NCBI GenBank assembly: GCA_903857495.1
Contig: CAIOFF010000059.1
Coordinates: 124,001 to 188,000, forward strand
Direction: 5' to 3'
DNA length: 64,000 nt
Origin: an uncultured Holophagaceae bacterium
GTDB lineage: Bacteria > Acidobacteriota > Holophagae > Holophagales > Holophagaceae
Shown: positions 1-64,000 of the stretch, piece by piece
Position numbering within the stretch: the stretch's first letter is position 1
Layout: each line of letters starts with the position of its first letter
The notes under the pieces: model-generated
Told to the model about the DNA's origin: nothing
Databases searched by the model: none
What the model saw: the letters and a program-made list of their open reading frames with translations, nothing else
Translations under genes and position numbers: made by a program

Positions 1-268
1 GGACCAGCCCGCGGTGGATGCACCCCTGCTGCGCCGCCTCCTGGCCCTGGCCGCGACGGATCCGGACCGCCCCGCCGCCTGCGGCTACGGCGAGACCCTG
101 GGCATTCCCGCCGTGGTGCCCCGGCGCCTCTTTCCCGACCTGCTCGGTCTGCAGGGCGACCGGGGCGCCAAGGCCGTCCTCCTGCGGGAACAGGCAGCGG
201 TTCTGCCCTTCCCGGAGGGCCTCGTGGACCTGGACACCCCCGAAGACCTGGACCGCCTCAGGCGCTGA
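1..268 (+). CDS. MobA/MocA-like nucleotidyltransferase, 3' end (partial)
   Basis: The gene enters from the left edge; the reading frame starts at base 2 and ends at TGA 266-268. The visible 88 residues begin with Asp-Gln-Pro, the metal/nucleotide-binding DQP signature of MocA/MobA-type NTP transferases. They end with the typical tail GDRGAKAVLL followed by LDTPEDLDRL. Proteins of this family attach CMP or GMP to molybdopterin or act in related cytoplasmic nucleotidyl transfers. The N-terminal GTP/CTP-binding loop lies outside the window, so the exact substrate (Mo cofactor cytidylylation is the usual guess) cannot be settled. It is convergent with the HxlR gene and overlaps its end by 11 bp. 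Confidence 0.75.
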   Translation, partial: DQPAVDAPLLRRLLALAATDPDRPAACGYGETLGIPAVVPRRLFPDLLGLQGDRGAKAVLLREQAAVLPFPEGLVDLDTPEDLDRLRR

Positions 269-656
269 GGGCAGGCTTCTTCTGGGCGTGGTCGTAGCGC
301 TTGCGGGCGTGTTCGAGCTCGCCGAGGTGCGCCCCTGCCCAGTCACACAGGGCGCGCATGGGCTCGATGAGGGTGTGCCCCAGCGGCGTCAGCTCATACT
401 CCGTGCGCGGCGGGACTTCCGGGTAGACGTGGCGGGTCACCAGGCCATCCCGCTCCAGCTTCCGCAGGGTCTGGGTGAGCATCTTCTGGCTGATGCCGCC
501 CACCTGGCGGTGCAGCTCGCCGTAGCGCTGCCGCCCGCGCGAGAGCAGGTAGATGAGCAGGGTGGTCCACTTGTCCGCGATGAGGTCCAGGGCCTGCCGG
601 GTCGGGCACTGGGCACTGAAGACGTTGGGGGCCAGGGAACAGGCTTTGCGAACCAT
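258..656 (-). CDS. HxlR-family winged-helix regulator
   Basis: A 132-residue protein with the compact HxlR/DUF24 layout. A Cys-Pro near residue 17 precedes ALDLIADKW, and the recognition region contains GGISQKMLTQTLRKLERDGLV, then the wing and YELTPLG. HxlR regulators commonly sense thiol-reactive or quinone stress through the N-terminal Cys and control adjacent oxidoreductases. ATG 656 is preferred over an upstream TTG because a purine-rich GGAAGG lies just upstream of it. It is divergently arranged with the flavodoxin-like gene at 758, with direct repeats between them, so control of that gene plus autoregulation is the likely role (inference). Confidence 0.85.
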   Translation of the reverse strand: MVRKACSLAPNVFSAQCPTRQALDLIADKWTTLLIYLLSRGRQRYGELHRQVGGISQKMLTQTLRKLERDGLVTRHVYPEVPPRTEYELTPLGHTLIEPMRALCDWAGAHLGELEHARKRYDHAQKKPALSA

Positions 657-658
657 TG

Positions 659-691
659 GGTGCCTACCTTCCAAAAAGGTGCCTACTTTCC
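659..691. promoter_or_regulatory. 14-bp direct repeat, probable HxlR operator
   Basis: Two copies of GGTGCCTAC(C/T)TTCC (659-672 and 678-691), differing at one base, are separated by five A residues, giving a 19-bp period. They lie immediately upstream of the HxlR start and about 70 bp before the flavodoxin-like gene. This position fits a shared operator for the divergent pair. The assignment rests on location and symmetry only. Confidence 0.5.
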
Positions 692-757
692 TTCTGATCG
701 TAACCTTCTAGAGTCTGGAATACGGGCCGGATGATTGCAAGCCCGACAGGAGCAGCC

Positions 758-1309
758 ATGACCCAGATCAGCATCGTGTTCCACAGCGGCTACGGCCACA
801 CCAAGGTTCTCGCCGAGCAGGTGAAAGCCGGCGCCGACCAGGTGCCCGGCACCGAGACCCGCCTCATCCCCGTGGAGGAAGTGGACGCCCACTGGGCGGA
901 CCTGGAGGCCTCGGACGCCATCATCTTCGGCAGCCCCACCTACATGGGCAGCGTCAGCGGCCCCTTCAAGAGCTTCATGGACGCCAGCTCGAAGCCCTGG
1001 TTCGAGCAGAAGTGGAAGGACAAAGTGGCCGCCGGCTTCACCATCAGCAGCAGCCCCAGCGGTGACAAGCTGAACACCCTCCAAACCCTGATGATCTTCG
1101 GCATGCAGCACGGCATGATCTGGGTCGGCACGGCGGAGTTGCCGGGCGGCGAGGGCGGCATCAACCGCCTGGGCAGCATGACCGGCGTCATGGCCCAGGC
1201 GGGCCAGGTCCCCCCGGAGGTCGAGCCCAACGAGGCTGACCGCAAGACCGGGCAGGTCTTCGGCCGCCGGGTGGCCCAGGCCGCAGCCCGCTGGCAGCGG
1301 GGCGCCTGA
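758..1309 (+). CDS. Flavodoxin/NAD(P)H-dependent FMN reductase-like protein (WrbA-like)
   Basis: A 183-residue flavodoxin-fold protein. The N-terminus ISIVFHSGYGHTKVLAEQV has the phosphate-binding loop that cradles FMN, and the middle carries IIFGSPTYMGSVSGPFKSF, the hallmark of WrbA and related quinone reductases. It probably performs two-electron reduction of quinones or other electrophiles in the cytoplasm. ATG 758 is chosen because AGGAG sits at 748-752; an in-frame ATG at 731 lacks a comparable site. It is divergent from an HxlR regulator, a classic pairing for quinone-responsive reductases, and is followed by thioredoxin and nitroreductase genes in the same direction. Confidence 0.88.
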   Translation: MTQISIVFHSGYGHTKVLAEQVKAGADQVPGTETRLIPVEEVDAHWADLEASDAIIFGSPTYMGSVSGPFKSFMDASSKPWFEQKWKDKVAAGFTISSSPSGDKLNTLQTLMIFGMQHGMIWVGTAELPGGEGGINRLGSMTGVMAQAGQVPPEVEPNEADRKTGQVFGRRVAQAAARWQRGA

Positions 1310-1381
1310 GGCCCTCTGGCTGTCGTGACGCCGATCGGGCCCCGAATCCGTTACCCTGAGGACCGCCACAGGAGTCCCTCC

Positions 1382-1702
1382 ATGTCCGCTCTCATCCATG
1401 ACCTCACCGACAAGACCTTCGCCCAGGCCGTCGCCACCGGCCTTACCGTGGTGGACTTCTGGGCGCCCTGGTGCGCCCCCTGCCGCGAGCTGGCCCCCCT
1501 CACCGAGGCCCTGGCCGCGGAGCTCAAGGGCCAGGTCACCTTCGCCAAGCTGAATGTGGATGACTACACGCCCCTCTCCGAGCAGTACGACGTGCTGAGC
1601 ATGCCGACCCTCGTGATCTTCAAGGACGGCGAGGCCCTGGACCGCATCGTGGGCACCCTGCCCCTCGACCAGCTCCGGGTCCGCATCCAGAAGTCCCTCT
1701 AA
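1382..1702 (+). CDS. Thioredoxin
   Basis: A 106-residue single-domain thioredoxin. The active-site segment VVDFWAPWCAPC carries the redox-active Cys pair with Ala instead of the common Gly in WCGPC. The cis-proline segment MPTLVIFKDG is present. It acts as a general cytoplasmic disulfide reductase. The start at 1382 follows CAGGAG and gives the normal N-terminus; the longer upstream frame adds only unconserved sequence. It lies in a redox gene run between the flavodoxin-like reductase and a nitroreductase, which suggests a shared stress-related role (inference). Confidence 0.92.
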   Translation: MSALIHDLTDKTFAQAVATGLTVVDFWAPWCAPCRELAPLTEALAAELKGQVTFAKLNVDDYTPLSEQYDVLSMPTLVIFKDGEALDRIVGTLPLDQLRVRIQKSL

Positions 1703-1729
1703 CCTCCTCCCGACCGCTTTGAGGCACCC

Positions 1730-2380
1730 ATGACCACCCTCTCCGGCGAAAGCCTCCTCGAGCAGCTCAACTGGCGCTACGCCACCAAGAAGTTCGATAC
1801 GACACGGCAGATCTCTGCAGCAGACTGGGCCGTGATCGAGCAGGCGCTGGTCCTGTCGCCCTCCAGCTACGGCCTGCAGCCCTGGAAGTTCCTCGTGGTG
1901 ACGGACCCCGCCCTCAAGGCCAAGCTCCGCCCTGCCACCTGGAACCAGGCCCAGGTGGAGGACTGCAGCCACTACGTCATCCTCACCGCCAAGCAGGACC
2001 TCACCGAAGCCGATGTGGACGCCTTCGTGGCCCGCATCGCCAAGGTCCGCGGCGTCAGCCCCGAGAGCCTCGCCGCCTACAAGAGCTACATGGTGGGCGA
2101 CCTGGTCAAGGGCCCCCGCCACGCTGTCATCGCCGAGTGGGCGGCCCGCCAGGCCTACATCGCCTTGGGCAACCTGCTGACCAGCGCCGCGGTCCTGGGC
2201 GTGGACGCCTGCCCCTTCGAGGGCCTCGAGCCAGACAAGTATGACGAGATCCTCGGCCTGGTGGGCACCGGCTTCCACACCGTCTGCGCCTGCCCCATGG
2301 GCTACCGCTCCACGGACGACAAGTACGCCAGCACCCCCAAGGTGCGCTTCGAGACCGCGGACATCGTCGAGCACCGGTGA
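1730..2380 (+). CDS. NAD(P)H-dependent nitroreductase-family flavoprotein
   Basis: A 216-residue protein of the FMN-dependent nitroreductase family (NfsB/YdgI type). The N-terminal RYATKKFD corresponds to the RRSxRxF-like FMN phosphate region, and [16 protein letters not shown] is the conserved second FMN segment. Towards the C-terminus come [12 protein letters not shown] and the nucleotide-contacting C-terminal Lys/Arg residues. It is predicted to reduce nitroaromatics or quinones with NAD(P)H. It starts 27 bp after the thioredoxin stop in the same orientation, so co-transcription is likely. Confidence 0.9.
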
Positions 2381-2387
2381 GATGGCC

Positions 2388-5108
<2,721 letters not shown>

Positions 5109-5143
5109 GCCCACGGTATCCTGGCAGCCCCACCGAGGTTGCC

Positions 5144-7876
5144 ATGGCCGTCCGTCTGCCCCAGCTGCTGTCTGCCTTCCTGCTCTGCCTGACCCTGGGC
5201 GCGGAGCAGAAACCCAAGGGTGCCGTCCCGCCGCCACCGCCGGCCGCCGGCCCCACGGTGACCGCCGCCCAGCTGGTGGCCCTGAAGGCCCGCAGCATCG
5301 GCCCCGCCATCATGGGCGGCCGGGTCTCGGACCTCGCCGTGGACCCGATCCGGCCCGACACCTTCTACGTGGGCCTCGCCACCGGGGGCGTGTGGAAGAC
5401 CGCCAACGCGGGCGGCACCTTCACGCCCCTCTTCGACCAGCAGCCGGCGGCCTCCATCGGGGCCCTGGCGGTGGCGCCCTCGGATGCGAAGGTGCTCTGG
5501 GTGGGCACCGGCGAGGCCAATGACCGCAACAGCTCGGGCTGGGGCAACGGCGTCTACCGGTCCACCGACGGCGGTGCCACCTGGAGCCACGTGGGACTGG
5601 TTGATAGCAAGGCCATTCCCCGCATCGTGGTGCACCCCAGGCAGCCGGACACCGCCTGGGTGGCCGTCATGGGCGACCTCTGGACGCCGGGCGGCGCGCG
5701 GGGCCTCTTCAAGACCACGGACGCGGGCAAGACCTGGAAGGCCGTCCTGAAGGCCCCGGGGGGCCTGGACACGCGGGTGGGCTGCGGCGACGTGGCCCTG
5801 GATCCCGCCGTGCCCGACACCCTCTACGCGGCCCTCTACGCCCGGCGTCGCACCCCCTGGTCCTTCAGCTACGGCACCGCGGCCAGCGAGGGCCAGGACG
5901 CCGGCGGCCTCTTCAAGAGCACCGACGGGGGCGCCACCTGGCAGAAGCTGGACCAGGGCCTGCCGACCCTCACCGGCCGCATCGGCCTGGACGTCTCGCG
6001 CAGCAACCCCCGGATCGTCATGGCCGTGATCCAGAGCGACCGGGGCGGCACCGGCGGCATCGACGAGCTGCTCAGCCGGGAGGGCGGCGTCTTCCGCTCT
6101 GAGGACGGCGGCGCCCACTGGAGCCGCGTGAATGCCCTGAACCCCCGGTCCTTCTACTTCAGCCAGATCCGTATCGACCCCGTGAATCCCCAGCGCGTCT
6201 ATGTGGGCGGCTACATGCTGCACGTCTCCGAGGACGGCGGCCGCACCTTCCGCGAGGACCTCTTCGGCAAGGTGCACTCGGACTGCCACGCCTTGGCCTT
6301 CCCCAAGGCCGACCCGCCGCCGGTGGAGACGCCGGAGCCCGGCGAGCCCGCGCGGCCCGGGATCACCTCACGCCTGCTGCTGGGCACGGACGGCGGGGTC
6401 TACCAGAGCTACGGGGGCGGCCAGACCTGGCTCCACCTCGACCGGCTGCCCGCGGGCCAGTTCTACCGCATCGCCCTGGATGACAGCACCCCCTACCGCA
6501 TCGCCGGGGGGCTCCAGGACAACCTCAGCTGGGTGGGACCCAGCGCCACGCCCACCAAGGACGGCATCCGCAACAGCGACTGGACCAACATCGAGGGCGG
6601 GGACGGCTTCTCCTGCGTGTTCGATCCTCTGGATCCCGACACCATCTACGCCGAGAGCCAGGAGGGCATGCTCCACCGCTTCAACCTCCGCACCGGCGAG
6701 CTGAAGCTGCTGCGGCCCAGCCCCGCCGAGGGCCAGCCCGCCTTCCGCTTCAACTGGAACGCCCCGCTCATCGGCAGCCGCCACGCCAAGGGCACCCTCT
6801 ACCTGGGCGGCAACCGGGTCTTCCGGCTCACGGACCGGGGGGAGCGCTGGACAGTCATCAGCCCCGACCTCTCCACCCAGGATCCCCTGAAGACCACTGC
6901 CACCGGCAGCGGCGCCGAGACCTTCGGCGTGGTCTACACCCTGGCCGAGTCGCCCCTCAAGGCGGGTCTGCTCTGGGCGGGCACCGATGACGGCAAGCTC
7001 TGGCGCACCGACGACGACGGCGCCCACTGGACGGACCTCACGGCCTCTGTGCCCGCCGTGGCCCGGGGCCACTGGGTGAGCCGCATCGAGGCCAGCGCGC
7101 ACGATCCCAAAGTGGCCTACCTCGCCGTCGATGCCCACCGCACCGGCAGCTACGCCCCGCTGCTCTACCGCACCGCCGACAGCGGCCAGACCTGGCAGAG
7201 CCTCGCCAAGCACCTGCCCCCGCAGGTGCCCGTGAAGGTGCTGCGCGAGGACCCGGTGAACCCGGACCTGCTGTTCGCGGGCACCGAGGCCGGACTCTAC
7301 GCGAGCCTGGACCGGGGCGGTTCCTGGGTGAAGCTCGGCGGCCTACCCGCCGTGGCCGTGGATGACCTGCAGATCCAGGCCAGGGACCACGACCTGGTCA
7401 TCGCCACCCACGGCCGCAGTCTCTACGTACTCGACGACATCGCGCCCCTGGAAGGCCTCACTGCGGCGGCCCTGGCCAAGGCCGTGGAGCTGTTCCCGGT
7501 CCGGCCCGCGCGAGGCGCCTACCTCCTGCCGGGCTGGGAAGACTCCGCCGGCCAGGGCACCTACCGGGGCGAGAACCCGCCGGAAGGCGCGCTGCTCACC
7601 TACTGGCTCCGGGACCTGGGCGAGGAGCAGCCCACCCTCACCATCACGAACGAGGCCGGCCAGCCCGTGGCGGTCTTCAAGCTCCCGCGCACGCCGGGCC
7701 TGGGTCGCGTCAGCTGGAACCTGCGGCCCACCAAGGACCTGCTCACCGCCTATGGCGGCCTCGGTGCCGACAAGTTCGTGCGGCCGGGCACCTATACCGC
7801 CACACTCAGTCTGGGGATGACCAAGGCGCAGCAGAAGCTGCAGGTCACCATCGCCCCCGGCATCGAAACCCGCTGA
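5144..7876 (+). CDS. Secreted BNR/sortilin-type beta-propeller protein
   Basis: A 910-residue exported protein with an N-terminal signal peptide (hydrophobic LLSAFLLCLTLGA), a proline-rich linker, then many Asp-box/BNR repeats of the form S/T-x-D-G-G-x-T/A-W (for example STDGGATW, TTDAGKTW, SEDGGAHW, RTADSGQTW). These build one or two beta-propellers as in VPS10/sortilin-like and glycosidase-like proteins. A C-terminal module with GLGRVSWNLRPTK and RPGTYTATLSLG resembles the small beta domain seen in this bacterial family. No catalytic signature for a glycosidase is recognisable. The function is unknown; protein or polysaccharide binding in the periplasm or outside the cell is likely. Confidence 0.85.
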   Translation: MAVRLPQLLSAFLLCLTLGAEQKPKGAVPPPPPAAGPTVTAAQLVALKARSIGPAIMGGRVSDLAVDPIRPDTFYVGLATGGVWKTANAGGTFTPLFDQQPAASIGALAVAPSDAKVLWVGTGEANDRNSSGWGNGVYRSTDGGATWSHVGLVDSKAIPRIVVHPRQPDTAWVAVMGDLWTPGGARGLFKTTDAGKTWKAVLKAPGGLDTRVGCGDVALDPAVPDTLYAALYARRRTPWSFSYGTAASEGQDAGGLFKSTDGGATWQKLDQGLPTLTGRIGLDVSRSNPRIVMAVIQSDRGGTGGIDELLSREGGVFRSEDGGAHWSRVNALNPRSFYFSQIRIDPVNPQRVYVGGYMLHVSEDGGRTFREDLFGKVHSDCHALAFPKADPPPVETPEPGEPARPGITSRLLLGTDGGVYQSYGGGQTWLHLDRLPAGQFYRIALDDSTPYRIAGGLQDNLSWVGPSATPTKDGIRNSDWTNIEGGDGFSCVFDPLDPDTIYAESQEGMLHRFNLRTGELKLLRPSPAEGQPAFRFNWNAPLIGSRHAKGTLYLGGNRVFRLTDRGERWTVISPDLSTQDPLKTTATGSGAETFGVVYTLAESPLKAGLLWAGTDDGKLWRTDDDGAHWTDLTASVPAVARGHWVSRIEASAHDPKVAYLAVDAHRTGSYAPLLYRTADSGQTWQSLAKHLPPQVPVKVLREDPVNPDLLFAGTEAGLYASLDRGGSWVKLGGLPAVAVDDLQIQARDHDLVIATHGRSLYVLDDIAPLEGLTAAALAKAVELFPVRPARGAYLLPGWEDSAGQGTYRGENPPEGALLTYWLRDLGEEQPTLTITNEAGQPVAVFKLPRTPGLGRVSWNLRPTKDLLTAYGGLGADKFVRPGTYTATLSLGMTKAQQKLQVTIAPGIETR

Positions 7877-7898
7877 CCAGCCCCCACCGAGAGTCCCC

Positions 7899-8297
7899 AT
7901 GTCCCGACCCTGCCCCTGCGTCTCCAAGAAGACCTACGACCGCTGCTGCGGCCCCTACCATGCCGGCACGGCCCTGCCGGAGACCGCGGAGCTGCTCATG
8001 CGCTCCCGCTATGCCGCCTACGCCCTGGCCAAGGTGGACTACCTGATTGCCACTCTGCCCGAGGCCAAGCGCGCCGCTGAGAACCGTGACGAACTGCTGC
8101 AGTACTGCCGCTCCGTCAGCTTCGTCGGCCTCAAGATCGCCGCCAAGGAGAAGGGCGGCAAGGGCGACGACACCGGCATCGTCACCTTCCATGCCAGCAT
8201 CCAGACCAACGGCCGCCGCAGCCTCCACATCGAGACCAGCACCTTCACCCGGGAGAACGGCAAGTGGGTGTATGTGGACGGCGTCATCAAGCAGTAG
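7899..8297 (+). CDS. YchJ-like SEC-C motif protein
   Basis: A 132-residue protein with the metal-binding SEC-C motif at the extreme N-terminus (CPCVSKKTYDRCCGPYH) followed by a NTF2-like fold typical of the YchJ family: LMRSRYAAYALAKVDYL near residue 50 and a C-terminal FTRENGKWVYVDG. SEC-C cysteines bind zinc and are often used for protein docking. It lies 22 bp after the propeller gene in the same direction. The function in the cell is not established. Confidence 0.85.
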   Translation: MSRPCPCVSKKTYDRCCGPYHAGTALPETAELLMRSRYAAYALAKVDYLIATLPEAKRAAENRDELLQYCRSVSFVGLKIAAKEKGGKGDDTGIVTFHASIQTNGRRSLHIETSTFTRENGKWVYVDGVIKQ

Positions 8298-8589
8298 GTC
8301 AGGCTCCCAGGCAAAAAACAGCGGCGGACGAGGGCGCTCGGTCCCACGTCCACCGCTCCCCCGCCCTTCCCCCCCGGGAGGACGGATCTGAGTGCCAGGT
8401 GGAAACGGTACCAGAATTCAATGACTACAGAAAATATTTAATGAATGTTTTTTCTTGTCATCGAGTTGTAATACCTGCCATTTTTCTTTACCTGTTGGTT
8501 ATCATTTCCGGATTCGCCCAGCCCCGATCCGGACTGAGCCCGTTCCAGTTGCGGACGCCAGACGGGTTATCATCGGTCGGAGCCCACCC
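8298..8589. other. Intergenic region with an AT-rich island and a hairpin
   Basis: This 292-bp gap is the longest gene-free stretch in the window. An imperfect stem (AGCGGCGGAC 8320-8329 against 8348-8357, one mismatch) follows the ychJ-like stop and could terminate it. Bases about 8410-8512 are strikingly AT-rich for this genome, with several T-runs, and probably contain the promoter of the CoA-transferase gene; no clear -35/-10 pair stands out. No coding potential is seen. Confidence 0.5.
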
Positions 8590-9411
8590 ATGAAGCCACT
8601 TGACGGAATCAAGGTCATCAACCTGGCAGTGAACCTGCCCGGCCCCGCCGCGGCCCAGCGCCTGAGCAGCCTGGGAGCCGAGGTGGTCAAGGTGGAGCCG
8701 CCCCTGGGCGATCCCATGGCCACCTACTCCCTGCCCTGGTATCACGAGATGGCCGCGGGCCATCGGATCCAGATGATGGACCTCAAGACGCCGGAGGGCC
8801 GCGCCGAGCTCTTTGCCCTGCTCGCGGCCGCGGACGTGCTGCTGTCCGCCACGCGCCCTTCCGCCATGCGGCGGCTGGGTCTGGATCCCGAGACCCTGCA
8901 GGCGGCCTGCCCGCGGCTCTGCCAGGTGCTGATCACGGGCTACCCGGCGCCCCGCGACGACGAGGCCGGACACGACCTCACCTACCAGGCCTCCATGGGC
9001 CTGGTGGACCCGCCCCACATGCCGCGGACCCTGCTGTCGGACCTGGCCGGGGCCGAGCGGGCCGTGGCGGCGGCACTGCTGCTGCTCTTCCAGCGCGAGC
9101 GGACCGGTCGCGGCGGCCACGAGGCCGTGTCCCTGGCCGAGGCGGTCACCAGCTTCGCGGACCCCGTGCGCCACGGCTGCACCCTGCCCGGCGCCATGCT
9201 GGGCGGGGGCGTCCCCGAGTACCACATCTACCGCGCCACCGACGGCTGGGTGGCCGTGGCGGCCCTGGAGCCCCACTTCAAGAAGCGCCTCGAGACCCTG
9301 CTGAAGGTCAGCACCCCCGAGGATTACCGCCGCGCCTTCGGCGGCGCCAGTACCACCTTCTGGCAGGCCTGGGGCCAGGAGCACGACGTCCCCATCGAGA
9401 CCGTCCGCTAA
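8590..9411 (+). CDS. Short class III (CaiB/BaiF-type) CoA-transferase family protein
   Basis: A 273-residue protein whose N-terminal half matches class III CoA-transferases. It starts with LDGIKVINLAVNLPGPAAAQ, continues with LGAEVVKVEPPLGDPM, and has the GHDLTYQASMG region that carries the catalytic Asp in this family (forming an aspartyl-CoA anhydride). The end has GGGVPEYHIYRATDGWVAVAAL, usual for the second half of the fold. Family members normally run close to 400 residues, so the C-terminal part is shortened. The CoA substrate is unknown. It is preceded by an AT-rich promoter region. Confidence 0.85.
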   Translation: MKPLDGIKVINLAVNLPGPAAAQRLSSLGAEVVKVEPPLGDPMATYSLPWYHEMAAGHRIQMMDLKTPEGRAELFALLAAADVLLSATRPSAMRRLGLDPETLQAACPRLCQVLITGYPAPRDDEAGHDLTYQASMGLVDPPHMPRTLLSDLAGAERAVAAALLLLFQRERTGRGGHEAVSLAEAVTSFADPVRHGCTLPGAMLGGGVPEYHIYRATDGWVAVAALEPHFKKRLETLLKVSTPEDYRRAFGGASTTFWQAWGQEHDVPIETVR

Positions 9412-9426
9412 GGGCTCCCGTCGGAG

Positions 9427-10302
9427 TCAGTGCAATCCTGGGTCTTTCTCGCCGGCGCGGATGGGGATGTCGAGCTGGTTCTGCTTGGGTGGCAGGGGGC
9501 AGGTGGCGAAGAGGGTGAAGGCGCAGGGCGGGTTCTCGGCCTTGTTGAAGTCGAGCACCACCTTGCCATCCTTGGGCAGCTCGGCGTAGAGGAAGCGTCC
9601 GGCGGGGTAGGTGCCTTTGGCGCTGGTGGTGTCCCGGAAGATCAGGAACAGCTCGGTCCCCTCCAGGAGCGGTTCCAGCGTGCGCTCCTGGCCGCCCACC
9701 TTGAAGCGCAGCAGCCCTGGCGCGGTCATGGGCTCCGTGGTGCCCAGCACCGTGGGGATGGCCCGGACCTCGGGCGTGGCATAGGGCGTGTAGTCCGCCA
9801 CCACGCGCAGCGCGGGATCCACCGGGTAGCGGGGCACTCCATGGAAGGCCTTGCGGGCGGGGTTCTCGGGGTCCTTCACCCGCACGGCGAAGCGGTCCCC
9901 GCGGCGGATGAGGTAGAAGCGCACCCGGCCCGCCTGGAAGGTATCCGGCTTGCCGTCGGCGTCGGACTTCAGCTGGGTCTCGGTGACCGGATTGCCGTTC
10001 AGCAGGAGGCCGCTGCCGGGCGTCGGCTTGAAGCGCACGGCCCCATTCTCCTGGAGGAACTCGCCGGCCTTCGCCGGGAGTGCCCAGGCCGGCAGCAGCA
10101 CGGTAGACCCCGGCGCCGAGCCGAGCGTATTGACGCCGGGCTTGAGCCAGTCCCGCCCGATGAGCGTGAGCCAGCCGTCCTCCGCCGCCAGCCGCGCTTC
10201 CCGCGCCGCGTGCCAGGCATCCACCGAGGCCCGGTAGGTGTCCTGGGCCGGGGCCGCGAGGCTGGCGAGGAGGATCAGAGAGGCACCGATGAGTTTTCGC
10301 AT
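9427..10302 (-). CDS. DUF1684-family exported protein
   Basis: A 291-residue protein with a signal peptide (LIGASLILLASLAAPAQ) followed by WHAAREARLAAEDGWLTLIG and LPKDGKVVLDFNKAENPPCAFT, the two ends of the DUF1684 domain. The conserved C-terminal NPPCAF and CPLPPKQN segments are intact. No enzymatic role is known for the family. ATG 10302 is preferred, with GGTAGGA about 9 bases upstream; an in-frame ATG at 10311 abuts that site. It is divergent from the DUF1028 gene with about 50 bp between the starts, so the promoters must overlap. Confidence 0.85.
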   Translation of the reverse strand: MRKLIGASLILLASLAAPAQDTYRASVDAWHAAREARLAAEDGWLTLIGRDWLKPGVNTLGSAPGSTVLLPAWALPAKAGEFLQENGAVRFKPTPGSGLLLNGNPVTETQLKSDADGKPDTFQAGRVRFYLIRRGDRFAVRVKDPENPARKAFHGVPRYPVDPALRVVADYTPYATPEVRAIPTVLGTTEPMTAPGLLRFKVGGQERTLEPLLEGTELFLIFRDTTSAKGTYPAGRFLYAELPKDGKVVLDFNKAENPPCAFTLFATCPLPPKQNQLDIPIRAGEKDPGLH

Positions 10303-10354
10303 GGCCACCATCCTACCGCCGTAGCATGGGACAGTCCCTTGCCAAAGGAGCCCC

Positions 10355-11329
10355 ATGCACCTCGCTCTCACCTTTCTTCTGACCGCCCTGGCCCTGCCCT
10401 GCAATGCCGCGGAGCCGCCGCGCCGTCCGGTCCACACCTACTCCATCGTCGCCCGGGACGCGGCCACCGGGGACCTGGGCGTGGCCGTGCAGAGCCACTG
10501 GTTCTCCGTGGGCTCCGCTGTGCCCTGGGCCGAGGCCGGAGTGGGCGCGGTGGCCACCCAGAGCTTCACGGAGCCCAGCTACGGCGCCCTGGGCCTGGCG
10601 CTGATGAAGGCCGGCAAGTCCGCCCCGGAGGCCCTCAAGGCCCTGCTGGCGGCGGACGCCGACCGCGAGGTCCGCCAGGTGGCCATGGTGGATGCTCAGG
10701 GCCGCTCGGCCGCCCACACGGGGGCGAAGTGCATCCAGGCCGCGGGCCACGAGGTGGGCGAGGGCTTCACGGTGGAAGCGAACCTCATGGACAAGGCCAC
10801 GGTTTGGCCCGCCATGGCCAAAGCCTTCAAAGGCGCCAAGGGGGACCTCGCGGACCGGCTGCTGGCGGCCCTCCGCGCCGCCCAGGCCGAAGGCGGCGAC
10901 ATCCGCGGCCAGCAGAGTGCCGCCATCCTCATCGTGAAGGGCAAACCCTCGGGCCAGCCCTGGAACGACCGCCTCTTCGACCTGCGCGTCGAGGACCACC
11001 CGGATCCCCTCAAGGAACTGGGCCGCCTCATCCAGCTGCGCCGAGCGTATATCCTCATGGACCAGGGCGATGGCTTCGTCACCGCGGCCAAGTGGCAGGA
11101 GGCCAAGACCGCCTACGAGGCCGCCGCCAAGCTGGCGCCCGGCGTCTGGGAGATGCCCTTCTGGCAGGCCGTGGCCCTGGCCTCCAGTGGCAAGCTGAGC
11201 GAGGCCCTGCCGATCTTCAACAGAGTCTTCGCCGCCGAGCCCTTCTGGAAGCGCCTCGTGCCAAGGCTCGCCGACGTCGACCAGCTACCCAAAGACCCCG
11301 CCCTGCTGAAGGCCATCCAGGCGCAGTGA
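10355..11329 (+). CDS. DUF1028-family Ntn-hydrolase-like exported protein
   Basis: A 324-residue protein with a signal peptide (LTFLLTALALPCNAAE) and a DUF1028 domain marked by HTYSIVARDAATGDLGVAVQ, GVGAVATQSF and AAHTGAKCIQAAGHEVGEGF. DUF1028 proteins have an Ntn-hydrolase fold, but their substrate is not established. Here the protein is predicted to be exported. The last 100 residues (WQEAKTAYEAAAKLAPGVWEMPFW) look like a TPR-type helical repeat, a usual C-terminal addition. It ends just before a solo repeat arm and the convergent lspA. Confidence 0.85.
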   Translation: MHLALTFLLTALALPCNAAEPPRRPVHTYSIVARDAATGDLGVAVQSHWFSVGSAVPWAEAGVGAVATQSFTEPSYGALGLALMKAGKSAPEALKALLAADADREVRQVAMVDAQGRSAAHTGAKCIQAAGHEVGEGFTVEANLMDKATVWPAMAKAFKGAKGDLADRLLAALRAAQAEGGDIRGQQSAAILIVKGKPSGQPWNDRLFDLRVEDHPDPLKELGRLIQLRRAYILMDQGDGFVTAAKWQEAKTAYEAAAKLAPGVWEMPFWQAVALASSGKLSEALPIFNRVFAAEPFWKRLVPRLADVDQLPKDPALLKAIQAQ

Positions 11330-11354
11330 AGAAAAAAGCAGTTATCTTCTGCAG

Positions 11355-11373
11355 TTCTTCGTGTCTTCGTGGT
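11355..11373. repeat. Solo arm of the 8-9 nt purine-unit repeat family
   Basis: TTCTTCGTGTCTTCGTGGT reads on the opposite strand as ACCACGAAG-ACACGAAG-AA, the unit pattern that forms both arms of the hairpins at 30752, 61605 and 63001. No matching second arm is visible nearby. It lies between the convergent DUF1028 and lspA genes. Confidence 0.55.
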
Positions 11374-11376
11374 AGA

Positions 11377-11868
11377 TCAGTTTTCTTTACTTTGTGCCTC
11401 AGCCTTCGACGCGATCAGGGCGCGCAGGCTGAAGAGGACGGCGCCGACGAGGATGCAGCTGTCGGCGAGGTTGAAGGTCCAGTAGTGCCAGGTGCCGAAG
11501 ACGAAGTCGAGGAAGTCCACCACGGAGCCGCGGGTGAAGCGGTCCATGCCGTTGCCGAGGGCACCGCCCAGGATGAGGCCCAAGGCCACGCGGTCCCAGG
11601 AAGGCGTGTCCCGCGCCAGGAACAGCTTGCCGAAGTAGAGGACGGCCACGGTCCCCGCCACTGCGAAGAGGATGGCGCGGGCCGGCCCCGGCAGCCAGGT
11701 GAGGCTGCCGAAGATGGCGCCGCGGTTGAACCCCAGGGTCAGGTAGAAGAACCCCTTGATGACAGTCAGGGACTCGCCCTCGGCCAGGGTGCGCAGGATC
11801 CAGGCCTTGGAGCCGAGATCCGCCGCCAGGGCGGCCGCCGGGAGCAACAGCCAGAGCAGGCGTTGCAC
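11377..11868 (-). CDS. lspA: Lipoprotein signal peptidase (signal peptidase II)
   Basis: A 163-residue integral membrane aspartyl protease that cleaves prolipoprotein signal peptides after diacylglyceryl transfer. Four hydrophobic segments are present. The conserved motifs are FNRGAIFGSL, GGALGNGMDR followed by VVDFLDF (first catalytic Asp), and FNLADS (second catalytic Asp). The GTG start overlaps the ileS TAG stop by one base (TAGTG), indicating translational coupling, and the ileS-lspA order is common in bacteria. Several predicted lipoproteins in this window (17498, 20364, 34426, 60216) would be its substrates. Confidence 0.95.
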   Translation of the reverse strand: MQRLLWLLLPAAALAADLGSKAWILRTLAEGESLTVIKGFFYLTLGFNRGAIFGSLTWLPGPARAILFAVAGTVAVLYFGKLFLARDTPSWDRVALGLILGGALGNGMDRFTRGSVVDFLDFVFGTWHYWTFNLADSCILVGAVLFSLRALIASKAEAQSKEN

Positions 11869-14729
11869 TAGGACACGACCGAGGCGCAGCGCACGCAGAG
11901 GGCCGCGTCCTCGCCCTGGCCCTGCCCGCCCTTGTGGTTCCAGCAGCGGGGGCACTTGGGACCGTCATGGGGGGTTACGGTCACGCCAGAGGCGAGAGCC
12001 GCACTCGAATCTTCGATTCGAGTGATGGAAGAAACCACGAGCAGGTCATCGAGAGACTCACCCAGGTTGTCCAGCAGGCTCCAGTCAGTCGAGTCCTTGA
12101 GGGTGATCTCCACGGCGGCGTCGAGGCTGGTGCCGACGATCTTGGCGGCGCGCAGGGGCTCCATGGCAGCCTGGACGGCGCCGCGGACCTCCCACAGCTT
12201 CTCCCAGCGGGGATCCGCCGCCGGGGCGACCAGCTCGGGGAAGCGCTGCTCGTGGACGCTGCCTTCGCAGCCGGGCAGGTGCTCCCAGGCCTCGTCGGCA
12301 GTGAAGCTCATGACCGGGGCCAGCAGGGTGCAGAGGCCCTTGGCCAGCTCCCAGCAGGTGGCCCGGCTGCTGCGGCGGCGGGCAGAATCGAGCGCGTCGC
12401 AGTAGAGGCGGTCCTTGATGATCTCGAAGTACCGACCCGAGAGCTCCAGCTGGCAGAACCCGTGGATGGCCTGGGTGGCCCGATGGAACTCGAAGCGGGT
12501 GTAGGCGTCGCGGGCCTCCTGGGTGGTGCGGGCGAAGGCGTCCAGGACCCAGCGGTCCAGGGGCGCCAGGTCGCTGGCGGCCACCGCGTCCCGGGCAGGA
12601 TCGAAGTCCACCAGAGCCCCCAGCAGGAAGCGCAGCGTGTTGCGGATCTTGCGGTAGGCATCGGCGCCGCGGTCGAGGATCTCCTTGGAGATGCGGATGT
12701 CCTCGCTGTAGTCGCAGCTGGCGGCCCACCAGCGCAGGATGTCGGCGCCGAGGGTCTTGAGGATCTCCTCCGGCGTGATGACATTGCCCAAGCTCTTGGA
12801 CATCTTCTGGCCCTTGCCGTCCAGCACGAAGCCGTGGGTGACCACCTGCTTGTAGGGCTTGGTGCCCGTGGCGGCGAGGTTGAACAGCAGGGAGCTGTGG
12901 AACCAGCCCCGGTGCTGGTCCGAGCCCTCCAGGTAGATGAAGTTTCCGTAGTCGGCGCGGTTCAGCTCGGGATGCGAGGCGCACACCACGGAAGCGCTGA
13001 CGCCGGAGTCGATCCAGACATCCAGGATGTCCGTCTCCTTCAGGAAGCTCCTGGAGCCGCAGGCACACTGGGCGCCCGGGGGCATCAGGTCTGCCACGGG
13101 CAGGTCCGGCCAGGCTTCGATGCCGCCCTGCGCGATGGCCACGGCGGCCTTCTCGAAGATGTCGGCGTGCACCAGCGGCTCGCCGCAGGCCTCGCAGCGC
13201 AGGACGGTGATGGGCGAGCCCCAGGCCCGCTGGCGGCTGATGCACCAGTCCGGCCGGCCCGCGATCATGGCCTGGATGCGGTTCTGGCCCTGGGCGGGCA
13301 CCCACTGGGTCTGCTCCACGCCCTCGATGCCCAGCTCGCGCAGGGTGCGGCCCTTCCCGGCCAGCTCCGAGTCCATGGTGATGAACCACTGCTCCGTGGC
13401 GCGGAAGAGGATGGGGGTCTTGGTGCGCCAGCAGTGGGGGTAGCTGTGGACCAGGGTTTCGTCGTGCAGCAGGCTGCCGTCCCGACGGAGCCGCTCCACC
13501 ACCAGGGGATTGCAGTCGAAGATGTTCTTGCCGACCAGCTCCGGATCGTTCACTGCCGCCACGAACTTGCCGTCGGGACCGACCAGCTGGAGCAGGCCCA
13601 GGTGGTGGGCCAGGTTGAAGTCATCCACACCGTGGTCCGGGGCGGTGTGCACCAGGCCCGTGCCAGTGTCCGCGGTGACGTAGTCTGCCAGCAGCACTGG
13701 GCTGTCCCGATCGAGCCAGGGGTGCCGCGCTACCAGGGTCTGGAACTCCTTGCCACGTCGGATCTCTACCGTGTGCAGTGTTTCACCCAATTTCTTCGAG
13801 AAGTCTTCCAATAGACTTACCGCCACGACAAAGTGCCGTCCCTCGGCCCGCACAATGGCGTATTCCAGGTCCGGGTGCATGGCGATGGCGAGGTTGCTGG
13901 GCAGGGTCCAGGGAGTGGTGGTCCAGATGGGCAGCAGCAGGGGTGTCGGCAGCTCCATGCGCAGGGCCTCGGCCTCGGGCACCGGGAAGGCCACGGTGAC
14001 GGCGGCGCTGCTCTTGTCCGCGTATTCCACCTCGGCCTCGGCCAGGGCGGTGCGGGCGCCGTAGCTCCAGTGGACGACCTTCAGCTTGCGGGTGACCGAG
14101 CCGCTCTCGAAGAGCTTGGCCAGATGCCGCACGGTCTCCGCCTCATAGAGCGGATCCATGGTCACGTAGGGATGCTCCCAGGCGCCCAGCACCCCCAGAC
14201 GCTGGAAGGCGGTCCGCTGGGTATCGATCCACTTCTGGGCATAGACGCGGCAGCGCTGCAGGAACTCGGCGCGGCTCAGCTCCCGGCGCTTGGGGCCGAG
14301 GTCCTTCTCCACCGCGTGCTCGATGGGCAGGCCGTGGCAGTCCCAGCCCGGCACGTAGGGCGACTCGTAGCCCTCCATCCAGCGGGACTTCACCACCACG
14401 TCCTTGAGGATCTTGTTGAGGGCGTGCCCCATGTGGATGGCGCCGTTGGCGTAGGGTGGGCCGTCGTGCAGCACCTCGCGCCCCTTGCCCTTCCCGGCGG
14501 CATTGTCGGCCCGGCGCTTCGCCTCGATGCGGGCGTAGAGCCCCTCGGCCTTCCAGCGCTCCAGGCGCTTCGGCTCCCGCTGAGGCAGGTCCGCCTTCAT
14601 GGGAAAGTCCGTCCTCGGAAGGAATACGGAATATTTCCTCCCGGCGATCGCCTGCGGCGATCCCGGGGCGGCCTCGCCCTGCTTTTTGCCATCCGAAAAT
14701 GGCATGCTAACCGGAGCTTGCTCGCTCAT
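11868..14729 (-). CDS. ileS: Isoleucyl-tRNA synthetase
   Basis: A 953-residue class Ia synthetase. HMGH (the HIGH motif) is near residue 99, KMSKS near 642, the editing domain lies between, and a C-terminal zinc finger CPRCWNH...CVRC closes the protein as in bacterial IleRS. ATG 14729 has GAGGG six bases upstream. The normal family N-terminus (FLPRTDFPMKADLPQREP) only begins around residue 36. The preceding stretch, roughly residues 12-33, contains SPQAIAG encoded by a palindrome related to one beside the biotin-carrier gene. It looks like an in-frame insertion into a tolerated N-terminal extension. lspA follows with a one-base overlap. Confidence 0.96.
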   Translation of the reverse strand: MSEQAPVSMPFSDGKKQGEAAPGSPQAIAGRKYSVFLPRTDFPMKADLPQREPKRLERWKAEGLYARIEAKRRADNAAGKGKGREVLHDGPPYANGAIHMGHALNKILKDVVVKSRWMEGYESPYVPGWDCHGLPIEHAVEKDLGPKRRELSRAEFLQRCRVYAQKWIDTQRTAFQRLGVLGAWEHPYVTMDPLYEAETVRHLAKLFESGSVTRKLKVVHWSYGARTALAEAEVEYADKSSAAVTVAFPVPEAEALRMELPTPLLLPIWTTTPWTLPSNLAIAMHPDLEYAIVRAEGRHFVVAVSLLEDFSKKLGETLHTVEIRRGKEFQTLVARHPWLDRDSPVLLADYVTADTGTGLVHTAPDHGVDDFNLAHHLGLLQLVGPDGKFVAAVNDPELVGKNIFDCNPLVVERLRRDGSLLHDETLVHSYPHCWRTKTPILFRATEQWFITMDSELAGKGRTLRELGIEGVEQTQWVPAQGQNRIQAMIAGRPDWCISRQRAWGSPITVLRCEACGEPLVHADIFEKAAVAIAQGGIEAWPDLPVADLMPPGAQCACGSRSFLKETDILDVWIDSGVSASVVCASHPELNRADYGNFIYLEGSDQHRGWFHSSLLFNLAATGTKPYKQVVTHGFVLDGKGQKMSKSLGNVITPEEILKTLGADILRWWAASCDYSEDIRISKEILDRGADAYRKIRNTLRFLLGALVDFDPARDAVAASDLAPLDRWVLDAFARTTQEARDAYTRFEFHRATQAIHGFCQLELSGRYFEIIKDRLYCDALDSARRRSSRATCWELAKGLCTLLAPVMSFTADEAWEHLPGCEGSVHEQRFPELVAPAADPRWEKLWEVRGAVQAAMEPLRAAKIVGTSLDAAVEITLKDSTDWSLLDNLGESLDDLLVVSSITRIEDSSAALASGVTVTPHDGPKCPRCWNHKGGQGQGEDAALCVRCASVVS
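14640..14667. repeat. Small palindrome inside the ileS N-terminal codons
   Basis: GATCGCC (14646-14652), TGC, GGCGATC (14656-14662) form a perfect 7-bp stem extended outward by CCCGG/CCGGG with one bulged base. The 15-base core ATCGCCTGCGGCGAT is identical to the one at 15410-15424. It is in frame within ileS. Confidence 0.7.
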
Positions 14730-14813
14730 CGGCGCCCTCGTGCGTCGGGGGGCGCACCCAAGCGCCCCGGGGTTGATCCTCCAGTTCACCACGGAACCCC
14801 TGCCATCACAAGG

Positions 14814-14840
14814 GAAAGGACCCGGAGACCGGGTCCTTTC
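14814..14840 (-). terminator. Hairpin terminator of mscL
   Basis: A perfect 12-bp stem (GAAAGGACCCGG with its complement) around the 3-base loop 826-828, about 20 bp downstream of the mscL stop. The T-tract after it is short and interrupted, so termination may be partial; it also separates mscL from ileS. Confidence 0.7.
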
Positions 14841-14858
14841 GGGCAGGGCTGACGCGAC

Positions 14859-15251
14859 TCAGAGCTGGCTGGTGCAGTGCTTGCAGCGGGTGGCCTTGAG
14901 GGGCACCTGCTCCAGGCAGGCGGGGCACTCCTTGGTGGTGGCCGGCGCCGGGGCCTCTTCCTTCTTCTTCGTGACCTTCTCGAGCAGCTTCACCAGCACC
15001 AGGAAGATGACCAGGGCGATGATCAGGAAGTTGACCGTGGCCCCGAGCACGGCGCCGATGCGGAACTTCCCGAGGACCCACTCCTCCCACTTGATGTTGG
15101 CCGGCAGCACGTAGCTCACCAGCGGCATCACGATCCCGTCCACGAAGGCCGTGACGATCTTGCCGAAGGCGCCGCCCACGACCACGGCCACAGCCAGATC
15201 GATCACGTTGCCCTTCATGATGAAGGCCTTGAACTCGTCTTTCAGCGACAT
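14859..15251 (-). CDS. mscL: Large-conductance mechanosensitive channel with C-terminal zinc ribbon
   Basis: A 130-residue MscL. The N-terminal helix plus TM1 is [20 protein letters not shown] followed by the gating-region [16 protein letters not shown] periplasmic loop and TM2 ([16 protein letters not shown]) follow, then the charged KVTKKKEE segment. The channel opens under membrane tension to release solutes during hypo-osmotic shock. Instead of ending with a simple cytoplasmic helix bundle, the tail carries [18 protein letters not shown], a CxxC-x10-CxxC zinc-ribbon motif. The start is unambiguous ([11 protein letters not shown]). The gene is monocistronic, with its own hairpin terminator. 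Confidence 0.95.
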
Positions 15252-15283
15252 GGTTGGACCTGCCTTGGTGATGGGGGTTGAAT

Positions 15284-15404
15284 TCAGGCTTCGGGCGCCA
15301 CCACGGTGATGAGCGCCGCCCCGGTCTCGACGGTGGCGCCCTCCTGGACGTGCACGGTCGCCACAGTTCCGGCGATGGTGGTCTTCAGCTCGTTCTGCAT
15401 CTTC
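15284..15404 (-). pseudogene. Duplicated 3' end of the biotin-carrier gene
   Basis: These 121 bp repeat bases 15441-15561, the end of the biotin carrier gene including its stop codon, with 116 of 121 identical. All five differences are synonymous in the carrier frame, so the 38 encoded residues (from KMQNELK to VAPEA) are the same. The copy has no start or biotin lysine context of its own; upstream it runs into a palindrome and a 9-bp linker. It is best seen as a displaced original tail or the scar of an integration or recombination event. Confidence 0.8.
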
Positions 15405-15431
15405 TCGGTATCGCCTGCGGCGATCCGCGAG
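15404..15431. repeat. Palindrome between the two biotin-carrier tails
   Basis: ATCGCC (15410-15415), TGC, GGCGAT form the stem, extended by CTCGGT (15404-15409) against CCGCGAG (15425-15431) with a bulge. The core is identical to that in ileS (14647-14661), and the CTCGGTATCG arm is identical to the start of the hairpin at 60122. Confidence 0.7.
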
Positions 15432-15440
15432 ACCGCCAGA

Positions 15441-15965
15441 TCAGGCTTCGGGCGCCACCACAGTGATGAGTGCCGCCCCGGTCTCAACAGTGGCGCCCTC
15501 CTGGACGTGCACGGTCGCCACGGTTCCGGCGATGGTGGTCTTCAGCTCGTTCTGCATCTTCATGGCTTCCATGACGACGAGGGTCTGGCCTTCCTGGACC
15601 GTGTCGCCCTTGGCGACGAGGAGCTTGACCACCTTGCCGGGCATGGGGGAGGTCAGGACGCCGCCGCTGGCACCGGCGCCACCCGAGGCTCCGAGCAGCG
15701 CCCGGCGGGGATCCACCAGGGCGAACTCGTAGGCGCCGTCATAGAGCATGGCGCGGTAGGCGTGGCTCTCCGGATCCAGGGACTTGGCCTGGTCCAGGCG
15801 CACCTCCACGGAGCGCGAGCCCATGATGATCGAGTAGCAGCCGGGTTCCATTTCCTGGATGTCCACGGGGTGGCTCTCGCCCTCCCAGACCAGCGTCGTG
15901 ACGCCGTCCAGGCGGATGAGTTCCACGTCCTTGGTTTCCTTGCCGAGCGTCAGGGTGCGTTTCAT
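15441..15965 (-). CDS. Biotin carboxyl carrier protein of an acyl-CoA carboxylase
   Basis: A 174-residue biotin/lipoyl-domain protein. The N-terminal hundred residues form a beta-rich BT-like domain, followed by an Ala/Gly linker (GASGGAGASGG). The biotinyl domain then has SPMPGKVVKLLVAKGDTV and EAMKMQNEL, where the Lys of MKM is biotinylated. It ferries carboxybiotin between the carboxylase subunit encoded 10 bp upstream and a carboxyltransferase not found in this window. Acetyl-, propionyl- or methylcrotonyl-CoA carboxylase remain possible. Its last 121 bp are duplicated downstream. Confidence 0.9.
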   Translation of the reverse strand: MKRTLTLGKETKDVELIRLDGVTTLVWEGESHPVDIQEMEPGCYSIIMGSRSVEVRLDQAKSLDPESHAYRAMLYDGAYEFALVDPRRALLGASGGAGASGGVLTSPMPGKVVKLLVAKGDTVQEGQTLVVMEAMKMQNELKTTIAGTVATVHVQEGATVETGAALITVVAPEA

Positions 15966-15975
15966 CGGGACTCTC

Positions 15976-17469
15976 CTACAGCCGGTTGAACCGGCCCCAT
16001 TGCTTCCAGACATCGGGCTTGCCGTCGCCGTTGGCGGCGGGCTGGGCGGCCCGGCGCTGTTCGGACTCGAGCTCGTGCAACATGGCCGCGGCCACGGCGA
16101 ACTTCAGGTCGGGGCCGTGCCCGCCCTTCTTCCAGAAGGGCTGGTCGAGCATGCCCGTGTGCAGGGCGCCATCGCGGAAGGGGCCGTGCTCCATCAGCGC
16201 CTCATGGAAAGCGATGTTGTGGCGGATGCCGCCGATGCGGTACTCGCCGAGGGCGGCGCGCATGCGCTCGATGGCCTCGATGCGAGTGGGGCCCCAGGTG
16301 CTCAGCTTGCTGATCATGGGGTCGTAGAACATGGGGACTTCGGCGCCCTCGTAGACCCCGCCGTCATCACGTACGTTGCGGCCGCTGGGCGTGCGCAGGA
16401 AGGTGATCTTCCCGGGGCTGGGCATGAAGTTCTTGTCGGGATCCTCGGCGTAGACCCGGCACTCGATGGACCAGCCATTGAGGGGGATCTCCTCCTGGGT
16501 CATGGGCAGCTTCTCGCCGCGCGCCACCTGGATCTGCCACTTCACCAGGTCCAGTCCTGTGATCCACTCGGTGACCGGGTGCTCCACCTGCAGGCGGGTG
16601 TTCAGCTCCAGGAAGTAGAAGTTGCGGTGGATGTCCGCCAGGAATTCCACGGTACCCGCGCCCACATAGTTCACGGCCTTGGCAACCTTGAGCGCCGCCT
16701 CGCCCATGGCCTTGCGCATCTCGGGAGTCACGTGGGGGCTGGGGGCCTCCTCGATCACCTTCTGGTGCCGCCGCTGCACGGAGCACTCGCGCTCGTGGAG
16801 ATAGACATGGTTGCCGTGGGTGTCCCCGAAGATCTGGATCTCGATGTGCCGGGGCTGGACGATGGCCTTCTCGACGTAGACACTGTCATCGCCGAAGGAG
16901 GACAGGGCCTCGCCCCGGGCCCGCGCCAGCGACGAGGTGAACTCCTCGGGGTTGTGCACCAGCCGCATGCCCTTGCCGCCGCCGCCCATGGCGGCCTTGA
17001 GCATCACGGGGAAGCCGATCTTCAGCGAGGCTTCAAGCAGGGCTTCGTCTGCCATGGTCTCCTGGATGCCCGGCACCACGGGGCAGCCCGCCTCAATGGC
17101 CACCACCCGGGCGGCCGTCTTGGAGCCCATGCTCTCGATGGACTCGGGCCGGGGGCCGATGAAGGTGATGCCCGCGGCGGCGAAGGCCCGCGCCGCTTCG
17201 GCGTTCTCGGACAGGAAGCCGTAGCCGGGGTGCACCGCGTCCGCGCCGCTGCGGCGGCAGACGTCGATGATCTTCTCCAGCACCAGGTAGCTCTCCCGTG
17301 CCGGGGCGGGGCCGATGCAGTAGGCTTCGTCGGCCATGCGCACGTGGAGCGCGCCGCGATCCACCTCCGAGAACACCGCCACGGTGGGAATGCCCATCTC
17401 CCGACAGGTGCGGATGACCCGGCAGGCGATCTCACCCCGGTTGGCAATCAGGATCTTGGTCACAGGCAT
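15976..17469 (-). CDS. accC: Biotin carboxylase subunit of acyl-CoA carboxylase
   Basis: A 497-residue ATP-grasp enzyme that carboxylates biotin with bicarbonate and ATP. The N-terminal ILIANRGEIACRVIR and HPGYGFLSEN define the biotin carboxylase N domain. AAMGGGGKGMRLV is the glycine-rich ATP lid, and RRHQKVIEEAPSP and ELNTRLQVEHPVTE supply metal and bicarbonate/biotin-binding residues. A further 40 residues after the usual end extend towards the carrier-binding region. It is translated just before the biotin carrier gene in one operon. The substrate-specific carboxyltransferase is absent here, so assignment to acetyl- versus propionyl-CoA carboxylase is open. Confidence 0.94.
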   Translation of the reverse strand: MPVTKILIANRGEIACRVIRTCREMGIPTVAVFSEVDRGALHVRMADEAYCIGPAPARESYLVLEKIIDVCRRSGADAVHPGYGFLSENAEAARAFAAAGITFIGPRPESIESMGSKTAARVVAIEAGCPVVPGIQETMADEALLEASLKIGFPVMLKAAMGGGGKGMRLVHNPEEFTSSLARARGEALSSFGDDSVYVEKAIVQPRHIEIQIFGDTHGNHVYLHERECSVQRRHQKVIEEAPSPHVTPEMRKAMGEAALKVAKAVNYVGAGTVEFLADIHRNFYFLELNTRLQVEHPVTEWITGLDLVKWQIQVARGEKLPMTQEEIPLNGWSIECRVYAEDPDKNFMPSPGKITFLRTPSGRNVRDDGGVYEGAEVPMFYDPMISKLSTWGPTRIEAIERMRAALGEYRIGGIRHNIAFHEALMEHGPFRDGALHTGMLDQPFWKKGGHGPDLKFAVAAAMLHELESEQRRAAQPAANGDGKPDVWKQWGRFNRL

Positions 17470-17497
17470 AGGTGGACCTCGGATTCAGGCATGATGG

Positions 17498-17947
17498 ATG
17501 GCAATGCGTCCCTCCAGCCTAGCAAACCCCCTCGTCATCTTCACCATTTGCCTTCTCGGCCTGGCCTGCGGCCGGCGGGGTGACCCGCTGCCCCGGCCCC
17601 GGGCGGCGGCGCTGCCCGTGCAGGTGCGCCTGGAGGGCCTGCGCAAGGCCCGCGTGGTGGTGCCCGCCAAGGATGTGGCGGGCGACACCCTGGTCGGCGT
17701 GGAGCTGGTGCGGGTGCTCTACCTGCCCCTCGGCCTGACCAAGCCCACGCCCGAGGAGGTCTTCACCCGGGGCGAGGTGGTGCTGGAGCGGCGTCGACCG
17801 GACCTGCCCGGGCCGGGCGAGACCTTCCTGCTGGACCTCGGCTCGCTCCGGCGACCCCAGGGCTGGCTCGTCCTCGTGGCCGTGCGGCTGGGCAACGTCG
17901 GCGGTCGACCCAGCGAGGTCCTGCCCTGGCTCGATCCCGGGCTGTGA
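17498..17947 (+). CDS. Small lipoprotein of unknown function
   Basis: A 149-residue predicted lipoprotein. The signal segment VIFTICLLGLACGRRGDPLP has a clear lipobox (LGLAC) followed by GRRGDPLP, a start shared by many small outer-membrane lipoproteins of the LptM/YifL type. The rest is beta-rich (VQVRLEGLRKARVVVP, LLDLGSLRRPQGWLVLVAVRL), possibly a fibronectin- or Ig-like domain. It is divergent from accC with 28 bp between the starts and ends 4 bp before the convergent coaBC. The role is unknown. Confidence 0.7.
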   Translation: MAMRPSSLANPLVIFTICLLGLACGRRGDPLPRPRAAALPVQVRLEGLRKARVVVPAKDVAGDTLVGVELVRVLYLPLGLTKPTPEEVFTRGEVVLERRRPDLPGPGETFLLDLGSLRRPQGWLVLVAVRLGNVGGRPSEVLPWLDPGL

Positions 17948-17951
17948 GCCG

Positions 17952-19160
17952 CTACCGGCCGCTGTCCATGGCCTCGAGGCGCTGGTTCCACCACTGCACC
18001 ACGGCCCGCGCGAGCTGATCTTTCGGCAGCGGTCCCAGCGGGTGGTGCGCGCCCTGGGGGGTGATCGGGGTCAGGGTGTTGGCCTGGGGTCCGAAGGCCC
18101 GGCCGGCCTGCACATCGTTCACCAGCACCGCGTCGAGGCCCTTCTTCTGGAGCTTGGCGGCCGCGTGCTCCAGGTGGTTCTGGCTCTCGGCCGCGAAGCC
18201 GATCACCCACTGGTCAGGGCGGCGGGCAGCGGCGAGGGTCGCCAGGATGTCCGGCGTCCGGACCAGGACGACCGTCTCGGGACCATCGCCCTTCTTGGCC
18301 TTCTCGGGGGCGGTCTGCTCGGGCCGCTGGTCCGCCACCGCCGCGGCGGCCACCAGGCCGTCGGCATCGGCCCAGCGGGCCTGGCACGCCGCCAGCATCT
18401 GCTCGGCGCTGTGCACCCGGATTGTCTCAACGCCCCAGGGAGCGGGCAGGTCGCCGCCCAGCACCAGCTGGACGCTGGCACCCGCATCCCGGAAGGCCCG
18501 GGCCAGCTCGACGCCCATGACCCCGGTGCTGCGGTTGGTGAGCAGGCGGACCGGGTCCAGATCCTCCCGGGTCGGCCCCGAGGTGATGACCACCCGCCGA
18601 CCCGCCAGGCCGCGCAGCTTCGGGGCCGCATGCATCTGGATGGCCTCGGCGATGACCGCGACCTCGGCCAGCTTGCCAGCCCCCTCCTCGCCGCAGGCCA
18701 GGAGCCCCTCGCCGGGCTCCACCACCGCGTGGCCGAAGGACTTCAGGCGGGCGAGGTTGGCCTGCACGGCGGGGTGCTCCCACATGCCGGTGTTCATGGC
18801 CGGCGCCCAGAGCACCGGGGCGCGGGTGGCCAGCAGCACCGTGCTCAGCAGGTCCGAGGCCAGGCCGTTGGCCGTCTTCCCGAGGCTGTTCGCGGTGGCC
18901 GGCACCACAGCCACCAGGTCCGCCCAGCGGGCCAACTCGATGTGCTCGACACTGGGGTTCGCGCGCCACTCTCCCTGGTCGGGGTTGGCGCCGTAGCAGG
19001 GCTCGCCCGTCAGACTGCTGAGGGTCAGCGGGGTGATGAACCGCGCCCCGGCCTCCGTGAGGATGCAGCGCACGCGGTGCCCCTGGTTGACCAGCAAGCG
19101 GGCCAACTCAGCGGACTTGTACGCGGCCACGCCGCCGGTAATGCCGAGGATGATCTGCAT
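17952..19160 (-). CDS. coaBC: Bifunctional phosphopantothenoylcysteine decarboxylase/synthetase
   Basis: A 402-residue fusion for two steps of coenzyme A synthesis. The N-terminal flavoprotein half (CoaC) has ILGITGGVAAYKSAEL, the catalytic His in VEHIELARWAD, PAMNTGMWEHPAVQ and the substrate-flap Cys in LLACGEEGAGKLAE. The C-terminal CoaB half begins near VVITSGPTREDLDPVR and contains the dimer/substrate segment LTNRSTGVMGVELA and GFAAESQN. ATG 19160 gives the normal family start. It is divergent from rpoZ, which is often its neighbour in bacterial genomes. Confidence 0.95.
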   Translation of the reverse strand: MQIILGITGGVAAYKSAELARLLVNQGHRVRCILTEAGARFITPLTLSSLTGEPCYGANPDQGEWRANPSVEHIELARWADLVAVVPATANSLGKTANGLASDLLSTVLLATRAPVLWAPAMNTGMWEHPAVQANLARLKSFGHAVVEPGEGLLACGEEGAGKLAEVAVIAEAIQMHAAPKLRGLAGRRVVITSGPTREDLDPVRLLTNRSTGVMGVELARAFRDAGASVQLVLGGDLPAPWGVETIRVHSAEQMLAACQARWADADGLVAAAAVADQRPEQTAPEKAKKGDGPETVVLVRTPDILATLAAARRPDQWVIGFAAESQNHLEHAAAKLQKKGLDAVLVNDVQAGRAFGPQANTLTPITPQGAHHPLGPLPKDQLARAVVQWWNQRLEAMDSGR

Positions 19161-19200
19161 GGGTCGGGCTCCCGGGACCCTCCATCCTACTCCAGACGCA

Positions 19201-19229
19201 TTGATTGAACCCCGATCCGGTGTTATGCT
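19201..19229 (+). promoter_or_regulatory. Sigma-70-type promoter of rpoZ
   Basis: TTGATT (19201-19206) and TATGCT (19224-19229) are separated by 17 bp and lie 18 bp ahead of the rpoZ start, leaving room for a very short leader with a GGAG ribosome site. It is judged by consensus only. Confidence 0.55.
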
Positions 19230-19247
19230 TCCTGGTTCGGAGAGCCC

Positions 19248-19532
19248 ATGACCCAGCGCACCATTGTTCGTGTCCCGGATGAGATCGCCAACAAGTACCG
19301 CTTCGTCGTCGTGGCGGGCAAGCGCTGCGAGCAGCTGCAGCGCGGCGCCTTCCCCAAGGTCGAGGTGGTCGTCCCCGTGAACAAGCACGGCCAGGCCCAG
19401 GATGCGCCCAAGCTGGCCTCCTTCTGGGGCCAGGTGGCCGTGGCCGAGGTCGAAGAGAACCGCATCGCCTTCGAGGAAGCGGAAGTCATCCCCCTGGACG
19501 ACACCGTGGTGGTCCCCATCTCCAGCGAGTAG
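19248..19532 (+). CDS. rpoZ: RNA polymerase omega subunit
   Basis: A 94-residue protein whose NKYRFVVVAGKRCEQLQRGAF matches the omega-subunit core (N-[KR]-Y-x-x-V-x-x-A-x-[KR]-R-x-x-Q-L-x-x-G-A). The later AVAEVEENRI corresponds to the A-x-x-E-I segment. Omega binds the C-terminal tail of beta-prime and aids RNA polymerase assembly. Its position next to coaBC supports the call, since gmk-rpoZ-coaBC neighbourhoods are common. The C-terminal 40 residues are acidic and less conserved. Confidence 0.85.
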   Translation: MTQRTIVRVPDEIANKYRFVVVAGKRCEQLQRGAFPKVEVVVPVNKHGQAQDAPKLASFWGQVAVAEVEENRIAFEEAEVIPLDDTVVVPISSE

Positions 19533-19539
19533 TCCCGCT

Positions 19540-19586
19540 CAGGAAATGCAGAAGGCCCCCGTCGCGGGGGCCTTCTGCATTTCCTG
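19540..19586 (+). terminator. Perfect 22-bp hairpin after rpoZ
   Basis: Bases 19540-19561 and 19565-19586 are exact reverse complements around the loop TCG. The stem has a GGCCCCC/GGGGGCC core. There is no T-tract after it, so it may act as a bidirectional or Rho-aided terminator, or as a transcript-end stabiliser. It lies 8 bp past the rpoZ stop. Confidence 0.75.
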
Positions 19587-19642
19587 AGTCACTTGGACTG
19601 ACCGCGAAATAGCCCTTGCGCTCTGCGCTTGGAGGAACCAAT

Positions 19643-19660
19643 ATTCAACACCTGTTGAAT
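19643..19660 (+). promoter_or_regulatory. Palindromic operator ahead of the TetR/efflux operon
   Basis: ATTCAACA-CC-TGTTGAAT is a perfect inverted repeat with 8-bp arms, ending 9 bp before the TetR-family start codon. Size and position are typical of TetR-family autoregulatory operators that block the whole downstream operon. It sits in an AT-richer patch. Confidence 0.65.
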
Positions 19661-19669
19661 TGGACCTCC

Positions 19670-20353
19670 ATGCCGAGCCCCCTACCCTCCCGAACCCGCG
19701 GTCCCAAGCCCACCAAGGTGGACCCGGACCACCTGCTGGATGCCGCCCAGGCGGTCTTTGCCGAGGAGGGGCTGCGGGCCGCCAGCCTCCGGGCCATCGC
19801 CCGCCGAGCGGGCTGTGATCCGGCCCTGATCTATTACCACTTCGCCAGCAAGGAGGCGCTCTTCCTGGCCCTGCTGAACCGGCGTTTCCCCGCGCTGCTG
19901 CGGGACATGGCGCGGCTGGCCGAGCCCACCGACCTGCGGCCCACCCCGCTGCGGCTCTGGGACGTGCTGCTCATCTACCACCGGTATTTCAAGGATGACC
20001 CGGGCATCCGCGCCCTCATCCGCGGCGAGATCGTCCGGGGCGCCGAGGGGCTCGGCCACCTCATCGAGGACCAGATCCGGCCCATGGTCGGCTCCATCCG
20101 GCAGATCTTCGAGCAGGGCATCGCCCGGGGCGAGGTCCGCCCCGAAGTCCAGCCGCTCATGGCCACGTTCTTCCTGGCCAAGATGCAGCTCGAGATCCTG
20201 GACGTGCTCCCGGCGGTGCTGCCCCTGCTCACGGAGCTGCCGCCGGAGGGCGCCGTCCTCACCGGCATGCGCGCCTGGCTGGAGATCCTCTGGCGGGGCG
20301 TCGCCCTGGATGCCTCCTCCCCGCTGCCCACGCTGCCTTCCCCCCTGGTCTGA
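19670..20353 (+). CDS. TetR-family transcriptional repressor
   Basis: A 227-residue regulator. The DNA-binding helix-turn-helix spans about residues 15-60 (HLLDAAQAVFAEEG, then LRAIARRAGCDPALIYYHF, SKEALFLALL). The variable C-terminal ligand domain (WDVLLIYHRYFKDDPGIRALI) resembles the CecR/YbiH type that controls the YbhGFSR exporters in enterobacteria. It is the first gene of a five-gene efflux operon, 10 bp ahead of the membrane fusion protein. It probably represses that operon through the palindrome just upstream until an effector binds. Confidence 0.92.
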   Translation: MPSPLPSRTRGPKPTKVDPDHLLDAAQAVFAEEGLRAASLRAIARRAGCDPALIYYHFASKEALFLALLNRRFPALLRDMARLAEPTDLRPTPLRLWDVLLIYHRYFKDDPGIRALIRGEIVRGAEGLGHLIEDQIRPMVGSIRQIFEQGIARGEVRPEVQPLMATFFLAKMQLEILDVLPAVLPLLTELPPEGAVLTGMRAWLEILWRGVALDASSPLPTLPSPLV

Positions 20354-20363
20354 AAGGACTCCC

Positions 20364-21344
20364 ATGCGCTACCCCGCCCTCGCCCGGATCACCCTCGTCG
20401 CTGGCACGGTGCTGCTGGCGACCGCCTGCCGCAGCCACCCGGAGGCCCGGCTCCAGCTCTCGGGCAACATCGAAGTGATCCAGGTCAGCGCCAGCTTCCG
20501 GGTGCCCGGCAAGGTGCTGGAGCGCCCCGTGGAGGAGGGCCAGATGGTGCAGGCCGGCCAGCTGCTGGCCCGGCTGGACGCCCGGGACCTGGAGCAGCAG
20601 GCCGCCGGCCGCACCGCGGACGTGGCCACGGCCCGGGCCGTGCTGGACGCCCTGCTGGCGGGCTCGCGCCCCGAGGAGGTCGAGGCCTCCAAGGCCGCCC
20701 TGGAGCAGGCCAGCGCCGACCTCCGCCGCCTGGAGCCCGACGAGGCCCGCGTCCGGGACCTCTACCAGAAGGGAATCCTCTCGGTGCGGGACTACGAGGC
20801 CTCCCGGGCCGCCTTCGAGGCCGCCCGCGGCAAGGTCCGCCAGGCCGAGCAGCAGTTCGCCCTCGTGAAGAAGGGGCCGAGGAAAGAGGACATCGACCAG
20901 GCCCGGGCCCGCTTCGAGTCTGCCAGCCAGGCCCTGGCCCTGGCCCAGACCCAGCTGGGCTACGCCACCCTCGTGGCCCCGACCGCGGGCGTCATCCTCT
21001 CGAAGAACGTCGAGCCCATGGAATACGTCGCCCCCGGCACCGCCGTGGTGACCCTGGCGAACCTGGGCCAGGTCTGGCTGCGCGCCTACGTGGAGGAGGC
21101 CGACCTGGGCCGCGTGAAGGTGGGCCAGAAGGCCTTTGTCACCTCGGACACCTATCCCGGGAAGCGCTACGAGGGCCGCGTCTCGTTCATCTCCTCCGAG
21201 GCGGAGTTCACCCCCAAGAGCGTGCAGACCCGCAAGGAGCGCGCAAAGCTCGTCTACCGCATCAAGATCGACCTCCCCAACCCGGCCATGGAGCTGAAGC
21301 CGGGCATGCCCGTGGACGCCGAGATCGTGCTGGACGGCCGCTGA
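20364..21344 (+). CDS. HlyD/YbhG-type periplasmic membrane fusion lipoprotein
   Basis: A 326-residue adaptor linking inner-membrane ABC components to an outer-membrane channel. The signal region VLLATAC gives a lipobox Cys at about residue 22. The first barrel/lipoyl half reads RVPGKVLERPVEEGQMVQAGQLLARL, then a long alpha-hairpin coiled coil (residues about 85-200, rich in Ala, Glu and Arg), the second lipoyl half (LVAPTAGVILSKNVEPMEYV) and a beta-barrel domain (VEEADLGRVKVGQKAFV). Its stop overlaps the next ATG by one base (TGATG). Confidence 0.93.
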   Translation: MRYPALARITLVAGTVLLATACRSHPEARLQLSGNIEVIQVSASFRVPGKVLERPVEEGQMVQAGQLLARLDARDLEQQAAGRTADVATARAVLDALLAGSRPEEVEASKAALEQASADLRRLEPDEARVRDLYQKGILSVRDYEASRAAFEAARGKVRQAEQQFALVKKGPRKEDIDQARARFESASQALALAQTQLGYATLVAPTAGVILSKNVEPMEYVAPGTAVVTLANLGQVWLRAYVEEADLGRVKVGQKAFVTSDTYPGKRYEGRVSFISSEAEFTPKSVQTRKERAKLVYRIKIDLPNPAMELKPGMPVDAEIVLDGR

Positions 21345-22264
21345 TGGAGACCATCCGGGCCCAGGCGCTGACGCGCCGCTTCGGGGACCTGGCGGCCCTG
21401 GACGGGCTCAGCCTGGCCGTGGAGGAGGGCGAGATCTTCGGCCTCGTGGGCCCCGACGGCGCGGGCAAGACCACCACCATGCGCCTGCTCACGGGCATCC
21501 TGGAGCCCAGCTCCGGCGAGGCCTGGGTGGACGGGCTTCCCGTGCGGGGCCAGGCCGAGGCCATCAAGGAGCGCATCGGCTACATGGCCCAGCGCTTCGG
21601 GCTCTACCCGGACCTCACGGTGCTGGAGAACCTCGACTTCTACGCGGACCTCTATCAGGTGCCGCGTGCCGGACGGAGCGACCGAGTCGAGCGGCTCCTG
21701 GCCTTCAGCAACCTCACCCCCTTCAAGCGCCGCCAGGCGGGCAACCTCTCCGGCGGCATGAAGCAGAAGCTGGGCCTGGCCTGCGCCCTCATCCACACGC
21801 CCCGGGTGCTCTTCCTGGACGAGCCCACCAACGGCGTGGACCCCGTCTCCCGCCGGGACTTCTGGCGCATCCTCTACCAGCTCCAGCAGGAGCGGGTGAC
21901 CATCTTCGTCTCCACGGCCTACCTGGACGAGGCCGAGCGCTGCAATCGCGTCGGCCTGCTGCACCAGGGCCGGCTCCTGGCCTGCGACACCGTGGACGGC
22001 GTGAAGCAGCTGCTGAAGGGGACTCTCCTGGAGCTGCGCTGTGACACCCCCTGGCAGGCCGCCACCCACCTGCGCGAAGCGGCCCTGGGTACCGTGGCCC
22101 TCTTCGGGGACCGCCTGCACATCCTGGTCGAGTCGGCGGAAGCGGCCCAGCCGCGGATCGAGGCCGTGCTCCGCGCCGCGGGCATCCGGGCCCAGGAGCT
22201 GCGGGTGATCGAGCCCACCCTCGAGGATGTCTTCACCTCGGCGATTCCGGCCGGTGGCGCATGA
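21344..22264 (+). CDS. ABC transporter ATP-binding protein (first of pair)
   Basis: A 306-residue nucleotide-binding protein. The Walker A is GPDGAGKTTT near residue 38, the signature NLSGGMKQKLGLACAL, the Walker B VLFLDEPTNGVDP, and the switch residue is in FVSTAYLDEAERC, where Ala replaces the usual His of the H-loop. The C-terminal 70 residues end in IEPTLEDVF, as in CcmA/YbhF-type exporters. With the next gene it corresponds to the two halves of E. coli YbhF, here split. The missing H-loop His suggests a catalytically degenerate partner within an asymmetric pair (inference). Confidence 0.92.
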   Translation: METIRAQALTRRFGDLAALDGLSLAVEEGEIFGLVGPDGAGKTTTMRLLTGILEPSSGEAWVDGLPVRGQAEAIKERIGYMAQRFGLYPDLTVLENLDFYADLYQVPRAGRSDRVERLLAFSNLTPFKRRQAGNLSGGMKQKLGLACALIHTPRVLFLDEPTNGVDPVSRRDFWRILYQLQQERVTIFVSTAYLDEAERCNRVGLLHQGRLLACDTVDGVKQLLKGTLLELRCDTPWQAATHLREAALGTVALFGDRLHILVESAEAAQPRIEAVLRAAGIRAQELRVIEPTLEDVFTSAIPAGGA

Positions 22265-23223
22265 GCGGGTTCGCCGTCACCCTGCGGGACCTGGAGCGGC
22301 GCTTTGGGGACTTCGTGGCCGTGAACCGCATCAGCCTCGACGTCAGCCGGGGCGAGATCTTCGGGTTCCTCGGCCCCAACGGCGCCGGGAAGTCCACCAC
22401 CATCCGCATGCTCTGCGGGCTGCTGGAGCCCTCGGGCGGCAGCGGCACCGTGGCGGGCTTCGACATCCGCACGGAACGGGAGCAGATCAAGCGCAGCATC
22501 GGCTACATGAGCCAGAAGTTCAGCCTCTACGACGACCTCACTGTCGAGGAGAACATCGACTTCTACAGCGGCATCTACGGCATTCCCCGGGCCCAAAAGG
22601 CCGAGCGGAAAGCCTGGGTCCTGGAGATGGCGGGCCTGCAGGAGCACCGCCGCCACCGCACGGGCCAGCTGCCCGGCGGCTGGAAGCAGCGCCTCTCCCT
22701 GGGCTGCGCCCTGCTCCACGAGCCCGAGGTGCTCTTCCTGGACGAGCCCACCTCCGGCGTGGATCCCCTGAGCCGGCGCAGCTTCTGGGACCTCATCCAC
22801 CAGCTGGCGCACCAGGGCGTCACCATCTTCGTCACCACCCACTACATGGAGGAGGCCGAGTACTGCGACCGCCTGGCCCTCATCTACCGGGGGGAGCTGG
22901 CGGCCCTGGGGACGCCCGCCGAGATGAAGGGGCACCTCATGGTGGACCAGGTGCTGTCGGTCACCTGCGAGCGCTCCCACGAGGCGCTCGGGATCGCGGC
23001 GACGGTGCCCGGGGTCCGGGACGCTGCCCTCTTCGGCCGGGACCTCCACCTCATGACCGAGGACGCTGAGGCCCTGGCGCCCCGGCTGCGGCAGGCGCTG
23101 GAGCAGGCGGGATTCCGCGTGGACCGCACCGAGCGCATCGAGCCCTCCCTGGAGGATGTCTTCGTGTCCCTCATCGAGGCCCGGGACCGGGCTGACGGCG
23201 CCCAGCAGGAGTTCACCGCATGA
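22261..23223 (+). CDS. ABC transporter ATP-binding protein (second of pair)
   Basis: A 320-residue nucleotide-binding protein with Walker A GPNGAGKSTT, Walker B VLFLDEPTSGVDP and an intact H-loop His in FVTTHYMEEAEYC. The signature region is GQLPGGWKQRLSLGCALL, where LPGGWKQ replaces the canonical LSGGxKQ. The C-terminal IEPSLEDVF tail again matches YbhF-type exporters. It overlaps the preceding gene by ATGA and the following permease by ATGA, so all are translationally coupled. One protein has an altered H-loop and the other an altered signature, consistent with a heterodimer bearing one consensus ATP site. Confidence 0.93.
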   Translation: MSGFAVTLRDLERRFGDFVAVNRISLDVSRGEIFGFLGPNGAGKSTTIRMLCGLLEPSGGSGTVAGFDIRTEREQIKRSIGYMSQKFSLYDDLTVEENIDFYSGIYGIPRAQKAERKAWVLEMAGLQEHRRHRTGQLPGGWKQRLSLGCALLHEPEVLFLDEPTSGVDPLSRRSFWDLIHQLAHQGVTIFVTTHYMEEAEYCDRLALIYRGELAALGTPAEMKGHLMVDQVLSVTCERSHEALGIAATVPGVRDAALFGRDLHLMTEDAEALAPRLRQALEQAGFRVDRTERIEPSLEDVFVSLIEARDRADGAQQEFTA

Positions 23224-24371
23224 GCGCGCCGCGGCTGCTCTCCCTCCGCCGCCTGGCGGCCGTCGCCCGGAAGGAGTTCCTCCACGTCCTGCGCGACCGG
23301 CGCGCCCTGGGCATCGCCATCGTGCTCCCCATGATCATGCTCATGATCTTCGGCTACGCCCTCACGCTGGACCTGGACCGCGTGCCGCTGGCGGTGCTGG
23401 ACCAGAGCCGTACGCCCCAGAGCCGGGAGCTGGTGGCCCGGTTCGAGGGCTCCCGCTACTTCTCGGTGGTCACGCGGGCCGCGGACACCCGCGAGGTCGA
23501 GACCGCCCTCAGCCGCGGCCAGGCCATGCTGGCCCTGGTGATCCCCGTGGACTTCGGCCGGCGCGTGGCCGCCGAGCGGACCACCCAGGTGCAGGTGCTG
23601 GCAGACGGCAGCGACGCCAACACGACCACCCTGGCCCTGGCCTACGCCGAGAGCATCGTGCGCGGCTACTCGCAGGGGATCCTGGTGGAGAAGGTCCGGC
23701 GCCTCACGGGCAGCAGCCCCGCCCTGCCCCTGGAGCTGCGGGTCCGGGCCTGGTTCAACACGGACATGGAGTCCAAGGTCTTCATCGTGCCCGGCCTCAT
23801 CGCCGTGATCATGATGCTGATCACGGCCCTGCTGACCTCCCTCACCATCGCCCGCGAGTGGGAGACGGGCACCATGGAGCAGCTCATCTCCACGCCCGTG
23901 CGCGGCCACGAGCTGATCCTTGGCAAGCTCGCGCCCTACTTCGTGATCGGCATGGTGGACATGCTGCTGTCCGTCCTGGCCGGCCGGTTCCTCTTCGACG
24001 TGCCGATCCGGGGCAGCCTCCTGCTGCTCTTCGGCGTGTCCGCCGTGTTCCTGGTGGGCGCCCTCGCCCTGGGCATCTTCATCAGCACCCTGGCCAAGAC
24101 CCAGCTCCTGGCCAGCCAGGCGGCCTTCGTGGCCACCTTCCTGCCAGCCTTCCTCCTGTCGGGTTTCATGTTCGACATCGGGAACATGCCGAGGCCCATG
24201 CAGGTGGTGACCTACCTCATCCCCGCCCGCTACTTCGTGACCATCCTCCGGGGCCTCTATCTCAAGGGGGCGGGCATCCCCGAGCTCTGGCCCGAGTGCC
24301 TGCTCATGGTGGGCTTTGCCATCCTGATGCTCCTGCTCGCCTTCCGCACCTTCAAGAAACGCCTGGACTGA
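23220..24371 (+). CDS. ABC-2 type permease (YbhS-like)
   Basis: A 383-residue membrane protein. One N-terminal TM (ALGIAIVLPMIMLMIFGYAL) is followed by a large periplasmic domain of about 150 residues, then five hydrophobic segments beginning at FIVPGLIAVIMMLITALL. The cytoplasmic EWETGTMEQLISTPV is the ABC-2 family E-x-G-T-x-E-x-L motif that contacts the ATPases. The topology is that of drug-efflux permeases YbhS/YbhR. It overlaps the second ATPase by 4 bp. Confidence 0.92.
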   Translation: MSAPRLLSLRRLAAVARKEFLHVLRDRRALGIAIVLPMIMLMIFGYALTLDLDRVPLAVLDQSRTPQSRELVARFEGSRYFSVVTRAADTREVETALSRGQAMLALVIPVDFGRRVAAERTTQVQVLADGSDANTTTLALAYAESIVRGYSQGILVEKVRRLTGSSPALPLELRVRAWFNTDMESKVFIVPGLIAVIMMLITALLTSLTIAREWETGTMEQLISTPVRGHELILGKLAPYFVIGMVDMLLSVLAGRFLFDVPIRGSLLLLFGVSAVFLVGALALGIFISTLAKTQLLASQAAFVATFLPAFLLSGFMFDIGNMPRPMQVVTYLIPARYFVTILRGLYLKGAGIPELWPECLLMVGFAILMLLLAFRTFKKRLD

Positions 24372-24385
24372 GGAGGGACCCGCCC

Positions 24386-25516
24386 ATGCTCGAACGCCTC
24401 CTCCGCATGCTGATCAAGGAGTTCATCCAGGTCCTCCGGAACCCCCGGATGCGGGCCGTGATCTTCATCGTGCCCGTGGTGCAGGTGCTCGTCATCGGCT
24501 ACGCCGTGAATACGGACGTGCGCCACGTGCCCCTGGCCGTCTACGACCTGGACCGGACCCCCGCCAGCCGTGACCTCCTGGCCCGCTTCGAGGGCTCCGG
24601 CTGCTTCGACGTGGTGCGCCGCATCGGCTCGGAGCAGGAGATCCAGGCGGTGCTGGACGCGGGTGCGGCCAAGGCCGTGCTCCGCCTGAACCGGGGCTTC
24701 GCCGAGGACCTGGACGGCAACCGCACGGCCCAGGCCCAGCTGCTGCTGGACGGCTCGGACTCCAACACCGCCAGCGTCATCCTGAGCTACGCCTCCCGCA
24801 TCGCCGCCGACTTCAACCGTGCCCGCATGGAGCAGCGGTTTGCCCGGAGCGCGGGCCTGCGCCTGGAGGCCGAGCCCGTCACGCTGGTCGCCCGGTCCTG
24901 GTTCAACCCCAATCTCGACAGCCGCAACTTCTTTGTGCCGGGCGTGCTGGCCATGCTGGTGGCGGTGATCTCCATCATCCTCTCCAGCATGGCCATCGTC
25001 CGCGAGCGTGAGATCGGCACCATGGAACAGATCATGGTGACGCCCATCGGGCGGTTGGAGTTCATTCTGGGCAAGACCATCCCCTTCGCCCTCATCGGCT
25101 TCGTGGACGTGGCCCTCATCACCCTTGTCGCCGTCTTCTGGTTCCGGGTGCCCCTGCTCGGCAATCCCCTGATGCTGCTGCTGGGCACGGGGCTCTACCT
25201 GCTCAGCACCCTTGGCGTGGGCCTGTTCATCTCCACCGTGAGCACCACCCAGCAGCAGGCCATGATGACGGCCTTCTTCTTCATGCTGCCGGCCTTCATG
25301 CTCTCGGGCTTCGTGTATCCCATCGCCAACATGCCCGAGGGCGTACAGTGGCTCACCTACCTGAACCCCCTGCGCTACTACCTGGTGATCATCCGGGGCG
25401 TGTTCCTCAAGGGCCTGGGGCCCCAGGTGCTCTGGCCCCAGCTGCTGGCCCTGGCGGCCCTGGGCGGCACCATGCTGGTGCTCGCCGCCGGGCGCTTCCG
25501 GAAGACCATGGCCTAG
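24386..25516 (+). CDS. ABC-2 type permease (YbhR-like)
   Basis: A 376-residue paralogue of the preceding permease with the same layout: TM1 (VIFIVPVVQVLVIGYAV), a periplasmic domain, then FFVPGVLAMLVAVISIILSS and the coupling motif REREIGTMEQIMVTPI. The two permeases presumably form a heterodimeric channel fed by the split ATPase pair and the lipoprotein adaptor. GAGGAGGG precedes ATG 24386. Its TAG stop shares the palindrome CTAG with the TAG of the convergent chemoreceptor gene. Confidence 0.92.
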   Translation: MLERLLRMLIKEFIQVLRNPRMRAVIFIVPVVQVLVIGYAVNTDVRHVPLAVYDLDRTPASRDLLARFEGSGCFDVVRRIGSEQEIQAVLDAGAAKAVLRLNRGFAEDLDGNRTAQAQLLLDGSDSNTASVILSYASRIAADFNRARMEQRFARSAGLRLEAEPVTLVARSWFNPNLDSRNFFVPGVLAMLVAVISIILSSMAIVREREIGTMEQIMVTPIGRLEFILGKTIPFALIGFVDVALITLVAVFWFRVPLLGNPLMLLLGTGLYLLSTLGVGLFISTVSTTQQQAMMTAFFFMLPAFMLSGFVYPIANMPEGVQWLTYLNPLRYYLVIIRGVFLKGLGPQVLWPQLLALAALGGTMLVLAAGRFRKTMA

Positions 25517-27099
25517 ACCTTGAACTGCCGCATGAGCCCCGAGAGCTGCTCGGCGATGCGGGCCAGGTCCGAGGCGGTGCGGGCGATCTCGTCCACGGTG
25601 AGGGAGACCTCCCGGATGCCACCGGCGGTCTGGGCCGTATGTTGGGCGCTCTGCTCGATCTGCTGGGCCACTTCCTGGCTGGTGCGGGTCTGCTCGTCCG
25701 TGGCCGCCTGGATCTCTCGCATCATGCTGGAGAGGGAGCCGATGAAGCCCTGGATCTGGCTCAGGGCGCGCACGGCCCGCTCGACGGTGGTCTGGCCGTT
25801 ATCCACGGCCTCCTGGGTGCCCTCGACAATGGCTGAGATCTCCTTGGCGGAGGTGGCGGAGCGCTCGGCGAGCTTGCGGATCTCCTCTGCGACCACGGCG
25901 AAACCCTTGCCCATGGCGCCGGCCTTGGCCGCCTCGATGGCCGCGTTCAGCGACAGCAGGTTGGTCTGGCGGGCGATGTCCTGGATGACCTGGACGCCCT
26001 GGATGATCCGGCCGGTGGCCTCGGTGATGGACTGCATGGATGCCACCGTGGCCTGGCCGGCCTCGTTGCCATCCTGGGTCGCCCGCACGGCATCCTGGGC
26101 CTGGGCTTCGGCGCCGCGGACACTCTGGGAGACCTGCTCGATGGAGGCTGAGAACTGAGTGATGGCAGCCGCGATGCGTTCCGCTCCGGCCCTCTGCTCC
26201 TCGGTGGTGTGCGCGATGGAGGAGACGGTGGCGGAGAGCTCCGCCGCCGAAGCCGAGAGCTCCGTGGAGCCGCTGGCCACCTGGGTCGCCTCGCCATTGA
26301 TCCGGTGGACCGTGGTGCGCAGCTGGCCTTCCATGTTGCGGATGGCGGCCAGGATGCTCTCCTCGGCCCCTGCGTGGACAGCTACCGCCACGGTGAAGTC
26401 GCCCTGGGCCACCTGGCCCACAACCTGGGCCGCGTAGGCGGGCTCGCCGCCGATCTGCCGACGCAGGCCCCGGTAGAGGTAGAGGGCCGAAGCTGTGCCC
26501 CCGAGGATGGCCAGCGCACCAACCAGGACTGACCAGACGACCGCCTTGAAGCGCACCTCGTCAAAGTGGGTGTCGGCGGCCTTGGCCTCCTCACGCTTGG
26601 CCAGCGCCAGGAGCCCCATGGGTCCCGTGATGCCCTGCACGAGCTTGTCGGATTCATCATCCAGAGCGCGGATGTCGGCGCCCAGGTCATCGGTCCGCTT
26701 GGTCTTCAGGCTGGGCAGGACCTTGCCCTCGAAATGGAGGATCAGCGCCTCGCAGGCCTTCTGGGCCGCAAGGACATGGGCTGCCTGCTTGGGGTCGCTG
26801 GCGCCCTTGGCGAGGGCGGCGAAATCCTGCAGGCTCTCCTCCTTAACGGCTTTCCACTTCTTCTCGGTGTCGGCGAAATCGCGGTTGATCACCGCGTCGG
26901 CGATGACCAGATAGAGCTTGGGCCCCATGCCCGCCCCCTCCTCAGCCATCTGGGCCTGGACGGCCTTGGTGGCGCCCTCGTCCTGGAGCTGCCCCAGCTC
27001 CCACATGAAGCCCATGGCCAAGGCCCCGTTGATGAGCAGGCAGCCCAGGGTGATGGCCGTGGATAAGGTCAGCTGACGCTTGAGGGACAGGGCTGCCAT
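25513..27099 (-). CDS. Methyl-accepting chemotaxis protein
   Basis: A 528-residue chemoreceptor. TM1 lies at residues about 10-32 (TLSTAITLGCLLINGALAMG), with a helical periplasmic sensor of roughly 150 residues and TM2 at about 190-210 (VWSVLVGALAILGGTASAL). HAMP is followed by the MA signalling domain with the hairpin tip VIQDIARQTNLLSLNAAIEAA and AVVAEEIRKLAERS. It senses an unknown ligand and controls CheA. No CheW-binding pentapeptide for CheR is visible at the C-terminus. The start 27099 gives the typical short cytoplasmic lead MAALSLKRQ. Confidence 0.95.
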   Translation of the reverse strand: MAALSLKRQLTLSTAITLGCLLINGALAMGFMWELGQLQDEGATKAVQAQMAEEGAGMGPKLYLVIADAVINRDFADTEKKWKAVKEESLQDFAALAKGASDPKQAAHVLAAQKACEALILHFEGKVLPSLKTKRTDDLGADIRALDDESDKLVQGITGPMGLLALAKREEAKAADTHFDEVRFKAVVWSVLVGALAILGGTASALYLYRGLRRQIGGEPAYAAQVVGQVAQGDFTVAVAVHAGAEESILAAIRNMEGQLRTTVHRINGEATQVASGSTELSASAAELSATVSSIAHTTEEQRAGAERIAAAITQFSASIEQVSQSVRGAEAQAQDAVRATQDGNEAGQATVASMQSITEATGRIIQGVQVIQDIARQTNLLSLNAAIEAAKAGAMGKGFAVVAEEIRKLAERSATSAKEISAIVEGTQEAVDNGQTTVERAVRALSQIQGFIGSLSSMMREIQAATDEQTRTSQEVAQQIEQSAQHTAQTAGGIREVSLTVDEIARTASDLARIAEQLSGLMRQFKV

Positions 27100-27190
27100 G
27101 GCGTCCTTTCGGTGGATGGCACAGAATCTGAGCGAAGGGTGAGGGTGCTGACTCGCAGACCCCCAACCCGTGCCACGCTCCAGGGCGCAT

Positions 27191-27227
27191 TCAACCGGCC
27201 AAGTCCTGCTACCTACTGGTCGGTTGA
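27191..27227. repeat. Inverted repeat upstream of the chemoreceptor gene
   Basis: TCAACCGGCCA (27191-27201) and TGGTCGGTTGA (27217-27227) form an 11-bp stem with one mismatch and a 15-base loop, about 90 bp upstream of the MCP start and shortly after the dioxygenase stop. It could be an operator for the MCP or a terminator of the dioxygenase gene on the minus strand. Confidence 0.4.
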
Positions 27228-27275
27228 TGCCGCCGACCTCGTAAATCTTGTGCCTGACCTTAGCCGGGCCAAGAC

Positions 27276-28067
27276 TCAGGGGGCCTCGGCTTGGCCGAAC
27301 CGGAAGCTCGCCAGGCTGAGGCTCCCCAGCTGCCACTGGTCGAAGATCACCTTGGGAGGGCCGCCCGCCGCGCCCAGGGCCACGAAGAGGGGATCCAGGT
27401 GCTCGGAGGTGGGCACGGACTCGGCGGCGCCGGGGGCCTGCTTCCAGTCCGCGAGGGACTCGCCCGCGGCCAGCCGTTCCCTCAGCCAGCCCTCGAAGGC
27501 CAGGGCCCAGGGCCGCGGACCCGTGGCCCCGGCCCAGTCCAGCAGGCGGAGGTTGTGCACCACGCCGCCGCTGCCCAGGATCAGCACGCCGCGCTCCCGC
27601 AGGGGAGCCAGGGCGCGGCCGGCGGCCAGCAGCTGCTCGAGCGTCCGAGGCCGGGGCAGCGAGAGCTGCACCACCGGGATCCTGGCTTCAGGGAACAGGG
27701 CGCGCAGGGGCACCCAGGCGCCGTGATCCAGGGGCCGCTCGGGATCCAACACCGCCTCGAGGCCCGCCCCGCGCAGCAGGGCCGCCGCCTCCGCGGCCAG
27801 GGCCGGCGCCCCGGGGGCCGGGTAGTCCAGCGTGTAGAGCTCCGCAGGGAAGCCGCCGAAGTCGTGCATGACCCCCGGCGCCTCGGCCGAGGAGAGCCGG
27901 AAGGGGCCCGCCGCTTCCCAGTGGGCGGAGCAGACCAGGACGGCGCGCACCTTCGGCAGGCTGTGGCCCAGGGCACCCAGCGTCTCTTTCCAGGCGCCGC
28001 CCTCCAGGGCGAGCATGGGCGAGCCGTGCGCGAGAAAGAGGGACGGAAGAACCGTGGATTCGCTCAT
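27276..28067 (-). CDS. Class III extradiol dioxygenase (DODA/YgiD-type)
   Basis: A 263-residue member of the LigB superfamily, closest in look to 4,5-DOPA extradiol dioxygenase (YgiD). Metal-ligand and catalytic histidines sit in SLFLAHGSPM, SAHWEAAG, GVMHDFGGFP and LDHGAWVPL. GSGGVVHNLR supplies the later His. These enzymes use Fe(II) or Zn to open catechol rings; the physiological substrate of bacterial members is mostly unknown. It appears monocistronic, lying between the MCP gene (same strand) and the divergent pdxJ. Confidence 0.9.
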   Translation of the reverse strand: MSESTVLPSLFLAHGSPMLALEGGAWKETLGALGHSLPKVRAVLVCSAHWEAAGPFRLSSAEAPGVMHDFGGFPAELYTLDYPAPGAPALAAEAAALLRGAGLEAVLDPERPLDHGAWVPLRALFPEARIPVVQLSLPRPRTLEQLLAAGRALAPLRERGVLILGSGGVVHNLRLLDWAGATGPRPWALAFEGWLRERLAAGESLADWKQAPGAAESVPTSEHLDPLFVALGAAGGPPKVIFDQWQLGSLSLASFRFGQAEAP

Positions 28068-28177
28068 GGGCCATGATCGGATACGAAATTAGATGTTGCA
28101 ACTCTTTTTTGAGTCTTGGCCCTGCAGGAGTCGCCGCCAAGGGTTAAGCTAGGACAGAGATTCCTTCGGAGCGCGCA

Positions 28178-28906
28178 TTGAACCTCAGGCTTGGTGTCAA
28201 CGTCGACCATGTGGCAACCCTCCGTCAGGCCCGGGGCGGGCATGAGCCCGAGCCGGTGACGGCGGCCCTGCTGGCCCAGGGCGCGGGCGCCCATGGCATC
28301 ACGGTGCACCTCCGGGGGGACCGCCGCCACATCCAGGAGCGGGACCTGCGCGTGCTGAAGGACGTGCTGGCCGTTCCCCTGAACGTGGAGTGCGCTGCGA
28401 CACCCGAGGCCCTGGAGGCGGTGGTACCTGTGAAGCCCACCTGGGTGACGCTGGTCCCAGAGAGCCGCGAGGAGCTCACCACCCAGGGCGGGCTCGACGC
28501 CATCTTCCTGCAGGGCATGCTGAAGCCGGTCGTGCGCGAGCTGCGCAGCGCGGGGATCCGGGTCAGCCTCTTCGTGGATCCGGTCCTGGACCAGGTCAAG
28601 ATGGCGGCCAAGCTCGAGGCGGACGCCGTGGAGCTGAACACGGGCACCTACAGCGAGCTGCCCATGGACGCCGACGCCTCGCTGGAGATCGGCCGCCTCC
28701 GCGATGCCGCGCGGCTGGCCAGCCGCCTGGGCCTGCGGGTGCTCGCCGGCCACGGCCTCAGCCCCCAGAATGTGGGTCCCGTGGGCGCCATCCCTGAGAT
28801 CGAGGAGCTGAACATCGGCCACAGCCTCATCGGGCGGGCCGTGCTGGTGGGGCTGGAGCGGGCCGTCCAGGAGATGCTCCAGGCCATGGGAGAGTTCCGG
28901 GCATGA
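28178..28906 (+). CDS. pdxJ: Pyridoxine 5'-phosphate synthase
   Basis: A 242-residue TIM-barrel enzyme that condenses 1-deoxyxylulose 5-phosphate with 3-amino-2-oxopropyl phosphate in the DXP-dependent vitamin B6 pathway. The conserved N-terminus LGVNVDHVATLRQARGG, HGITVHLRGDRRHIQ, the catalytic Glu in LNVECAATPE and the phosphate-binding RVLAGHGLSPQN are all present. The start is TTG 28178 with CGGAG upstream; no in-frame ATG allows the conserved N-terminus. Its stop overlaps the next ATG (ATGA). Confidence 0.95.
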   Translation: MNLRLGVNVDHVATLRQARGGHEPEPVTAALLAQGAGAHGITVHLRGDRRHIQERDLRVLKDVLAVPLNVECAATPEALEAVVPVKPTWVTLVPESREELTTQGGLDAIFLQGMLKPVVRELRSAGIRVSLFVDPVLDQVKMAAKLEADAVELNTGTYSELPMDADASLEIGRLRDAARLASRLGLRVLAGHGLSPQNVGPVGAIPEIEELNIGHSLIGRAVLVGLERAVQEMLQAMGEFRA

Positions 28907-29721
28907 GCAACCTCCGGGGCACCCTGGACAGCATCTCCCTCCTGGATGTGGCCCAGCTGCTGAACGCCAACCGCAAGACCGGCATGCTCCAGGTGAGCTG
29001 CGGCCGGGCCAGTGGGGTGCTCTACTTCTCCTCCGGCAACGTCATCCATGCCGAGACCCTCTCGGCCCAGGGCGAGCTGGCGGCCTTCGAGATCCTGGAG
29101 TGGGCCTCGGGACAGTTCGAGTTCCTGACCACCCAGGTGCAGGCACCCGTCTCCATCCGGCGCACGGTGCCGGACCTGCTCATGGACTCGGTCCGGCTGC
29201 AGGACAGCCGACGCCGCCTGAACACCATCTTCCCCGACCTGAAGGCGGTGCCCTGGCCCACCCTGCCGGCCCCGCGCCTCTTCGAAGGGCTGAAGCTGTT
29301 CGCCGAGGACCGGAAGATCATCCCGCTGTTCGACGGCTACCGGGACTTCCACGACATCATGGGCGCCTCGGGCCACCATGATGTGGCGGTCCGGCAGGCC
29401 GCCTCGCTCCTCCGGGACGCCGGGAGGCTCGAAGTCCTCGACCCGAATGTCAGCGTGCGGGTGGTCCCGCTGAAAGCTGGACTCTTCCGGAAGGCCCGCC
29501 ACCTGGAGCTGCCGAAATCCCTGGAGACGACCTGGACGGCTATGGGGCCCTACCGGCAGGGGATCCAGCATCTGCGCGTGCTCTGGCCCAAGGGCCCCGC
29601 GGTGGAGCGGGTGACCTTTCAACTGGGATTCCCGGAGTTTGAGCTGGCGGTCCCACGAGAACTCATGGAGGCCTGGGGACTGACCGAAGGGACTCTTGTT
29701 AATGTGAGGCCCGCACCCTGA
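28903..29721 (+). CDS. DUF4388 (PATAN-like) protein
   Basis: A 272-residue cytoplasmic protein. Residues 1-100 form a DUF4388 domain (LRGTLDSISLLDVAQLLNANRKTG with GVLYFSSGNVIHAE), a module often found attached to response regulators and gliding or chemotaxis-type signalling proteins. The remaining part has a winged-helix-like segment (IIPLFDGYRDFHDIMGAS) typical of DUF4388 proteins. It is translationally coupled to pdxJ and followed by a CheZ-like phosphatase 18 bp later, so a signalling function is more likely than a metabolic one (inference). Confidence 0.85.
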   Translation: MSNLRGTLDSISLLDVAQLLNANRKTGMLQVSCGRASGVLYFSSGNVIHAETLSAQGELAAFEILEWASGQFEFLTTQVQAPVSIRRTVPDLLMDSVRLQDSRRRLNTIFPDLKAVPWPTLPAPRLFEGLKLFAEDRKIIPLFDGYRDFHDIMGASGHHDVAVRQAASLLRDAGRLEVLDPNVSVRVVPLKAGLFRKARHLELPKSLETTWTAMGPYRQGIQHLRVLWPKGPAVERVTFQLGFPEFELAVPRELMEAWGLTEGTLVNVRPAP

Positions 29722-29739
29722 GGTCAAACCGGAGTCGCC

Positions 29740-30729
29740 ATGACTGAGCCCCTTGAAGATCAGCCCCCGATCGACCTGCCCGAGACCGACCTGCCTGAGA
29801 TCGATCACGCCGAGACCGACCAAGCCGAGACCGACCCGCCCGAGGACCTGGTGGCGGACTTTCAGGCCCGCCGGGAGCGCCTCGACCAGCGGCTGCTGAG
29901 CCTTGAACAGCTCATCGGGGACCTCCGCAACGAGCTCCAGGGAGACTCCCAGGCCAGCCTGCACCGGCTGGCGGAAGCCGCCCAGGACATGGCCAACGGC
30001 CGGGTCTACCAGAAGGTCGACATCGAGGCGAAGGGCGAGCTGGGCGCACTGGTCACCAGCATCAACCAGACCCTCCTGAACCTGCAGCAGCTGGACGCCT
30101 CGGTGAAGCACCAGAGCACCCAGGTGCCGGAACTCGCCTCTCAGCTGGACGCCATCACCACGGACACGGAGGAGGCCACCCAGAGCGTCATGAACCGCCT
30201 GGATGCCCTCATGGCCGCCTCGGACGAGGCCACCCGGGCCCTGCAGGCCTGCCAGGAAGCGGGCCGACTGCGGGAGGAACACCAGGCGAACCTGCATGCG
30301 TCGGTCTCAGGCTTCCTGGAGCGGGCCGCCACGGGCGAGGATCCCAACGCCCTGGCCCAGGAGATCCTGGAGTATCTCTTTGCCCATCAGCTCGCCACGC
30401 CCAGCGCCGAGGAGGACCTGGCCCCGGCCAAGCGCCTCCTGCAGACGGTCAGCGACGAGTCCTTCGAGATCCTGAACATCCTCCAGTTCCAGGACATCAC
30501 CCGGCAGAAGATCGAGAAGGTCGTGACCCTGCTGAAGCAGTTCCAGGGCGGCCTGAACCGCCTGCTGGTGATCTTCAACATCAACGCCGGCGAGGCCTGC
30601 GAAGACGTCTTCACGGACCGCAAGGTCGCCACCCAGGACCACATCTTCGACACCAGCCTCGAAGCCGACAGCCGCAAAGACAGCGTCGACGACATCATCG
30701 CCCAGTTCAAGCGGGCCGGCGGGAACTAG
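29740..30729 (+). CDS. CheZ-like protein phosphatase with HAMP-like segment
   Basis: A 329-residue helical protein. After an acidic tandem-repeat N-terminus, residues about 80-120 (LAEAAQDMANGRVYQKVDIE, then GELGALVTSINQTL) resemble a HAMP module without a membrane anchor. Near residue 250, ILNILQFQDITRQKIEKVV matches the CheZ active-site helix, with Asp and Gln placed as in FQDLTGQ (CheZ Asp143/Gln147), and a long helix follows. The extreme C-terminus SVDDIIAQFKRAGGN resembles the CheY-docking helix of CheZ. It is predicted to dephosphorylate a CheY-like response regulator. It sits in a run with pdxJ and DUF4388, not in a che operon. Confidence 0.8.
   Translation: MTEPLEDQPPIDLPETDLPEIDHAETDQAETDPPEDLVADFQARRERLDQRLLSLEQLIGDLRNELQGDSQASLHRLAEAAQDMANGRVYQKVDIEAKGELGALVTSINQTLLNLQQLDASVKHQSTQVPELASQLDAITTDTEEATQSVMNRLDALMAASDEATRALQACQEAGRLREEHQANLHASVSGFLERAATGEDPNALAQEILEYLFAHQLATPSAEEDLAPAKRLLQTVSDESFEILNILQFQDITRQKIEKVVTLLKQFQGGLNRLLVIFNINAGEACEDVFTDRKVATQDHIFDTSLEADSRKDSVDDIIAQFKRAGGN
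29776..29845 (+). repeat. In-frame 15-bp tandem repeat
   Basis: Four units of 15 bp (29776-29790, 29791-29805, 29806-29820, 29821-29835) plus a partial fifth encode an acidic pentapeptide of the form (L/H/Q)-(P/A)-E-(T/I)-D near the N-terminus of the CheZ-like protein. Units 1, 3 and 4 share CCGAGACCGAC. Confidence 0.75.
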
Positions 30730-30751
30730 GCCCTAACAACTGAAGGACCTA

Positions 30752-30858
30752 ACCACGAAGACCACAAAGAACACAGAGGGCACAAAGAAAGGATTTCATT
30801 TACCGCCCTTGCTTTTCTTTGTGTCCTTTGCGGTTAATTCATTCTTTTCTCTGTGGTG
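30752..30858. repeat. Inverted array of 9-nt ACACAAAG-type units
   Basis: The left arm (30752-30790) reads ACCACGAAG, ACCACAAAG, AACACAGAG, GGCACAAAG. The right arm (30812-30858), read on the other strand, gives ACCACAGAG, AACCGCAAAG, GACACAAAG. The arms can pair across a loop of about 20 bases. It fills the gap between the convergent CheZ-like and FAH-family genes, so it may serve as a bidirectional terminator. Confidence 0.75.
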
Positions 30859-30869
30859 ATCTGATCTCT

Positions 30870-31556
30870 TCAGACGATGACGACTTCGAGCTCCCCGAGG
30901 CCGTCGATGCCGCAGCGGATGCGGTCGCCGGGGACGAGGGGGCCGACGCCGGCGGGGGTGCCGGTGTAGATGAGGTCGCCCGGGGCCAGGGCCACGTAGC
31001 GCGAGATGTGGGCGATGACCTCGGGGACGCTCCAGATGAGCTGGTCCAGGTTGCCCCGCTGCCGCTCGGTGCCGTTCACGGACAGCCAGATGGCCCCCGC
31101 CGAGGGGTGCCCGGAGGCCGCCGCGGGGGTGATCGGCGAGATGGGCGCGGACTGGTCAAAGCCCTTGGCCGTGTCCCAGGGCTGGCCCTTGTCCTTGGCC
31201 TGGGCCTGGAGGTCCCGGCGGGTCAGGTCGAGGCCCACGGCGTAGCCGAAGATGCACCGCTCGGCCTCGGCGGCGGGGATGTCGCGGCCACCCTGGGCCA
31301 GGGCCACCACCAACTCGACCTCGTGGTGCAGGTTCGCCGTGGCGGGCGGATAGGCCACCGCGCCACCCCCCGGCACCACCGCGTCCTGCGGCTTGCCGAA
31401 GAAGAAGGGCGTCTCGCGGGTGGGATCGCTGCCCATCTCCCGGGCGTGGTCAGCGTAGTTGCGGCCGATGCAGTAGATGCGCCGCACGGGAAAGAGGGCT
31501 GCCGTGCCGTGGACGGGGATGGCGGGCGAGGGGGGAACGGGGATCACGGCTTCCAT
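30870..31556 (-). CDS. Fumarylacetoacetate hydrolase-family protein
   Basis: A 228-residue FAH-fold enzyme (YcgM/acylpyruvase-like). YCIGRNYADHAREMG begins the domain, FFFGKPQDAVV follows, and metal-binding acidic residues lie in LHHEVELVVAL and GYAVGLDLTRRDLQ. The tail has DLIYTGTPAGVGPLVPGD. Small members of this family act as acylpyruvate hydrolases or oxaloacetate decarboxylases with Mg2+. It lies 22 bp downstream of xerC on the same strand. The substrate cannot be deduced. Confidence 0.92.
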   Translation of the reverse strand: MEAVIPVPPSPAIPVHGTAALFPVRRIYCIGRNYADHAREMGSDPTRETPFFFGKPQDAVVPGGGAVAYPPATANLHHEVELVVALAQGGRDIPAAEAERCIFGYAVGLDLTRRDLQAQAKDKGQPWDTAKGFDQSAPISPITPAAASGHPSAGAIWLSVNGTERQRGNLDQLIWSVPEVIAHISRYVALAPGDLIYTGTPAGVGPLVPGDRIRCGIDGLGELEVVIV

Positions 31557-31578
31557 GGTCAGGCTCCGGTGGCAGGGT

Positions 31579-32508
31579 TCAGGGTTGGTCGGTCCGGGCC
31601 CGGGGGTGGGCCTTCTCGTAGGACTTGGCCAGCTCTTCCAGCCCGAGATGAGTGTAGCGCTGGGTGGTGCTGAGGCTGGCGTGGCCGAGCAGCTCCTGGA
31701 TCGCACGCAGGTCCATGCCCCGGTTCAGCAGGTGCGTGGCGAAGCTGTGCCGCAGAGCATGGGGGCTGATGCGTGACCGCAGAGCCGCCGAGTCCAGGGC
31801 CGAGCGCAGCAGGGCCCGCACGCTGGTGGGCGTGAGCCGACCGCCCCGCTGGTTCAGGAAGATCGCCGGGCTGGGCGGGAGCAACTTGGCCGCCAGGAAA
31901 GCCGACCGGTGGCTGAGGTAGGCCTCCAGGACCGCCGCCGCATGCACGTGGTAGGGCACCAGCCGCTCCTTGCGACCCTTGCCCAGGACCCGCAGGGTAC
32001 GCTCCTCCGGGAGCAGGTCCTGCAGGTCCAGACCCACCAGCTCGGACACCCGCAGACCCGAGGCGTAGAGCAGCTCCAGCAGGCAGGCCAGGCGGGCGCT
32101 GATGAAGTCCGTGGCCGGCGGCAGGTCCAGCAGGGCCGTGCTCTCGCCTTCGGTCAGGAAGGCCGGCAGCCGCTTGGGCAGGCGGGGATTCCGCAGGCCC
32201 GTGGCCGGATTCCTCGGAACACGTCCCGTCTCCCAGAGCCACTTGAAGAAGCTGCGCACGGTCGAGAGGATGCGCGCCTGGCTGGCGGGGTCCAGGCCCC
32301 GGTCCCCCATCTCCAGGGCGAAGCCCCTCAGGGCCCGGGGACTGATCTCCCAGGACTCCCAGCTGGAGCGCAGGGCGTGGTCCAGCAGCTTGTCCAGATC
32401 TCCCTTCTGAGCCCTTGCCGTGTGGGGAGATACGCCGCGGGCCCGCTGCTCGAGGTGGAAGGACTGGATTCCTTCCCCCAGCAGCGGCCTGTTCATCCCT
32501 GTTACCAT
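31579..32508 (-). CDS. xerC: Tyrosine recombinase XerC
   Basis: A 309-residue tyrosine recombinase. The N-terminal SAM-like DNA-binding domain (residues about 10-100) is followed by the catalytic domain with Arg in LYASGLRVSELVGLD, Lys in LGKGRKERLVP, HALRHSFATHLLNRG (His-x-x-Arg), LGHASLSTTQRYTHL (His and the nucleophilic Tyr). Length and sequence fit the housekeeping XerC that resolves chromosome dimers at dif, not an integron or phage integrase; no attachment sites or cargo are nearby. ATG 32508 has GGGGA upstream; ATG 32496 is an alternative. It is divergent from the acyl-CoA synthetase gene. Confidence 0.88.
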   Translation of the reverse strand: MVTGMNRPLLGEGIQSFHLEQRARGVSPHTARAQKGDLDKLLDHALRSSWESWEISPRALRGFALEMGDRGLDPASQARILSTVRSFFKWLWETGRVPRNPATGLRNPRLPKRLPAFLTEGESTALLDLPPATDFISARLACLLELLYASGLRVSELVGLDLQDLLPEERTLRVLGKGRKERLVPYHVHAAAVLEAYLSHRSAFLAAKLLPPSPAIFLNQRGGRLTPTSVRALLRSALDSAALRSRISPHALRHSFATHLLNRGMDLRAIQELLGHASLSTTQRYTHLGLEELAKSYEKAHPRARTDQP

Positions 32509-32538
32509 GCGGTCAATTCCCCAATCCCTGGAGTCATT

Positions 32539-34353
32539 GTGGCGCAGCCAATCGAAACGATTGCCCAACTTTTCTATCAGGCCGTCCAGCACAACCTCCC
32601 CGATGCCCTGGCCTTCAAGCGTGACGGGGTCTACGTGCCCATCTCCCACGTCGAGGTCGTGGCCCGGGTCGAACGGCTCGCGCTGGCCATGACGGCCCGG
32701 GGCCTCCACACCGGAGATCGGGTGGCCATCCTCTCCGAGAACCGTCCCGAGTGGTTCATCTCTGATTTCACCTGCGCGATCCTGGGCCTGCCGGACGTCA
32801 CCATCTATGCCACGCTCAACCCCGCGCAGGCGGCCTTCATCCTCCGGGATAGCCAGTCCCGCTGGGTGCTCTGCTCCGACCGGAGCCAGCTGGACAAGGT
32901 CCTGGCCCACTGGGACACGCTACCGGGTCTGGAGGCGGCGGTGCTGTTCGACGGGGAGCTGCCGGAAGGCACCGGCCGGAACCTGGTCACCTGGGCCACG
33001 CTCCTGGCGGAGGGTCAGGCGATGGAAGCGCGACGGCCCGAGGTGCGCGCCTGGAGCGAGCAGCGGAAGGCCTCGGACCTCCTCACCCTCATCTACACCT
33101 CGGGCACCACCGGCGATCCCAAGGGCGCCATGCTCACCCACGGCAACCTGGTCTCCAACGTGCTCACGTCGCTCGAGGCCGTGCACATGGGCGAGGGTCA
33201 CCGCGCCCTGAGCTTCCTGCCCCTCACCCACATCTTCGAGCGCATGGCGGGCCAGTTCCTCATGGTCCAGATCGGCGCCTCCATCTACTACGCCGAGAGC
33301 GTGCTCACCGTCGCCGCGGACCTCATGGAGGTGCAGCCTACGGTCATCGCCTCGGTGCCGCGCATCTACGAGAAGATCTTTGGCCGCATCTACGACGGCG
33401 TGGCCGGAGCCAGCGCCGTGAAGCGCCTGATCTTCCACTGGTCCATGGAGGCCGGCCGCAGTGTGGTGGGGGACCTCTACGCGGGCCGGAAGCCCGGCGG
33501 CTGGAACGGCTTCCGCTACGCCATCGCCCGGAAGCTGGTCTTCGACAAGATCGCGGCCCGCCTCGGCGGCCGCTTCGAGCTGGCGGTCAGCGGGGGTGCG
33601 CCCCTGGGGCCCCGGATCATGGAGTTCTTCTGGATCGTCGGCCTGCCCATCCTCGAAGGCTACGGCCTCACGGAGACCAGCCCCGTCATCACCATCAACC
33701 GCTTCGGCGAGGTCGTGCCGGGCTGCGTGGGGCGGCCCCTCTACAAGGACTGCGACGGGCGGCCCTTCGTGAAGATCGCCGAGGATGGCGAGATCCTCTG
33801 CCAGGGACCGAACGTCATGGTGGGCTACTGGAACAACGAGAAGGCCACCCAGGAAGCCATCGATGACGACGGCTACTTCCACACCGGCGACATCGGCCAC
33901 ATGGACGACCAGGGGCGCCTCTACATCACGGACCGCAAGAAGGAGCTCATCATCACCAGCGCCGGCAAGAAGGTGGCCCCCCAGCCCATCGAGAACATGC
34001 TGAAGGAGGACAAGTACATCTCCCAGGCGGTCCTGATCGGCGACCAGCGGAACTTCATCAGTGCCCTGATCGTGCCCAACTTCGACGGCCTGGCCCGCTG
34101 GGCCGGCTACAAGAAGATCCTCTTCACCACCCACACCGAGCTCATCCAGAACCCGCTGGTGCTCGCGAAGATGGCCAGCCGGCTGGAGCGCATCAACCAG
34201 CACCTGTCGAACTTCGAGCGCGTGAAGAAGTTCACGCTCCTGGCGGACGAGATGACCCTGGAAGGCGGCCAGCTGACCCCCTCCCTCAAGGTGAAGCGCC
34301 GGGTCGTCAACCAGCTGTACGCCAGCCAGATCGAGGGCATGTACGGCGGCTGA
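32539..34353 (+). CDS. AMP-forming long-chain acyl-CoA synthetase
   Basis: A 604-residue adenylate-forming enzyme of the FAA1/long-chain type. The phosphate-binding loop LIYTSGTTGDPKGAML lies near residue 187, the linker motif EGYGLTETSPVITIN near 373, and the hinge YFHTGDIGHMDDQGRLYITD and DRKKELIITSAGKKVAPQPIE carry the A8/A10 elements. It activates fatty acids to acyl-CoA for beta-oxidation or lipid synthesis. The GTG start at 32539 has GGAG five bases upstream and gives AQPIETIAQLFYQ, a typical family N-terminus. It is monocistronic and divergent from xerC. Confidence 0.95.
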   Translation: MAQPIETIAQLFYQAVQHNLPDALAFKRDGVYVPISHVEVVARVERLALAMTARGLHTGDRVAILSENRPEWFISDFTCAILGLPDVTIYATLNPAQAAFILRDSQSRWVLCSDRSQLDKVLAHWDTLPGLEAAVLFDGELPEGTGRNLVTWATLLAEGQAMEARRPEVRAWSEQRKASDLLTLIYTSGTTGDPKGAMLTHGNLVSNVLTSLEAVHMGEGHRALSFLPLTHIFERMAGQFLMVQIGASIYYAESVLTVAADLMEVQPTVIASVPRIYEKIFGRIYDGVAGASAVKRLIFHWSMEAGRSVVGDLYAGRKPGGWNGFRYAIARKLVFDKIAARLGGRFELAVSGGAPLGPRIMEFFWIVGLPILEGYGLTETSPVITINRFGEVVPGCVGRPLYKDCDGRPFVKIAEDGEILCQGPNVMVGYWNNEKATQEAIDDDGYFHTGDIGHMDDQGRLYITDRKKELIITSAGKKVAPQPIENMLKEDKYISQAVLIGDQRNFISALIVPNFDGLARWAGYKKILFTTHTELIQNPLVLAKMASRLERINQHLSNFERVKKFTLLADEMTLEGGQLTPSLKVKRRVVNQLYASQIEGMYGG

Positions 34354-34425
34354 AGGCCGATCATCCCTCTGTCCCGACAACGGTTCTGGTAGCCTTGACG
34401 CTCAATCCCGCTCAGGAGGATCGTC

Positions 34426-34884
34426 ATGCGTGCCCACCTTGCCCTTGCCTGCCTCCTGCTGTCCCTGGCCGCCCTCGGCTGCCGCGGCCCGCAGGCCTCC
34501 GCTCCGGCGAAGGCACAGGCGCAGGGACCGGTCTGGCTGACCACCCCCAGCGGCCTCGGCATCCTGGACCTAGCTCCCGGCGCCGGCCCTTCGCCCACCC
34601 TGGGCCAGAGCTGCACGGTGGAGGTGCTGGGCTGGATCGAGGAGAAGGGCGAGAAGGGCCGCCTGATCCTGGATACCCGCAAGCGGGGCTTCCCGGCCAC
34701 GTTCCCCCTGGGCGTGGGCCGCGTGATCAAGGGCTGGGACGAGGGCCTCGCCACCCTGAAAAAGGGCGGCAAGCGGCTCCTCCGGATCCCGCCCGCGCTG
34801 GGCTATTCCCCTCGCGAGGCCAAGGAGGACATCCCGCTCGGGGCGAACCTGCTGTTTGAATTCGAACTCGTCGACATCCGCTAG
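34426..34884 (+). CDS. FKBP-type peptidyl-prolyl isomerase, lipoprotein
   Basis: A 152-residue lipoprotein with lipobox LAALGC. The FKBP domain reads CTVEVLGWIEEKGEKG, LILDTRKRGFPATFPLGVGR, VIKGWDEGLATLKKGGKRLL, IPPALGYSPREA and LLFEFELVDI, keeping the conserved Trp-Asp and Tyr of the active pocket. It is predicted to assist folding of periplasmic or outer-membrane proteins. CAGGAGG precedes the start. It is followed 27 bp later by the histidine kinase in the same direction. Confidence 0.92.
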   Translation: MRAHLALACLLLSLAALGCRGPQASAPAKAQAQGPVWLTTPSGLGILDLAPGAGPSPTLGQSCTVEVLGWIEEKGEKGRLILDTRKRGFPATFPLGVGRVIKGWDEGLATLKKGGKRLLRIPPALGYSPREAKEDIPLGANLLFEFELVDIR

Positions 34885-34910
34885 CGCCGGACCGCACCCT
34901 CCAGGTTCCC

Positions 34911-36731
34911 GTGGCCCCGTCCGCTCCCCCGCCCCCCGACTCCAAGCGACGGTCCTCGGCGCCGCTGGCGGCCCGCCTGGGGCAGAACCGGCCCCTCCTG
35001 CGGTCCTACCTGGCGGTGGCGGCGATCATCGTCATCATCGAGTTCACGATCATGGTGCTCCTGGAACCGCTATTCGGGGCGAACCACCTGGTCATGGCCT
35101 TCGTGGACTCGGGCACCCTGATCCTGGTGGCGGGACCCGCCATCTACTACCTGTTGGCCAAGCCCATGGCCCGGGGCCTTTACGAGAAGGCCGAGGCTGA
35201 GCGGGCCATCCAGGTGCTGGTGGAGAGGAATCAGGCGCTCCACCATGACGCGGAGCGGCGGCTGCAGACCGAGGTCATGGAGCGGACGAAGGCCGATGCC
35301 CGCATCCAGTTCCAGGCCCGGATCCTCGCGGTGGTGCAGCAGGCCGTGGTGGCCACGGGCAAGGGCGGGGTGATCCTCTACTGGAACCGGTTCGCCGAGT
35401 GGCTGTTCGGGTGGTCCGAGGACGAGATCCGGGGCCAGACCCTGGCCAAGGTCACCGGCTTCACCTCGGAGGCTGCGCGGACGGGACTGTCCGGCTTTGG
35501 CGCAGTCAAGGGCTGGGCCGGGGAAGTCCGGGCCCACCGTCGGGATGGCTCCACCTTCCCCGCCTACCTGACCTGCTCGCCCATCTGGCGGGAGAATGGC
35601 TCCATTGCGGGGTTCGTCTACACCTTCATCGACATCACGGAACGGAAAGGCGCCGAGACGGCCCTCCAGGATTCCGAGGAGAAATACAGCACCGTGGTGG
35701 AGAACTCCCCCACGGGCGTCTTCATCTACCGGAACGGCCACCTCGTGTTCGGCAACCAGCGGTTCTTCCAGATGGTGGGGCGCTCCCTGGATGAGTTGGC
35801 GGCCATGGATGTGGCGGACATCGTCCACCCCGAGGATTGGCCCGGGGTCCGCGAGCTCTGGCGGCAGCGTCTGGCGGGCCAGGGGGCGACCCAGGACTAC
35901 GAATGCCGGATCGTGACCCCCCTCGGTGATGTGCGCTGGATCGCCGGCCGGAGTGCCCTGATTCGCTACGGCGGAGAGCCGGCCCTGCTCGGCAACATCC
36001 AGGACATCACGGAGCGCCACAAGGCCGAGGAGGCCCTGCGGAACTCCCAGGAGGCCCTCCATCGCCTGAGCGCCCGGCTCATGTCCGCCCAGGAAGGCGA
36101 GCGTCGGCGCGTGGCCCAGGAGTTGCACGACAGCATCGGGCAGTCCCTCAGCGCCGTGAAGTTCATGGTGGAGCGGGCCCTGGATGAGCAGGAGGAGGCC
36201 ATCCCGGACCTCGAGCGGGGCAGGACCCTCCACGCCGTGGTCCCTGTGATCCAGGCCGCCGTGGAGGAGGTCCGCCGCATCTCCATGGCCCTGCGTCCCA
36301 CGACCCTGGACGACCTGGGCCTGCTCGCTACCATCGCCTGGTTCACCCGGGAGTTCCAGTCCACTTACCCGCACCTGGAGGTGGTCCGCCGCATCGAGGT
36401 GGAGGAGTTCGAGGTGCCGGAGTCCCTCAAGACGAACATCTTCCGCATCCTCCAGGAGGCCATGAACAATGCGGCGAAGTACAGCCAGGCCGCGACAGTC
36501 ACCGTGGTCCTGAGGCAGGTCCTCGGCGACCTCCAGCTGATGGTCGTGGACGACGGCATCGGCTTCAATACCGATGAGCGCCGGACCCCCAACCAGATGG
36601 GAGGCTTCGGTCTGGTCTCCATGCAGGAGCGGGCGGAGCTTTTCGGCGGCTCCCTGATCCTCACCTCGACCCCGGGCCAGGGCACCGAGGTCCTCGCCCG
36701 CTGGCCGCTCTCCGAGGAGACTAGCTCGTGA
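34911..36731 (+). CDS. PAS-domain sensor histidine kinase (NarX/LiaS-type)
   Basis: A 606-residue membrane kinase. Two TMs lie at about residues 32-52 and 62-84. A short coiled coil is followed by PAS domain 1 (about 130-245, ending TFIDITERKGAE) and PAS domain 2 (about 255-370, ending IQDITERHKAEEAL). The HisKA_3 dimerisation domain has phospho-His near residue 405 in VAQELHDSIGQSLSAV, and the HATPase has EAMNNAAKYSQA, VVDDGIGF and GGFGLVSMQERAELFGG. It starts at GTG 34911 with AGG upstream. The convergent NarL-type regulator overlaps its end and is the probable partner. The stimulus is unknown. Confidence 0.93.
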   Translation: MAPSAPPPPDSKRRSSAPLAARLGQNRPLLRSYLAVAAIIVIIEFTIMVLLEPLFGANHLVMAFVDSGTLILVAGPAIYYLLAKPMARGLYEKAEAERAIQVLVERNQALHHDAERRLQTEVMERTKADARIQFQARILAVVQQAVVATGKGGVILYWNRFAEWLFGWSEDEIRGQTLAKVTGFTSEAARTGLSGFGAVKGWAGEVRAHRRDGSTFPAYLTCSPIWRENGSIAGFVYTFIDITERKGAETALQDSEEKYSTVVENSPTGVFIYRNGHLVFGNQRFFQMVGRSLDELAAMDVADIVHPEDWPGVRELWRQRLAGQGATQDYECRIVTPLGDVRWIAGRSALIRYGGEPALLGNIQDITERHKAEEALRNSQEALHRLSARLMSAQEGERRRVAQELHDSIGQSLSAVKFMVERALDEQEEAIPDLERGRTLHAVVPVIQAAVEEVRRISMALRPTTLDDLGLLATIAWFTREFQSTYPHLEVVRRIEVEEFEVPESLKTNIFRILQEAMNNAAKYSQAATVTVVLRQVLGDLQLMVVDDGIGFNTDERRTPNQMGGFGLVSMQERAELFGGSLILTSTPGQGTEVLARWPLSEETSS

Positions 36732-37383
36732 CCAGGCCCTTCTCGATGGCGTAGGTGGTCAGGGCGGACACCGTGTGGAGGTTCAGGCGGTCCATGAGGT
36801 TCGCGCGGTGCTTTTCCACGGTCTTGGGACTGATGCAGAGATACTCCGCGATCTCCTTGGTCCGGTAGCCCTCGGCGATGAGCTTCAGCACCTCGCGCTC
36901 CCGGGTGGAGAGGTCGTCGAAGCTGGGCCGGAGGGGCTTCCCGTCCCGGGAGCCCAGGTAGCCCGAGACCACCGTGCCCGCAATGGCGGGGCCCAGGTAG
37001 CGCTCGCCGTTCAGGACGCTGCGCACGGCCAGGATCAGCTCCGACGCGGAAGAGTCCTTCAGCACATAGCCGTCGGCCCCGGCCTGGAGGGCGGTAAACA
37101 CGTAGTCCTCCGTCTTGTGCACGGTCAGGACCAGCACCTTGGTCTGGGGGCTCAGCCGCTTGATCTCCTTGAGCGCCTCCAGGCCATTGGACCTGGGCAT
37201 GGAGAGATCCAGCAGGATCAGGTCCGGATTGAGTTCCTGAACGGCCCGCACCGCCTCCCGGCCGTCCGTGGCCTCACCCACCACCTCCAGGTCCGGCCGC
37301 GCCCCCAGCAGCGCCTTCAGGCCCTCCCGGAGGATGGTGTGATCCTCCGCGATCACCAGCCTGTGCGTCTGTTCCGAGGTCAT
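36721..37383 (-). CDS. NarL/LuxR-family response regulator
   Basis: A 220-residue two-domain regulator. The receiver (residues about 8-125) has the acidic pair in VIAEDHTILREGL, the phospho-acceptor Asp in LILLDLSMPRSNG, the conserved Thr in VLVLTVHKT and Lys in GYVLKDSSASEL. The GerE/LuxR helix-turn-helix (about 150-215) reads LSTREREVLKLIAEGYRTKEIAEYL and KTVEKHRANLMDRLN. HisKA_3-type kinases usually pair with exactly this regulator class, so the convergent kinase whose 3' end it overlaps by 11 bp is the expected partner. Confidence 0.94.
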   Translation of the reverse strand: MTSEQTHRLVIAEDHTILREGLKALLGARPDLEVVGEATDGREAVRAVQELNPDLILLDLSMPRSNGLEALKEIKRLSPQTKVLVLTVHKTEDYVFTALQAGADGYVLKDSSASELILAVRSVLNGERYLGPAIAGTVVSGYLGSRDGKPLRPSFDDLSTREREVLKLIAEGYRTKEIAEYLCISPKTVEKHRANLMDRLNLHTVSALTTYAIEKGLVTS

Positions 37384-37544
37384 CAGGGGTCTCAATTCAG
37401 GTGGGCGTGCCCAGCGAGGGTAGCCTTCTTCCGGCCGCTTTGCACAGGGATCACCTACCCTGTCCAGAATCACTGTAGCCGGTCATCGACTAGGATAAAA
37501 CAAATGTCGACACAAGAGACTCGGCCTCGGGACAGGGCCGCCGA

Positions 37545-37587
37545 CTTGAGCTTCAAGAGCGGCATTCCCCCGACCCCCCGCTAGAAT
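37545..37587 (+). promoter_or_regulatory. Possible Crp/Fnr-type operator and -10 box before nosL
   Basis: CTTGA-GCT-TCAAG (37545-37557) is a perfect 5-bp inverted repeat with TTGA/TCAA half-sites. A -10-like TAGAAT is at 37582-37587, putting the palindrome centre about 40-45 bp before a likely transcription start, the class II activator position. The spacer is 3 rather than the FNR-typical 4 bases, so identity is tentative. Confidence 0.35.
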
Positions 37588-37613
37588 CAGGCTTCCCCTG
37601 GAAGGAAGCCCTG

Positions 37614-38093
37614 ATGCCCAGCACCCGCCTGTTCCTTTCTCTCCTGCTGGCCTCGGGCCTCGCGGCCACCCCCTCGAAGCCAGGCGCCGGCGCCAAGGGC
37701 CCGGTGCCCAAGGGCAACTGCGCCGTGTGTGGGATGGTCGTGGCGAACTTCCCCGACTGGGCCGCAGTGGTCACCTTCCGGGATGGCAGCCAGGCCTGGT
37801 TCGACGGCCCCAAGGACCTCTTCACCTACCTGCTGGACCTGAAGCGCTACGCCCCGAAGCGGGCCGCCGCCGACATCACCAGCATCCAGGTGAAGGACTA
37901 CTACGCCCTGAGGCCCACCGACGCCCGGAAGGCCTTCTTCGTCCTGGGCAGCGACATCATGGGTCCCATGGGCAGGGAACTGGTGCCCTTCGGCACCGAG
38001 GCCGGAGCCCGGGACTTCCTCAAGGACCACCACGGCAAGAAGGTGCTGGGCTTCGCGGAAATCAACCTGGGCACGCTGAAGGACCTGGAGTGA
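37614..38093 (+). CDS. nosL: NosL-family copper-binding protein
   Basis: A 159-residue exported protein. A signal peptide (LFLSLLLASGLAA) without an obvious lipobox Cys is followed by GNCAVCGMVVANFPDWAAVV, the NosL CxxCGM Cu(I)-binding motif. WFDGPKDLFTYLLD and the Met-rich FFVLGSDIMGPMGRELVPF come next. NosL delivers copper to nitrous oxide reductase in denitrifiers, but homologues occur without nosZ. GGAAGG precedes the ATG. It is the first gene of a tightly packed run with a small His-rich protein, an FtsX-type permease, an ABC ATPase and a membrane protein, suggesting periplasmic copper or other metal trafficking. Confidence 0.92.
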   Translation: MPSTRLFLSLLLASGLAATPSKPGAGAKGPVPKGNCAVCGMVVANFPDWAAVVTFRDGSQAWFDGPKDLFTYLLDLKRYAPKRAAADITSIQVKDYYALRPTDARKAFFVLGSDIMGPMGRELVPFGTEAGARDFLKDHHGKKVLGFAEINLGTLKDLE

Positions 38094-38133
38094 CAGGTAT
38101 CCTGGGGGGGGACACCCTCCCGAGGTCCGCCTG

Positions 38134-38460
38134 ATGCGCAAGTCCACCCTCTGCCTGGCCGTCACCGGCGCCCTCTCGGCGCTGTTCCTGGCCATGCTCG
38201 GCCACGCCCGGGCCCAGGAGCGCATGGCAGCCCTGCGGCGCCAGCCCAGCGCCGAGCTGGTGAAGCGGCTGGGACTCACGGACCTCTGCCTCTTCACCGA
38301 GGCGCGCTATACCCGGCATCCCGCCATGGCGGACCGTCACGCGGCCTTCCAGGACCACCCCATGGCCCTGGACCACTTCCCCTCCGGTGCCCTCCTTGCC
38401 CCGCCCGCCTTTCCGAGCCCCCATGCGCCCCCCCCTCCAGCGGTACCGGAACATCCTTGA
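38134..38460 (+). CDS. Small exported His-rich protein of the NosL operon
   Basis: A 108-residue protein with an N-terminal hydrophobic segment (LAVTGALSALFLAMLGHARA) that is a signal peptide or anchor. A compact conserved-looking core follows: LGLTDLCLFTEARYTRHPAM, ADRHAAFQDHPMALDHFPSG. Several histidines and one Cys could bind metal. The Pro-rich tail overlaps the start of the permease gene by 38 bp. I do not recognise a named family. The operon position between nosL and the ABC permease suggests a periplasmic partner of the transporter (inference). Confidence 0.7.
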   Translation: MRKSTLCLAVTGALSALFLAMLGHARAQERMAALRRQPSAELVKRLGLTDLCLFTEARYTRHPAMADRHAAFQDHPMALDHFPSGALLAPPAFPSPHAPPPPAVPEHP

Positions 38461-39559
38461 TTTCGCCCTCTCGTCGCTGCTGCGGCGGAAGGGACGGAAC
38501 CTCGCCCTGATCAGCGTCTACACGCTGGTGGTGTTCGTGATCGCGTCGCTGGTCTTCTTTGTCCAGGCCCTCAAGCGCGAGGCCCACGAGCTGCTCGCCC
38601 AGGCGCCGGACATGGTCGTGCAGCGCATGGTGGCGGGCCGCCACGACCCCGTGCCCCTGGCCCAGGTGGAGGCCATCCGGAACATCCGCGGGGTGGACGA
38701 GGTGCAGGCGCGCCTCTGGGGCTACTACTACGACCCGGTCTTCGGCGGGAACCTCACCGTGCTGGCCACGGAGGACGCGGCCCTGGCCCCGGACGCCATC
38801 TGGATCGGCCAGGGCGTCGCCCGCAGCATGCGGGTCAAAGAGGGCGACCTGATTCCCCTGCGCGGCTACGACGGCCAGTCCAACCTCTTCAGCATCCAGA
38901 AGGTCCTACCCGAGTCCTCGGAGCTGGTCTCCTCGGACCTCGTCCTCATGGCGCCGAAGGATGTCCGCGCCCTCTTCCACTTTCCCGAGGGACTCGCCAC
39001 CGACCTGGCGATCCAGGCGGGCAATCCCCGCGAGCTGCCCACCATCGCCGCCAAGATCGTCGAGCTGTATCCCGATTCCCGACCCATCCTGAAGACCGAG
39101 ATCCTGCGCACCTACGAGGCGGTCTTCGACTGGCGCGGCGGGCTCATGGTCGTGGTCCTCGGCTCTGCGGTGCTGTCCTTCATTATCTTCGCCTGGGACA
39201 AGGCCACGGGGCTGTCCGCGGAGGAGCGCAAGGAGATCGGCGTGCTCAAGTCCCTGGGCTGGGAGAGCTCCGACGTCCTGCTGCTGAAGTTCTGGGAGGG
39301 GACGGTGATCTCCGTGACCGCCTTCCTGACCGGGGTCCTGCTGGCCTACGCGCACGTCTTCTTCTTCTCTGCCTCGCTCTTCGAGCACGCCCTGAAAGGC
39401 TGGTCCGTGCTCTTCCCCCGCTTCCGGCTGATCCCGGCGCTGGACGGCTACCAGCTCACGGTCCTCTTCTTCCTCACGGTCCTGCCCTACACCGCCGCCA
39501 CCCTGGTGCCCTCCTGGCGGGCGGCTACGGTGGACCCCGACGCGGCCATGAGGTCCTGA
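38423..39559 (+). CDS. FtsX/MacB-type ABC permease
   Basis: A 378-residue protein with MacB-like topology. TM1 is at about residues 30-50 (LISVYTLVVFVIASLVFFVQ), a periplasmic MacB_PCD-like domain of about 190 residues follows, then three C-terminal TMs. The FtsX coupling region ATGLSAEERKEIGVLKSLGWE lies between TM2 and TM3. Such permeases act mechanically on periplasmic partners rather than moving solutes through a pore. ATG 38423 lies within the preceding gene; the ATPase follows 2 bp after the stop. There is only this single permease gene, implying a homodimer. Confidence 0.9.
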   Translation: MRPPLQRYRNILDFALSSLLRRKGRNLALISVYTLVVFVIASLVFFVQALKREAHELLAQAPDMVVQRMVAGRHDPVPLAQVEAIRNIRGVDEVQARLWGYYYDPVFGGNLTVLATEDAALAPDAIWIGQGVARSMRVKEGDLIPLRGYDGQSNLFSIQKVLPESSELVSSDLVLMAPKDVRALFHFPEGLATDLAIQAGNPRELPTIAAKIVELYPDSRPILKTEILRTYEAVFDWRGGLMVVVLGSAVLSFIIFAWDKATGLSAEERKEIGVLKSLGWESSDVLLLKFWEGTVISVTAFLTGVLLAYAHVFFFSASLFEHALKGWSVLFPRFRLIPALDGYQLTVLFFLTVLPYTAATLVPSWRAATVDPDAAMRS

Positions 39560-39561
39560 CC

Positions 39562-40281
39562 ATGATCGAGCTCTCCCAGGTCGTGAAGACCTACCAGGCC
39601 GGGCTGGCCACCCCCTTCACCGCCGTGGACCGGGTCACCCTCAGCATCCCCGCCGCCCGCCTCACGGTCTTCAAGGGCCCCAGCGGCTCCGGCAAGACCA
39701 CCCTGCTCACCCTCATCGGCTGCATGGCCCGCCCCACCTCGGGCCGGATCCACCTGCACGGCCTGGCCGCGGACGCCCTGCCCCACCTGGCCCCGGCGGA
39801 AGCGCTGGAGATCACCAGCCTGCCGGAGCGGTTCCTCACCGCCATCCGCCGCCGCACCTTCGGGTTCATCTTTCAGCAGTTCAATCTGGTGCGGGGCATC
39901 TCGGTCCTGGAGAACGTCCTGCTGCCTACCTATCCCACAGGCGAGGATCCTCGCGCCGTGGAGGCCCGGGCCGTGGCTCGCCTCGAGAGCCTCGGCCTGG
40001 CGCGGCACCTCCGCTCCTCGGTGGACCGCCTCTCCGGCGGCGAGGCCCAGCGTGTGGCCATCGCCCGAGCCCTCATCAACGATCCCGCCGTGATCATCGC
40101 GGACGAGCCCACGGCCCACCTGGACTCCAGGCTCTCGGAGGACTTCATGGGCCTCATGAGCGAGTTCAAGGACGCGGGCAAGACCCTGCTGATCACCAGC
40201 CACGATCCCATCGTCTACGACTCCGAGCTGGCGGACCTCGTGGTCGAGATGCGGGATGGCCGGGTGGTGTCGGAAACATGA
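39562..40281 (+). CDS. LolD/MacB-type ABC ATPase
   Basis: A 239-residue ATP-binding protein. It has Walker A GPSGSGKTTLLTLIG, FGFIFQQFNLVRGISVLENV (Q-loop), signature RLSGGEAQRVAIARAL, Walker B VIIADEPTAHLD and the H-loop His in LLITSHDP. This is the LolD/MacB/FtsE subclass that partners FtsX-type permeases. An extra stretch of about 15 residues (LHGLAADALPHLAPAEAL) lies between Walker A and the Q-loop. Its last codons overlap the next gene (ATGA), so all five genes of the NosL run are probably one transcript. Confidence 0.94.
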   Translation: MIELSQVVKTYQAGLATPFTAVDRVTLSIPAARLTVFKGPSGSGKTTLLTLIGCMARPTSGRIHLHGLAADALPHLAPAEALEITSLPERFLTAIRRRTFGFIFQQFNLVRGISVLENVLLPTYPTGEDPRAVEARAVARLESLGLARHLRSSVDRLSGGEAQRVAIARALINDPAVIIADEPTAHLDSRLSEDFMGLMSEFKDAGKTLLITSHDPIVYDSELADLVVEMRDGRVVSET

Positions 40282-41270
40282 TCCAGCACCCAGGCATCCT
40301 CGCCCTGCTCGTCGCCTCGGGCATCGTCAGCCTGCTGCTGGCCGCGGCGGGCTGGCAGGGCTTCCGGATCCTCCTCGGCTGGGACCTGCACAGCGGCAGC
40401 GAGGTGCAGCTGGACCTGGAGCGGCGCACCTACCTGGTATCCACCCTGGTGGCCAACGCCCTGCTGATCCAGATCCTGTCGCTCTTCCTGTTCATCTTCA
40501 CGGCGGAGGGCCTGCACAACCAGTTCGTGGGGGCCATGTGCGCCGCCGGATCCCTGGCCGTGAACGCCTACGGCTATCCCACCCTGCTCATGAAGGTCGC
40601 CACCTGCCTGCTGGCGGGGGTCTGGCTCGTGCTCCACCGTGCGGACACCCAGGGCTACGACTACCCGCTGATCCGCCCGAAATACCTGCTGCTGCTGGTC
40701 CTGGTGCCCCTGGTGCTGACGGAGACCTGGCTGCAGCTGAGCTACCTCACGGGCCTGAAGGCGGATGTGATGACCTCCTGCTGCGGCAGCCTCTTCGGCC
40801 AGGGCCGCCAGGGCTTCGCGGCCGAGCTGGCAGGCCTGCCGCCACGGCTGATGCAGCCCGTGTTCGGGGGCACCTTCGCGGCACTGCTGGGGGCCGGCTT
40901 CCTCCTGCTGCGCTTCCGCCGGGGGGCGGGACTGTTCTCGGCCCTCAGCCTGGCCTTCCTGCTGGTGGCAGTGGCCTCACTGATCTCGTTCTTCTGCCTC
41001 TACATCTACGAGCTGCCCACGCACCACTGCCCCTTCTGCCTGCTGCAGCGGGAATACGGCTTCGTGGGCTACCCCCTCTACGCAACCCTGCTGGGCGGCG
41101 CCATCGCCGGCCTCGGCATCGGCGCCCTGACCTTTTTCCGGGACCGGGAGAGCCTGACGGCCGTGCTACCGACCCTGCAGGCCCGCCTGGCCTGGACCAC
41201 CCTGATCCTGGCGGCCCTCTTCACCTTCATCGTCGGCGTCTGGATGGCCTTGTCACCGCTGCGGCTCTAG
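40278..41270 (+). CDS. Polytopic membrane protein with HHCPFC motif
   Basis: A 330-residue integral membrane protein with about eight hydrophobic segments. Notable features are MTSCCGSLFGQG after the fourth segment (paired cysteines) and YELPTHHCPFCLLQREYGFVG near residue 255. The second is a His-His-Cys-Pro-x-Cys site flanked by TMs, reminiscent of VKOR/DsbB-like redox or metal sites. I do not recognise a named family. Its 4-bp overlap with the ATPase gene and position at the end of the NosL operon argue for joint function in metal or thiol handling. Its TAG stop shares a CTAG with the convergent phosphatase gene. Confidence 0.85.
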   Translation: MIQHPGILALLVASGIVSLLLAAAGWQGFRILLGWDLHSGSEVQLDLERRTYLVSTLVANALLIQILSLFLFIFTAEGLHNQFVGAMCAAGSLAVNAYGYPTLLMKVATCLLAGVWLVLHRADTQGYDYPLIRPKYLLLLVLVPLVLTETWLQLSYLTGLKADVMTSCCGSLFGQGRQGFAAELAGLPPRLMQPVFGGTFAALLGAGFLLLRFRRGAGLFSALSLAFLLVAVASLISFFCLYIYELPTHHCPFCLLQREYGFVGYPLYATLLGGAIAGLGIGALTFFRDRESLTAVLPTLQARLAWTTLILAALFTFIVGVWMALSPLRL

Positions 41271-41767
41271 GCGCGGCTGCTCAGGTAGCGCCGGAGGGCC
41301 TCTTCGGTGTCGGCACGCTGGAGGCCGGCCCGCTTGGCCACGCGGATGGCCTCTTCCAGTGGCATCCCCTTGTCGAGCACCAGCCAGGGGCACACCGCCG
41401 CGGCGGCGCGGTTGCCATCGCCGCAGTGGAAGAGCACCCGGGAGCCCTTCGGAAGGTCCTTCAGGAAGCTGCGCAGGAAGTCAAAATCGCCCGCGGGCGG
41501 GGCGGTATTGATCGCATAGCGGAGGTACTGGATGCCCAGCGTCTGCATGCGGATCGACTCCGCCTCGCAGTTCATGCTGGGTTCGCCGTCCCGCCGCAGG
41601 TCCACCACGTGGGTGAAGCGGTTCTTTTTCAGGGCGACGCAGGTCTCCTCGTTGGGGAGTCCCTTCAGCACAAAGACCCCCGGGCGCACCTCGACGGCGC
41701 GGGGGATGACGGAATCCTGGGCCTGGAGCACCAGGGCCGGGAGCAGCAGGAAAAGGGCACGGGACAT
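41267..41767 (-). CDS. DUF442/dual-specificity phosphatase-like exported protein
   Basis: A 166-residue protein with a signal peptide (LFLLLPALVLQAQ). The fold is that of cysteine phosphatases and rhodanese-like DUF442 proteins: FTHVVDLRRDGEPSMNCEAE, then the active loop VLFHCGDGNRAAAAV (His-Cys-x4-Arg). The x4 spacing fits the beta-lactamase-hydrolase-like group rather than classical PTPs (x5). Export to the periplasm is unusual for a phosphatase and would suit a sulfur-transfer or lipid-phosphate role. It is convergent with the NosL operon, sharing stop-codon bases. Confidence 0.78.
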   Translation of the reverse strand: MSRALFLLLPALVLQAQDSVIPRAVEVRPGVFVLKGLPNEETCVALKKNRFTHVVDLRRDGEPSMNCEAESIRMQTLGIQYLRYAINTAPPAGDFDFLRSFLKDLPKGSRVLFHCGDGNRAAAAVCPWLVLDKGMPLEEAIRVAKRAGLQRADTEEALRRYLSSRA

Positions 41768-41928
41768 GGGACCCTCCGCGACTTGGCCTGGCAGCCCAGG
41801 CGGCTTCGCAAAGACCACCGGCCGAGCCCCCCTTTCAGGGGCTGAATCCGAACCCGGCTGGGCGGGTCTCCACACCCCAAACATAGGCCATAGGCCAGCT
41901 TAAACAATGCCGATGCTGCTGAGAGGGT

Positions 41929-43299
41929 TCAGACCGTGCGCGAGAAGGCCGTCTTGGCGCTGAGCCCGGCCAGGTAGGCGTCGAAGGGCTGGACCAGGTT
42001 GCGCACGAAGCGCCGCCCCAACTGGGTGATGAAGATGCCCTCGGGCCGCAGCTCCACGGTGCCCTGGGGGATCTCTTCCTGGAGCTGCGCCACGGCGTCC
42101 GCGAAGAAGACGGGACCGTCCAAGCCGAACCGCTGCTTCAATTCATCCCAGCGCAGCTCGAAGTGGCCCATGAGGTGGTGGATCACCCAGCGCCGCAGCT
42201 CGTCATCCTCGGAGAGCCGGTGCCCCTTGTGGATGGCGAGGTGGCCGTCGGTGATGCTGCGCTCCCACTTGGCCAGGATCTTCTCGTTCTGCGCATAGAC
42301 CCCGGCCACGTTGGAGATGGCGCTGGGGCCGAAGCCCAGCAGGTCCGAGCCTGCAGACACGGCGTAGCCCATGAAGTTGCGGATGAGGCGCCCCTCCAGT
42401 ACGGCCTTGGCCATGGGATCGCTGGGGTGGGCGAAGTGGTCCATGCCGATGGCCACGTAGCCCGCCTTCTCCAGGACCTCCGAGGCCAGCAGCAGCAGGT
42501 CCAGGCGCGTCTCCGGCGTGGGCAGGGTCTCCGCGGGGATGCTGCGCTGGAAGGGCATGATGCTAGGCAGGTAGGCAAAGCCGTAGATGGCCATGCGGGA
42601 CGGCGACAGCTCCAGCGTGGACTCCAGGGTGCGCCGGAAGGTGTCCATGGTCTGGCCCGGCAGGCCGTAGACCAGGTCCAGGTTCACGCCCTCGAAGCCC
42701 AGTTCCCGGCACTGGCGCATGGCATCCAGCGTGTGCTGCCAGGTCTGGCCGCGGGTGATCAGGGCCTGCACGCCCTCGTCCAGGTCCTGCACGCCGAAGG
42801 AGACGCGGTTGAACCCCAGCTCCCGCAGGGTCGGCAGCTGATCGGGCTCCAGGAAGGTGGGGTCCACCTCGATGGCGAGCTCGGCCCCCGGCAGGAACTC
42901 GAAGCGCTCCCTGAAAAGGTTGAAGGTCCGCCGCAGGTCCACGGCCTTCAGGTAGGTCGGCGTGCCGCCGCCCCAGTGCAGCTGCAGCGCCTTCCGGCGG
43001 TCCTTGAGGTGGGCGCAGACCAGGTCCAGCTCCTGGGTCACGGCCGCCAGGTAGGCCTCCACGGGGTCGTACTGGGGGCTCACCACCACGTTGCAGCCGC
43101 AGTAGGCACAGCGCCGGGGGCAGAAGGGGATGTGCAAGTACAGGGACAGCGCCTCGTCCGGGCGGGCGTCGGCGCGGTCCAGGGCCGCAAGCACCTCGGC
43201 CTCGGGGAAGTCCTCAGACCAGACCGGCGGCATGGGGTAGCCCGTGTAGCGCGGGCCGGGACGGTCGTAGCGGCGGATGAGGTCCGCGAGCCCGCTCAT
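41929..43299 (-). CDS. hemN: Oxygen-independent coproporphyrinogen III dehydrogenase
   Basis: A 456-residue radical SAM enzyme that decarboxylates coproporphyrinogen III to protoporphyrinogen IX without oxygen. YLHIPFCPRRCAYCGC near residue 52 gives CxxxCxxC plus the extra Cys typical of true HemN, followed by LHWGGGTPTYL, EVDPTFLE, RVSFGVQDLDEGVQ and the HemN C-terminal domain. The N-terminal IRRYDRPGPRYTGYP is diagnostic of HemN rather than HemW. It overlaps hemE by ATGA and is the last gene of the heme cluster. Confidence 0.96.
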   Translation of the reverse strand: MSGLADLIRRYDRPGPRYTGYPMPPVWSEDFPEAEVLAALDRADARPDEALSLYLHIPFCPRRCAYCGCNVVVSPQYDPVEAYLAAVTQELDLVCAHLKDRRKALQLHWGGGTPTYLKAVDLRRTFNLFRERFEFLPGAELAIEVDPTFLEPDQLPTLRELGFNRVSFGVQDLDEGVQALITRGQTWQHTLDAMRQCRELGFEGVNLDLVYGLPGQTMDTFRRTLESTLELSPSRMAIYGFAYLPSIMPFQRSIPAETLPTPETRLDLLLLASEVLEKAGYVAIGMDHFAHPSDPMAKAVLEGRLIRNFMGYAVSAGSDLLGFGPSAISNVAGVYAQNEKILAKWERSITDGHLAIHKGHRLSEDDELRRWVIHHLMGHFELRWDELKQRFGLDGPVFFADAVAQLQEEIPQGTVELRPEGIFITQLGRRFVRNLVQPFDAYLAGLSAKTAFSRTV

Positions 43300-44282
43300 G
43301 CCTTGACCTCGTCCAGGACCGCCTGCAGCACCGCGGGATCGGTCTCGGGGGTGAGCCCGTGGCCGAGGTTGAAGATGTGCGGGTGCCCTTTCATGACATC
43401 CACGATGGCCCGGGCCTTGCGGCAGGCGGTCTCGGGGCCCGCCAGCAGCGCGATGGGGTCCAGGTTGCCCTGGAGGACCATCTTCGGGAACCGGCGCCGG
43501 GCCTCGGCCATGGGCACCTGCCAGGGCACCGCCAACCCCTGGCAGGGCAGCTCGTTCAGGGAATCCGGCAGGTAGCCCGTCCGGGCAAAGAACAGCGTGG
43601 GAGCCGCGGTCACCTGCGAGAGGGTGCGCTGCACCGCGGGCAGCGCGAACTCTGCGTAGTCCTGGGCATCCAGCTCTCCGGCCCAGGTGTCGAAGAGCTG
43701 CACGCCCTGGGCGCCGGCGCCGATGTGCAGGTTCAGCAGCCGCGCGGCGGCGTCCGCCAGCTTGTCCAGCCACTTGCGGGCCAGGACGGGATCGTGGTGC
43801 AGGAAGGCCTTGGCCTTCGACCAGCTCTTGCTGCCCTTGCCTTCGATGCCGTAGGCCAGCAGCGTCCAGGGGGCGCCCGCGAAGCCCAGCATGGTGACCT
43901 TCTCCGGCAGCTGGCTCTTCACCTTGCGGATGGCGGCCTGCACCGGGTCGAAGATGGACTCGTCCAGGGGCCGGTTGATGTCGATCTGATCGAGGGTCTT
44001 CCCGATGCGCGGGCCGCCCTCGGGGATGGTCACCTCGCAGCCCAGGGCGTCGAGGATCACCAGGATGTCGCTGAAGATGATGGCGCCGTCGATCTGCGGG
44101 AAGCGGCGGATGGGCTGGAGGGATACCTCCGCGGCCAGGTCCGAGTCGCTGAGCAGCTGCTCGAAGGTGGCCTTGGCCCGGATGGCGCGGTACTCCGGCA
44201 GGAAGCGCCCCGCCTGGCGCATGAACCACACCGGGGGCTTGTCGAGCGACTCGCCATTCAAAACACGAAGCAGAGGCTGCAT
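43296..44282 (-). CDS. hemE: Uroporphyrinogen decarboxylase
   Basis: A 328-residue TIM barrel that removes four acetate carboxyls from uroporphyrinogen III. The two signature segments are KPPVWFMRQAGRFLPEYR (with the essential Arg residues) and GFAGAPWTLLAYGIEG. FSDILVILDALGCEV carries the catalytic Asp, and FNLGHGLTPETDP closes the protein. It is coupled to hemN by a 4-bp overlap. Upstream lies a 144-bp gap containing a palindromic repeat that separates it from hemL. Confidence 0.97.
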   Translation of the reverse strand: MQPLLRVLNGESLDKPPVWFMRQAGRFLPEYRAIRAKATFEQLLSDSDLAAEVSLQPIRRFPQIDGAIIFSDILVILDALGCEVTIPEGGPRIGKTLDQIDINRPLDESIFDPVQAAIRKVKSQLPEKVTMLGFAGAPWTLLAYGIEGKGSKSWSKAKAFLHHDPVLARKWLDKLADAAARLLNLHIGAGAQGVQLFDTWAGELDAQDYAEFALPAVQRTLSQVTAAPTLFFARTGYLPDSLNELPCQGLAVPWQVPMAEARRRFPKMVLQGNLDPIALLAGPETACRKARAIVDVMKGHPHIFNLGHGLTPETDPAVLQAVLDEVKA

Positions 44283-44318
44283 GGGTACTCCAGAGTCAAC
44301 AACAGTCAAAGGCGACTA

Positions 44319-44415
44319 CTCTCGCGGAGGGTTGCAGAGATGGCAGAGAGCTCAGAGCAAAGCAAAGGCATCCTTCCTCTGCAACCTCCGCCTCCTCTGC
44401 GCCCCTCCGCGAGAG
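44319..44415. repeat. Inverted array of GCAGAG/GCGGAG units between hemL and hemE
   Basis: Outermost arms CTCTCGCGGAGG (44319-44330) and CCTCCGCGAGAG (44404-44415) are exact complements. Inside, both arms are built of 8-10 nt units such as GGTTGCAGAG, ATGGCAGAG and, on the other strand, GGGCGCAGAG. A T-run (44416-44421) follows the right arm. It could attenuate transcription between hemL and hemE, although for the minus strand the T-run precedes the hairpin. Confidence 0.75.
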
Positions 44416-44426
44416 TTTTTTCATTT

Positions 44427-45686
44427 TTAAAAGTCCTTCGCCACGGCGGCCACGGCCTGCTGGAAGTGGGCGAGTTCGGGGGCGCCATGAGCGCCGCCCA
44501 GGAAGGCCACTTCGTAGCCGCTGGGGGGCAGGTAGACGCCCTGGCCCAGCAGCGCCTTATGGAGGCGGTTGAAGCTGCTGATGGCAGCGCCCTGCACGGC
44601 GTCGCTGCGGCGCACGCCGTCCTGGAACAGCGGCCAGAGCAGGCTGCCGTAGCGGGGGCAGCGCAGGCCTGGGATGGTCTCGAAGGCCTTGGCCCAGGCG
44701 GCGGCGGTGGTCTCCAGGGCGGCGTAGAAGGCCGGGGTGAGGTGGGCCAGGGTGGCGAGGCCCGCGGCCATGGCCACGGGGTTGCCGGAGAGCGTGCCCG
44801 CCTGGTAGACCGGCCCGTCCGGCGCGACCACGCCCATGATGTCCTTGCGGCCGCCGTAGAGGCCCACGGGCATGCCGCCGCCGATGATCTTGCCGTAGGT
44901 GCCCAGGTCCGGCGTGATGCCCAGGCGCTCCGCCGCGCCGCCCGGGGCCACGCGGAAGCCGCTGATGACCTCGTCGAAGATGAGCACCACGCCGTGCTTC
45001 GTGCAGAGCTCGCGGAGTCGCGTGAGGAACTCGGGTCGCTGGAGCAGCAGGCCGTTGTTGGCGGGGATGGGCTCGATGATGGCCGCGGCCAGCTCGGAGC
45101 CGATCTCGGCGAAGGTGCGCTCCAGGGTCTCCAGGTCATCCAGGGACACCACGGAAGTCAGCTCCGCGATGGCCTTGGGCACGCCGGCGCTGGTGGGCGC
45201 GCCGAAGGTGATGAGGCCCGAGCCCGCCTTCACCAGCAGGCCGTCACTGTGGCCGTGGTAGCAGCCCTCGAACTTGAGGATGCGCTCCCGACCCGTGAAG
45301 CCCCGGGCAGCACGCAGGGCGGACATGACGGCCTCGGTGCCCGAGGACACGAAGCGCATCTTCTCCACGAAGGGCACCATCTCCTTGATGCGGCGGGCCA
45401 GGGCCAGCTCCCGGCGGCTGGGGGCGCCGAAGGTGAGGCCCTCCTGCATGGCCTCAGTGACGGCCGCCAGGATGTCCGGGTGAGCGTGGCCCAGGATCAG
45501 GGGACCCCAGGACATGCAGAGGTCCAGGAAGCGCTCACCGTCCTCGTCCTCGAACCAGGCCCCGCTGGCCTTGCGGAAGAACTTCGGCGTCCCCCCCACC
45601 GCGCGGAAGGCCCGCACCGGACTCGACACCCCCCCCGGGAAGTGCGTCAGCGCCTCAGCAAACAAAGTCTCATTGCTCATCGTCAT
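44427..45686 (-). CDS. hemL: Glutamate-1-semialdehyde 2,1-aminomutase
   Basis: A 419-residue PLP enzyme that converts glutamate-1-semialdehyde to 5-aminolevulinate, second step of the C5 pathway. FPGGVSSPVRAFRAVGG at the N-terminus, FVSSGTEAVMSALRAARGFTGR, KFEGCYHGHSDGLL, LIFDEVISGFR and the Schiff-base Lys in GTYGKIIGGGMPVG are conserved. The start at 45686 or 45680 cannot be separated by ribosome site. It lies between hemB and hemE in the heme cluster; repeat elements occupy the gaps on both sides. Confidence 0.97.
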   Translation of the reverse strand: MTMSNETLFAEALTHFPGGVSSPVRAFRAVGGTPKFFRKASGAWFEDEDGERFLDLCMSWGPLILGHAHPDILAAVTEAMQEGLTFGAPSRRELALARRIKEMVPFVEKMRFVSSGTEAVMSALRAARGFTGRERILKFEGCYHGHSDGLLVKAGSGLITFGAPTSAGVPKAIAELTSVVSLDDLETLERTFAEIGSELAAAIIEPIPANNGLLLQRPEFLTRLRELCTKHGVVLIFDEVISGFRVAPGGAAERLGITPDLGTYGKIIGGGMPVGLYGGRKDIMGVVAPDGPVYQAGTLSGNPVAMAAGLATLAHLTPAFYAALETTAAAWAKAFETIPGLRCPRYGSLLWPLFQDGVRRSDAVQGAAISSFNRLHKALLGQGVYLPPSGYEVAFLGGAHGAPELAHFQQAVAAVAKDF

Positions 45687-45712
45687 CCCGCCTTCTTTAT
45701 TGCTTTCAGTTG

Positions 45713-45736
45713 TCCTTCTTCGCGTCTTCGCGTTGG
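45713..45736. repeat. Solo arm of the purine-unit repeat family upstream of hemL
   Basis: Read on the minus strand the stretch is AACGCGAAG-ACGCGAAG-AAGGA, two 8-9 nt units of the same layout as the hairpin arms elsewhere in the window. No complementary arm is seen in the 66-bp hemB-hemL gap. Confidence 0.5.
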
Positions 45737-45752
45737 ATCTTGTTTCTCTTCC

Positions 45753-46730
45753 CTAGCTGATCCAGCCCTTCTCCACCGCCTCGCGGGCGGCGTAGGTGAC
45801 GATCATGTCGGCGCCGGCGCGGCGGATGGCCAGGAGGTGCTCGAACATCAGCTGGTCGCCGTTGACCCAGCCCAGGCGGTCCGCGGCCTTGACGCTGCTG
45901 AACTCGCTGGAGACGTGGTAGGCGCAGAGCGGCGCCAGGGTGGCCTGCCGCAGGCGCCAGATGAGATCCAGGTTCGGCAGGGCGGGCTTGACCATGAGCA
46001 TGTCCGCGCCCTCCTCGATGTCGAGCAGCGCGTCCCGCAGCCCCTCCCGGGCGTTGCGGGGATCCATCTGGTAGGTCTTCCGGTCGCCGAACTTGGGGCT
46101 GCTGTGGGCGGCCTCGCGGAAGGGGCCGTAGTAGGCGCCTGAGTGCTTGATGGCGTAACTGAGGATGCTGGTGGAGGTGAAGCCGTTCTGGTCCAGCAGC
46201 GCGCGGATGGCGGCCACGCGGCCGTCCATCATGTCGCTGGGGGAGACGATGTCGGCGCCCGCCTCGGCGTGGCGCAGGGCCATCTCCGCCAGGACGGGGA
46301 GGGACGGGTCGTTGAGCACCTCGCCCTCCTCGCTCACCAGGCCGCAGTGACCGTGGCTGGTGGCGCCGCAGAGGCACACATCCGTGATGACGATGAGGTC
46401 AGAACCGAAGGCCTGCTTCAGGGCCCGCACGGTCTGGGGGATCACGCCCTCGCGGTCCTTCACGTAGGCGGCGTCGGGGGTCTTGGCGCCGTCCTCGGGA
46501 ACCCCGAAGAGCAGCACATTGGTGACGCCGCGCTTCAGGTCCTTCTCCACCTGGCGCACGGTGTCCTCCACACCGGCGTTGCAGATGCCCGGCATGCTGG
46601 AGATCTCGATGCTGCCCGCCTGGGGCTGCACGAAGTGGCCCTGGATCAGGTGGCGCGGGCGGAGGTCCGTCTCGGCAACGAGGTTGCGCATGGCGGCGCT
46701 GGTGCGGAGGCGGCGGGAGCGGTTCAGCAT
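45753..46730 (-). CDS. hemB: Porphobilinogen synthase (ALA dehydratase)
   Basis: A 325-residue TIM barrel that condenses two 5-aminolevulinates. CLCGATSHGHCG supplies the zinc-binding cysteines, indicating a Zn-dependent active site. The two Schiff-base lysines are in LSYAIKHSGAYYGPFR and MVKPALPNLD. YQMDPRNAREGLRD and the C-terminal ADMIVTYAARE are conserved. Its first 7 bp overlap the end of hemD, so the two are translationally linked. Confidence 0.97.
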   Translation of the reverse strand: MLNRSRRLRTSAAMRNLVAETDLRPRHLIQGHFVQPQAGSIEISSMPGICNAGVEDTVRQVEKDLKRGVTNVLLFGVPEDGAKTPDAAYVKDREGVIPQTVRALKQAFGSDLIVITDVCLCGATSHGHCGLVSEEGEVLNDPSLPVLAEMALRHAEAGADIVSPSDMMDGRVAAIRALLDQNGFTSTSILSYAIKHSGAYYGPFREAAHSSPKFGDRKTYQMDPRNAREGLRDALLDIEEGADMLMVKPALPNLDLIWRLRQATLAPLCAYHVSSEFSSVKAADRLGWVNGDQLMFEHLLAIRRAGADMIVTYAAREAVEKGWIS

Positions 46731-47419
46731 GGGGACTCCTCCTTCTTGGGCAGACTGGCGATGAGCAGGGCTTCGAGCAGGTCGGGCTTGGGTTCGCAGG
46801 TGGCGTGGGCCGGTGCCCCCACCCGGGCGAAGGCCTCGGCAGTGCCCTGGCCCCAGGCGAAGCGCCGCGTGGTGGCGGCCAGCGGGCCGAGCAGCTCCGC
46901 CTGCAGGGGACTCAGGGCCAGCACGGCCGCCACCGTCGGCAGGGTCGGCAAGGGCTCGGCCGCGACCTCGCGGTGCGTGACCCAGGCATGGAGGCGCCAG
47001 ACGGTGTCCTGGGCCGCGGACTCGAGGAAGCCCCGGCTGCGCTCGCCCCGCACCAGCAGGAAGTCCCCGCCCTCGGGGAAGGTGGCCTGCAGCAGCGCCC
47101 AGAGAGCCTCGGCGTGGGCCTCCGCGGGCCGCAGCACGGCGAGGTCGCGGCGACTCAGGGCCTCCGCCGTGCCGATCCCCTGCGCCAGGCAGCGCATTCC
47201 ATCCGGCAGCACGGAGGCCACGGCCCGGGCACCGGCCGGACTCAGCACCAGCACGGCTGCAAGCGCCGACCAGGGTCGGGGCGGCGGAAAGCCCGTGGGC
47301 TCGGCATTCGTGAGGAGATACGGCACCGGCTCCCAGCCCGCCCGCCGCACCGCCTGGGACAGGGGGTGCTGCGCAGGCCGGGCCAGCGCCAGGCGGGGGA
47401 GTCCCGTGGGCGGGGTCAT
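46724..47419 (-). CDS. hemD: Uroporphyrinogen-III synthase
   Basis: A 231-residue protein in the position where hemD is expected, between hemC and hemB. The family is poorly conserved. Visible features are LALARPAQHPLSQAVRRAGWEPVPYLL at the start, a first-domain AAVLVLSPAGARAVASVL, the hinge FLLVRGERSRGFL, and AVLALSPLQAELLGPL with the later GQGTAEAFARVG. These match the two-lobed fold that inverts ring D during closure of hydroxymethylbilane. It is short compared with typical members (about 250). It overlaps hemC by 4 bp. Confidence 0.82.
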   Translation of the reverse strand: MTPPTGLPRLALARPAQHPLSQAVRRAGWEPVPYLLTNAEPTGFPPPRPWSALAAVLVLSPAGARAVASVLPDGMRCLAQGIGTAEALSRRDLAVLRPAEAHAEALWALLQATFPEGGDFLLVRGERSRGFLESAAQDTVWRLHAWVTHREVAAEPLPTLPTVAAVLALSPLQAELLGPLAATTRRFAWGQGTAEAFARVGAPAHATCEPKPDLLEALLIASLPKKEESPC

Positions 47420-48300
47420 GCCAGCCCGATGCCCTTGAGCACCTGGGCCAGGAGCTCCCGATCGTCGGTGCCGCGCGCTTCCGCCCGGCGCAGCTCGCCC
47501 TCCGGCGCGTAGGCCACCTGCAGCAGCAGGCTGCCATCGGTCTGGGGCGTGGCCAGGGCGCCGAGGGGCTGCTGGCAGCCGCCGCCGATGCCCGCGAGCA
47601 CCTGGCGCTCCAGGGTCACACAGCGGGCGGTCAGGGCGTCGTGAAGGTCCGCCAGGGCTTCGATGAGGTCAGGCCGGTCCGCCCGGGCCTCGGCCAGCAG
47701 GGCGCCCTGCCCCGGCGCCGAGGGCAGCTCTTCTGGCGTGAGGGCCCGCACGGTCAGACCCGAGAGGTCCAGCCCCAGCCGCTTGAGACCAGCGGCGGCC
47801 AGCAGGGTGGCGTGGAGGGGTTCGTCCCGCAGCACGCCGTCCCGCACGCGCTGGAGCCGAGTCTGCACGTTGCCGCGGATCCAGGTGAAGCGGGCCTTCG
47901 GAAACAGCTGGCTGAGCACCCGCTGGCGCCGCACGGCGCTGGTGCCGATGACCAGGTTCTCGGGGGCGTCGGGGCGCAGCACCAGCCAGTCCGCGGGGTC
48001 CTCGCGCAGCGGGATGCAGGCGGCCACGATGCCCGCGGGCCGCTCCAGGGAGACATCCTTGAGGCTGTGGATGAGCAGGTCCGCCTGGCCGGAGCCCATG
48101 GCGTCCTCCAGCTCCTTGGTGAAGAAGCCGCCGCCCTGCTGCTTGTCCAGCGGTCCCAGCAGCCACTGGTCACCGGAGGTGGAGAACTTGCGCCAGGTGA
48201 CCTCATAGCCCCTCGCCTCAAGGAACTTCACCATGGGCTCGGCCTGGCCCACGGCCAGGGCGGAGCCTCGGGTGGCAACTGTGACGCGCTTCGAACTCAT
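47416..48300 (-). CDS. hemC: Hydroxymethylbilane synthase (porphobilinogen deaminase)
   Basis: A 294-residue enzyme polymerising four porphobilinogens. VATRGSALAVGQAEPM, DLLIHSLKDV, IGTSAVRRQRVL, WIRGNVQTRLQRV and the dipyrromethane-cofactor Cys in GGGCQQPLGA are conserved. The active-site Asp region usually read as HSxKDLPT is HSLKDVSLE here. It is coupled to hemA by ATGA and to hemD by overlap. Compared with typical members of about 310 residues, the C-terminal domain is slightly short. Confidence 0.95.
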   Translation of the reverse strand: MSSKRVTVATRGSALAVGQAEPMVKFLEARGYEVTWRKFSTSGDQWLLGPLDKQQGGGFFTKELEDAMGSGQADLLIHSLKDVSLERPAGIVAACIPLREDPADWLVLRPDAPENLVIGTSAVRRQRVLSQLFPKARFTWIRGNVQTRLQRVRDGVLRDEPLHATLLAAAGLKRLGLDLSGLTVRALTPEELPSAPGQGALLAEARADRPDLIEALADLHDALTARCVTLERQVLAGIGGGCQQPLGALATPQTDGSLLLQVAYAPEGELRRAEARGTDDRELLAQVLKGIGLA

Positions 48301-49502
48301 TGATTGACCGCCTCTCCGTCTGCTGGGGGTTTCGGTTGGGTCTGGATCAGGGCCCGGAAGGCCAGGGTCCGGCCCCGGGAGAGGATCTCCTTGAGGGCTT
48401 CGCGCTGGGCCTCGTCCATGCAGGCCATGGTCTCCTCCAGCACCTGCACTTCTTCCTCCAGGGCGCCCCAGGCTGAATCCAGCCGCTCCTGGGCGGACAG
48501 CAGATGCCGCTTGCGGGCGCGGGCCTCAGCCCGGTGGCGCAGGCGGCGGGCGGCGCCCACCAGGTAGGGTTCGGCCTTGAGGGCCGCTTCGGCACGCTGG
48601 CCCCGGGCCGTGGCCGTCTGGGCCAGGAAGGCATTCAGGTCCACGCGGTGGATCCAGGGCAGCAGCTCCAGGCCCGGCTCCGAGTCTGGCGGCAGCGCCA
48701 GATCGAGGATGCGCAGGGTGGACCGCTTCAGGGCCTGCCAGGCGTCCCAGGTGAAGAGCGGCTCTGGCGCGGCGGTGGCGGTGACGATGGCGTCGAAGCC
48801 CTCGGGGTCGTGCTGCAGCTGGGGGAGGTCCACGGTGGCCAGGCCCAGGGGGTCCGCCAGGTCATGGGCCTTGCGGCGGGTGCGGTTGGCCACCACCACC
48901 CGGAAGCCCCGCTCCGGCAGCCGCTCCGCCAGGTACTGGGTCATGGGTCCGACGCCGACCAGGGCCACGCTGGAGCCGGGCTCCAGGCCCTCGGTCAGGT
49001 GCTTCAGGGCCACGGTGGCGACGCTCACGTTGCCGTCCGCCAGCCCCAGGCGGGCGCGCAGCCGCTGGCCCTCGCGGATCACGTCCTCGACGGCCGTCTG
49101 GGCCTCTTCGCCGGCCACGCCCACCTCCCGGGCCGCGACCAGGGCGTCCTTGAGCTGCCCAGGGATCTCCCGGTCGCCCAGGTTGGCGGACTCCAGGCCC
49201 GCGGACATGGCCAGCAGGTGGGTCCAGGCCTCCTCGCCCTCGTAGCGGCGGTAGCCCGGGCCGGGGTCGAGGCTCCCGGCCTCGCCGCCCCAGACCATCC
49301 AGAGCACCCGCTGGCAGGTGGCCAGGTAGACCAGCTCCCGGGCTCCGGCCTGCTGCTGCCACTCGCGAAGGTGGGCTGAAAGCCCCTCCCGCACCACATG
49401 GTGCGCCACCTGATCCAGGTCGTGGACCGGCGCGTGGAAGCTGATGAGGACGGGTTCCATATCGGTTGAAATGATCGGCTGCGACGGCACCGCGTCGGTC
49501 AT
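48297..49502 (-). CDS. hemA: Glutamyl-tRNA reductase (divergent)
   Basis: A 401-residue protein with the GluTR layout: an N-terminal catalytic domain with the nucleophilic Cys in VYLATCQRVLWMVW, SAGLESANLGDREIPGQLKDA, a Rossmann NADPH domain (SVALVGVGPMTQYLAERL), and a C-terminal dimerisation helix region. The active motif is unusual: TCQRVLW replaces the near-universal TCNRTE(I/L), and GDREIPGQ replaces GExQIxGQ. Position ahead of hemC and hemL for the C5 route supports GluTR function. The start 49502 (weak ribosome site) or 49460 is uncertain. Confidence 0.85.
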   Translation of the reverse strand: MTDAVPSQPIISTDMEPVLISFHAPVHDLDQVAHHVVREGLSAHLREWQQQAGARELVYLATCQRVLWMVWGGEAGSLDPGPGYRRYEGEEAWTHLLAMSAGLESANLGDREIPGQLKDALVAAREVGVAGEEAQTAVEDVIREGQRLRARLGLADGNVSVATVALKHLTEGLEPGSSVALVGVGPMTQYLAERLPERGFRVVVANRTRRKAHDLADPLGLATVDLPQLQHDPEGFDAIVTATAAPEPLFTWDAWQALKRSTLRILDLALPPDSEPGLELLPWIHRVDLNAFLAQTATARGQRAEAALKAEPYLVGAARRLRHRAEARARKRHLLSAQERLDSAWGALEEEVQVLEETMACMDEAQREALKEILSRGRTLAFRALIQTQPKPPADGEAVNQ

Positions 49503-49544
49503 CGCTTCGTCATGCCCACCCGAAAGTGGAGGTCATCACAATTA

Positions 49545-50672
49545 TCAGCGCCCGGAACCGAACAACGCATCTACGGCGTCCCAGTCCCACTCCTGTACCG
49601 ATGGTGTCCCGTCGCGCAGGGACTGCTGGGTGAGCCATGCGTCGTAGATCACCAGGGCGCACATGGCCTCGGCCACGGGCACGATGCGCGGCGCGATGCA
49701 GGGATCGTGGCGGCCGTGGGTGGCGATGTCCGCGGGGTTGCCCTCGCGGTCGATGGTCTTCTGGGTCTTCGAGATGGAGCTGGTGGGCTTCACCGCGAGG
49801 CGCACCACCACGGGGGCGCCGGTGCTGATGCCGCCCAGGGTGCCGCCGGCGTCATTCTTGAGCGGTCCGCCGGGACCCAGCGGGTCGTTGTTCTGGCTGC
49901 CCCGGAGGCGGGCGCTCTCGAAGCCCGCGCCCAGCTCCACGCCCTTCACGGCGCCGATGGACATGCAGGCCAGGGCCAGCAGGCCATCCAGCTTGCCGAA
50001 GGCGGGATCGCCCAGCCCCACGGGCAGGCCCTCGATCCAGACCTCGCAGATGCCGCCGACGCTGTCGCCCTCGGCCCGGGCCGCTTCCACCGCGGCGCGC
50101 TGGGCCGCAAAGGCATCAGGATCTGCCACCCGCAAGGGATTGGACTCCACGAAGGCCCAGTCCACCACCGTCCCGGCGATGGCGGCGATCTCGCGGTTGA
50201 AGCCGCGCACGGTGATGCCCAGGGCCGCCAGCTGCTGCTTGGCCCAGGCCCCGGCCGCCACGCGGCCCAGGGTCTCGCGGCCGCTGCTTCGCCCGCCCCC
50301 GCGAGGATCCCGCAGGCCGTACTTGCGGTCGTAAGTCAGGTCCGCGTGGCCCGGCCGGAAGAGGTCCGTGATGGCCTTGTAGTCACCGCTGCGCTGGTTC
50401 TCGTTGAAGACCACCATGGCGATGGGGTGCCCCGTGGTCTTTCCTTCGAAGACGCCGCTCAGCACCTGCACCTGGTCGGCCTCCTTGCGGGGCGTCACCA
50501 GGTCCGACTGGCCGGGCCGCCGCCGGTCCATCTCCGCCTGGATGGCCTCCAGGTCGAAGGGCAGCCCCGGCTTCACGCCGTCCAGCACCACGCCCACGCC
50601 CGCCCCGTGGCTCTCGCCGAAGGTGACGATGCGGAAGGACCGGCCGAAGGAGGAGGGGGAGTCGAAGAGCAT
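49545..50672 (-). CDS. aroC: Chorismate synthase
   Basis: A 375-residue FMN-dependent lyase converting EPSP to chorismate. FRIVTFGESHGAGVGVVLDG at the start, RRRPGQSDLVTPRKEADQVQ, RPGHADLTYDRKYGLRD, GGGRSSGRETLGRVAAGA and RHDPCIAPRIVPVAEAM are the family signatures, including the two His involved in catalysis. It lies 42 bp upstream of hemA on the same strand and may share its transcript. Confidence 0.97.
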   Translation of the reverse strand: MLFDSPSSFGRSFRIVTFGESHGAGVGVVLDGVKPGLPFDLEAIQAEMDRRRPGQSDLVTPRKEADQVQVLSGVFEGKTTGHPIAMVVFNENQRSGDYKAITDLFRPGHADLTYDRKYGLRDPRGGGRSSGRETLGRVAAGAWAKQQLAALGITVRGFNREIAAIAGTVVDWAFVESNPLRVADPDAFAAQRAAVEAARAEGDSVGGICEVWIEGLPVGLGDPAFGKLDGLLALACMSIGAVKGVELGAGFESARLRGSQNNDPLGPGGPLKNDAGGTLGGISTGAPVVVRLAVKPTSSISKTQKTIDREGNPADIATHGRHDPCIAPRIVPVAEAMCALVIYDAWLTQQSLRDGTPSVQEWDWDAVDALFGSGR

Positions 50673-50732
50673 CCCCCCATTCTGAGGCAGACCCGGCGGG
50701 GGGTCACCGGGGATTCGCCGGGGCGGAGGTTT

Positions 50733-52361
50733 TTAACGGCTCCGGGACCAGCGCCCGGACCACTCCAGGAACCAGCGGGTCCCGTGCCGGGTGTTGCCCA
50801 GAATATAGCCGGCTCCCGTGTGGCGCTCGAAGGAGCCTCCGGCCCGCAGGGTCTGGCTCGCGGTGGCCTTCCAGGTCAGGTCCAGCTGCAGCCCGCTGAA
50901 GTAGTCCTCGGTATAGGCCTGGCCCGGGTGGTCCTGCAGCCAGAGCACCGGATCGTCCCGGAAGGACCGGGCGCCGCGGTAGAGCCAAGCGGTGGTGGTC
51001 AGCGCCGGCGTCGCATCCCACTCCAGCCTCGCGGTGGTGACGTCCGTCTCCCCCCCGAAGGCCTCGCCCAAGGGATCGCCATCGCGGTAGAACCCGGTAG
51101 CGTAGATCCCGCTCTCGAAGGAGCGGTAGCTGACCTCTGGCAGGTTCGAGGTGCTGCGGCGCTCCAGCCCCAGGCGGACCCGGGACCAGCGCGCGAGCAG
51201 GCCGAAGGCGTCGTTGGGGACGATCAGGTTGGGCACCAGGTGGCGGTCCACCTCGTTCCAGGCCCGGCGGTAGTCGAGATTCAGGGCGTAGTGGAAGTCC
51301 TTCTCCAGGTCCTTGCCCGTCCAGTAGAGGGGCTTGTGCCGCCAGACGCCCAGGGGCCAGCTCATGCCCTTGGACCCCCGGCTGACGTAGCCCCAGGTCT
51401 GCTCCGCCCCCAGCCACCGGGCCAGGAAGGGCAGCTCGCCACGCAGGCCGAAGTCGAAGTTCGTGGAGCTGCGTGCACTGTTCTTGTAGGTCGGGTCCGG
51501 ATGGTTGGGATCCGAGAAATTCGTCGAGGTCTCGGCCAGGAAGTCCTTCATCCCCAGCGCCGCCGTCAGGTAGTCGCTCACGCCATAGCCCGAGGTCATG
51601 GGGACGCCGTTGCGGGTACCGCCCCACAGCACCGTCCAGTTGAGGTAGGTCTCGATCTTGCCCTCGTAGAACGAGCCCTCGAAGCGGTAGCCGCTGGTCA
51701 GGGGGGCCTGGGGCTCCCCGTTGCCCGCGATGAGCCGGCTCTGGACGGAGGGGTTCTGCACGTTGTCCGCCAGCTTCCGGCGGCTCTCGAGCTTGCCGAG
51801 GAAGGCCTGGGCGGTCCAGTTGCCCAGCGAGGTGCCGAACAGCGAGAGGTTGGCCTGGGGCGTGACCATCCGAACCTTCGGGAAGGGCCGGGCCGACTCG
51901 CCCAGGAGGTAGCCGCCGGTCAGCCCATAGCCCCAGACCAGCGGCTCGTTCTCCAGCCCCAGCCGCCAGCCGGTCCGGCTGGTCCAGCTCAGATGCCCCT
52001 GGTGCAGGGTCGCCCGGGTGCCGCCGTCCGCATCCCGGAACAGCAGGACCTTGCCCGCACCGGACCAGCCTTCCGAGTTGAAGCCGCCCTCCAGGGACAC
52101 CCCGCTGCCCACCAGGCTGTTGCCCAGCCCCAGAGAGGCGATGAGCGTGGCGGGCGGCCCGGCCTTGCCTGCACTCCACACGCCCCAGCCCGCCCAGAGG
52201 GAGGGCGTGGTGAGCTCGGTTCCCAGCGGCACCCGGTGGTTCCAGCCCTCGGGCATCTGCGCCGCCAGGGGTAGCCCGAGGCCGCAGAAGGCCACGGGCA
52301 GGGCTCGCGAACGCCAGAGACTCTTTGGGTAGACCCGCCCGGACACGGATGAAGATGCCAT
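50733..52361 (-). CDS. Wzi-like outer-membrane beta-barrel protein (first)
   Basis: A 542-residue exported protein with a hydrophobic leader (RALPVAFCGLGLPLAAQ). It is rich in alternating aromatic strands. It contains the Wzi-type segment LVWGYGLTGGYLLGESARPFPKVRM, and the C-terminal strand ends TRWFLEWSGRWSRSR. Wzi lectins help anchor capsule or exopolysaccharide at the outer membrane. A second, shorter paralogue is at 58794. Several ATGs are possible (52361, 52391, 52427), none with a strong ribosome site; 52361 gives a plausible signal peptide. It is surrounded by nucleotide-sugar and glycosyltransferase genes. Confidence 0.75.
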   Translation of the reverse strand: MASSSVSGRVYPKSLWRSRALPVAFCGLGLPLAAQMPEGWNHRVPLGTELTTPSLWAGWGVWSAGKAGPPATLIASLGLGNSLVGSGVSLEGGFNSEGWSGAGKVLLFRDADGGTRATLHQGHLSWTSRTGWRLGLENEPLVWGYGLTGGYLLGESARPFPKVRMVTPQANLSLFGTSLGNWTAQAFLGKLESRRKLADNVQNPSVQSRLIAGNGEPQAPLTSGYRFEGSFYEGKIETYLNWTVLWGGTRNGVPMTSGYGVSDYLTAALGMKDFLAETSTNFSDPNHPDPTYKNSARSSTNFDFGLRGELPFLARWLGAEQTWGYVSRGSKGMSWPLGVWRHKPLYWTGKDLEKDFHYALNLDYRRAWNEVDRHLVPNLIVPNDAFGLLARWSRVRLGLERRSTSNLPEVSYRSFESGIYATGFYRDGDPLGEAFGGETDVTTARLEWDATPALTTTAWLYRGARSFRDDPVLWLQDHPGQAYTEDYFSGLQLDLTWKATASQTLRAGGSFERHTGAGYILGNTRHGTRWFLEWSGRWSRSR

Positions 52362-52486
52362 CACCGCAGCGGAAGGCGGCTCCGGAGTCATCAACCCATG
52401 CGCACTGAATTCAGGCAGATCAGACATACCAAACGATGACATAGACCGGAACCCGGCCCCAGCCCCTTTCACCACCCGAGGGGTGG

Positions 52487-53716
52487 TCAGGGCTCCATGA
52501 GGGCCTTGAGCTGCGGCGCAATGGCGGCCAGCCCGAAGCGGCTGCGGCAGGACTGATCCGCAGCCTCCCGGCGCCGGTCCACCTCCGCATCGTCCAGGGC
52601 CCAGACGGCCTCCAGCGCCTGCGCCAGGGCCTCGGGAGCGAAGGCATCCACGGTCCAGCCCAGGCGACCCCCGTCGAGGATCTCGAAAGGACCCCCATGA
52701 TCCGGACCCACCAGCAGCAGGCCCCGGGCCGCCGCTTCTGGATAGACCATGCCGAAGGGTTCGTCGAGGGTCACCAGCGCGAAGACATCACAGGCCGCAT
52801 AGACCTCCTGCAGCTCGCGGTCCGGCAGGTAGCCGTGGAACTGCACCGCACCCGGTGCGCAGAGCTCCGTGGCCAGGTCCTCCAGCAGGGGCCGGGAGGG
52901 ACCCTCGCCCACCACGTGGAGCTGACAGGGCACGGGACTGGCGTCGGCAAAGCGCTGGAAGCCCCGGATCACCGTGTCGATGTTCTTGAGCACCTCCAGG
53001 CGCGAGTGCACCAGCACCTTGCGGACCGAGCGGTCGAGCCCTGAGCGATGGGGCGTGCCCTCCGGAAACCGCACGATGGGGTAGATCACCTCCTCGCGGC
53101 ACTGACCGTAGATCCGGCGGGCATTGTCCCGGCTGAACTCGCTGATGGCGTAGATGAGGTCCAGCTGGCGGCAGCCGTCCAGGTCGAAGGCCCGCCGCGC
53201 CTGCAGGCTGGAGGCCCGGCTCATGTTCCGGTCGTGCGTGGCGAGGTCTCCCTGGAAGTGCCGCGTGGCCTCGTCCTGGCCCCGACCGCCAGTGGCCTCC
53301 ACCCGGGCGGTGAGCACCGGGTTCGCCTCGCGGCGGTGGATGCCCCGGGGGGGCTCGTTGCACTGCCAGATCTTCCGGGCGCGGATGGCGGCGGCCCCCA
53401 GCATGGCGTTGGTGGGCCAGTTGTGGGCGAGCACCGTGTCGTAGTCGGCCAGTGCCGCGGCGGCCCGCTTGCCCCGCTGGGTGAGCTTCCCCATGCGGCC
53501 CCAGCCGCTGATGAGGTCGGTCCAGTGGCGCTTGGCGACCAGCTGCACCGGGATGCCCTCCAGCCGGGCCGCCCACTTGGCCGGGTCATAGCCCAGGGTG
53601 ACGATCTCCGGGTGGAAGCCCTGGTCCCGGAGGATGCCCGCCTGGGTGGCCGCAAGGATCTCTGCTCCTCCCACGGATTCGAAGGCAGGATGGAAGATCG
53701 CCAGCGTCACGGTCAC
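52487..53716 (-). CDS. GT4-family glycosyltransferase
   Basis: A 409-residue GT-B enzyme. The N-terminal acceptor domain begins VTLAIFHPAFESVGGAEILAA. The C-terminal donor-binding domain has VRKVLVHSRLEVLKNIDTVI, the GT4 E-x7-E region in DEPFGMVYPEAAARGLLLVG and a surrounding SxxE-like acidic pair. It is predicted to add a nucleotide-sugar-derived residue to a cell-surface glycan. It lies upstream of the Wzi-like gene on the same strand and is divergent from the GDP-sugar genes, supporting a role in surface polysaccharide synthesis. Confidence 0.9.
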   Translation of the reverse strand: MTVTLAIFHPAFESVGGAEILAATQAGILRDQGFHPEIVTLGYDPAKWAARLEGIPVQLVAKRHWTDLISGWGRMGKLTQRGKRAAAALADYDTVLAHNWPTNAMLGAAAIRARKIWQCNEPPRGIHRREANPVLTARVEATGGRGQDEATRHFQGDLATHDRNMSRASSLQARRAFDLDGCRQLDLIYAISEFSRDNARRIYGQCREEVIYPIVRFPEGTPHRSGLDRSVRKVLVHSRLEVLKNIDTVIRGFQRFADASPVPCQLHVVGEGPSRPLLEDLATELCAPGAVQFHGYLPDRELQEVYAACDVFALVTLDEPFGMVYPEAAARGLLLVGPDHGGPFEILDGGRLGWTVDAFAPEALAQALEAVWALDDAEVDRRREAADQSCRSRFGLAAIAPQLKALMEP

Positions 53717-53918
53717 CTCAGGGCTCAGAACCTAGACCTTATCAGGGCTTCCCGCGTCCCGGAGGAGGGACCGCCCCAGCCTGTGGTGGCGGAATTGCAG
53801 GCACGGCCTGCCCCGATAGCCGATAGGCTTGAATGCATTCCCTTCCGGCTTCCCTTCGCGGCGAGTGTCCCATGCCCCTTCTGCAGCCCTTCCCCAGCCT
53901 CCTCGTTCCGGGCCAGCC

Positions 53919-54815
53919 ATGACCCGGAAGTACCTCCTCACCGGGGCCTCGGGCTTCGTGGGTCGCCACATGGCGGAGGCCATTCTGCGCCGGGGTGACT
54001 CGGTGGTGGCCCTGGACCGCGAGGAGGGCCACAACCTGCCCACCGGCGTCCAGACCCTGGTCATGGACCTGCAGGATCCCTCTTCCATGGCGGGCCTGGC
54101 CCGCAGCTGGGACGGCGTCATCCACCTGGCGGGGGCCTCCATCCCGAGCCACTTCTCCACCCCCGCGCCCGTGACCTTCAATCTGGGCATCACCCTGAAC
54201 CTGCTGGAGCACCTGCGGGACAGCAAGGTCCTGCTGGTGAGCAGCTGCCACGTCTACGCGCCCTCGGACCGGCTGCGCCGCGAGGACGACCCCATCGTGC
54301 CCCAGGGCCGCTACGGCCTCTCCAAGCACCTGACGGAGCAGGTGGCGCCTCACTACCAGGGCGCCCTGGATGTCCGCGTGGCACGCCCCTTCAACCACCT
54401 GGGCCAGGGCCAGCGCCCCGAGCTGGTGGTGCCCTCCCTGCTGCGCCGTCTGGCGGCGGCCTCTGCCGAGGACGCCACGCCCATCGAGATGGCCGGCTGG
54501 AACAGCGTCCGCGACTTCATCGACGTGCGGGACGTGGTCTCGGCCTACCTGGCCATCCTGGACCTCGAGGCCCCCACCCACCGGACCTTCAACGTGTGCA
54601 CGGGCCGCGCCAGCAGCATCGAGGACGTGGTCCAGACCGTGCTGAAGCTCCAGGGCCGCGCCCGGGAAGTCCACTTCCAGGGCAGCCCCAACTCCACGGA
54701 CGACATCCCCTTCCTGGTGGGCGACCCCGGCCGCCTGGCGGTGGACGCCGGCTGGACCGCCCAGCACTCCCTTGAAGACAGCCTGCGCAGCATGCTGCCG
54801 CCCCCCCTTTCCTGA
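53919..54815 (+). CDS. rmd: NAD-dependent epimerase/dehydratase, probable GDP-6-deoxy-4-keto-mannose reductase
   Basis: A 298-residue extended SDR. The nucleotide-binding loop is [19 protein letters not shown], the catalytic Ser/Thr region [15 protein letters not shown] and the YxxxK pair [31 protein letters not shown] is typical of Rmd/RmlD-like reductases. Sitting 11 bp ahead of gmd, it most likely reduces GDP-4-keto-6-deoxy-D-mannose to GDP-D-rhamnose (Rmd). A GDP-fucose-type synthase is the alternative. ATG 53919 is chosen from the conserved N-terminus. Confidence 0.82.
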
Positions 54816-54826
54816 CGAGGACACCC

Positions 54827-55870
54827 ATGACCAAGACCGCACTCATCACCGGCGTGACGGGCCAGGACGGCAGCTATCTGGCAGAGTTGCTGCTCGGCAA
54901 GGGCTACCAGGTGCACGGCATCGTCCGCCGGGCCAGCCTGTTCAACACGGACCGCATCGATCACCTCCATGTGGGCGAGACGCCAAATCCCAACTTCCAC
55001 CTGCACTACGGCGACCTGTCGGACGCGGGCGCCCTGCGCAACGTGCTGGACGACGTCCAGCCCGACGAGGTCTACAACCTGGGCGCCCAGAGCCACGTGC
55101 GGGTGAGCTTCGACCAGCCCGAGTACACCGTGGACGTGGTGGGCGTGGGCGTCATCCGGCTGCTGGAGGCCATCCGCAGCTTCATGAAGCACAGCGGCAA
55201 GCAGATCCGCTTCTACCAGGCCGGCAGCTCCGAGATGTTCGGCAGCGCCAAGCCCCCGCAGTTCGAGGGCACCCGCTTCGAGCCGCGCAGCCCCTACGCC
55301 TGCGCCAAGGTCTTCGCCCACTACCAGGTGATCAACCACCGCGAGAGCTACGGCCTCTTCGCCTGCAACGGCATCCTCTTCAACCACGAGAGCCCGCGCC
55401 GGGGCGAGACCTTCGTGACCCGCAAGATCACCCGCGCCGCCACCCGCATCAAGCTGGGGATGCAGGACAAGCTCTACCTCGGCAACCTCGACGCCAGGCG
55501 GGACTGGGGCTTCGCGGGCGACTACGTGGAGGCCATGTGGCGGATGCTGCAGCAGGACACGCCGGACGACTATGCCGTGGCCACCGGCGAGGCCATCAGC
55601 ATCCGGGACTTCCTGAGCCTCACCTTCGGACGGCTGGACCTGGACTGGCAGCAGTACGTGGAGATCGATCCCCGCTACTTCCGCCCCGCCGAGGTGGACT
55701 TCCTCCAGGGCGACGCCTCCAAGGGCCGCCGCATCCTGGGCTGGGAGCCCAAGACCGACATCCGCGCCCTGGCGGCCATGATGATCGACTCGGACCTCAA
55801 GCTGGCCCAGAAGGAGCTGGTGCTCCGCGAGGCCGGCCACGGCGAGGCCTCCAGGGGCGGCTACCGCTGA
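54827..55870 (+). CDS. gmd: GDP-mannose 4,6-dehydratase
   Basis: A 347-residue extended [22 protein letters not shown] is the diagnostic Gmd N-terminus, [11 protein letters not shown] follows, [13 protein letters not shown] and the active-site SSEMFG with [11 protein letters not shown] (Tyr-x3-Lys) are present, and [20 protein letters not shown] is Gmd-specific. It forms GDP-4-keto-6-deoxy-D-mannose, the substrate of the reductase encoded upstream. Together they supply a deoxyhexose (D-rhamnose or L-fucose type) for surface glycans. Confidence 0.95.
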
Positions 55871-55886
55871 TTTACCGAACTCACGG

Positions 55887-56993
55887 CTAGCCTTCGGCGA
55901 TGAGCGCCTCTAGCAGGCGCACCACGCGCTCCGGGTGAACCCGGTGCGCCACGGAGCCGTGCGTCTCGAAGCCCTCGCTCTCCCCGGGGAAGGAGTCCAC
56001 CGCTGAGCCACGGACCGCGACGGCCCTGGGCCCCAGGGGCGCGATCAGGGGCTCCGGCGACATCCCCATGAGCGTGAGGGTGGGCCGTCCCGTGGCCGCG
56101 GCGGTGTGGGCGAGGCCGGTGTCGACAGCCACATTCCCCGCGGCCTGCTCCTGGATGGCGCAGGCTTCCGGCAGAGACGTGCGGCCGGTCAGGTCGATGC
56201 TGCCGGGACTCCGGGCGGCCAGCTGCTGCCCCAGGGCCACCTCATCAGGTCCCCCCAGCCAGATGCTCTGGTAGCCCTTGGCGGCCAGCAGCGCGGCCAG
56301 CGTCGACCACTTCTCCAGCTCCGGGAACCAGCGCTTGCCAAAGCCCCGGGTGCCGAACGAGAGCGTCACGAAGGGACCGCCGGTCCAGCCGCCCGACCGC
56401 AGCAGGTCGAGGCCGCGGTGGCCGCCCAGGTTCTCAGCGCCCAGGCGCACCCACTGCAGGTGGCGAACGCCGGTGAGCTGCTCTAGCAGGGGCTCGTAGC
56501 GCTGGGCGAGGTGGATGGGCAGGTCGCGATACTTGAAGGGGTGGGTGTAAAACAGGCTCAGGTGGTTGTCGGCGATGCCGCCCCGGATGGGCACCCCGGC
56601 CATGCGCGCCGCCAGGGCCAGGCGGATGCTCTGGCTCAGGTTGATGACACAGACCGGGGGCGCCTTCCGCCAGCGCCGCAGCAGGTGCCAGGGATCCGGC
56701 TTGCCGACCCCGCCCTGCTCGATGACGGACTCGGCGATGAAGGCCGGGGCCGCCTCTGCAAAGAGGGCCGCCCCCATGGCGTGCCCCACGGCGATCCAGC
56801 GGAGCGAGGTGCCCAGGGCCGCGGCCTCGGCGTTCCAGACCGCCTGCAGGGAGCCGAAGAAGGGCAGCGCGAAGACCACGTCCCCCAGCTGCCGGGGCCA
56901 CCGGATCCACACCTCGTGCGGACCCGCGTGCCCCGAAGCCAGACGGCGGCCGAGCTCTTCCCTTAGAATGTCTGTTCCCCTGCGAGCCAACAT
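55887..56993 (-). CDS. GT9-family (heptosyltransferase-like) glycosyltransferase
   Basis: A 368-residue GT-B enzyme of the ADP-heptose:LPS heptosyltransferase family. VWIRWPRQLGDVVFALPFFG corresponds to the N-terminal G-D-x-[IVL] nucleotide-sugar acceptor motif. The C-terminal half has VTLSFGTRGFGKRWFPE, YQSIWLGGPDEVALGQQLA, DLTGRTSLPEACAIQEQA and VDTGLAHTAAATGRPTLTL. It probably builds LPS core or a related glycolipid. GGAGG lies upstream of ATG 56993, whose bases overlap the start codon of the divergent cyclophilin gene within CATG. Confidence 0.9.
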   Translation of the reverse strand: MLARRGTDILREELGRRLASGHAGPHEVWIRWPRQLGDVVFALPFFGSLQAVWNAEAAALGTSLRWIAVGHAMGAALFAEAAPAFIAESVIEQGGVGKPDPWHLLRRWRKAPPVCVINLSQSIRLALAARMAGVPIRGGIADNHLSLFYTHPFKYRDLPIHLAQRYEPLLEQLTGVRHLQWVRLGAENLGGHRGLDLLRSGGWTGGPFVTLSFGTRGFGKRWFPELEKWSTLAALLAAKGYQSIWLGGPDEVALGQQLAARSPGSIDLTGRTSLPEACAIQEQAAGNVAVDTGLAHTAAATGRPTLTLMGMSPEPLIAPLGPRAVAVRGSAVDSFPGESEGFETHGSVAHRVHPERVVRLLEALIAEG

Positions 56994-58797
56994 GTACCTC
57001 TTGCCTCCATCTTCCCCGAAATGGCTCCCCGGTGTGCTGTCTGTGAGCGTCCTCCTGGGCCAGGCCCCGACCTTCACGGCCCAGGACGCGCTGCGGGCCG
57101 AGTGGGCGCGGCAGCCGCTGACCCTCACGGAGACCCAGCGGGCCGGCCTCTCCCCCGCGGACCACGCCCGGCTGGAGCTCACGCTCCGACGCATCGGCGC
57201 GCCGGGGGCGCCGCCCCTGCTGCCGCCGGAGCTGGACCAGCCCACGGAGGCCCTCTGGCTGCAGAAGGCCGCGGCCGCGAAGACCCCCCGGGAGCGCTTT
57301 GACGCCCTCTTCTTCCTGAACCGCTTCAAGAGCGCCCAGGCCCTGACAGCGCTGGCGGGTCTGTCCGCCGCCGATGCCGCCGCCTGGCCCCGGCACCTGC
57401 ACCTGGAGGTGGGCCTCGCCACGGCGCGGCTCAACGGGGCGGAGCTCACCCCGGCGCTGCGGGGTTTCCTGGCCGCGCTCCAGCAGGCTGGCAAGGTCGA
57501 GCCCGTCCGCGCCCAGGCGGCCCGGCTGCGGCTGGTGATGGCCGGCAAGGAGCAGGCGCTGCTGCCCCCCGTGCCCGCGACACCCGGCAGCCTCCTGGCC
57601 CTGCTGGACGCCTGGAACAAGGCGCCCTGGGAGCAGCGACGCGAGGCTGCCACCCACGACTTCCTGGCCCTCACGCCCGCCTCGGGCCTCTGGGCCCGCC
57701 TGGGTGTCGAAGCACCCAGTCACGCGACCTTGGACGCCGCCTGCGTGGGCATCCTCTCTCGGCTGGCAGAGGGGCTGCCGAAGTCGGCACCTGCCGAGGC
57801 CTTCCCCTCCGGCGGCGCGCCCTGGCCCTGCGCCCAGGATCCACTGAGCCTCTGGTATGGGTTCCAGGGGCTGGCCAAGGCGGCCGTCCCCCTGCCGGCC
57901 CTGCGGGATGCGGTCCGCCTGGATCCGCCCTTCGGCGTCACCCGCCCCGACCTGCAGGGGGCGTTCCTGCCTGCCCTCCGGAAGCAGGCTCCCGCCGCCG
58001 CCGACGCCCTCCGGGCCAAACTCCTGGCGGGCAGCGATCCCATCGCCCGCGCCGCGGCCATCGAGGACCTGCCCACGGTCCCCGCCGACCTCGAGGCCCT
58101 CACCCGGCGCGCCTGGGCGGATGCGCCCCTGGACTCCCAGCAGACCCTCATCCAGAGCTATGCCCGCTGGCAGCTGACGCCCGCGGAGCAGCAGGCCCGG
58201 CTGCGGCCCTGGCTCCAGCACCCGGATTGGGCCTGCCGCCTGGAGGCCTACCGGGCCCTGGCGAAGCTGGATCCCGCCACGCCGTGGCCCGGCGCCCCGT
58301 CGCCCAGCCCGGTGGACCAGGCGATCCTCGCGGAGGCCGAGCGGCTGCTGAAGCGAGGGAAGCCCGTGCGCCTCCGCATCACCTTCAGCGGCCCACGGCA
58401 GGTGACGCTGAGGCTCGACCCCACGGTGGCCCCCCTGAACGTCGCCAACCTGGTGCTGCTGGCGCGGAAGGGCTTCTTCGACGGCCGCCGGGTGCCCCGG
58501 GTGGTGCCGGACTTCGTGGTGCAGCTGGGCTCGCCCGTGGACACCATGGATGGCGGTCCCGGCTACACCGTGCGCTGCGAGGACAGCCTGACCTGGTATG
58601 GCCCCGGCAGCGTGGGCATGGCCCTCTCGGGCAAGGACACCGGCGGCAGCCAGCTCTTCATCACCACCAACGCCACGCCGCACCTGACGGGCAAATACAC
58701 CCGGGTGGGCGAGCTGGAACAGCCGGACCGCGCCCTGCCGCTCCTCGACGCCCTGGAGCTGGGCGCGCCGGTCCGCTTCATCCGCGTGCTGCCGTGA
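56992..58797 (+). CDS. Cyclophilin-type peptidyl-prolyl isomerase with helical N-terminal region
   Basis: A 601-residue exported protein. A signal segment (LPGVLSVSVLLGQAP) is followed by about 440 residues of Ala/Leu-rich helices with a HEAT-like look (LEAYRALAKLDPATPWPG). A C-terminal cyclophilin domain (about 460-601) then keeps RRVPRVVPDFVVQLGSP, GGPGYTVRCED, GMALSGKDTGGSQLFITTNA and HLTGKYTRVGELE. The catalytic Arg and Gln positions are kept. It is translationally coupled (GTGA) to the following outer-membrane barrel gene, suggesting a chaperone role for that barrel. Confidence 0.85.
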   Translation: MYLLPPSSPKWLPGVLSVSVLLGQAPTFTAQDALRAEWARQPLTLTETQRAGLSPADHARLELTLRRIGAPGAPPLLPPELDQPTEALWLQKAAAAKTPRERFDALFFLNRFKSAQALTALAGLSAADAAAWPRHLHLEVGLATARLNGAELTPALRGFLAALQQAGKVEPVRAQAARLRLVMAGKEQALLPPVPATPGSLLALLDAWNKAPWEQRREAATHDFLALTPASGLWARLGVEAPSHATLDAACVGILSRLAEGLPKSAPAEAFPSGGAPWPCAQDPLSLWYGFQGLAKAAVPLPALRDAVRLDPPFGVTRPDLQGAFLPALRKQAPAAADALRAKLLAGSDPIARAAAIEDLPTVPADLEALTRRAWADAPLDSQQTLIQSYARWQLTPAEQQARLRPWLQHPDWACRLEAYRALAKLDPATPWPGAPSPSPVDQAILAEAERLLKRGKPVRLRITFSGPRQVTLRLDPTVAPLNVANLVLLARKGFFDGRRVPRVVPDFVVQLGSPVDTMDGGPGYTVRCEDSLTWYGPGSVGMALSGKDTGGSQLFITTNATPHLTGKYTRVGELEQPDRALPLLDALELGAPVRFIRVLP

Positions 58798-60092
58798 TCC
58801 GGCCCGGCCTGCGGGCCGCCCTGCCCTGCCTGCTCGGCCTCGCCGCCCAGGCCCAGGCGCCGCTGCTGCAGGATGGCGCCGCGGCGCTGCGCCAGGCCCG
58901 GCTGGACTGGACCCTGGGGCAGGCGCCGCTGGAGCCTTCATCCCTGCCCTCCTTCGAGGTGGGCTGGGGCGGCGCGGACAGCGGCGGCGCCTACGTGCCC
59001 CTGGTCGGGGGCGAGGGCCTGGGCCACGGCACCCGCGGCTGGGGCCTCGGCATTCAGGGCCGGTACACCACCGGCGGCTGGGGCTTCGCCGCGACGGTGC
59101 TGGGACTCCGGGACCAGGGCCGCACCACGGGCGTCCTCCAGCGCGCCCTGGTGGGCTTCCAGTTCAACTCCGGCGGGCGGATCACCCTCGAGCAGTCTCC
59201 CCTTGGCTGGGGCTCCGGACTCAACGGTGGCCCCCTGCTGGGCGACGCGGCCCGGCCCTTCCCGCGGGTGACCCTCGCCTTCGCGCCCCTGGAGCTGTTC
59301 CGGTCCGTGTGGCGGCTGGAAGCCTTCGAGGGCCGCCTGGAGCGCACGCCAGCCGTGCCCGAGTGGAGCCTGGACCGCCCGGCGCGGCTCGCGGCCCAGG
59401 CCGCGGGCCTCGGCCTGGAGCGGCCCACCCTGGGCGGCGGCCTGCTGCAGGTCAGCTTCGGCATGGACCTGGAGGTCAGCCTAGGCACTCTGAAACTGAG
59501 CGGGGGCCAGGATGCAGGGGGGCAAACCGCGCCGCAGCAGTCGAACCTGATCCAGTCCCTGGCAGAGCTCCGCCTGCGCCTGCCCGCCCTAGCCCACCTT
59601 GTCGGCGCCCGGGGGGCCTCGGTCACGGCCAGCCGCGTAGGCGCCCGCAGCGGCGGACCCCCCAGCCTGGTGCCCGCCCGGGACTCAGGCGGCCTGCAGC
59701 TGGTCTGGGACCGCTGGGACCTGGGCCTGGAGGTCGCCGGCGCCGCACCCCGCGCGACCTTCTCGGCGCCGCCGCCGACCTACCTCGCCGGGTTCTCCAC
59801 CCGCGGCGACGCGTTGGGCGCCGCCTTCGGGGACGCCACCACCACCCGCACCCTGGCCCTGGGCCTGCCGCTCTTCCTGGAGGGCCGGGGTCGGCTCCAG
59901 GTCGTGCGCGCCACCGCCCACCAGGACGACCCTTCCGGCCCCGGCGGCTGGTTCCTGCAGGGCGACGCCCAGTGGCGCACCCCCACGGGCCGCCTGGGAG
60001 CATCGGTGGGTTCCCGGCGCAACGAGCTGCCAGGCGCCCCCCCCCGCTGGGGCTGGAGCTGCAGCCTCTTCCAGGCCTTCCGGGTGTTCTGA
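58794..60092 (+). CDS. Wzi-like outer-membrane beta-barrel protein (second)
   Basis: A 432-residue exported protein starting at GTG 58794, overlapping the cyclophilin stop as GTGA. The leader is LRAALPCLLGLAAQAQA. GWGLGIQGRYTTGGWGFAAT, PLGWGSGLNGGPLLGDAARP and FPRVTLAFAPLELF match the Wzi-type segment of the longer paralogue at 50733, and the C-terminus ends in aromatic Phe (CSLFQAFRVF), the usual barrel-assembly signal. It is predicted to sit in the outer membrane and interact with polysaccharide. Confidence 0.78.
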   Translation: MIRPGLRAALPCLLGLAAQAQAPLLQDGAAALRQARLDWTLGQAPLEPSSLPSFEVGWGGADSGGAYVPLVGGEGLGHGTRGWGLGIQGRYTTGGWGFAATVLGLRDQGRTTGVLQRALVGFQFNSGGRITLEQSPLGWGSGLNGGPLLGDAARPFPRVTLAFAPLELFRSVWRLEAFEGRLERTPAVPEWSLDRPARLAAQAAGLGLERPTLGGGLLQVSFGMDLEVSLGTLKLSGGQDAGGQTAPQQSNLIQSLAELRLRLPALAHLVGARGASVTASRVGARSGGPPSLVPARDSGGLQLVWDRWDLGLEVAGAAPRATFSAPPPTYLAGFSTRGDALGAAFGDATTTRTLALGLPLFLEGRGRLQVVRATAHQDDPSGPGGWFLQGDAQWRTPTGRLGASVGSRRNELPGAPPRWGWSCSLFQAFRVF

Positions 60093-60121
60093 CCACCTTG
60101 CGGGGCTTGGCGTGGCATCCT

Positions 60122-60148
60122 CTCGGTATCGGCTGCACCGATACCGAG
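60122..60148. repeat. Perfect 11-bp hairpin after the second Wzi-like gene
   Basis: CTCGGTATCGG (60122-60132), loop CTGCA, and the exact complement 60138-60148. The first ten bases equal 15404-15413 beside the biotin-carrier duplication. It lies 30 bp after the barrel gene stop and could terminate it, but there is no T-tract. Confidence 0.7.
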
Positions 60149-60215
60149 CCAAACAAAGATCGGGTGGAGTGGGGTCCCTTCTCCATCCAGCAACGCTGAA
60201 CGCTGTGAGGAAGCC

Positions 60216-60572
60216 ATGAAAACCCGTCTGCTGGCCGTGCCGGCCGCCCTGTTGATCCTCGGCTGCAGTGCCCCGAAGGAAACCGTTCCTGCCGCGCCGC
60301 CCGAGCCCTTCATCCCGCGCCTGAGCCTGCGGCCTGTGGCGGTCAGCTTGCTCGCGGGAGCCACCCAGACCTTCCAGGTCGAGATCAACTATCCCGAGGG
60401 GGCCCGCTACCTGCGGCAGCCCGTGGGCTGGGGGGTCCTCGAGGCAGGGGGCGGCACCATCAACCCCGCCGGCCTCTACACGGCCCCTGCCACAGCGGGC
60501 ACCTACCATGTTCGGGTGACGCGCGAAGACTTCCCGGAGATCACCGCCACGGCCACGGTGACGGTCAAGTGA
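60216..60572 (+). CDS. Small lipoprotein with Ig-like domain
   Basis: A 118-residue lipoprotein (lipobox LLILGC). A short Pro/Ala-rich linker is followed by a single beta-sandwich domain: LRPVAVSLLAGATQTFQVEI, then GGGTINPAGLYTAPATAGTYHV and ITATATVTV. The G-x-I-x-x-x-G-x-Y-T-A-P pattern is typical of bacterial Ig-like (Big-type) domains in surface proteins. The function is unknown. Its stop overlaps the pyrD ATG by one base (TGATG). Confidence 0.8.
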   Translation: MKTRLLAVPAALLILGCSAPKETVPAAPPEPFIPRLSLRPVAVSLLAGATQTFQVEINYPEGARYLRQPVGWGVLEAGGGTINPAGLYTAPATAGTYHVRVTREDFPEITATATVTVK

Positions 60573-61588
60573 TGGACCTCTACGGTGCCCTGCGACCGCT
60601 GATCTTCCGCCTGGATCCCGAGGCCGCCCACAACCTGGCCTTCTGGCTGGGCGAGCGCGCCTGTGCCTGGCCCCGGCTGAGCTCGCCGGAGCACCGGGCC
60701 ACCCTGCGTCGGCAAGTCCTGGGCCTGGACTTCCCCACGCCCCTGGGCCTCGCCGCGGGCCTGGACAAGGGCGCCACGCTGTTGCCCCTCTGGCAGTCCC
60801 TGGGCTTCGGCCATGTGGAGATCGGCACTGTCACGCCCCGGCCCCAGCCCGGCAATCCCAGGCCGCGCCTCTTCCGCTTCCCCGAGGCGGGCCTGATCCT
60901 CAACCGCATGGGCTTCAACAGCGAGGGTGCCGAGGTGGTGGCCGCGCGTCTGAAGCGGCGCCCCGCGGGCCTCCTGGTGGGCGGCAACCTCGGCAAGAAC
61001 AAGGAGACGCCCGAGGCCCAGGCCCTGAACGACTACCGCGCCGCCTACCGCCTCATCGCCCCGGAGGTGGACTACATCGCCCTGAACGTGAGCAGCCCCA
61101 ACACCCCGGGCCTGCGCAACCTGCAGGCCCCGGAAGCCCTGAAGCCGCTGCTGGCGGGCATGCTGGCGCTGCGCCAGGAGCTGGGCCTGGAGGGCCAGCC
61201 CCTGCTGCTGAAGCTGGCCCCGGATCTGGCGCCGGAGGACCTGGACGCCATCGTCGAGGTCGCCGTGGCTTCGGGCATCTCGGGACTCATCGCCACCAAC
61301 ACCACCCTGGATCGCGGCGTGGTCGCGGAGCCCCTGCGCGCCTGCGTGGAGTCCAAGGGCGCCGGCGGCCTCAGCGGGGAACCCCTCAAGGCCAAGGCCC
61401 GGGATGTCCGCCGCCGCATCCTCTACGCCCTGGCCGGCCGCCTGCCCCTGGTGGCCTGCGGCGGTCTCGGCAGCCCCGAGGACGTGCAGGGCGCCCTGGA
61501 TGACGGCGCCGCCCTCGCCCAGATCTACAGCGCCCTGATCTTCAAAGGGCCTGGCCTGGTGGACCGCATCCACCGGGGCATCGCCTGA
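60572..61588 (+). CDS. pyrD: Dihydroorotate dehydrogenase (quinone), class 2
   Basis: A 338-residue FMN enzyme for pyrimidine synthesis. The N-terminal extension LYGALRPLIFRLDPEAAHNL is the membrane-associated helix pair of class 2 enzymes that admits quinone. LGLAAGLDKGATLLPLWQSLG, VEIGTVTPRPQPGNPRPRLF, the catalytic Ser in ALNVSSPNTPGLRNLQ, LLLKLAPDL and the phosphate-binding GGLGSPEDV are conserved. The quinone is probably menaquinone, made via the futalosine route whose mqnE lies 253 bp downstream. Confidence 0.96.
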   Translation: MDLYGALRPLIFRLDPEAAHNLAFWLGERACAWPRLSSPEHRATLRRQVLGLDFPTPLGLAAGLDKGATLLPLWQSLGFGHVEIGTVTPRPQPGNPRPRLFRFPEAGLILNRMGFNSEGAEVVAARLKRRPAGLLVGGNLGKNKETPEAQALNDYRAAYRLIAPEVDYIALNVSSPNTPGLRNLQAPEALKPLLAGMLALRQELGLEGQPLLLKLAPDLAPEDLDAIVEVAVASGISGLIATNTTLDRGVVAEPLRACVESKGAGGLSGEPLKAKARDVRRRILYALAGRLPLVACGGLGSPEDVQGALDDGAALAQIYSALIFKGPGLVDRIHRGIA

Positions 61589-61604
61589 ACCAAAGAAATA
61601 ATTC

Positions 61605-61774
61605 TCACCGCAGAGAACGCAGAGAGCGCAGAGAGGGCAGAGGCTGGCGGGGTGATCGTTGCCCAAGGTTAACCCCAGCTGTCGCAGTCGCTCTATGAGG
61701 GCGCACGGGCAGGATGGGAACCCACGCCCCGCATTGCCAGCGCCCCTCTGCGCTCTCTGCGTCCTCTGCGGTTG
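61605..61774. repeat. Inverted array of GCAGAG units between pyrD and mqnE
   Basis: The left arm (61605-61643) reads TCACCGCAGAG, AACGCAGAG, AGCGCAGAG, AGGGCAGAG. The right arm (61742-61774), read on the other strand, gives AACCGCAGAG, GACGCAGAG, AGCGCAGAG, GGGC. About 100 bases of unremarkable sequence separate the arms. Nothing else is seen in the 253-bp gap. Confidence 0.75.
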
Positions 61775-61841
61775 GCTTTGCTTTTCATCCCCGTTTCGGG
61801 GCCCTCGGCCCGGGAGGCTACACTGGTCGCCCGAGGTGAGC

Positions 61842-62969
61842 ATGCTGTCTCTCCAAGCCCATATCCGCGATCCGCGTCTGCTGCCGCTGGCGGAGAAGGT
61901 GCTGCGCGGGGAGCGGCTGTCCTACGAGGACGGCCTGCTGCTCTACGCGACCACGGACCTCACGGGGGTCGGGGCCATGGCCCACCACGTGCGCCTGCAA
62001 CGGCACGGACGGGCCACCTACTACGTGAAGAGCCGCCGCCTCTCCTACACCAACGTCTGCTACACCCACTGCCAGTTCTGCGCCTTCCAGGCCAAGCCCG
62101 GCGACGCACGCGCCTATGCCCTCTCCGCCGAGGACATCATCCGGGAGCTGGAGAAGCCCGCCAACACCGGGGTGCGCGAGCTGCACATGACCTCGGGCCA
62201 CAACCCCAAGCTCAAGATCGACTACTTCGAGGACCTCTTCACGAAGCTCAAGGCCCGGTTCCCCGCGATCCACCTCAAGGTCTTCACCATGATCGAGATG
62301 GACTACTACGCCCGCATCTCGGGACTGTCCACGGAGGCCTTCCTGGACCGCTGCATGGCCGCGGGCCTGGAGAGCTGCCCCGGGGGCGGCGCCGAGATCT
62401 TCGACGAGGCCCTGCGCGAGCAGATCTGCATCGGCAAGAAGGACGCCCAGGTCTGGCTGGACACCGCTGCCCTCTGCCACCGCAAGGGCCTGCCCACCAA
62501 CTGCACCATGCTCTACGGCCACATCGAGGAGCCCCGTCACCGGGTGGATCACCTGCTGCGCCTGCGGGCCCTGCAGGACCAGTCCCAGGCCGCGGGCTAC
62601 CAGGGCTTCCTGGCCTACATCCCCCTCGCCTACCAGAACGAGGAGAACGAGCTGAGCGCCACCCACGTGATCCACGAGACCACCGGCACCCAGGACCTGC
62701 GCGAGATCGCCGTGGCCCGCCTGCTGCTCGACAACATCCCGCACATCAAGGCCTACTGGGTGATGATCTCGCCGGGCCTGGCCCAGGCCGGCCTGAGCTA
62801 CGGCGCCGACGACCTGGACGGCACCATCATCGCCGAGGAGATCGCCCATCTGGCCGGCGCCAAGACCCCCCAGGGCCTGCCCCAGCCCGAGCTGATCCGC
62901 CTCATCGAAGAAGCCGGCTTCCAGGCCCTCGAGCGCGACAACCTCTACAACGTCTACGAGCCGGCGTGA
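61842..62969 (+). CDS. mqnE: Aminofutalosine synthase
   Basis: A 375-residue radical SAM enzyme that joins chorismate-derived 3-enolpyruvyl-benzoate to adenosine in the futalosine pathway of menaquinone synthesis. RRLSYTNVCYTHCQFCAF near residue 65 carries CxxxCxxC. HMTSGHNPKLKIDYFEDLF, ESCPGGGAEIFDEALREQIC and LAYIPLAYQNEENELS are typical of MqnE rather than MqnC. Use of this route fits an anaerobic or respiratory-flexible bacterium. ATG 61842 is chosen; an in-frame GTG at 61836 is possible. Repeat hairpins flank the gene on both sides. Confidence 0.94.
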   Translation: MLSLQAHIRDPRLLPLAEKVLRGERLSYEDGLLLYATTDLTGVGAMAHHVRLQRHGRATYYVKSRRLSYTNVCYTHCQFCAFQAKPGDARAYALSAEDIIRELEKPANTGVRELHMTSGHNPKLKIDYFEDLFTKLKARFPAIHLKVFTMIEMDYYARISGLSTEAFLDRCMAAGLESCPGGGAEIFDEALREQICIGKKDAQVWLDTAALCHRKGLPTNCTMLYGHIEEPRHRVDHLLRLRALQDQSQAAGYQGFLAYIPLAYQNEENELSATHVIHETTGTQDLREIAVARLLLDNIPHIKAYWVMISPGLAQAGLSYGADDLDGTIIAEEIAHLAGAKTPQGLPQPELIRLIEEAGFQALERDNLYNVYEPA

Positions 62970-63000
62970 CAGCCAGCCACCATTCATCAAAGAAAAAGCT

Positions 63001-63078
63001 CACCACCAAGACACCAAGGCACCAAGAACTGCCAAAGCAGGTTTGCTTCTTTTCTTGGTGCCTTGGTGCCTTGGTGGC
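63001..63078. repeat. Inverted array of CACCAAG units after mqnE
   Basis: The left arm (63001-63028) reads CACCACCAAG, ACACCAAG, GCACCAAG, AA. The right arm (63052-63078) is its complement. CACCAAGGCACCAAGAA at 63012-63028 pairs perfectly over 17 bp with 63052-63068. It lies between the convergent mqnE and phospholipase D-like genes. Confidence 0.8.
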
Positions 63079-63101
63079 AATCAGTTGTTCGTCCTGCCCT
63101 G

Positions 63102-64000
63102 TCAGTCGACTTTGCGCCTCTCGTAGGTCTTGAGCGGCTCCAGGGGGAAGGCGTAGCGGCTGTTCCACAGGCGGTCGTGGATGCGGGCAGTCTGGGCGGC
63201 CAGGGACGGGTCCCGGAAGATCAGCTCGAGGTTCCGGGACTCGGTGAAGTAACTCTCCTCCCAGTTGCTGGTGCCCAGGACCAGCTGGGTCTCATCCACC
63301 ACCAGGTATTTGCTGTGCACGGTCCGGGAGTAGGGGATGTGGCCCTCCTTCGCCTCGGGGATGGAGGCCACGCGCACCTCCAGGTTGGGGATCAGGGCCA
63401 GGGCCTTCAGGTGGGGCAGCGCCCGGCCCCCGAGCACCCAGTCCGAAACCAGCAGCCGCACCTTGACGCCCCGTACGGCGGCGGCGCGCAGGGCGTTGTC
63501 CAGCAGCGGCCAGTAGCGGTCCTGGCCCGCCAGAGGCGAGTAGGTCAGCAGCTGCACGTGGACGCTGGTCTTCGCCTGGCCGATCAGCTCCACCAGGGCC
63601 TCGCTGGCGGGCCGCAGGGTCTTTGGCGTCAGGAAGGGCGGGCTGGCCACCAGCTCCACCGCGGGCCGCGCCGAGGGAGCGGCCTGGGCTGGGAACACGG
63701 GCAGCTTCCCGTCGCCCGCGAAGCCCCAGTCCAGGGCGAAGACTTCAGCCAGCCCCGCCACGAGCCGGGGCTCCGAGGTGCGCACGCCCAGCTCGTGGAT
63801 CTGCTCCAGGGCGCGCCAGTCGAAGTTCTGGCTGCCCAGGAAGGCCTCGCGACCATCCACCACGAAATACTTGGCGTGGAGGATGCCCTTGGCGACCCCG
63901 GCCAGATCAAAGCTGCGCACCTCGGCGCCAGGGATCCGTCGGAGCCGTGCCACAGAGGCCGGATCCTGGTCGAGCATCCTCGCGGACAGCAGGAAGCGCA
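63102..64000 (-). CDS. Phospholipase D/cardiolipin synthase-like protein (5' end outside window)
   Basis: About 299 residues of a PLD-superfamily protein are visible; the frame runs off the right edge in RFLLSARMLDQD, so the start is missing. Two HKD-type motifs are present. The first is HAKYFVVDGREAFLGSQNFD, the second HSKYLVVDETQLVLGTSNWE; both have His-x-Lys with the following Asp/Glu. The spacing of about 175 residues and the C-terminal DRLWNSRYAF fit bacterial PLD-like phosphodiesterases. The substrate (phospholipid or nucleic acid) is not deducible. Confidence 0.88.
   Translation of the reverse strand, partial: RFLLSARMLDQDPASVARLRRIPGAEVRSFDLAGVAKGILHAKYFVVDGREAFLGSQNFDWRALEQIHELGVRTSEPRLVAGLAEVFALDWGFAGDGKLPVFPAQAAPSARPAVELVASPPFLTPKTLRPASEALVELIGQAKTSVHVQLLTYSPLAGQDRYWPLLDNALRAAAVRGVKVRLLVSDWVLGGRALPHLKALALIPNLEVRVASIPEAKEGHIPYSRTVHSKYLVVDETQLVLGTSNWEESYFTESRNLELIFRDPSLAAQTARIHDRLWNSRYAFPLEPLKTYERRKVD

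Follow-up and report, generated by a model that had tools for sequence, protein, structure and literature searches.

A NosL-linked FtsX/LolC-type ABC operon, probably for periplasmic copper handling, in a Holophagaceae bacterium and several other phyla

In the window, the whole 64,000-nucleotide stretch of DNA that was analysed, a compact plus-strand operon was found to combine a NosL-family protein with an FtsX/LolC-type ABC permease, an ABC ATPase, and two proteins of no known family. Its products probably make up an ATP-driven device that acts on copper beyond the inner membrane. Its five-gene arrangement recurs across phyla far beyond chance, independently of nosZ, and in other genomes it lies beside copper genes. 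A periplasmic machine that handles Cu(I) at the expense of ATP, together with copper efflux or delivery, is the best explanation, and is held tentatively, at slightly under an even chance.

Operon organization

The tight order of five genes, together with the CxxCGM, CC and HHCPFC motifs that an earlier note had read from this DNA, was borne out by an open reading frame check and inspection of the sequence. The operon spans 37614-41270 (+) and comprises the following features. From the first gene to the last, the junctions are a gap of 40 bases, an overlap of 38, a gap of 2 and an overlap of 4.

37614..38093, plus strand: nosL, exported NosL-family protein, 159 aa (PF05573, 1.8e-27)
38134..38460, plus strand: small protein, 108 aa, exported or anchored by a single helix (motif conservation in 71 homologues)
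38423..39559, plus strand: ABC permease of FtsX/LolC/MacB type, 378 aa, one copy (PF02687, 2.6e-7)
39562..40281, plus strand: ABC ATPase of the FtsE/LolD/MacB group, 239 aa (PF00005, 4e-26)
40278..41270, plus strand: g5, polytopic membrane protein, 330 aa, eight helices (alignment A2 and AlphaFold2)

For the permease, an ATG start was favoured by the alignment of homologues, and a GTG at 38387 is also possible.

Protein families and structure predictions

NosL scored 96.7 bits against Pfam PF05573 (cut-off 24), its nearest PDB chains were solved NosL structures (7osf/7znq/7og7, 2e-7), and it carries a Sec-type signal. The CxxCGM motif consists of Cys36, Cys39 and Met41, with a second Met pair at 116/119 and a DH near residues 138-140. 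Among 24 homologues of this first NosL, the two Cys and the Met of CxxCGM are invariant, as are the D and H (24/24 each), and 23 of the 24 share the second Met. The reading of the gene as an exported NosL with a Cu(I)-type motif stands. In canonical NosL, His is never absolutely conserved (PMC6530538). Since the protein has no Cys upstream of Cys36, it lacks a lipobox Cys. The window genome has this single NosL and no other copy. At 34 of the 80 best loci described below, a second NosL paralogue is present near the first (L053, L082, L092, L115 and about 30 others), with an extra Cys pair (GTCSxxC) and a C-terminal tail that is often rich in His and Met; it is likely a distinct copper-binding partner.

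The small protein matched no Pfam or NCBIfam family. It has a hydrophobic N-terminus followed by a motif nearly unchanged across phyla, LTDLCLFTEARYTRHP..AD...FQD.P...EHFPSG, which in the window copy occupies residues 48-87 as LTDLCLFTEARYTRHPAMADRHAAFQDHPMALDHFPSGAL. Of the 40 motif positions counted, 11 are identical in all 71 aligned sequences. The protein had been described as an exported, His-rich protein of 108 residues, and its size and His residues were as described; it is better characterized by one long conserved motif than merely as His-rich. Conserved His and Cys, whose absence the earlier note had said would count against its reading, were seen across the homologues: the best-kept His are His81 (69 of 71 sequences) and His62 (64 of 71), and Cys52 is kept in 65 of 71.

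The permease scored 31.2 bits against Pfam FtsX PF02687 (cut-off 25.5), and a search of PDB sequences returned LolC chains (3.5e-4). Its predicted model (pLDDT 77.7) has TM helices at 23-59, 224-261, 282-319 and 342-369, with the periplasmic domain placed between TM1 and TM2, and was matched by Foldseek to LolE (3e-15) and MacB (2.5e-13). It thus has the FtsX C-terminal domain, the four TM helices and the periplasmic domain after TM1 that mark the FtsX/LolC/MacB superfamily. The ATPase scored 92.6 bits against ABC_tran PF00005 (cut-off 25), with Walker A at residue 39 and LSGGE at 157, and matched FtsE, MacB and LolD models in NCBIfam, in every case under the equivalog cut-off. The proposed pairing of a single FtsX/MacB-type permease with a LolD/MacB-type ATPase is upheld by Pfam, by the PDB sequence match to LolC and by Foldseek. 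No NosY-type permease and no NosD partner was found among the operon proteins by Pfam, the permease being PF02687.

The last protein, g5, matched no Pfam or NCBIfam family (own sequence, and for Pfam also 40 homologues). Alignment A2 revealed three conserved sites, G85-A-M-C88, C168-C169 and H249-H-C251-P-F-C254, within which GAMC 85-88, CC 168-169 and H249-x-C251 are invariant and C254 nearly so. Two homologues (L068, L084) have Asp in place of C254, which means that the CPxC pair is not an absolute requirement. AlphaFold2 predicted eight helices (pLDDT 90.8, pTM 0.89), with the Cys-bearing sites in loops after helices 2, 4 and 6, all on one face; this face is inferred to be periplasmic because the Arg/Lys-rich loops lie on the opposite side of the model. 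No relatives of g5 were found in the PDB by sequence, or by Foldseek at E <= 0.001, the VIA-align rows were generic helical bundles, and no sequence signal for an internal repeat between its halves was detected. Two candidate identities were rejected. With DsbB, g5 has a local CPxC resemblance only, with no Pfam match and an hhalign value of 0.9%; with FetA, the hhalign value was 0.5%, against a weak FetA-like set in which two of five rows are short frames. No PF10080 (DUF2318, FtrD-like) match was found in g5 or in its own genome, and no FTR1 or P19 match in the operon.

Distribution and conservation

A g5 gene was found in 18 of 60 related genomes, and the alignment of these relatives led to 549 stretches in GTDB genomes, 516 of which were confirmed by tblastn. 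All counts of gene order rest on the best 80 of the 516 confirmed loci, for which the fetched stretches were searched with profiles. These 80 loci come from Holophagaceae, Geobacter and other Desulfuromonadota/Desulfobacterota, Nitrospirota including Nitrospira, Methylococcales, and a Marinimicrobia bin. The small protein, permease, ATPase and g5 occur together at 74 of them, in this order apart from artefacts of overlapping frames, and at 67 of the 74 NosL is also present within the fetched stretch; since it is missing there from the other 7 core operons, NosL may not be essential. A lack of the five-gene order in other genomes, which the earlier note had said would tell against it, was not observed. 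Median pairwise identities are 50-63%. Across the 67 loci, the pairwise distances of any one of the five proteins correlate with those of the others (r 0.60-0.83), which argues that the five have been inherited largely together. Within Geothrix, the genus of the window, 21 of 47 genomes have the permease, as do 15 of the 30 that are near-complete, a patchy occurrence that suggests an accessory function. No plasmid-borne copies of g5 or the permease were found.

Variants of the arrangement were also recorded. L037 (G044 contig 85), in the same class, is a second and divergent operon copy that has NosL, permease, ATPase and a g5 of 29% identity, with an unrecognisable 99-residue open reading frame in the slot of the small protein. 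The position ahead of the small protein, usually that of NosL, is occupied at L118, L109 and L106 by a membrane protein of the DsbD_2 family, and at L106 NosL is placed after g5. At L127, L130, L132 and L137, in operon-bearing genomes of Geobacter type and Nitrospirota, FtrD-like (DUF2318) proteins stand beside FtsX-type permeases, apparently as another metal-linked FtsX system that runs parallel to the operon in these cells.

Copper genes near the operon

A CusA-type RND pump was found within about 9 kb of the operon at 13 loci. At 10 of these (L082, L088, L092, L094, L096, L100, L101, L104, L115, L120) the pump lies upstream on the same strand, mostly in the layout cusB-cusA-nosL(-nosL)-small-permease-ATPase-g5. 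At each of the 13 loci a pump keeps all six Met tested (391, 486, 573, 623, 672 and 1009 of CusA from E. coli K-12, the reference), and all three pumps scanned scored above the cut-off of TIGR00914 (HME-RND); a further RND protein, at L067, is of another type. Operon genomes carry about 2 HME-RND genes each, and the number of such CusA-neighbour loci expected by chance was estimated at about 0.7 in 74, a figure weakened by the relatedness of the genomes. The CusA neighbourhoods cluster in Desulfobacterota that are related to one another and so do not count as 13 independent cases. Every Geothrix genome has several HME-RND genes, and co-occurrence is uninformative in that genus. Further copper genes include a CopA-type copper ATPase above cut-off at L118, which also has the DsbD_2 protein, and SCO1 in a contiguous run with the operon at L072 and L116. 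At L056 and L057, the best model for a TonB receptor is that of a copper receptor, with a score below cut-off. TlpA-like thioredoxins also occur among the neighbours.

A copper role of the operon is therefore considered likely from the genes that surround it in other genomes. The earlier note had left open copper or another metal, with periplasmic proteins or lipoproteins as substrates and thiol redox handled by g5. The neighbour genes elsewhere favour copper; lipoproteins as substrates gain no support, this NosL having no lipobox, and thiol redox by g5 is one possible reading, its Cys/His loops fitting metal binding equally well and homology to DsbB not being detectable.

Proposed mechanism

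In the proposed mechanism, NosL in the periplasm would take Cu(I) through CxxCGM and the second Met. The permease and ATPase would form an ABC complex of MacB/LolC fold that does mechanical work on the periplasmic side, with no ion passing across the membrane; the window permease contains no Cys, and a Cys-free permease of predicted LolC/MacB fold would suit mechanical work more than a thiolate ion path. The small protein would dock on the permease by its conserved motif and couple it to NosL, and g5 would provide, on the outer surface of the inner membrane, a site rich in Cys, His and Met that may accept Cu(I), donate it or keep it reduced in the course of transfer. The energy of ATP would go into capturing or releasing Cu(I) for onward passing, the recipient being CusBA efflux where a pump is adjacent and other copper proteins elsewhere. 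The ATP-driven transfer step is proposed tentatively, with confidence just short of half. The full statement, that an FtsX/LolC-type ABC machine spends ATP moving Cu(I) between periplasmic NosL, a small coupling protein and a Cys-rich eight-helix protein in hundreds of bacterial species, unrelated to nitrous oxide reduction, may hold, and is given clearly less than even weight.

Alternative explanations

The main rival is periplasmic thiol redox, in which g5 would be a DsbB/VKOR-like or DsbD-like electron relay, the ABC complex and NosL would set the redox state of TlpA, SCO and copper proteins, and copper would be context and not cargo. In its favour are the Cys of g5, five of which, invariant or nearly so, sit in three loops that share a face, with a CPxC that opens a helix as in DsbB. 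The fetched stretches also hold genes of TlpA-like or SCO type at 23 loci and DsbD_2 at 4, and the Fet systems set a precedent in which thioredoxins and an 8-TM CXXC protein are paired with an ABC transporter (PMC10783030). However, no DsbB (PF02600) or VKOR Pfam match was found in 40 g5 homologues, hhalign of g5 against three DsbB proteins gave the 0.9% noted above (from a thin DsbB profile), position 258, examined for the quinone Arg of DsbB, is variable in A2, and C254 is Asp in L068 and L084. Thiol redox as the main function is judged unlikely.

Trafficking of lipoproteins or outer-membrane proteins in the manner of LolCDE/MacB, with NosL as one client, would agree with a permease nearest to LolC/LolE/MacB and an ATPase nearest to LolD/FtsE/MacB in both sequence and fold. 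Against it, the scores are far below the equivalog cut-offs (LolCE, 39.7 against 362 bits; LolD, 151.8 against 307.75 bits), there is one permease and not two, NosL lacks a lipobox, and the neighbourhoods are those of copper genes; this reading is improbable.

Little weight is likewise given to an auxiliary role in maturing the copper centres of NosZ or cytochrome oxidase. In denitrifiers NosL serves NosZ (PMC6530538), and in 26 of 50 operon-bearing genomes the NosZ model matched the C-terminal CuA domain only, as expected of cytochrome oxidase subunit II; the SCO1 neighbours point the same way. However, full-length NosZ was found in only 1 of these 50 genomes (G107, 473 bits), and a CuA match was absent from 23. 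None of 47 Geothrix genomes, including that of the window, had nosZ; no control genome was matched in that scan, the same model having matched in the 50-genome scan, and one further nosZ search was without a positive control. A link to nosZ, and with it NosZ maturation as a general role, was rejected on these counts, and the operon proved to be independent of nosZ, not being confined to sites beside nosZDFY. Among the Geothrix genomes, 18 of the 21 with the operon and 23 of the 26 without it have CuA oxidase subunit II; since the subunit occurs with or without the operon, the oxidase link is not specific and the operon is not needed for the oxidase.

That the operon employs a NosL-like protein for a different metal (Fe, Ag, Zn) could be argued from the Fet systems, which serve iron (PMC10783030), and from the transport of Ag(I) by CusA-type pumps, but is improbable given that the classifiable neighbours are of Cu(I) type (CusA Met at 13 of 13 loci, CopA, SCO1).

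Relation to known systems

The known systems closest to the operon are NosDFY-NosL and FetABCDEF, which are analogues and not relatives as systems. With NosDFY-NosL it shares a NosL with CxxCGM beside an ABC transporter that would act on the periplasmic side, but it has no NosZ, NosD or NosY-type permease, its ABC transporter is of FtsX/LolC type, its NosL has no lipobox, and two extra proteins of no known family are present. The Fet systems of Campylobacter, which combine thioredoxins and an ABC transporter with an 8-TM protein bearing CXXC motifs, help the cells to grow when iron is limiting (PMC10783030). FetABCDEF of Campylobacter jejuni, beside FetMP, resembles the operon in its 8-TM Cys-motif protein, ABC transporter, redox partners and periplasmic metal protein (PMC10783030), but FetA has DUF2318 and YHS domains, neither of which is in g5, and Fet has two permeases, serves iron and lacks NosL. 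The C-terminal half of g5 resembles DsbB/VKOR as a four-helix bundle with CPxC at a helix start, but g5 is twice the size and has no detectable sequence homology; since g5 is not detectably related to FetA or DsbB, these are analogies and not memberships. LolCDE/MacAB/FtsEX (type VII ABC, mechanotransmission) share the permease fold and ATPase group, but the operon stays below the FtsE and MacB as well as the LolCE and LolD equivalog cut-offs, has a single separate permease, and has partners unrelated to LolA, MacA and EnvC. CusCFBA is a genomic neighbour in several Desulfobacterota, with which the operon may share the logic of a periplasmic Cu(I) carrier feeding a pump, but its proteins are different, and at some loci the operon has no CusBA next to it.

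Searches of the open-access literature turned up no account of this operon. NosL, the permease fold and the ATPase are each known; the combination of parts, the small protein and g5 appear undescribed. If the proposed function is right, an ATP-driven, periplasm-facing copper device joins P-type ATPases, CusCBA and soluble chaperones, carried by metal-reducing, sulfate-reducing and nitrifying bacteria, and NosL would have a role beyond nitrous oxide reductase, so that 'nosL' would not be a denitrification marker. Two protein families absent from Pfam and NCBIfam would gain names and tests.

Genomic surroundings in the window

No copper gene lies next to the window's own operon, where the neighbours are a sensor kinase/response regulator pair, a phosphatase-like gene and heme biosynthesis genes. 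Just upstream, genes for a histidine kinase with a PAS domain (+) and for a response regulator of LuxR type (-) meet end to end at 34911-37473, a pair that could regulate the operon. At 41267-41884 (-), a gene for an exported dual-specificity phosphatase/phytase-like protein converges on g5; the protein scored just above cut-off for PF14566 and below cut-off for a Blh-like NCBIfam model, and a homologue has the same place in several Geothrix. Downstream on the opposite strand, 41929-49502 (-) holds a heme cluster identified by sequence and Pfam (hemA, hemC, hemB, hemL-like, hemE, hemN), and genes that flank the heme stretch are found again next to the operon in other Holophagaceae. Copper poisons heme synthesis, and the neighbourhood of operon and heme genes may or may not be accidental. 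Farther away, at 19995-24371 (+), genes for an HlyD-type adaptor, two ABC ATPases and an ABC-2 permease, in this order, form an ordinary export operon of tripartite type.
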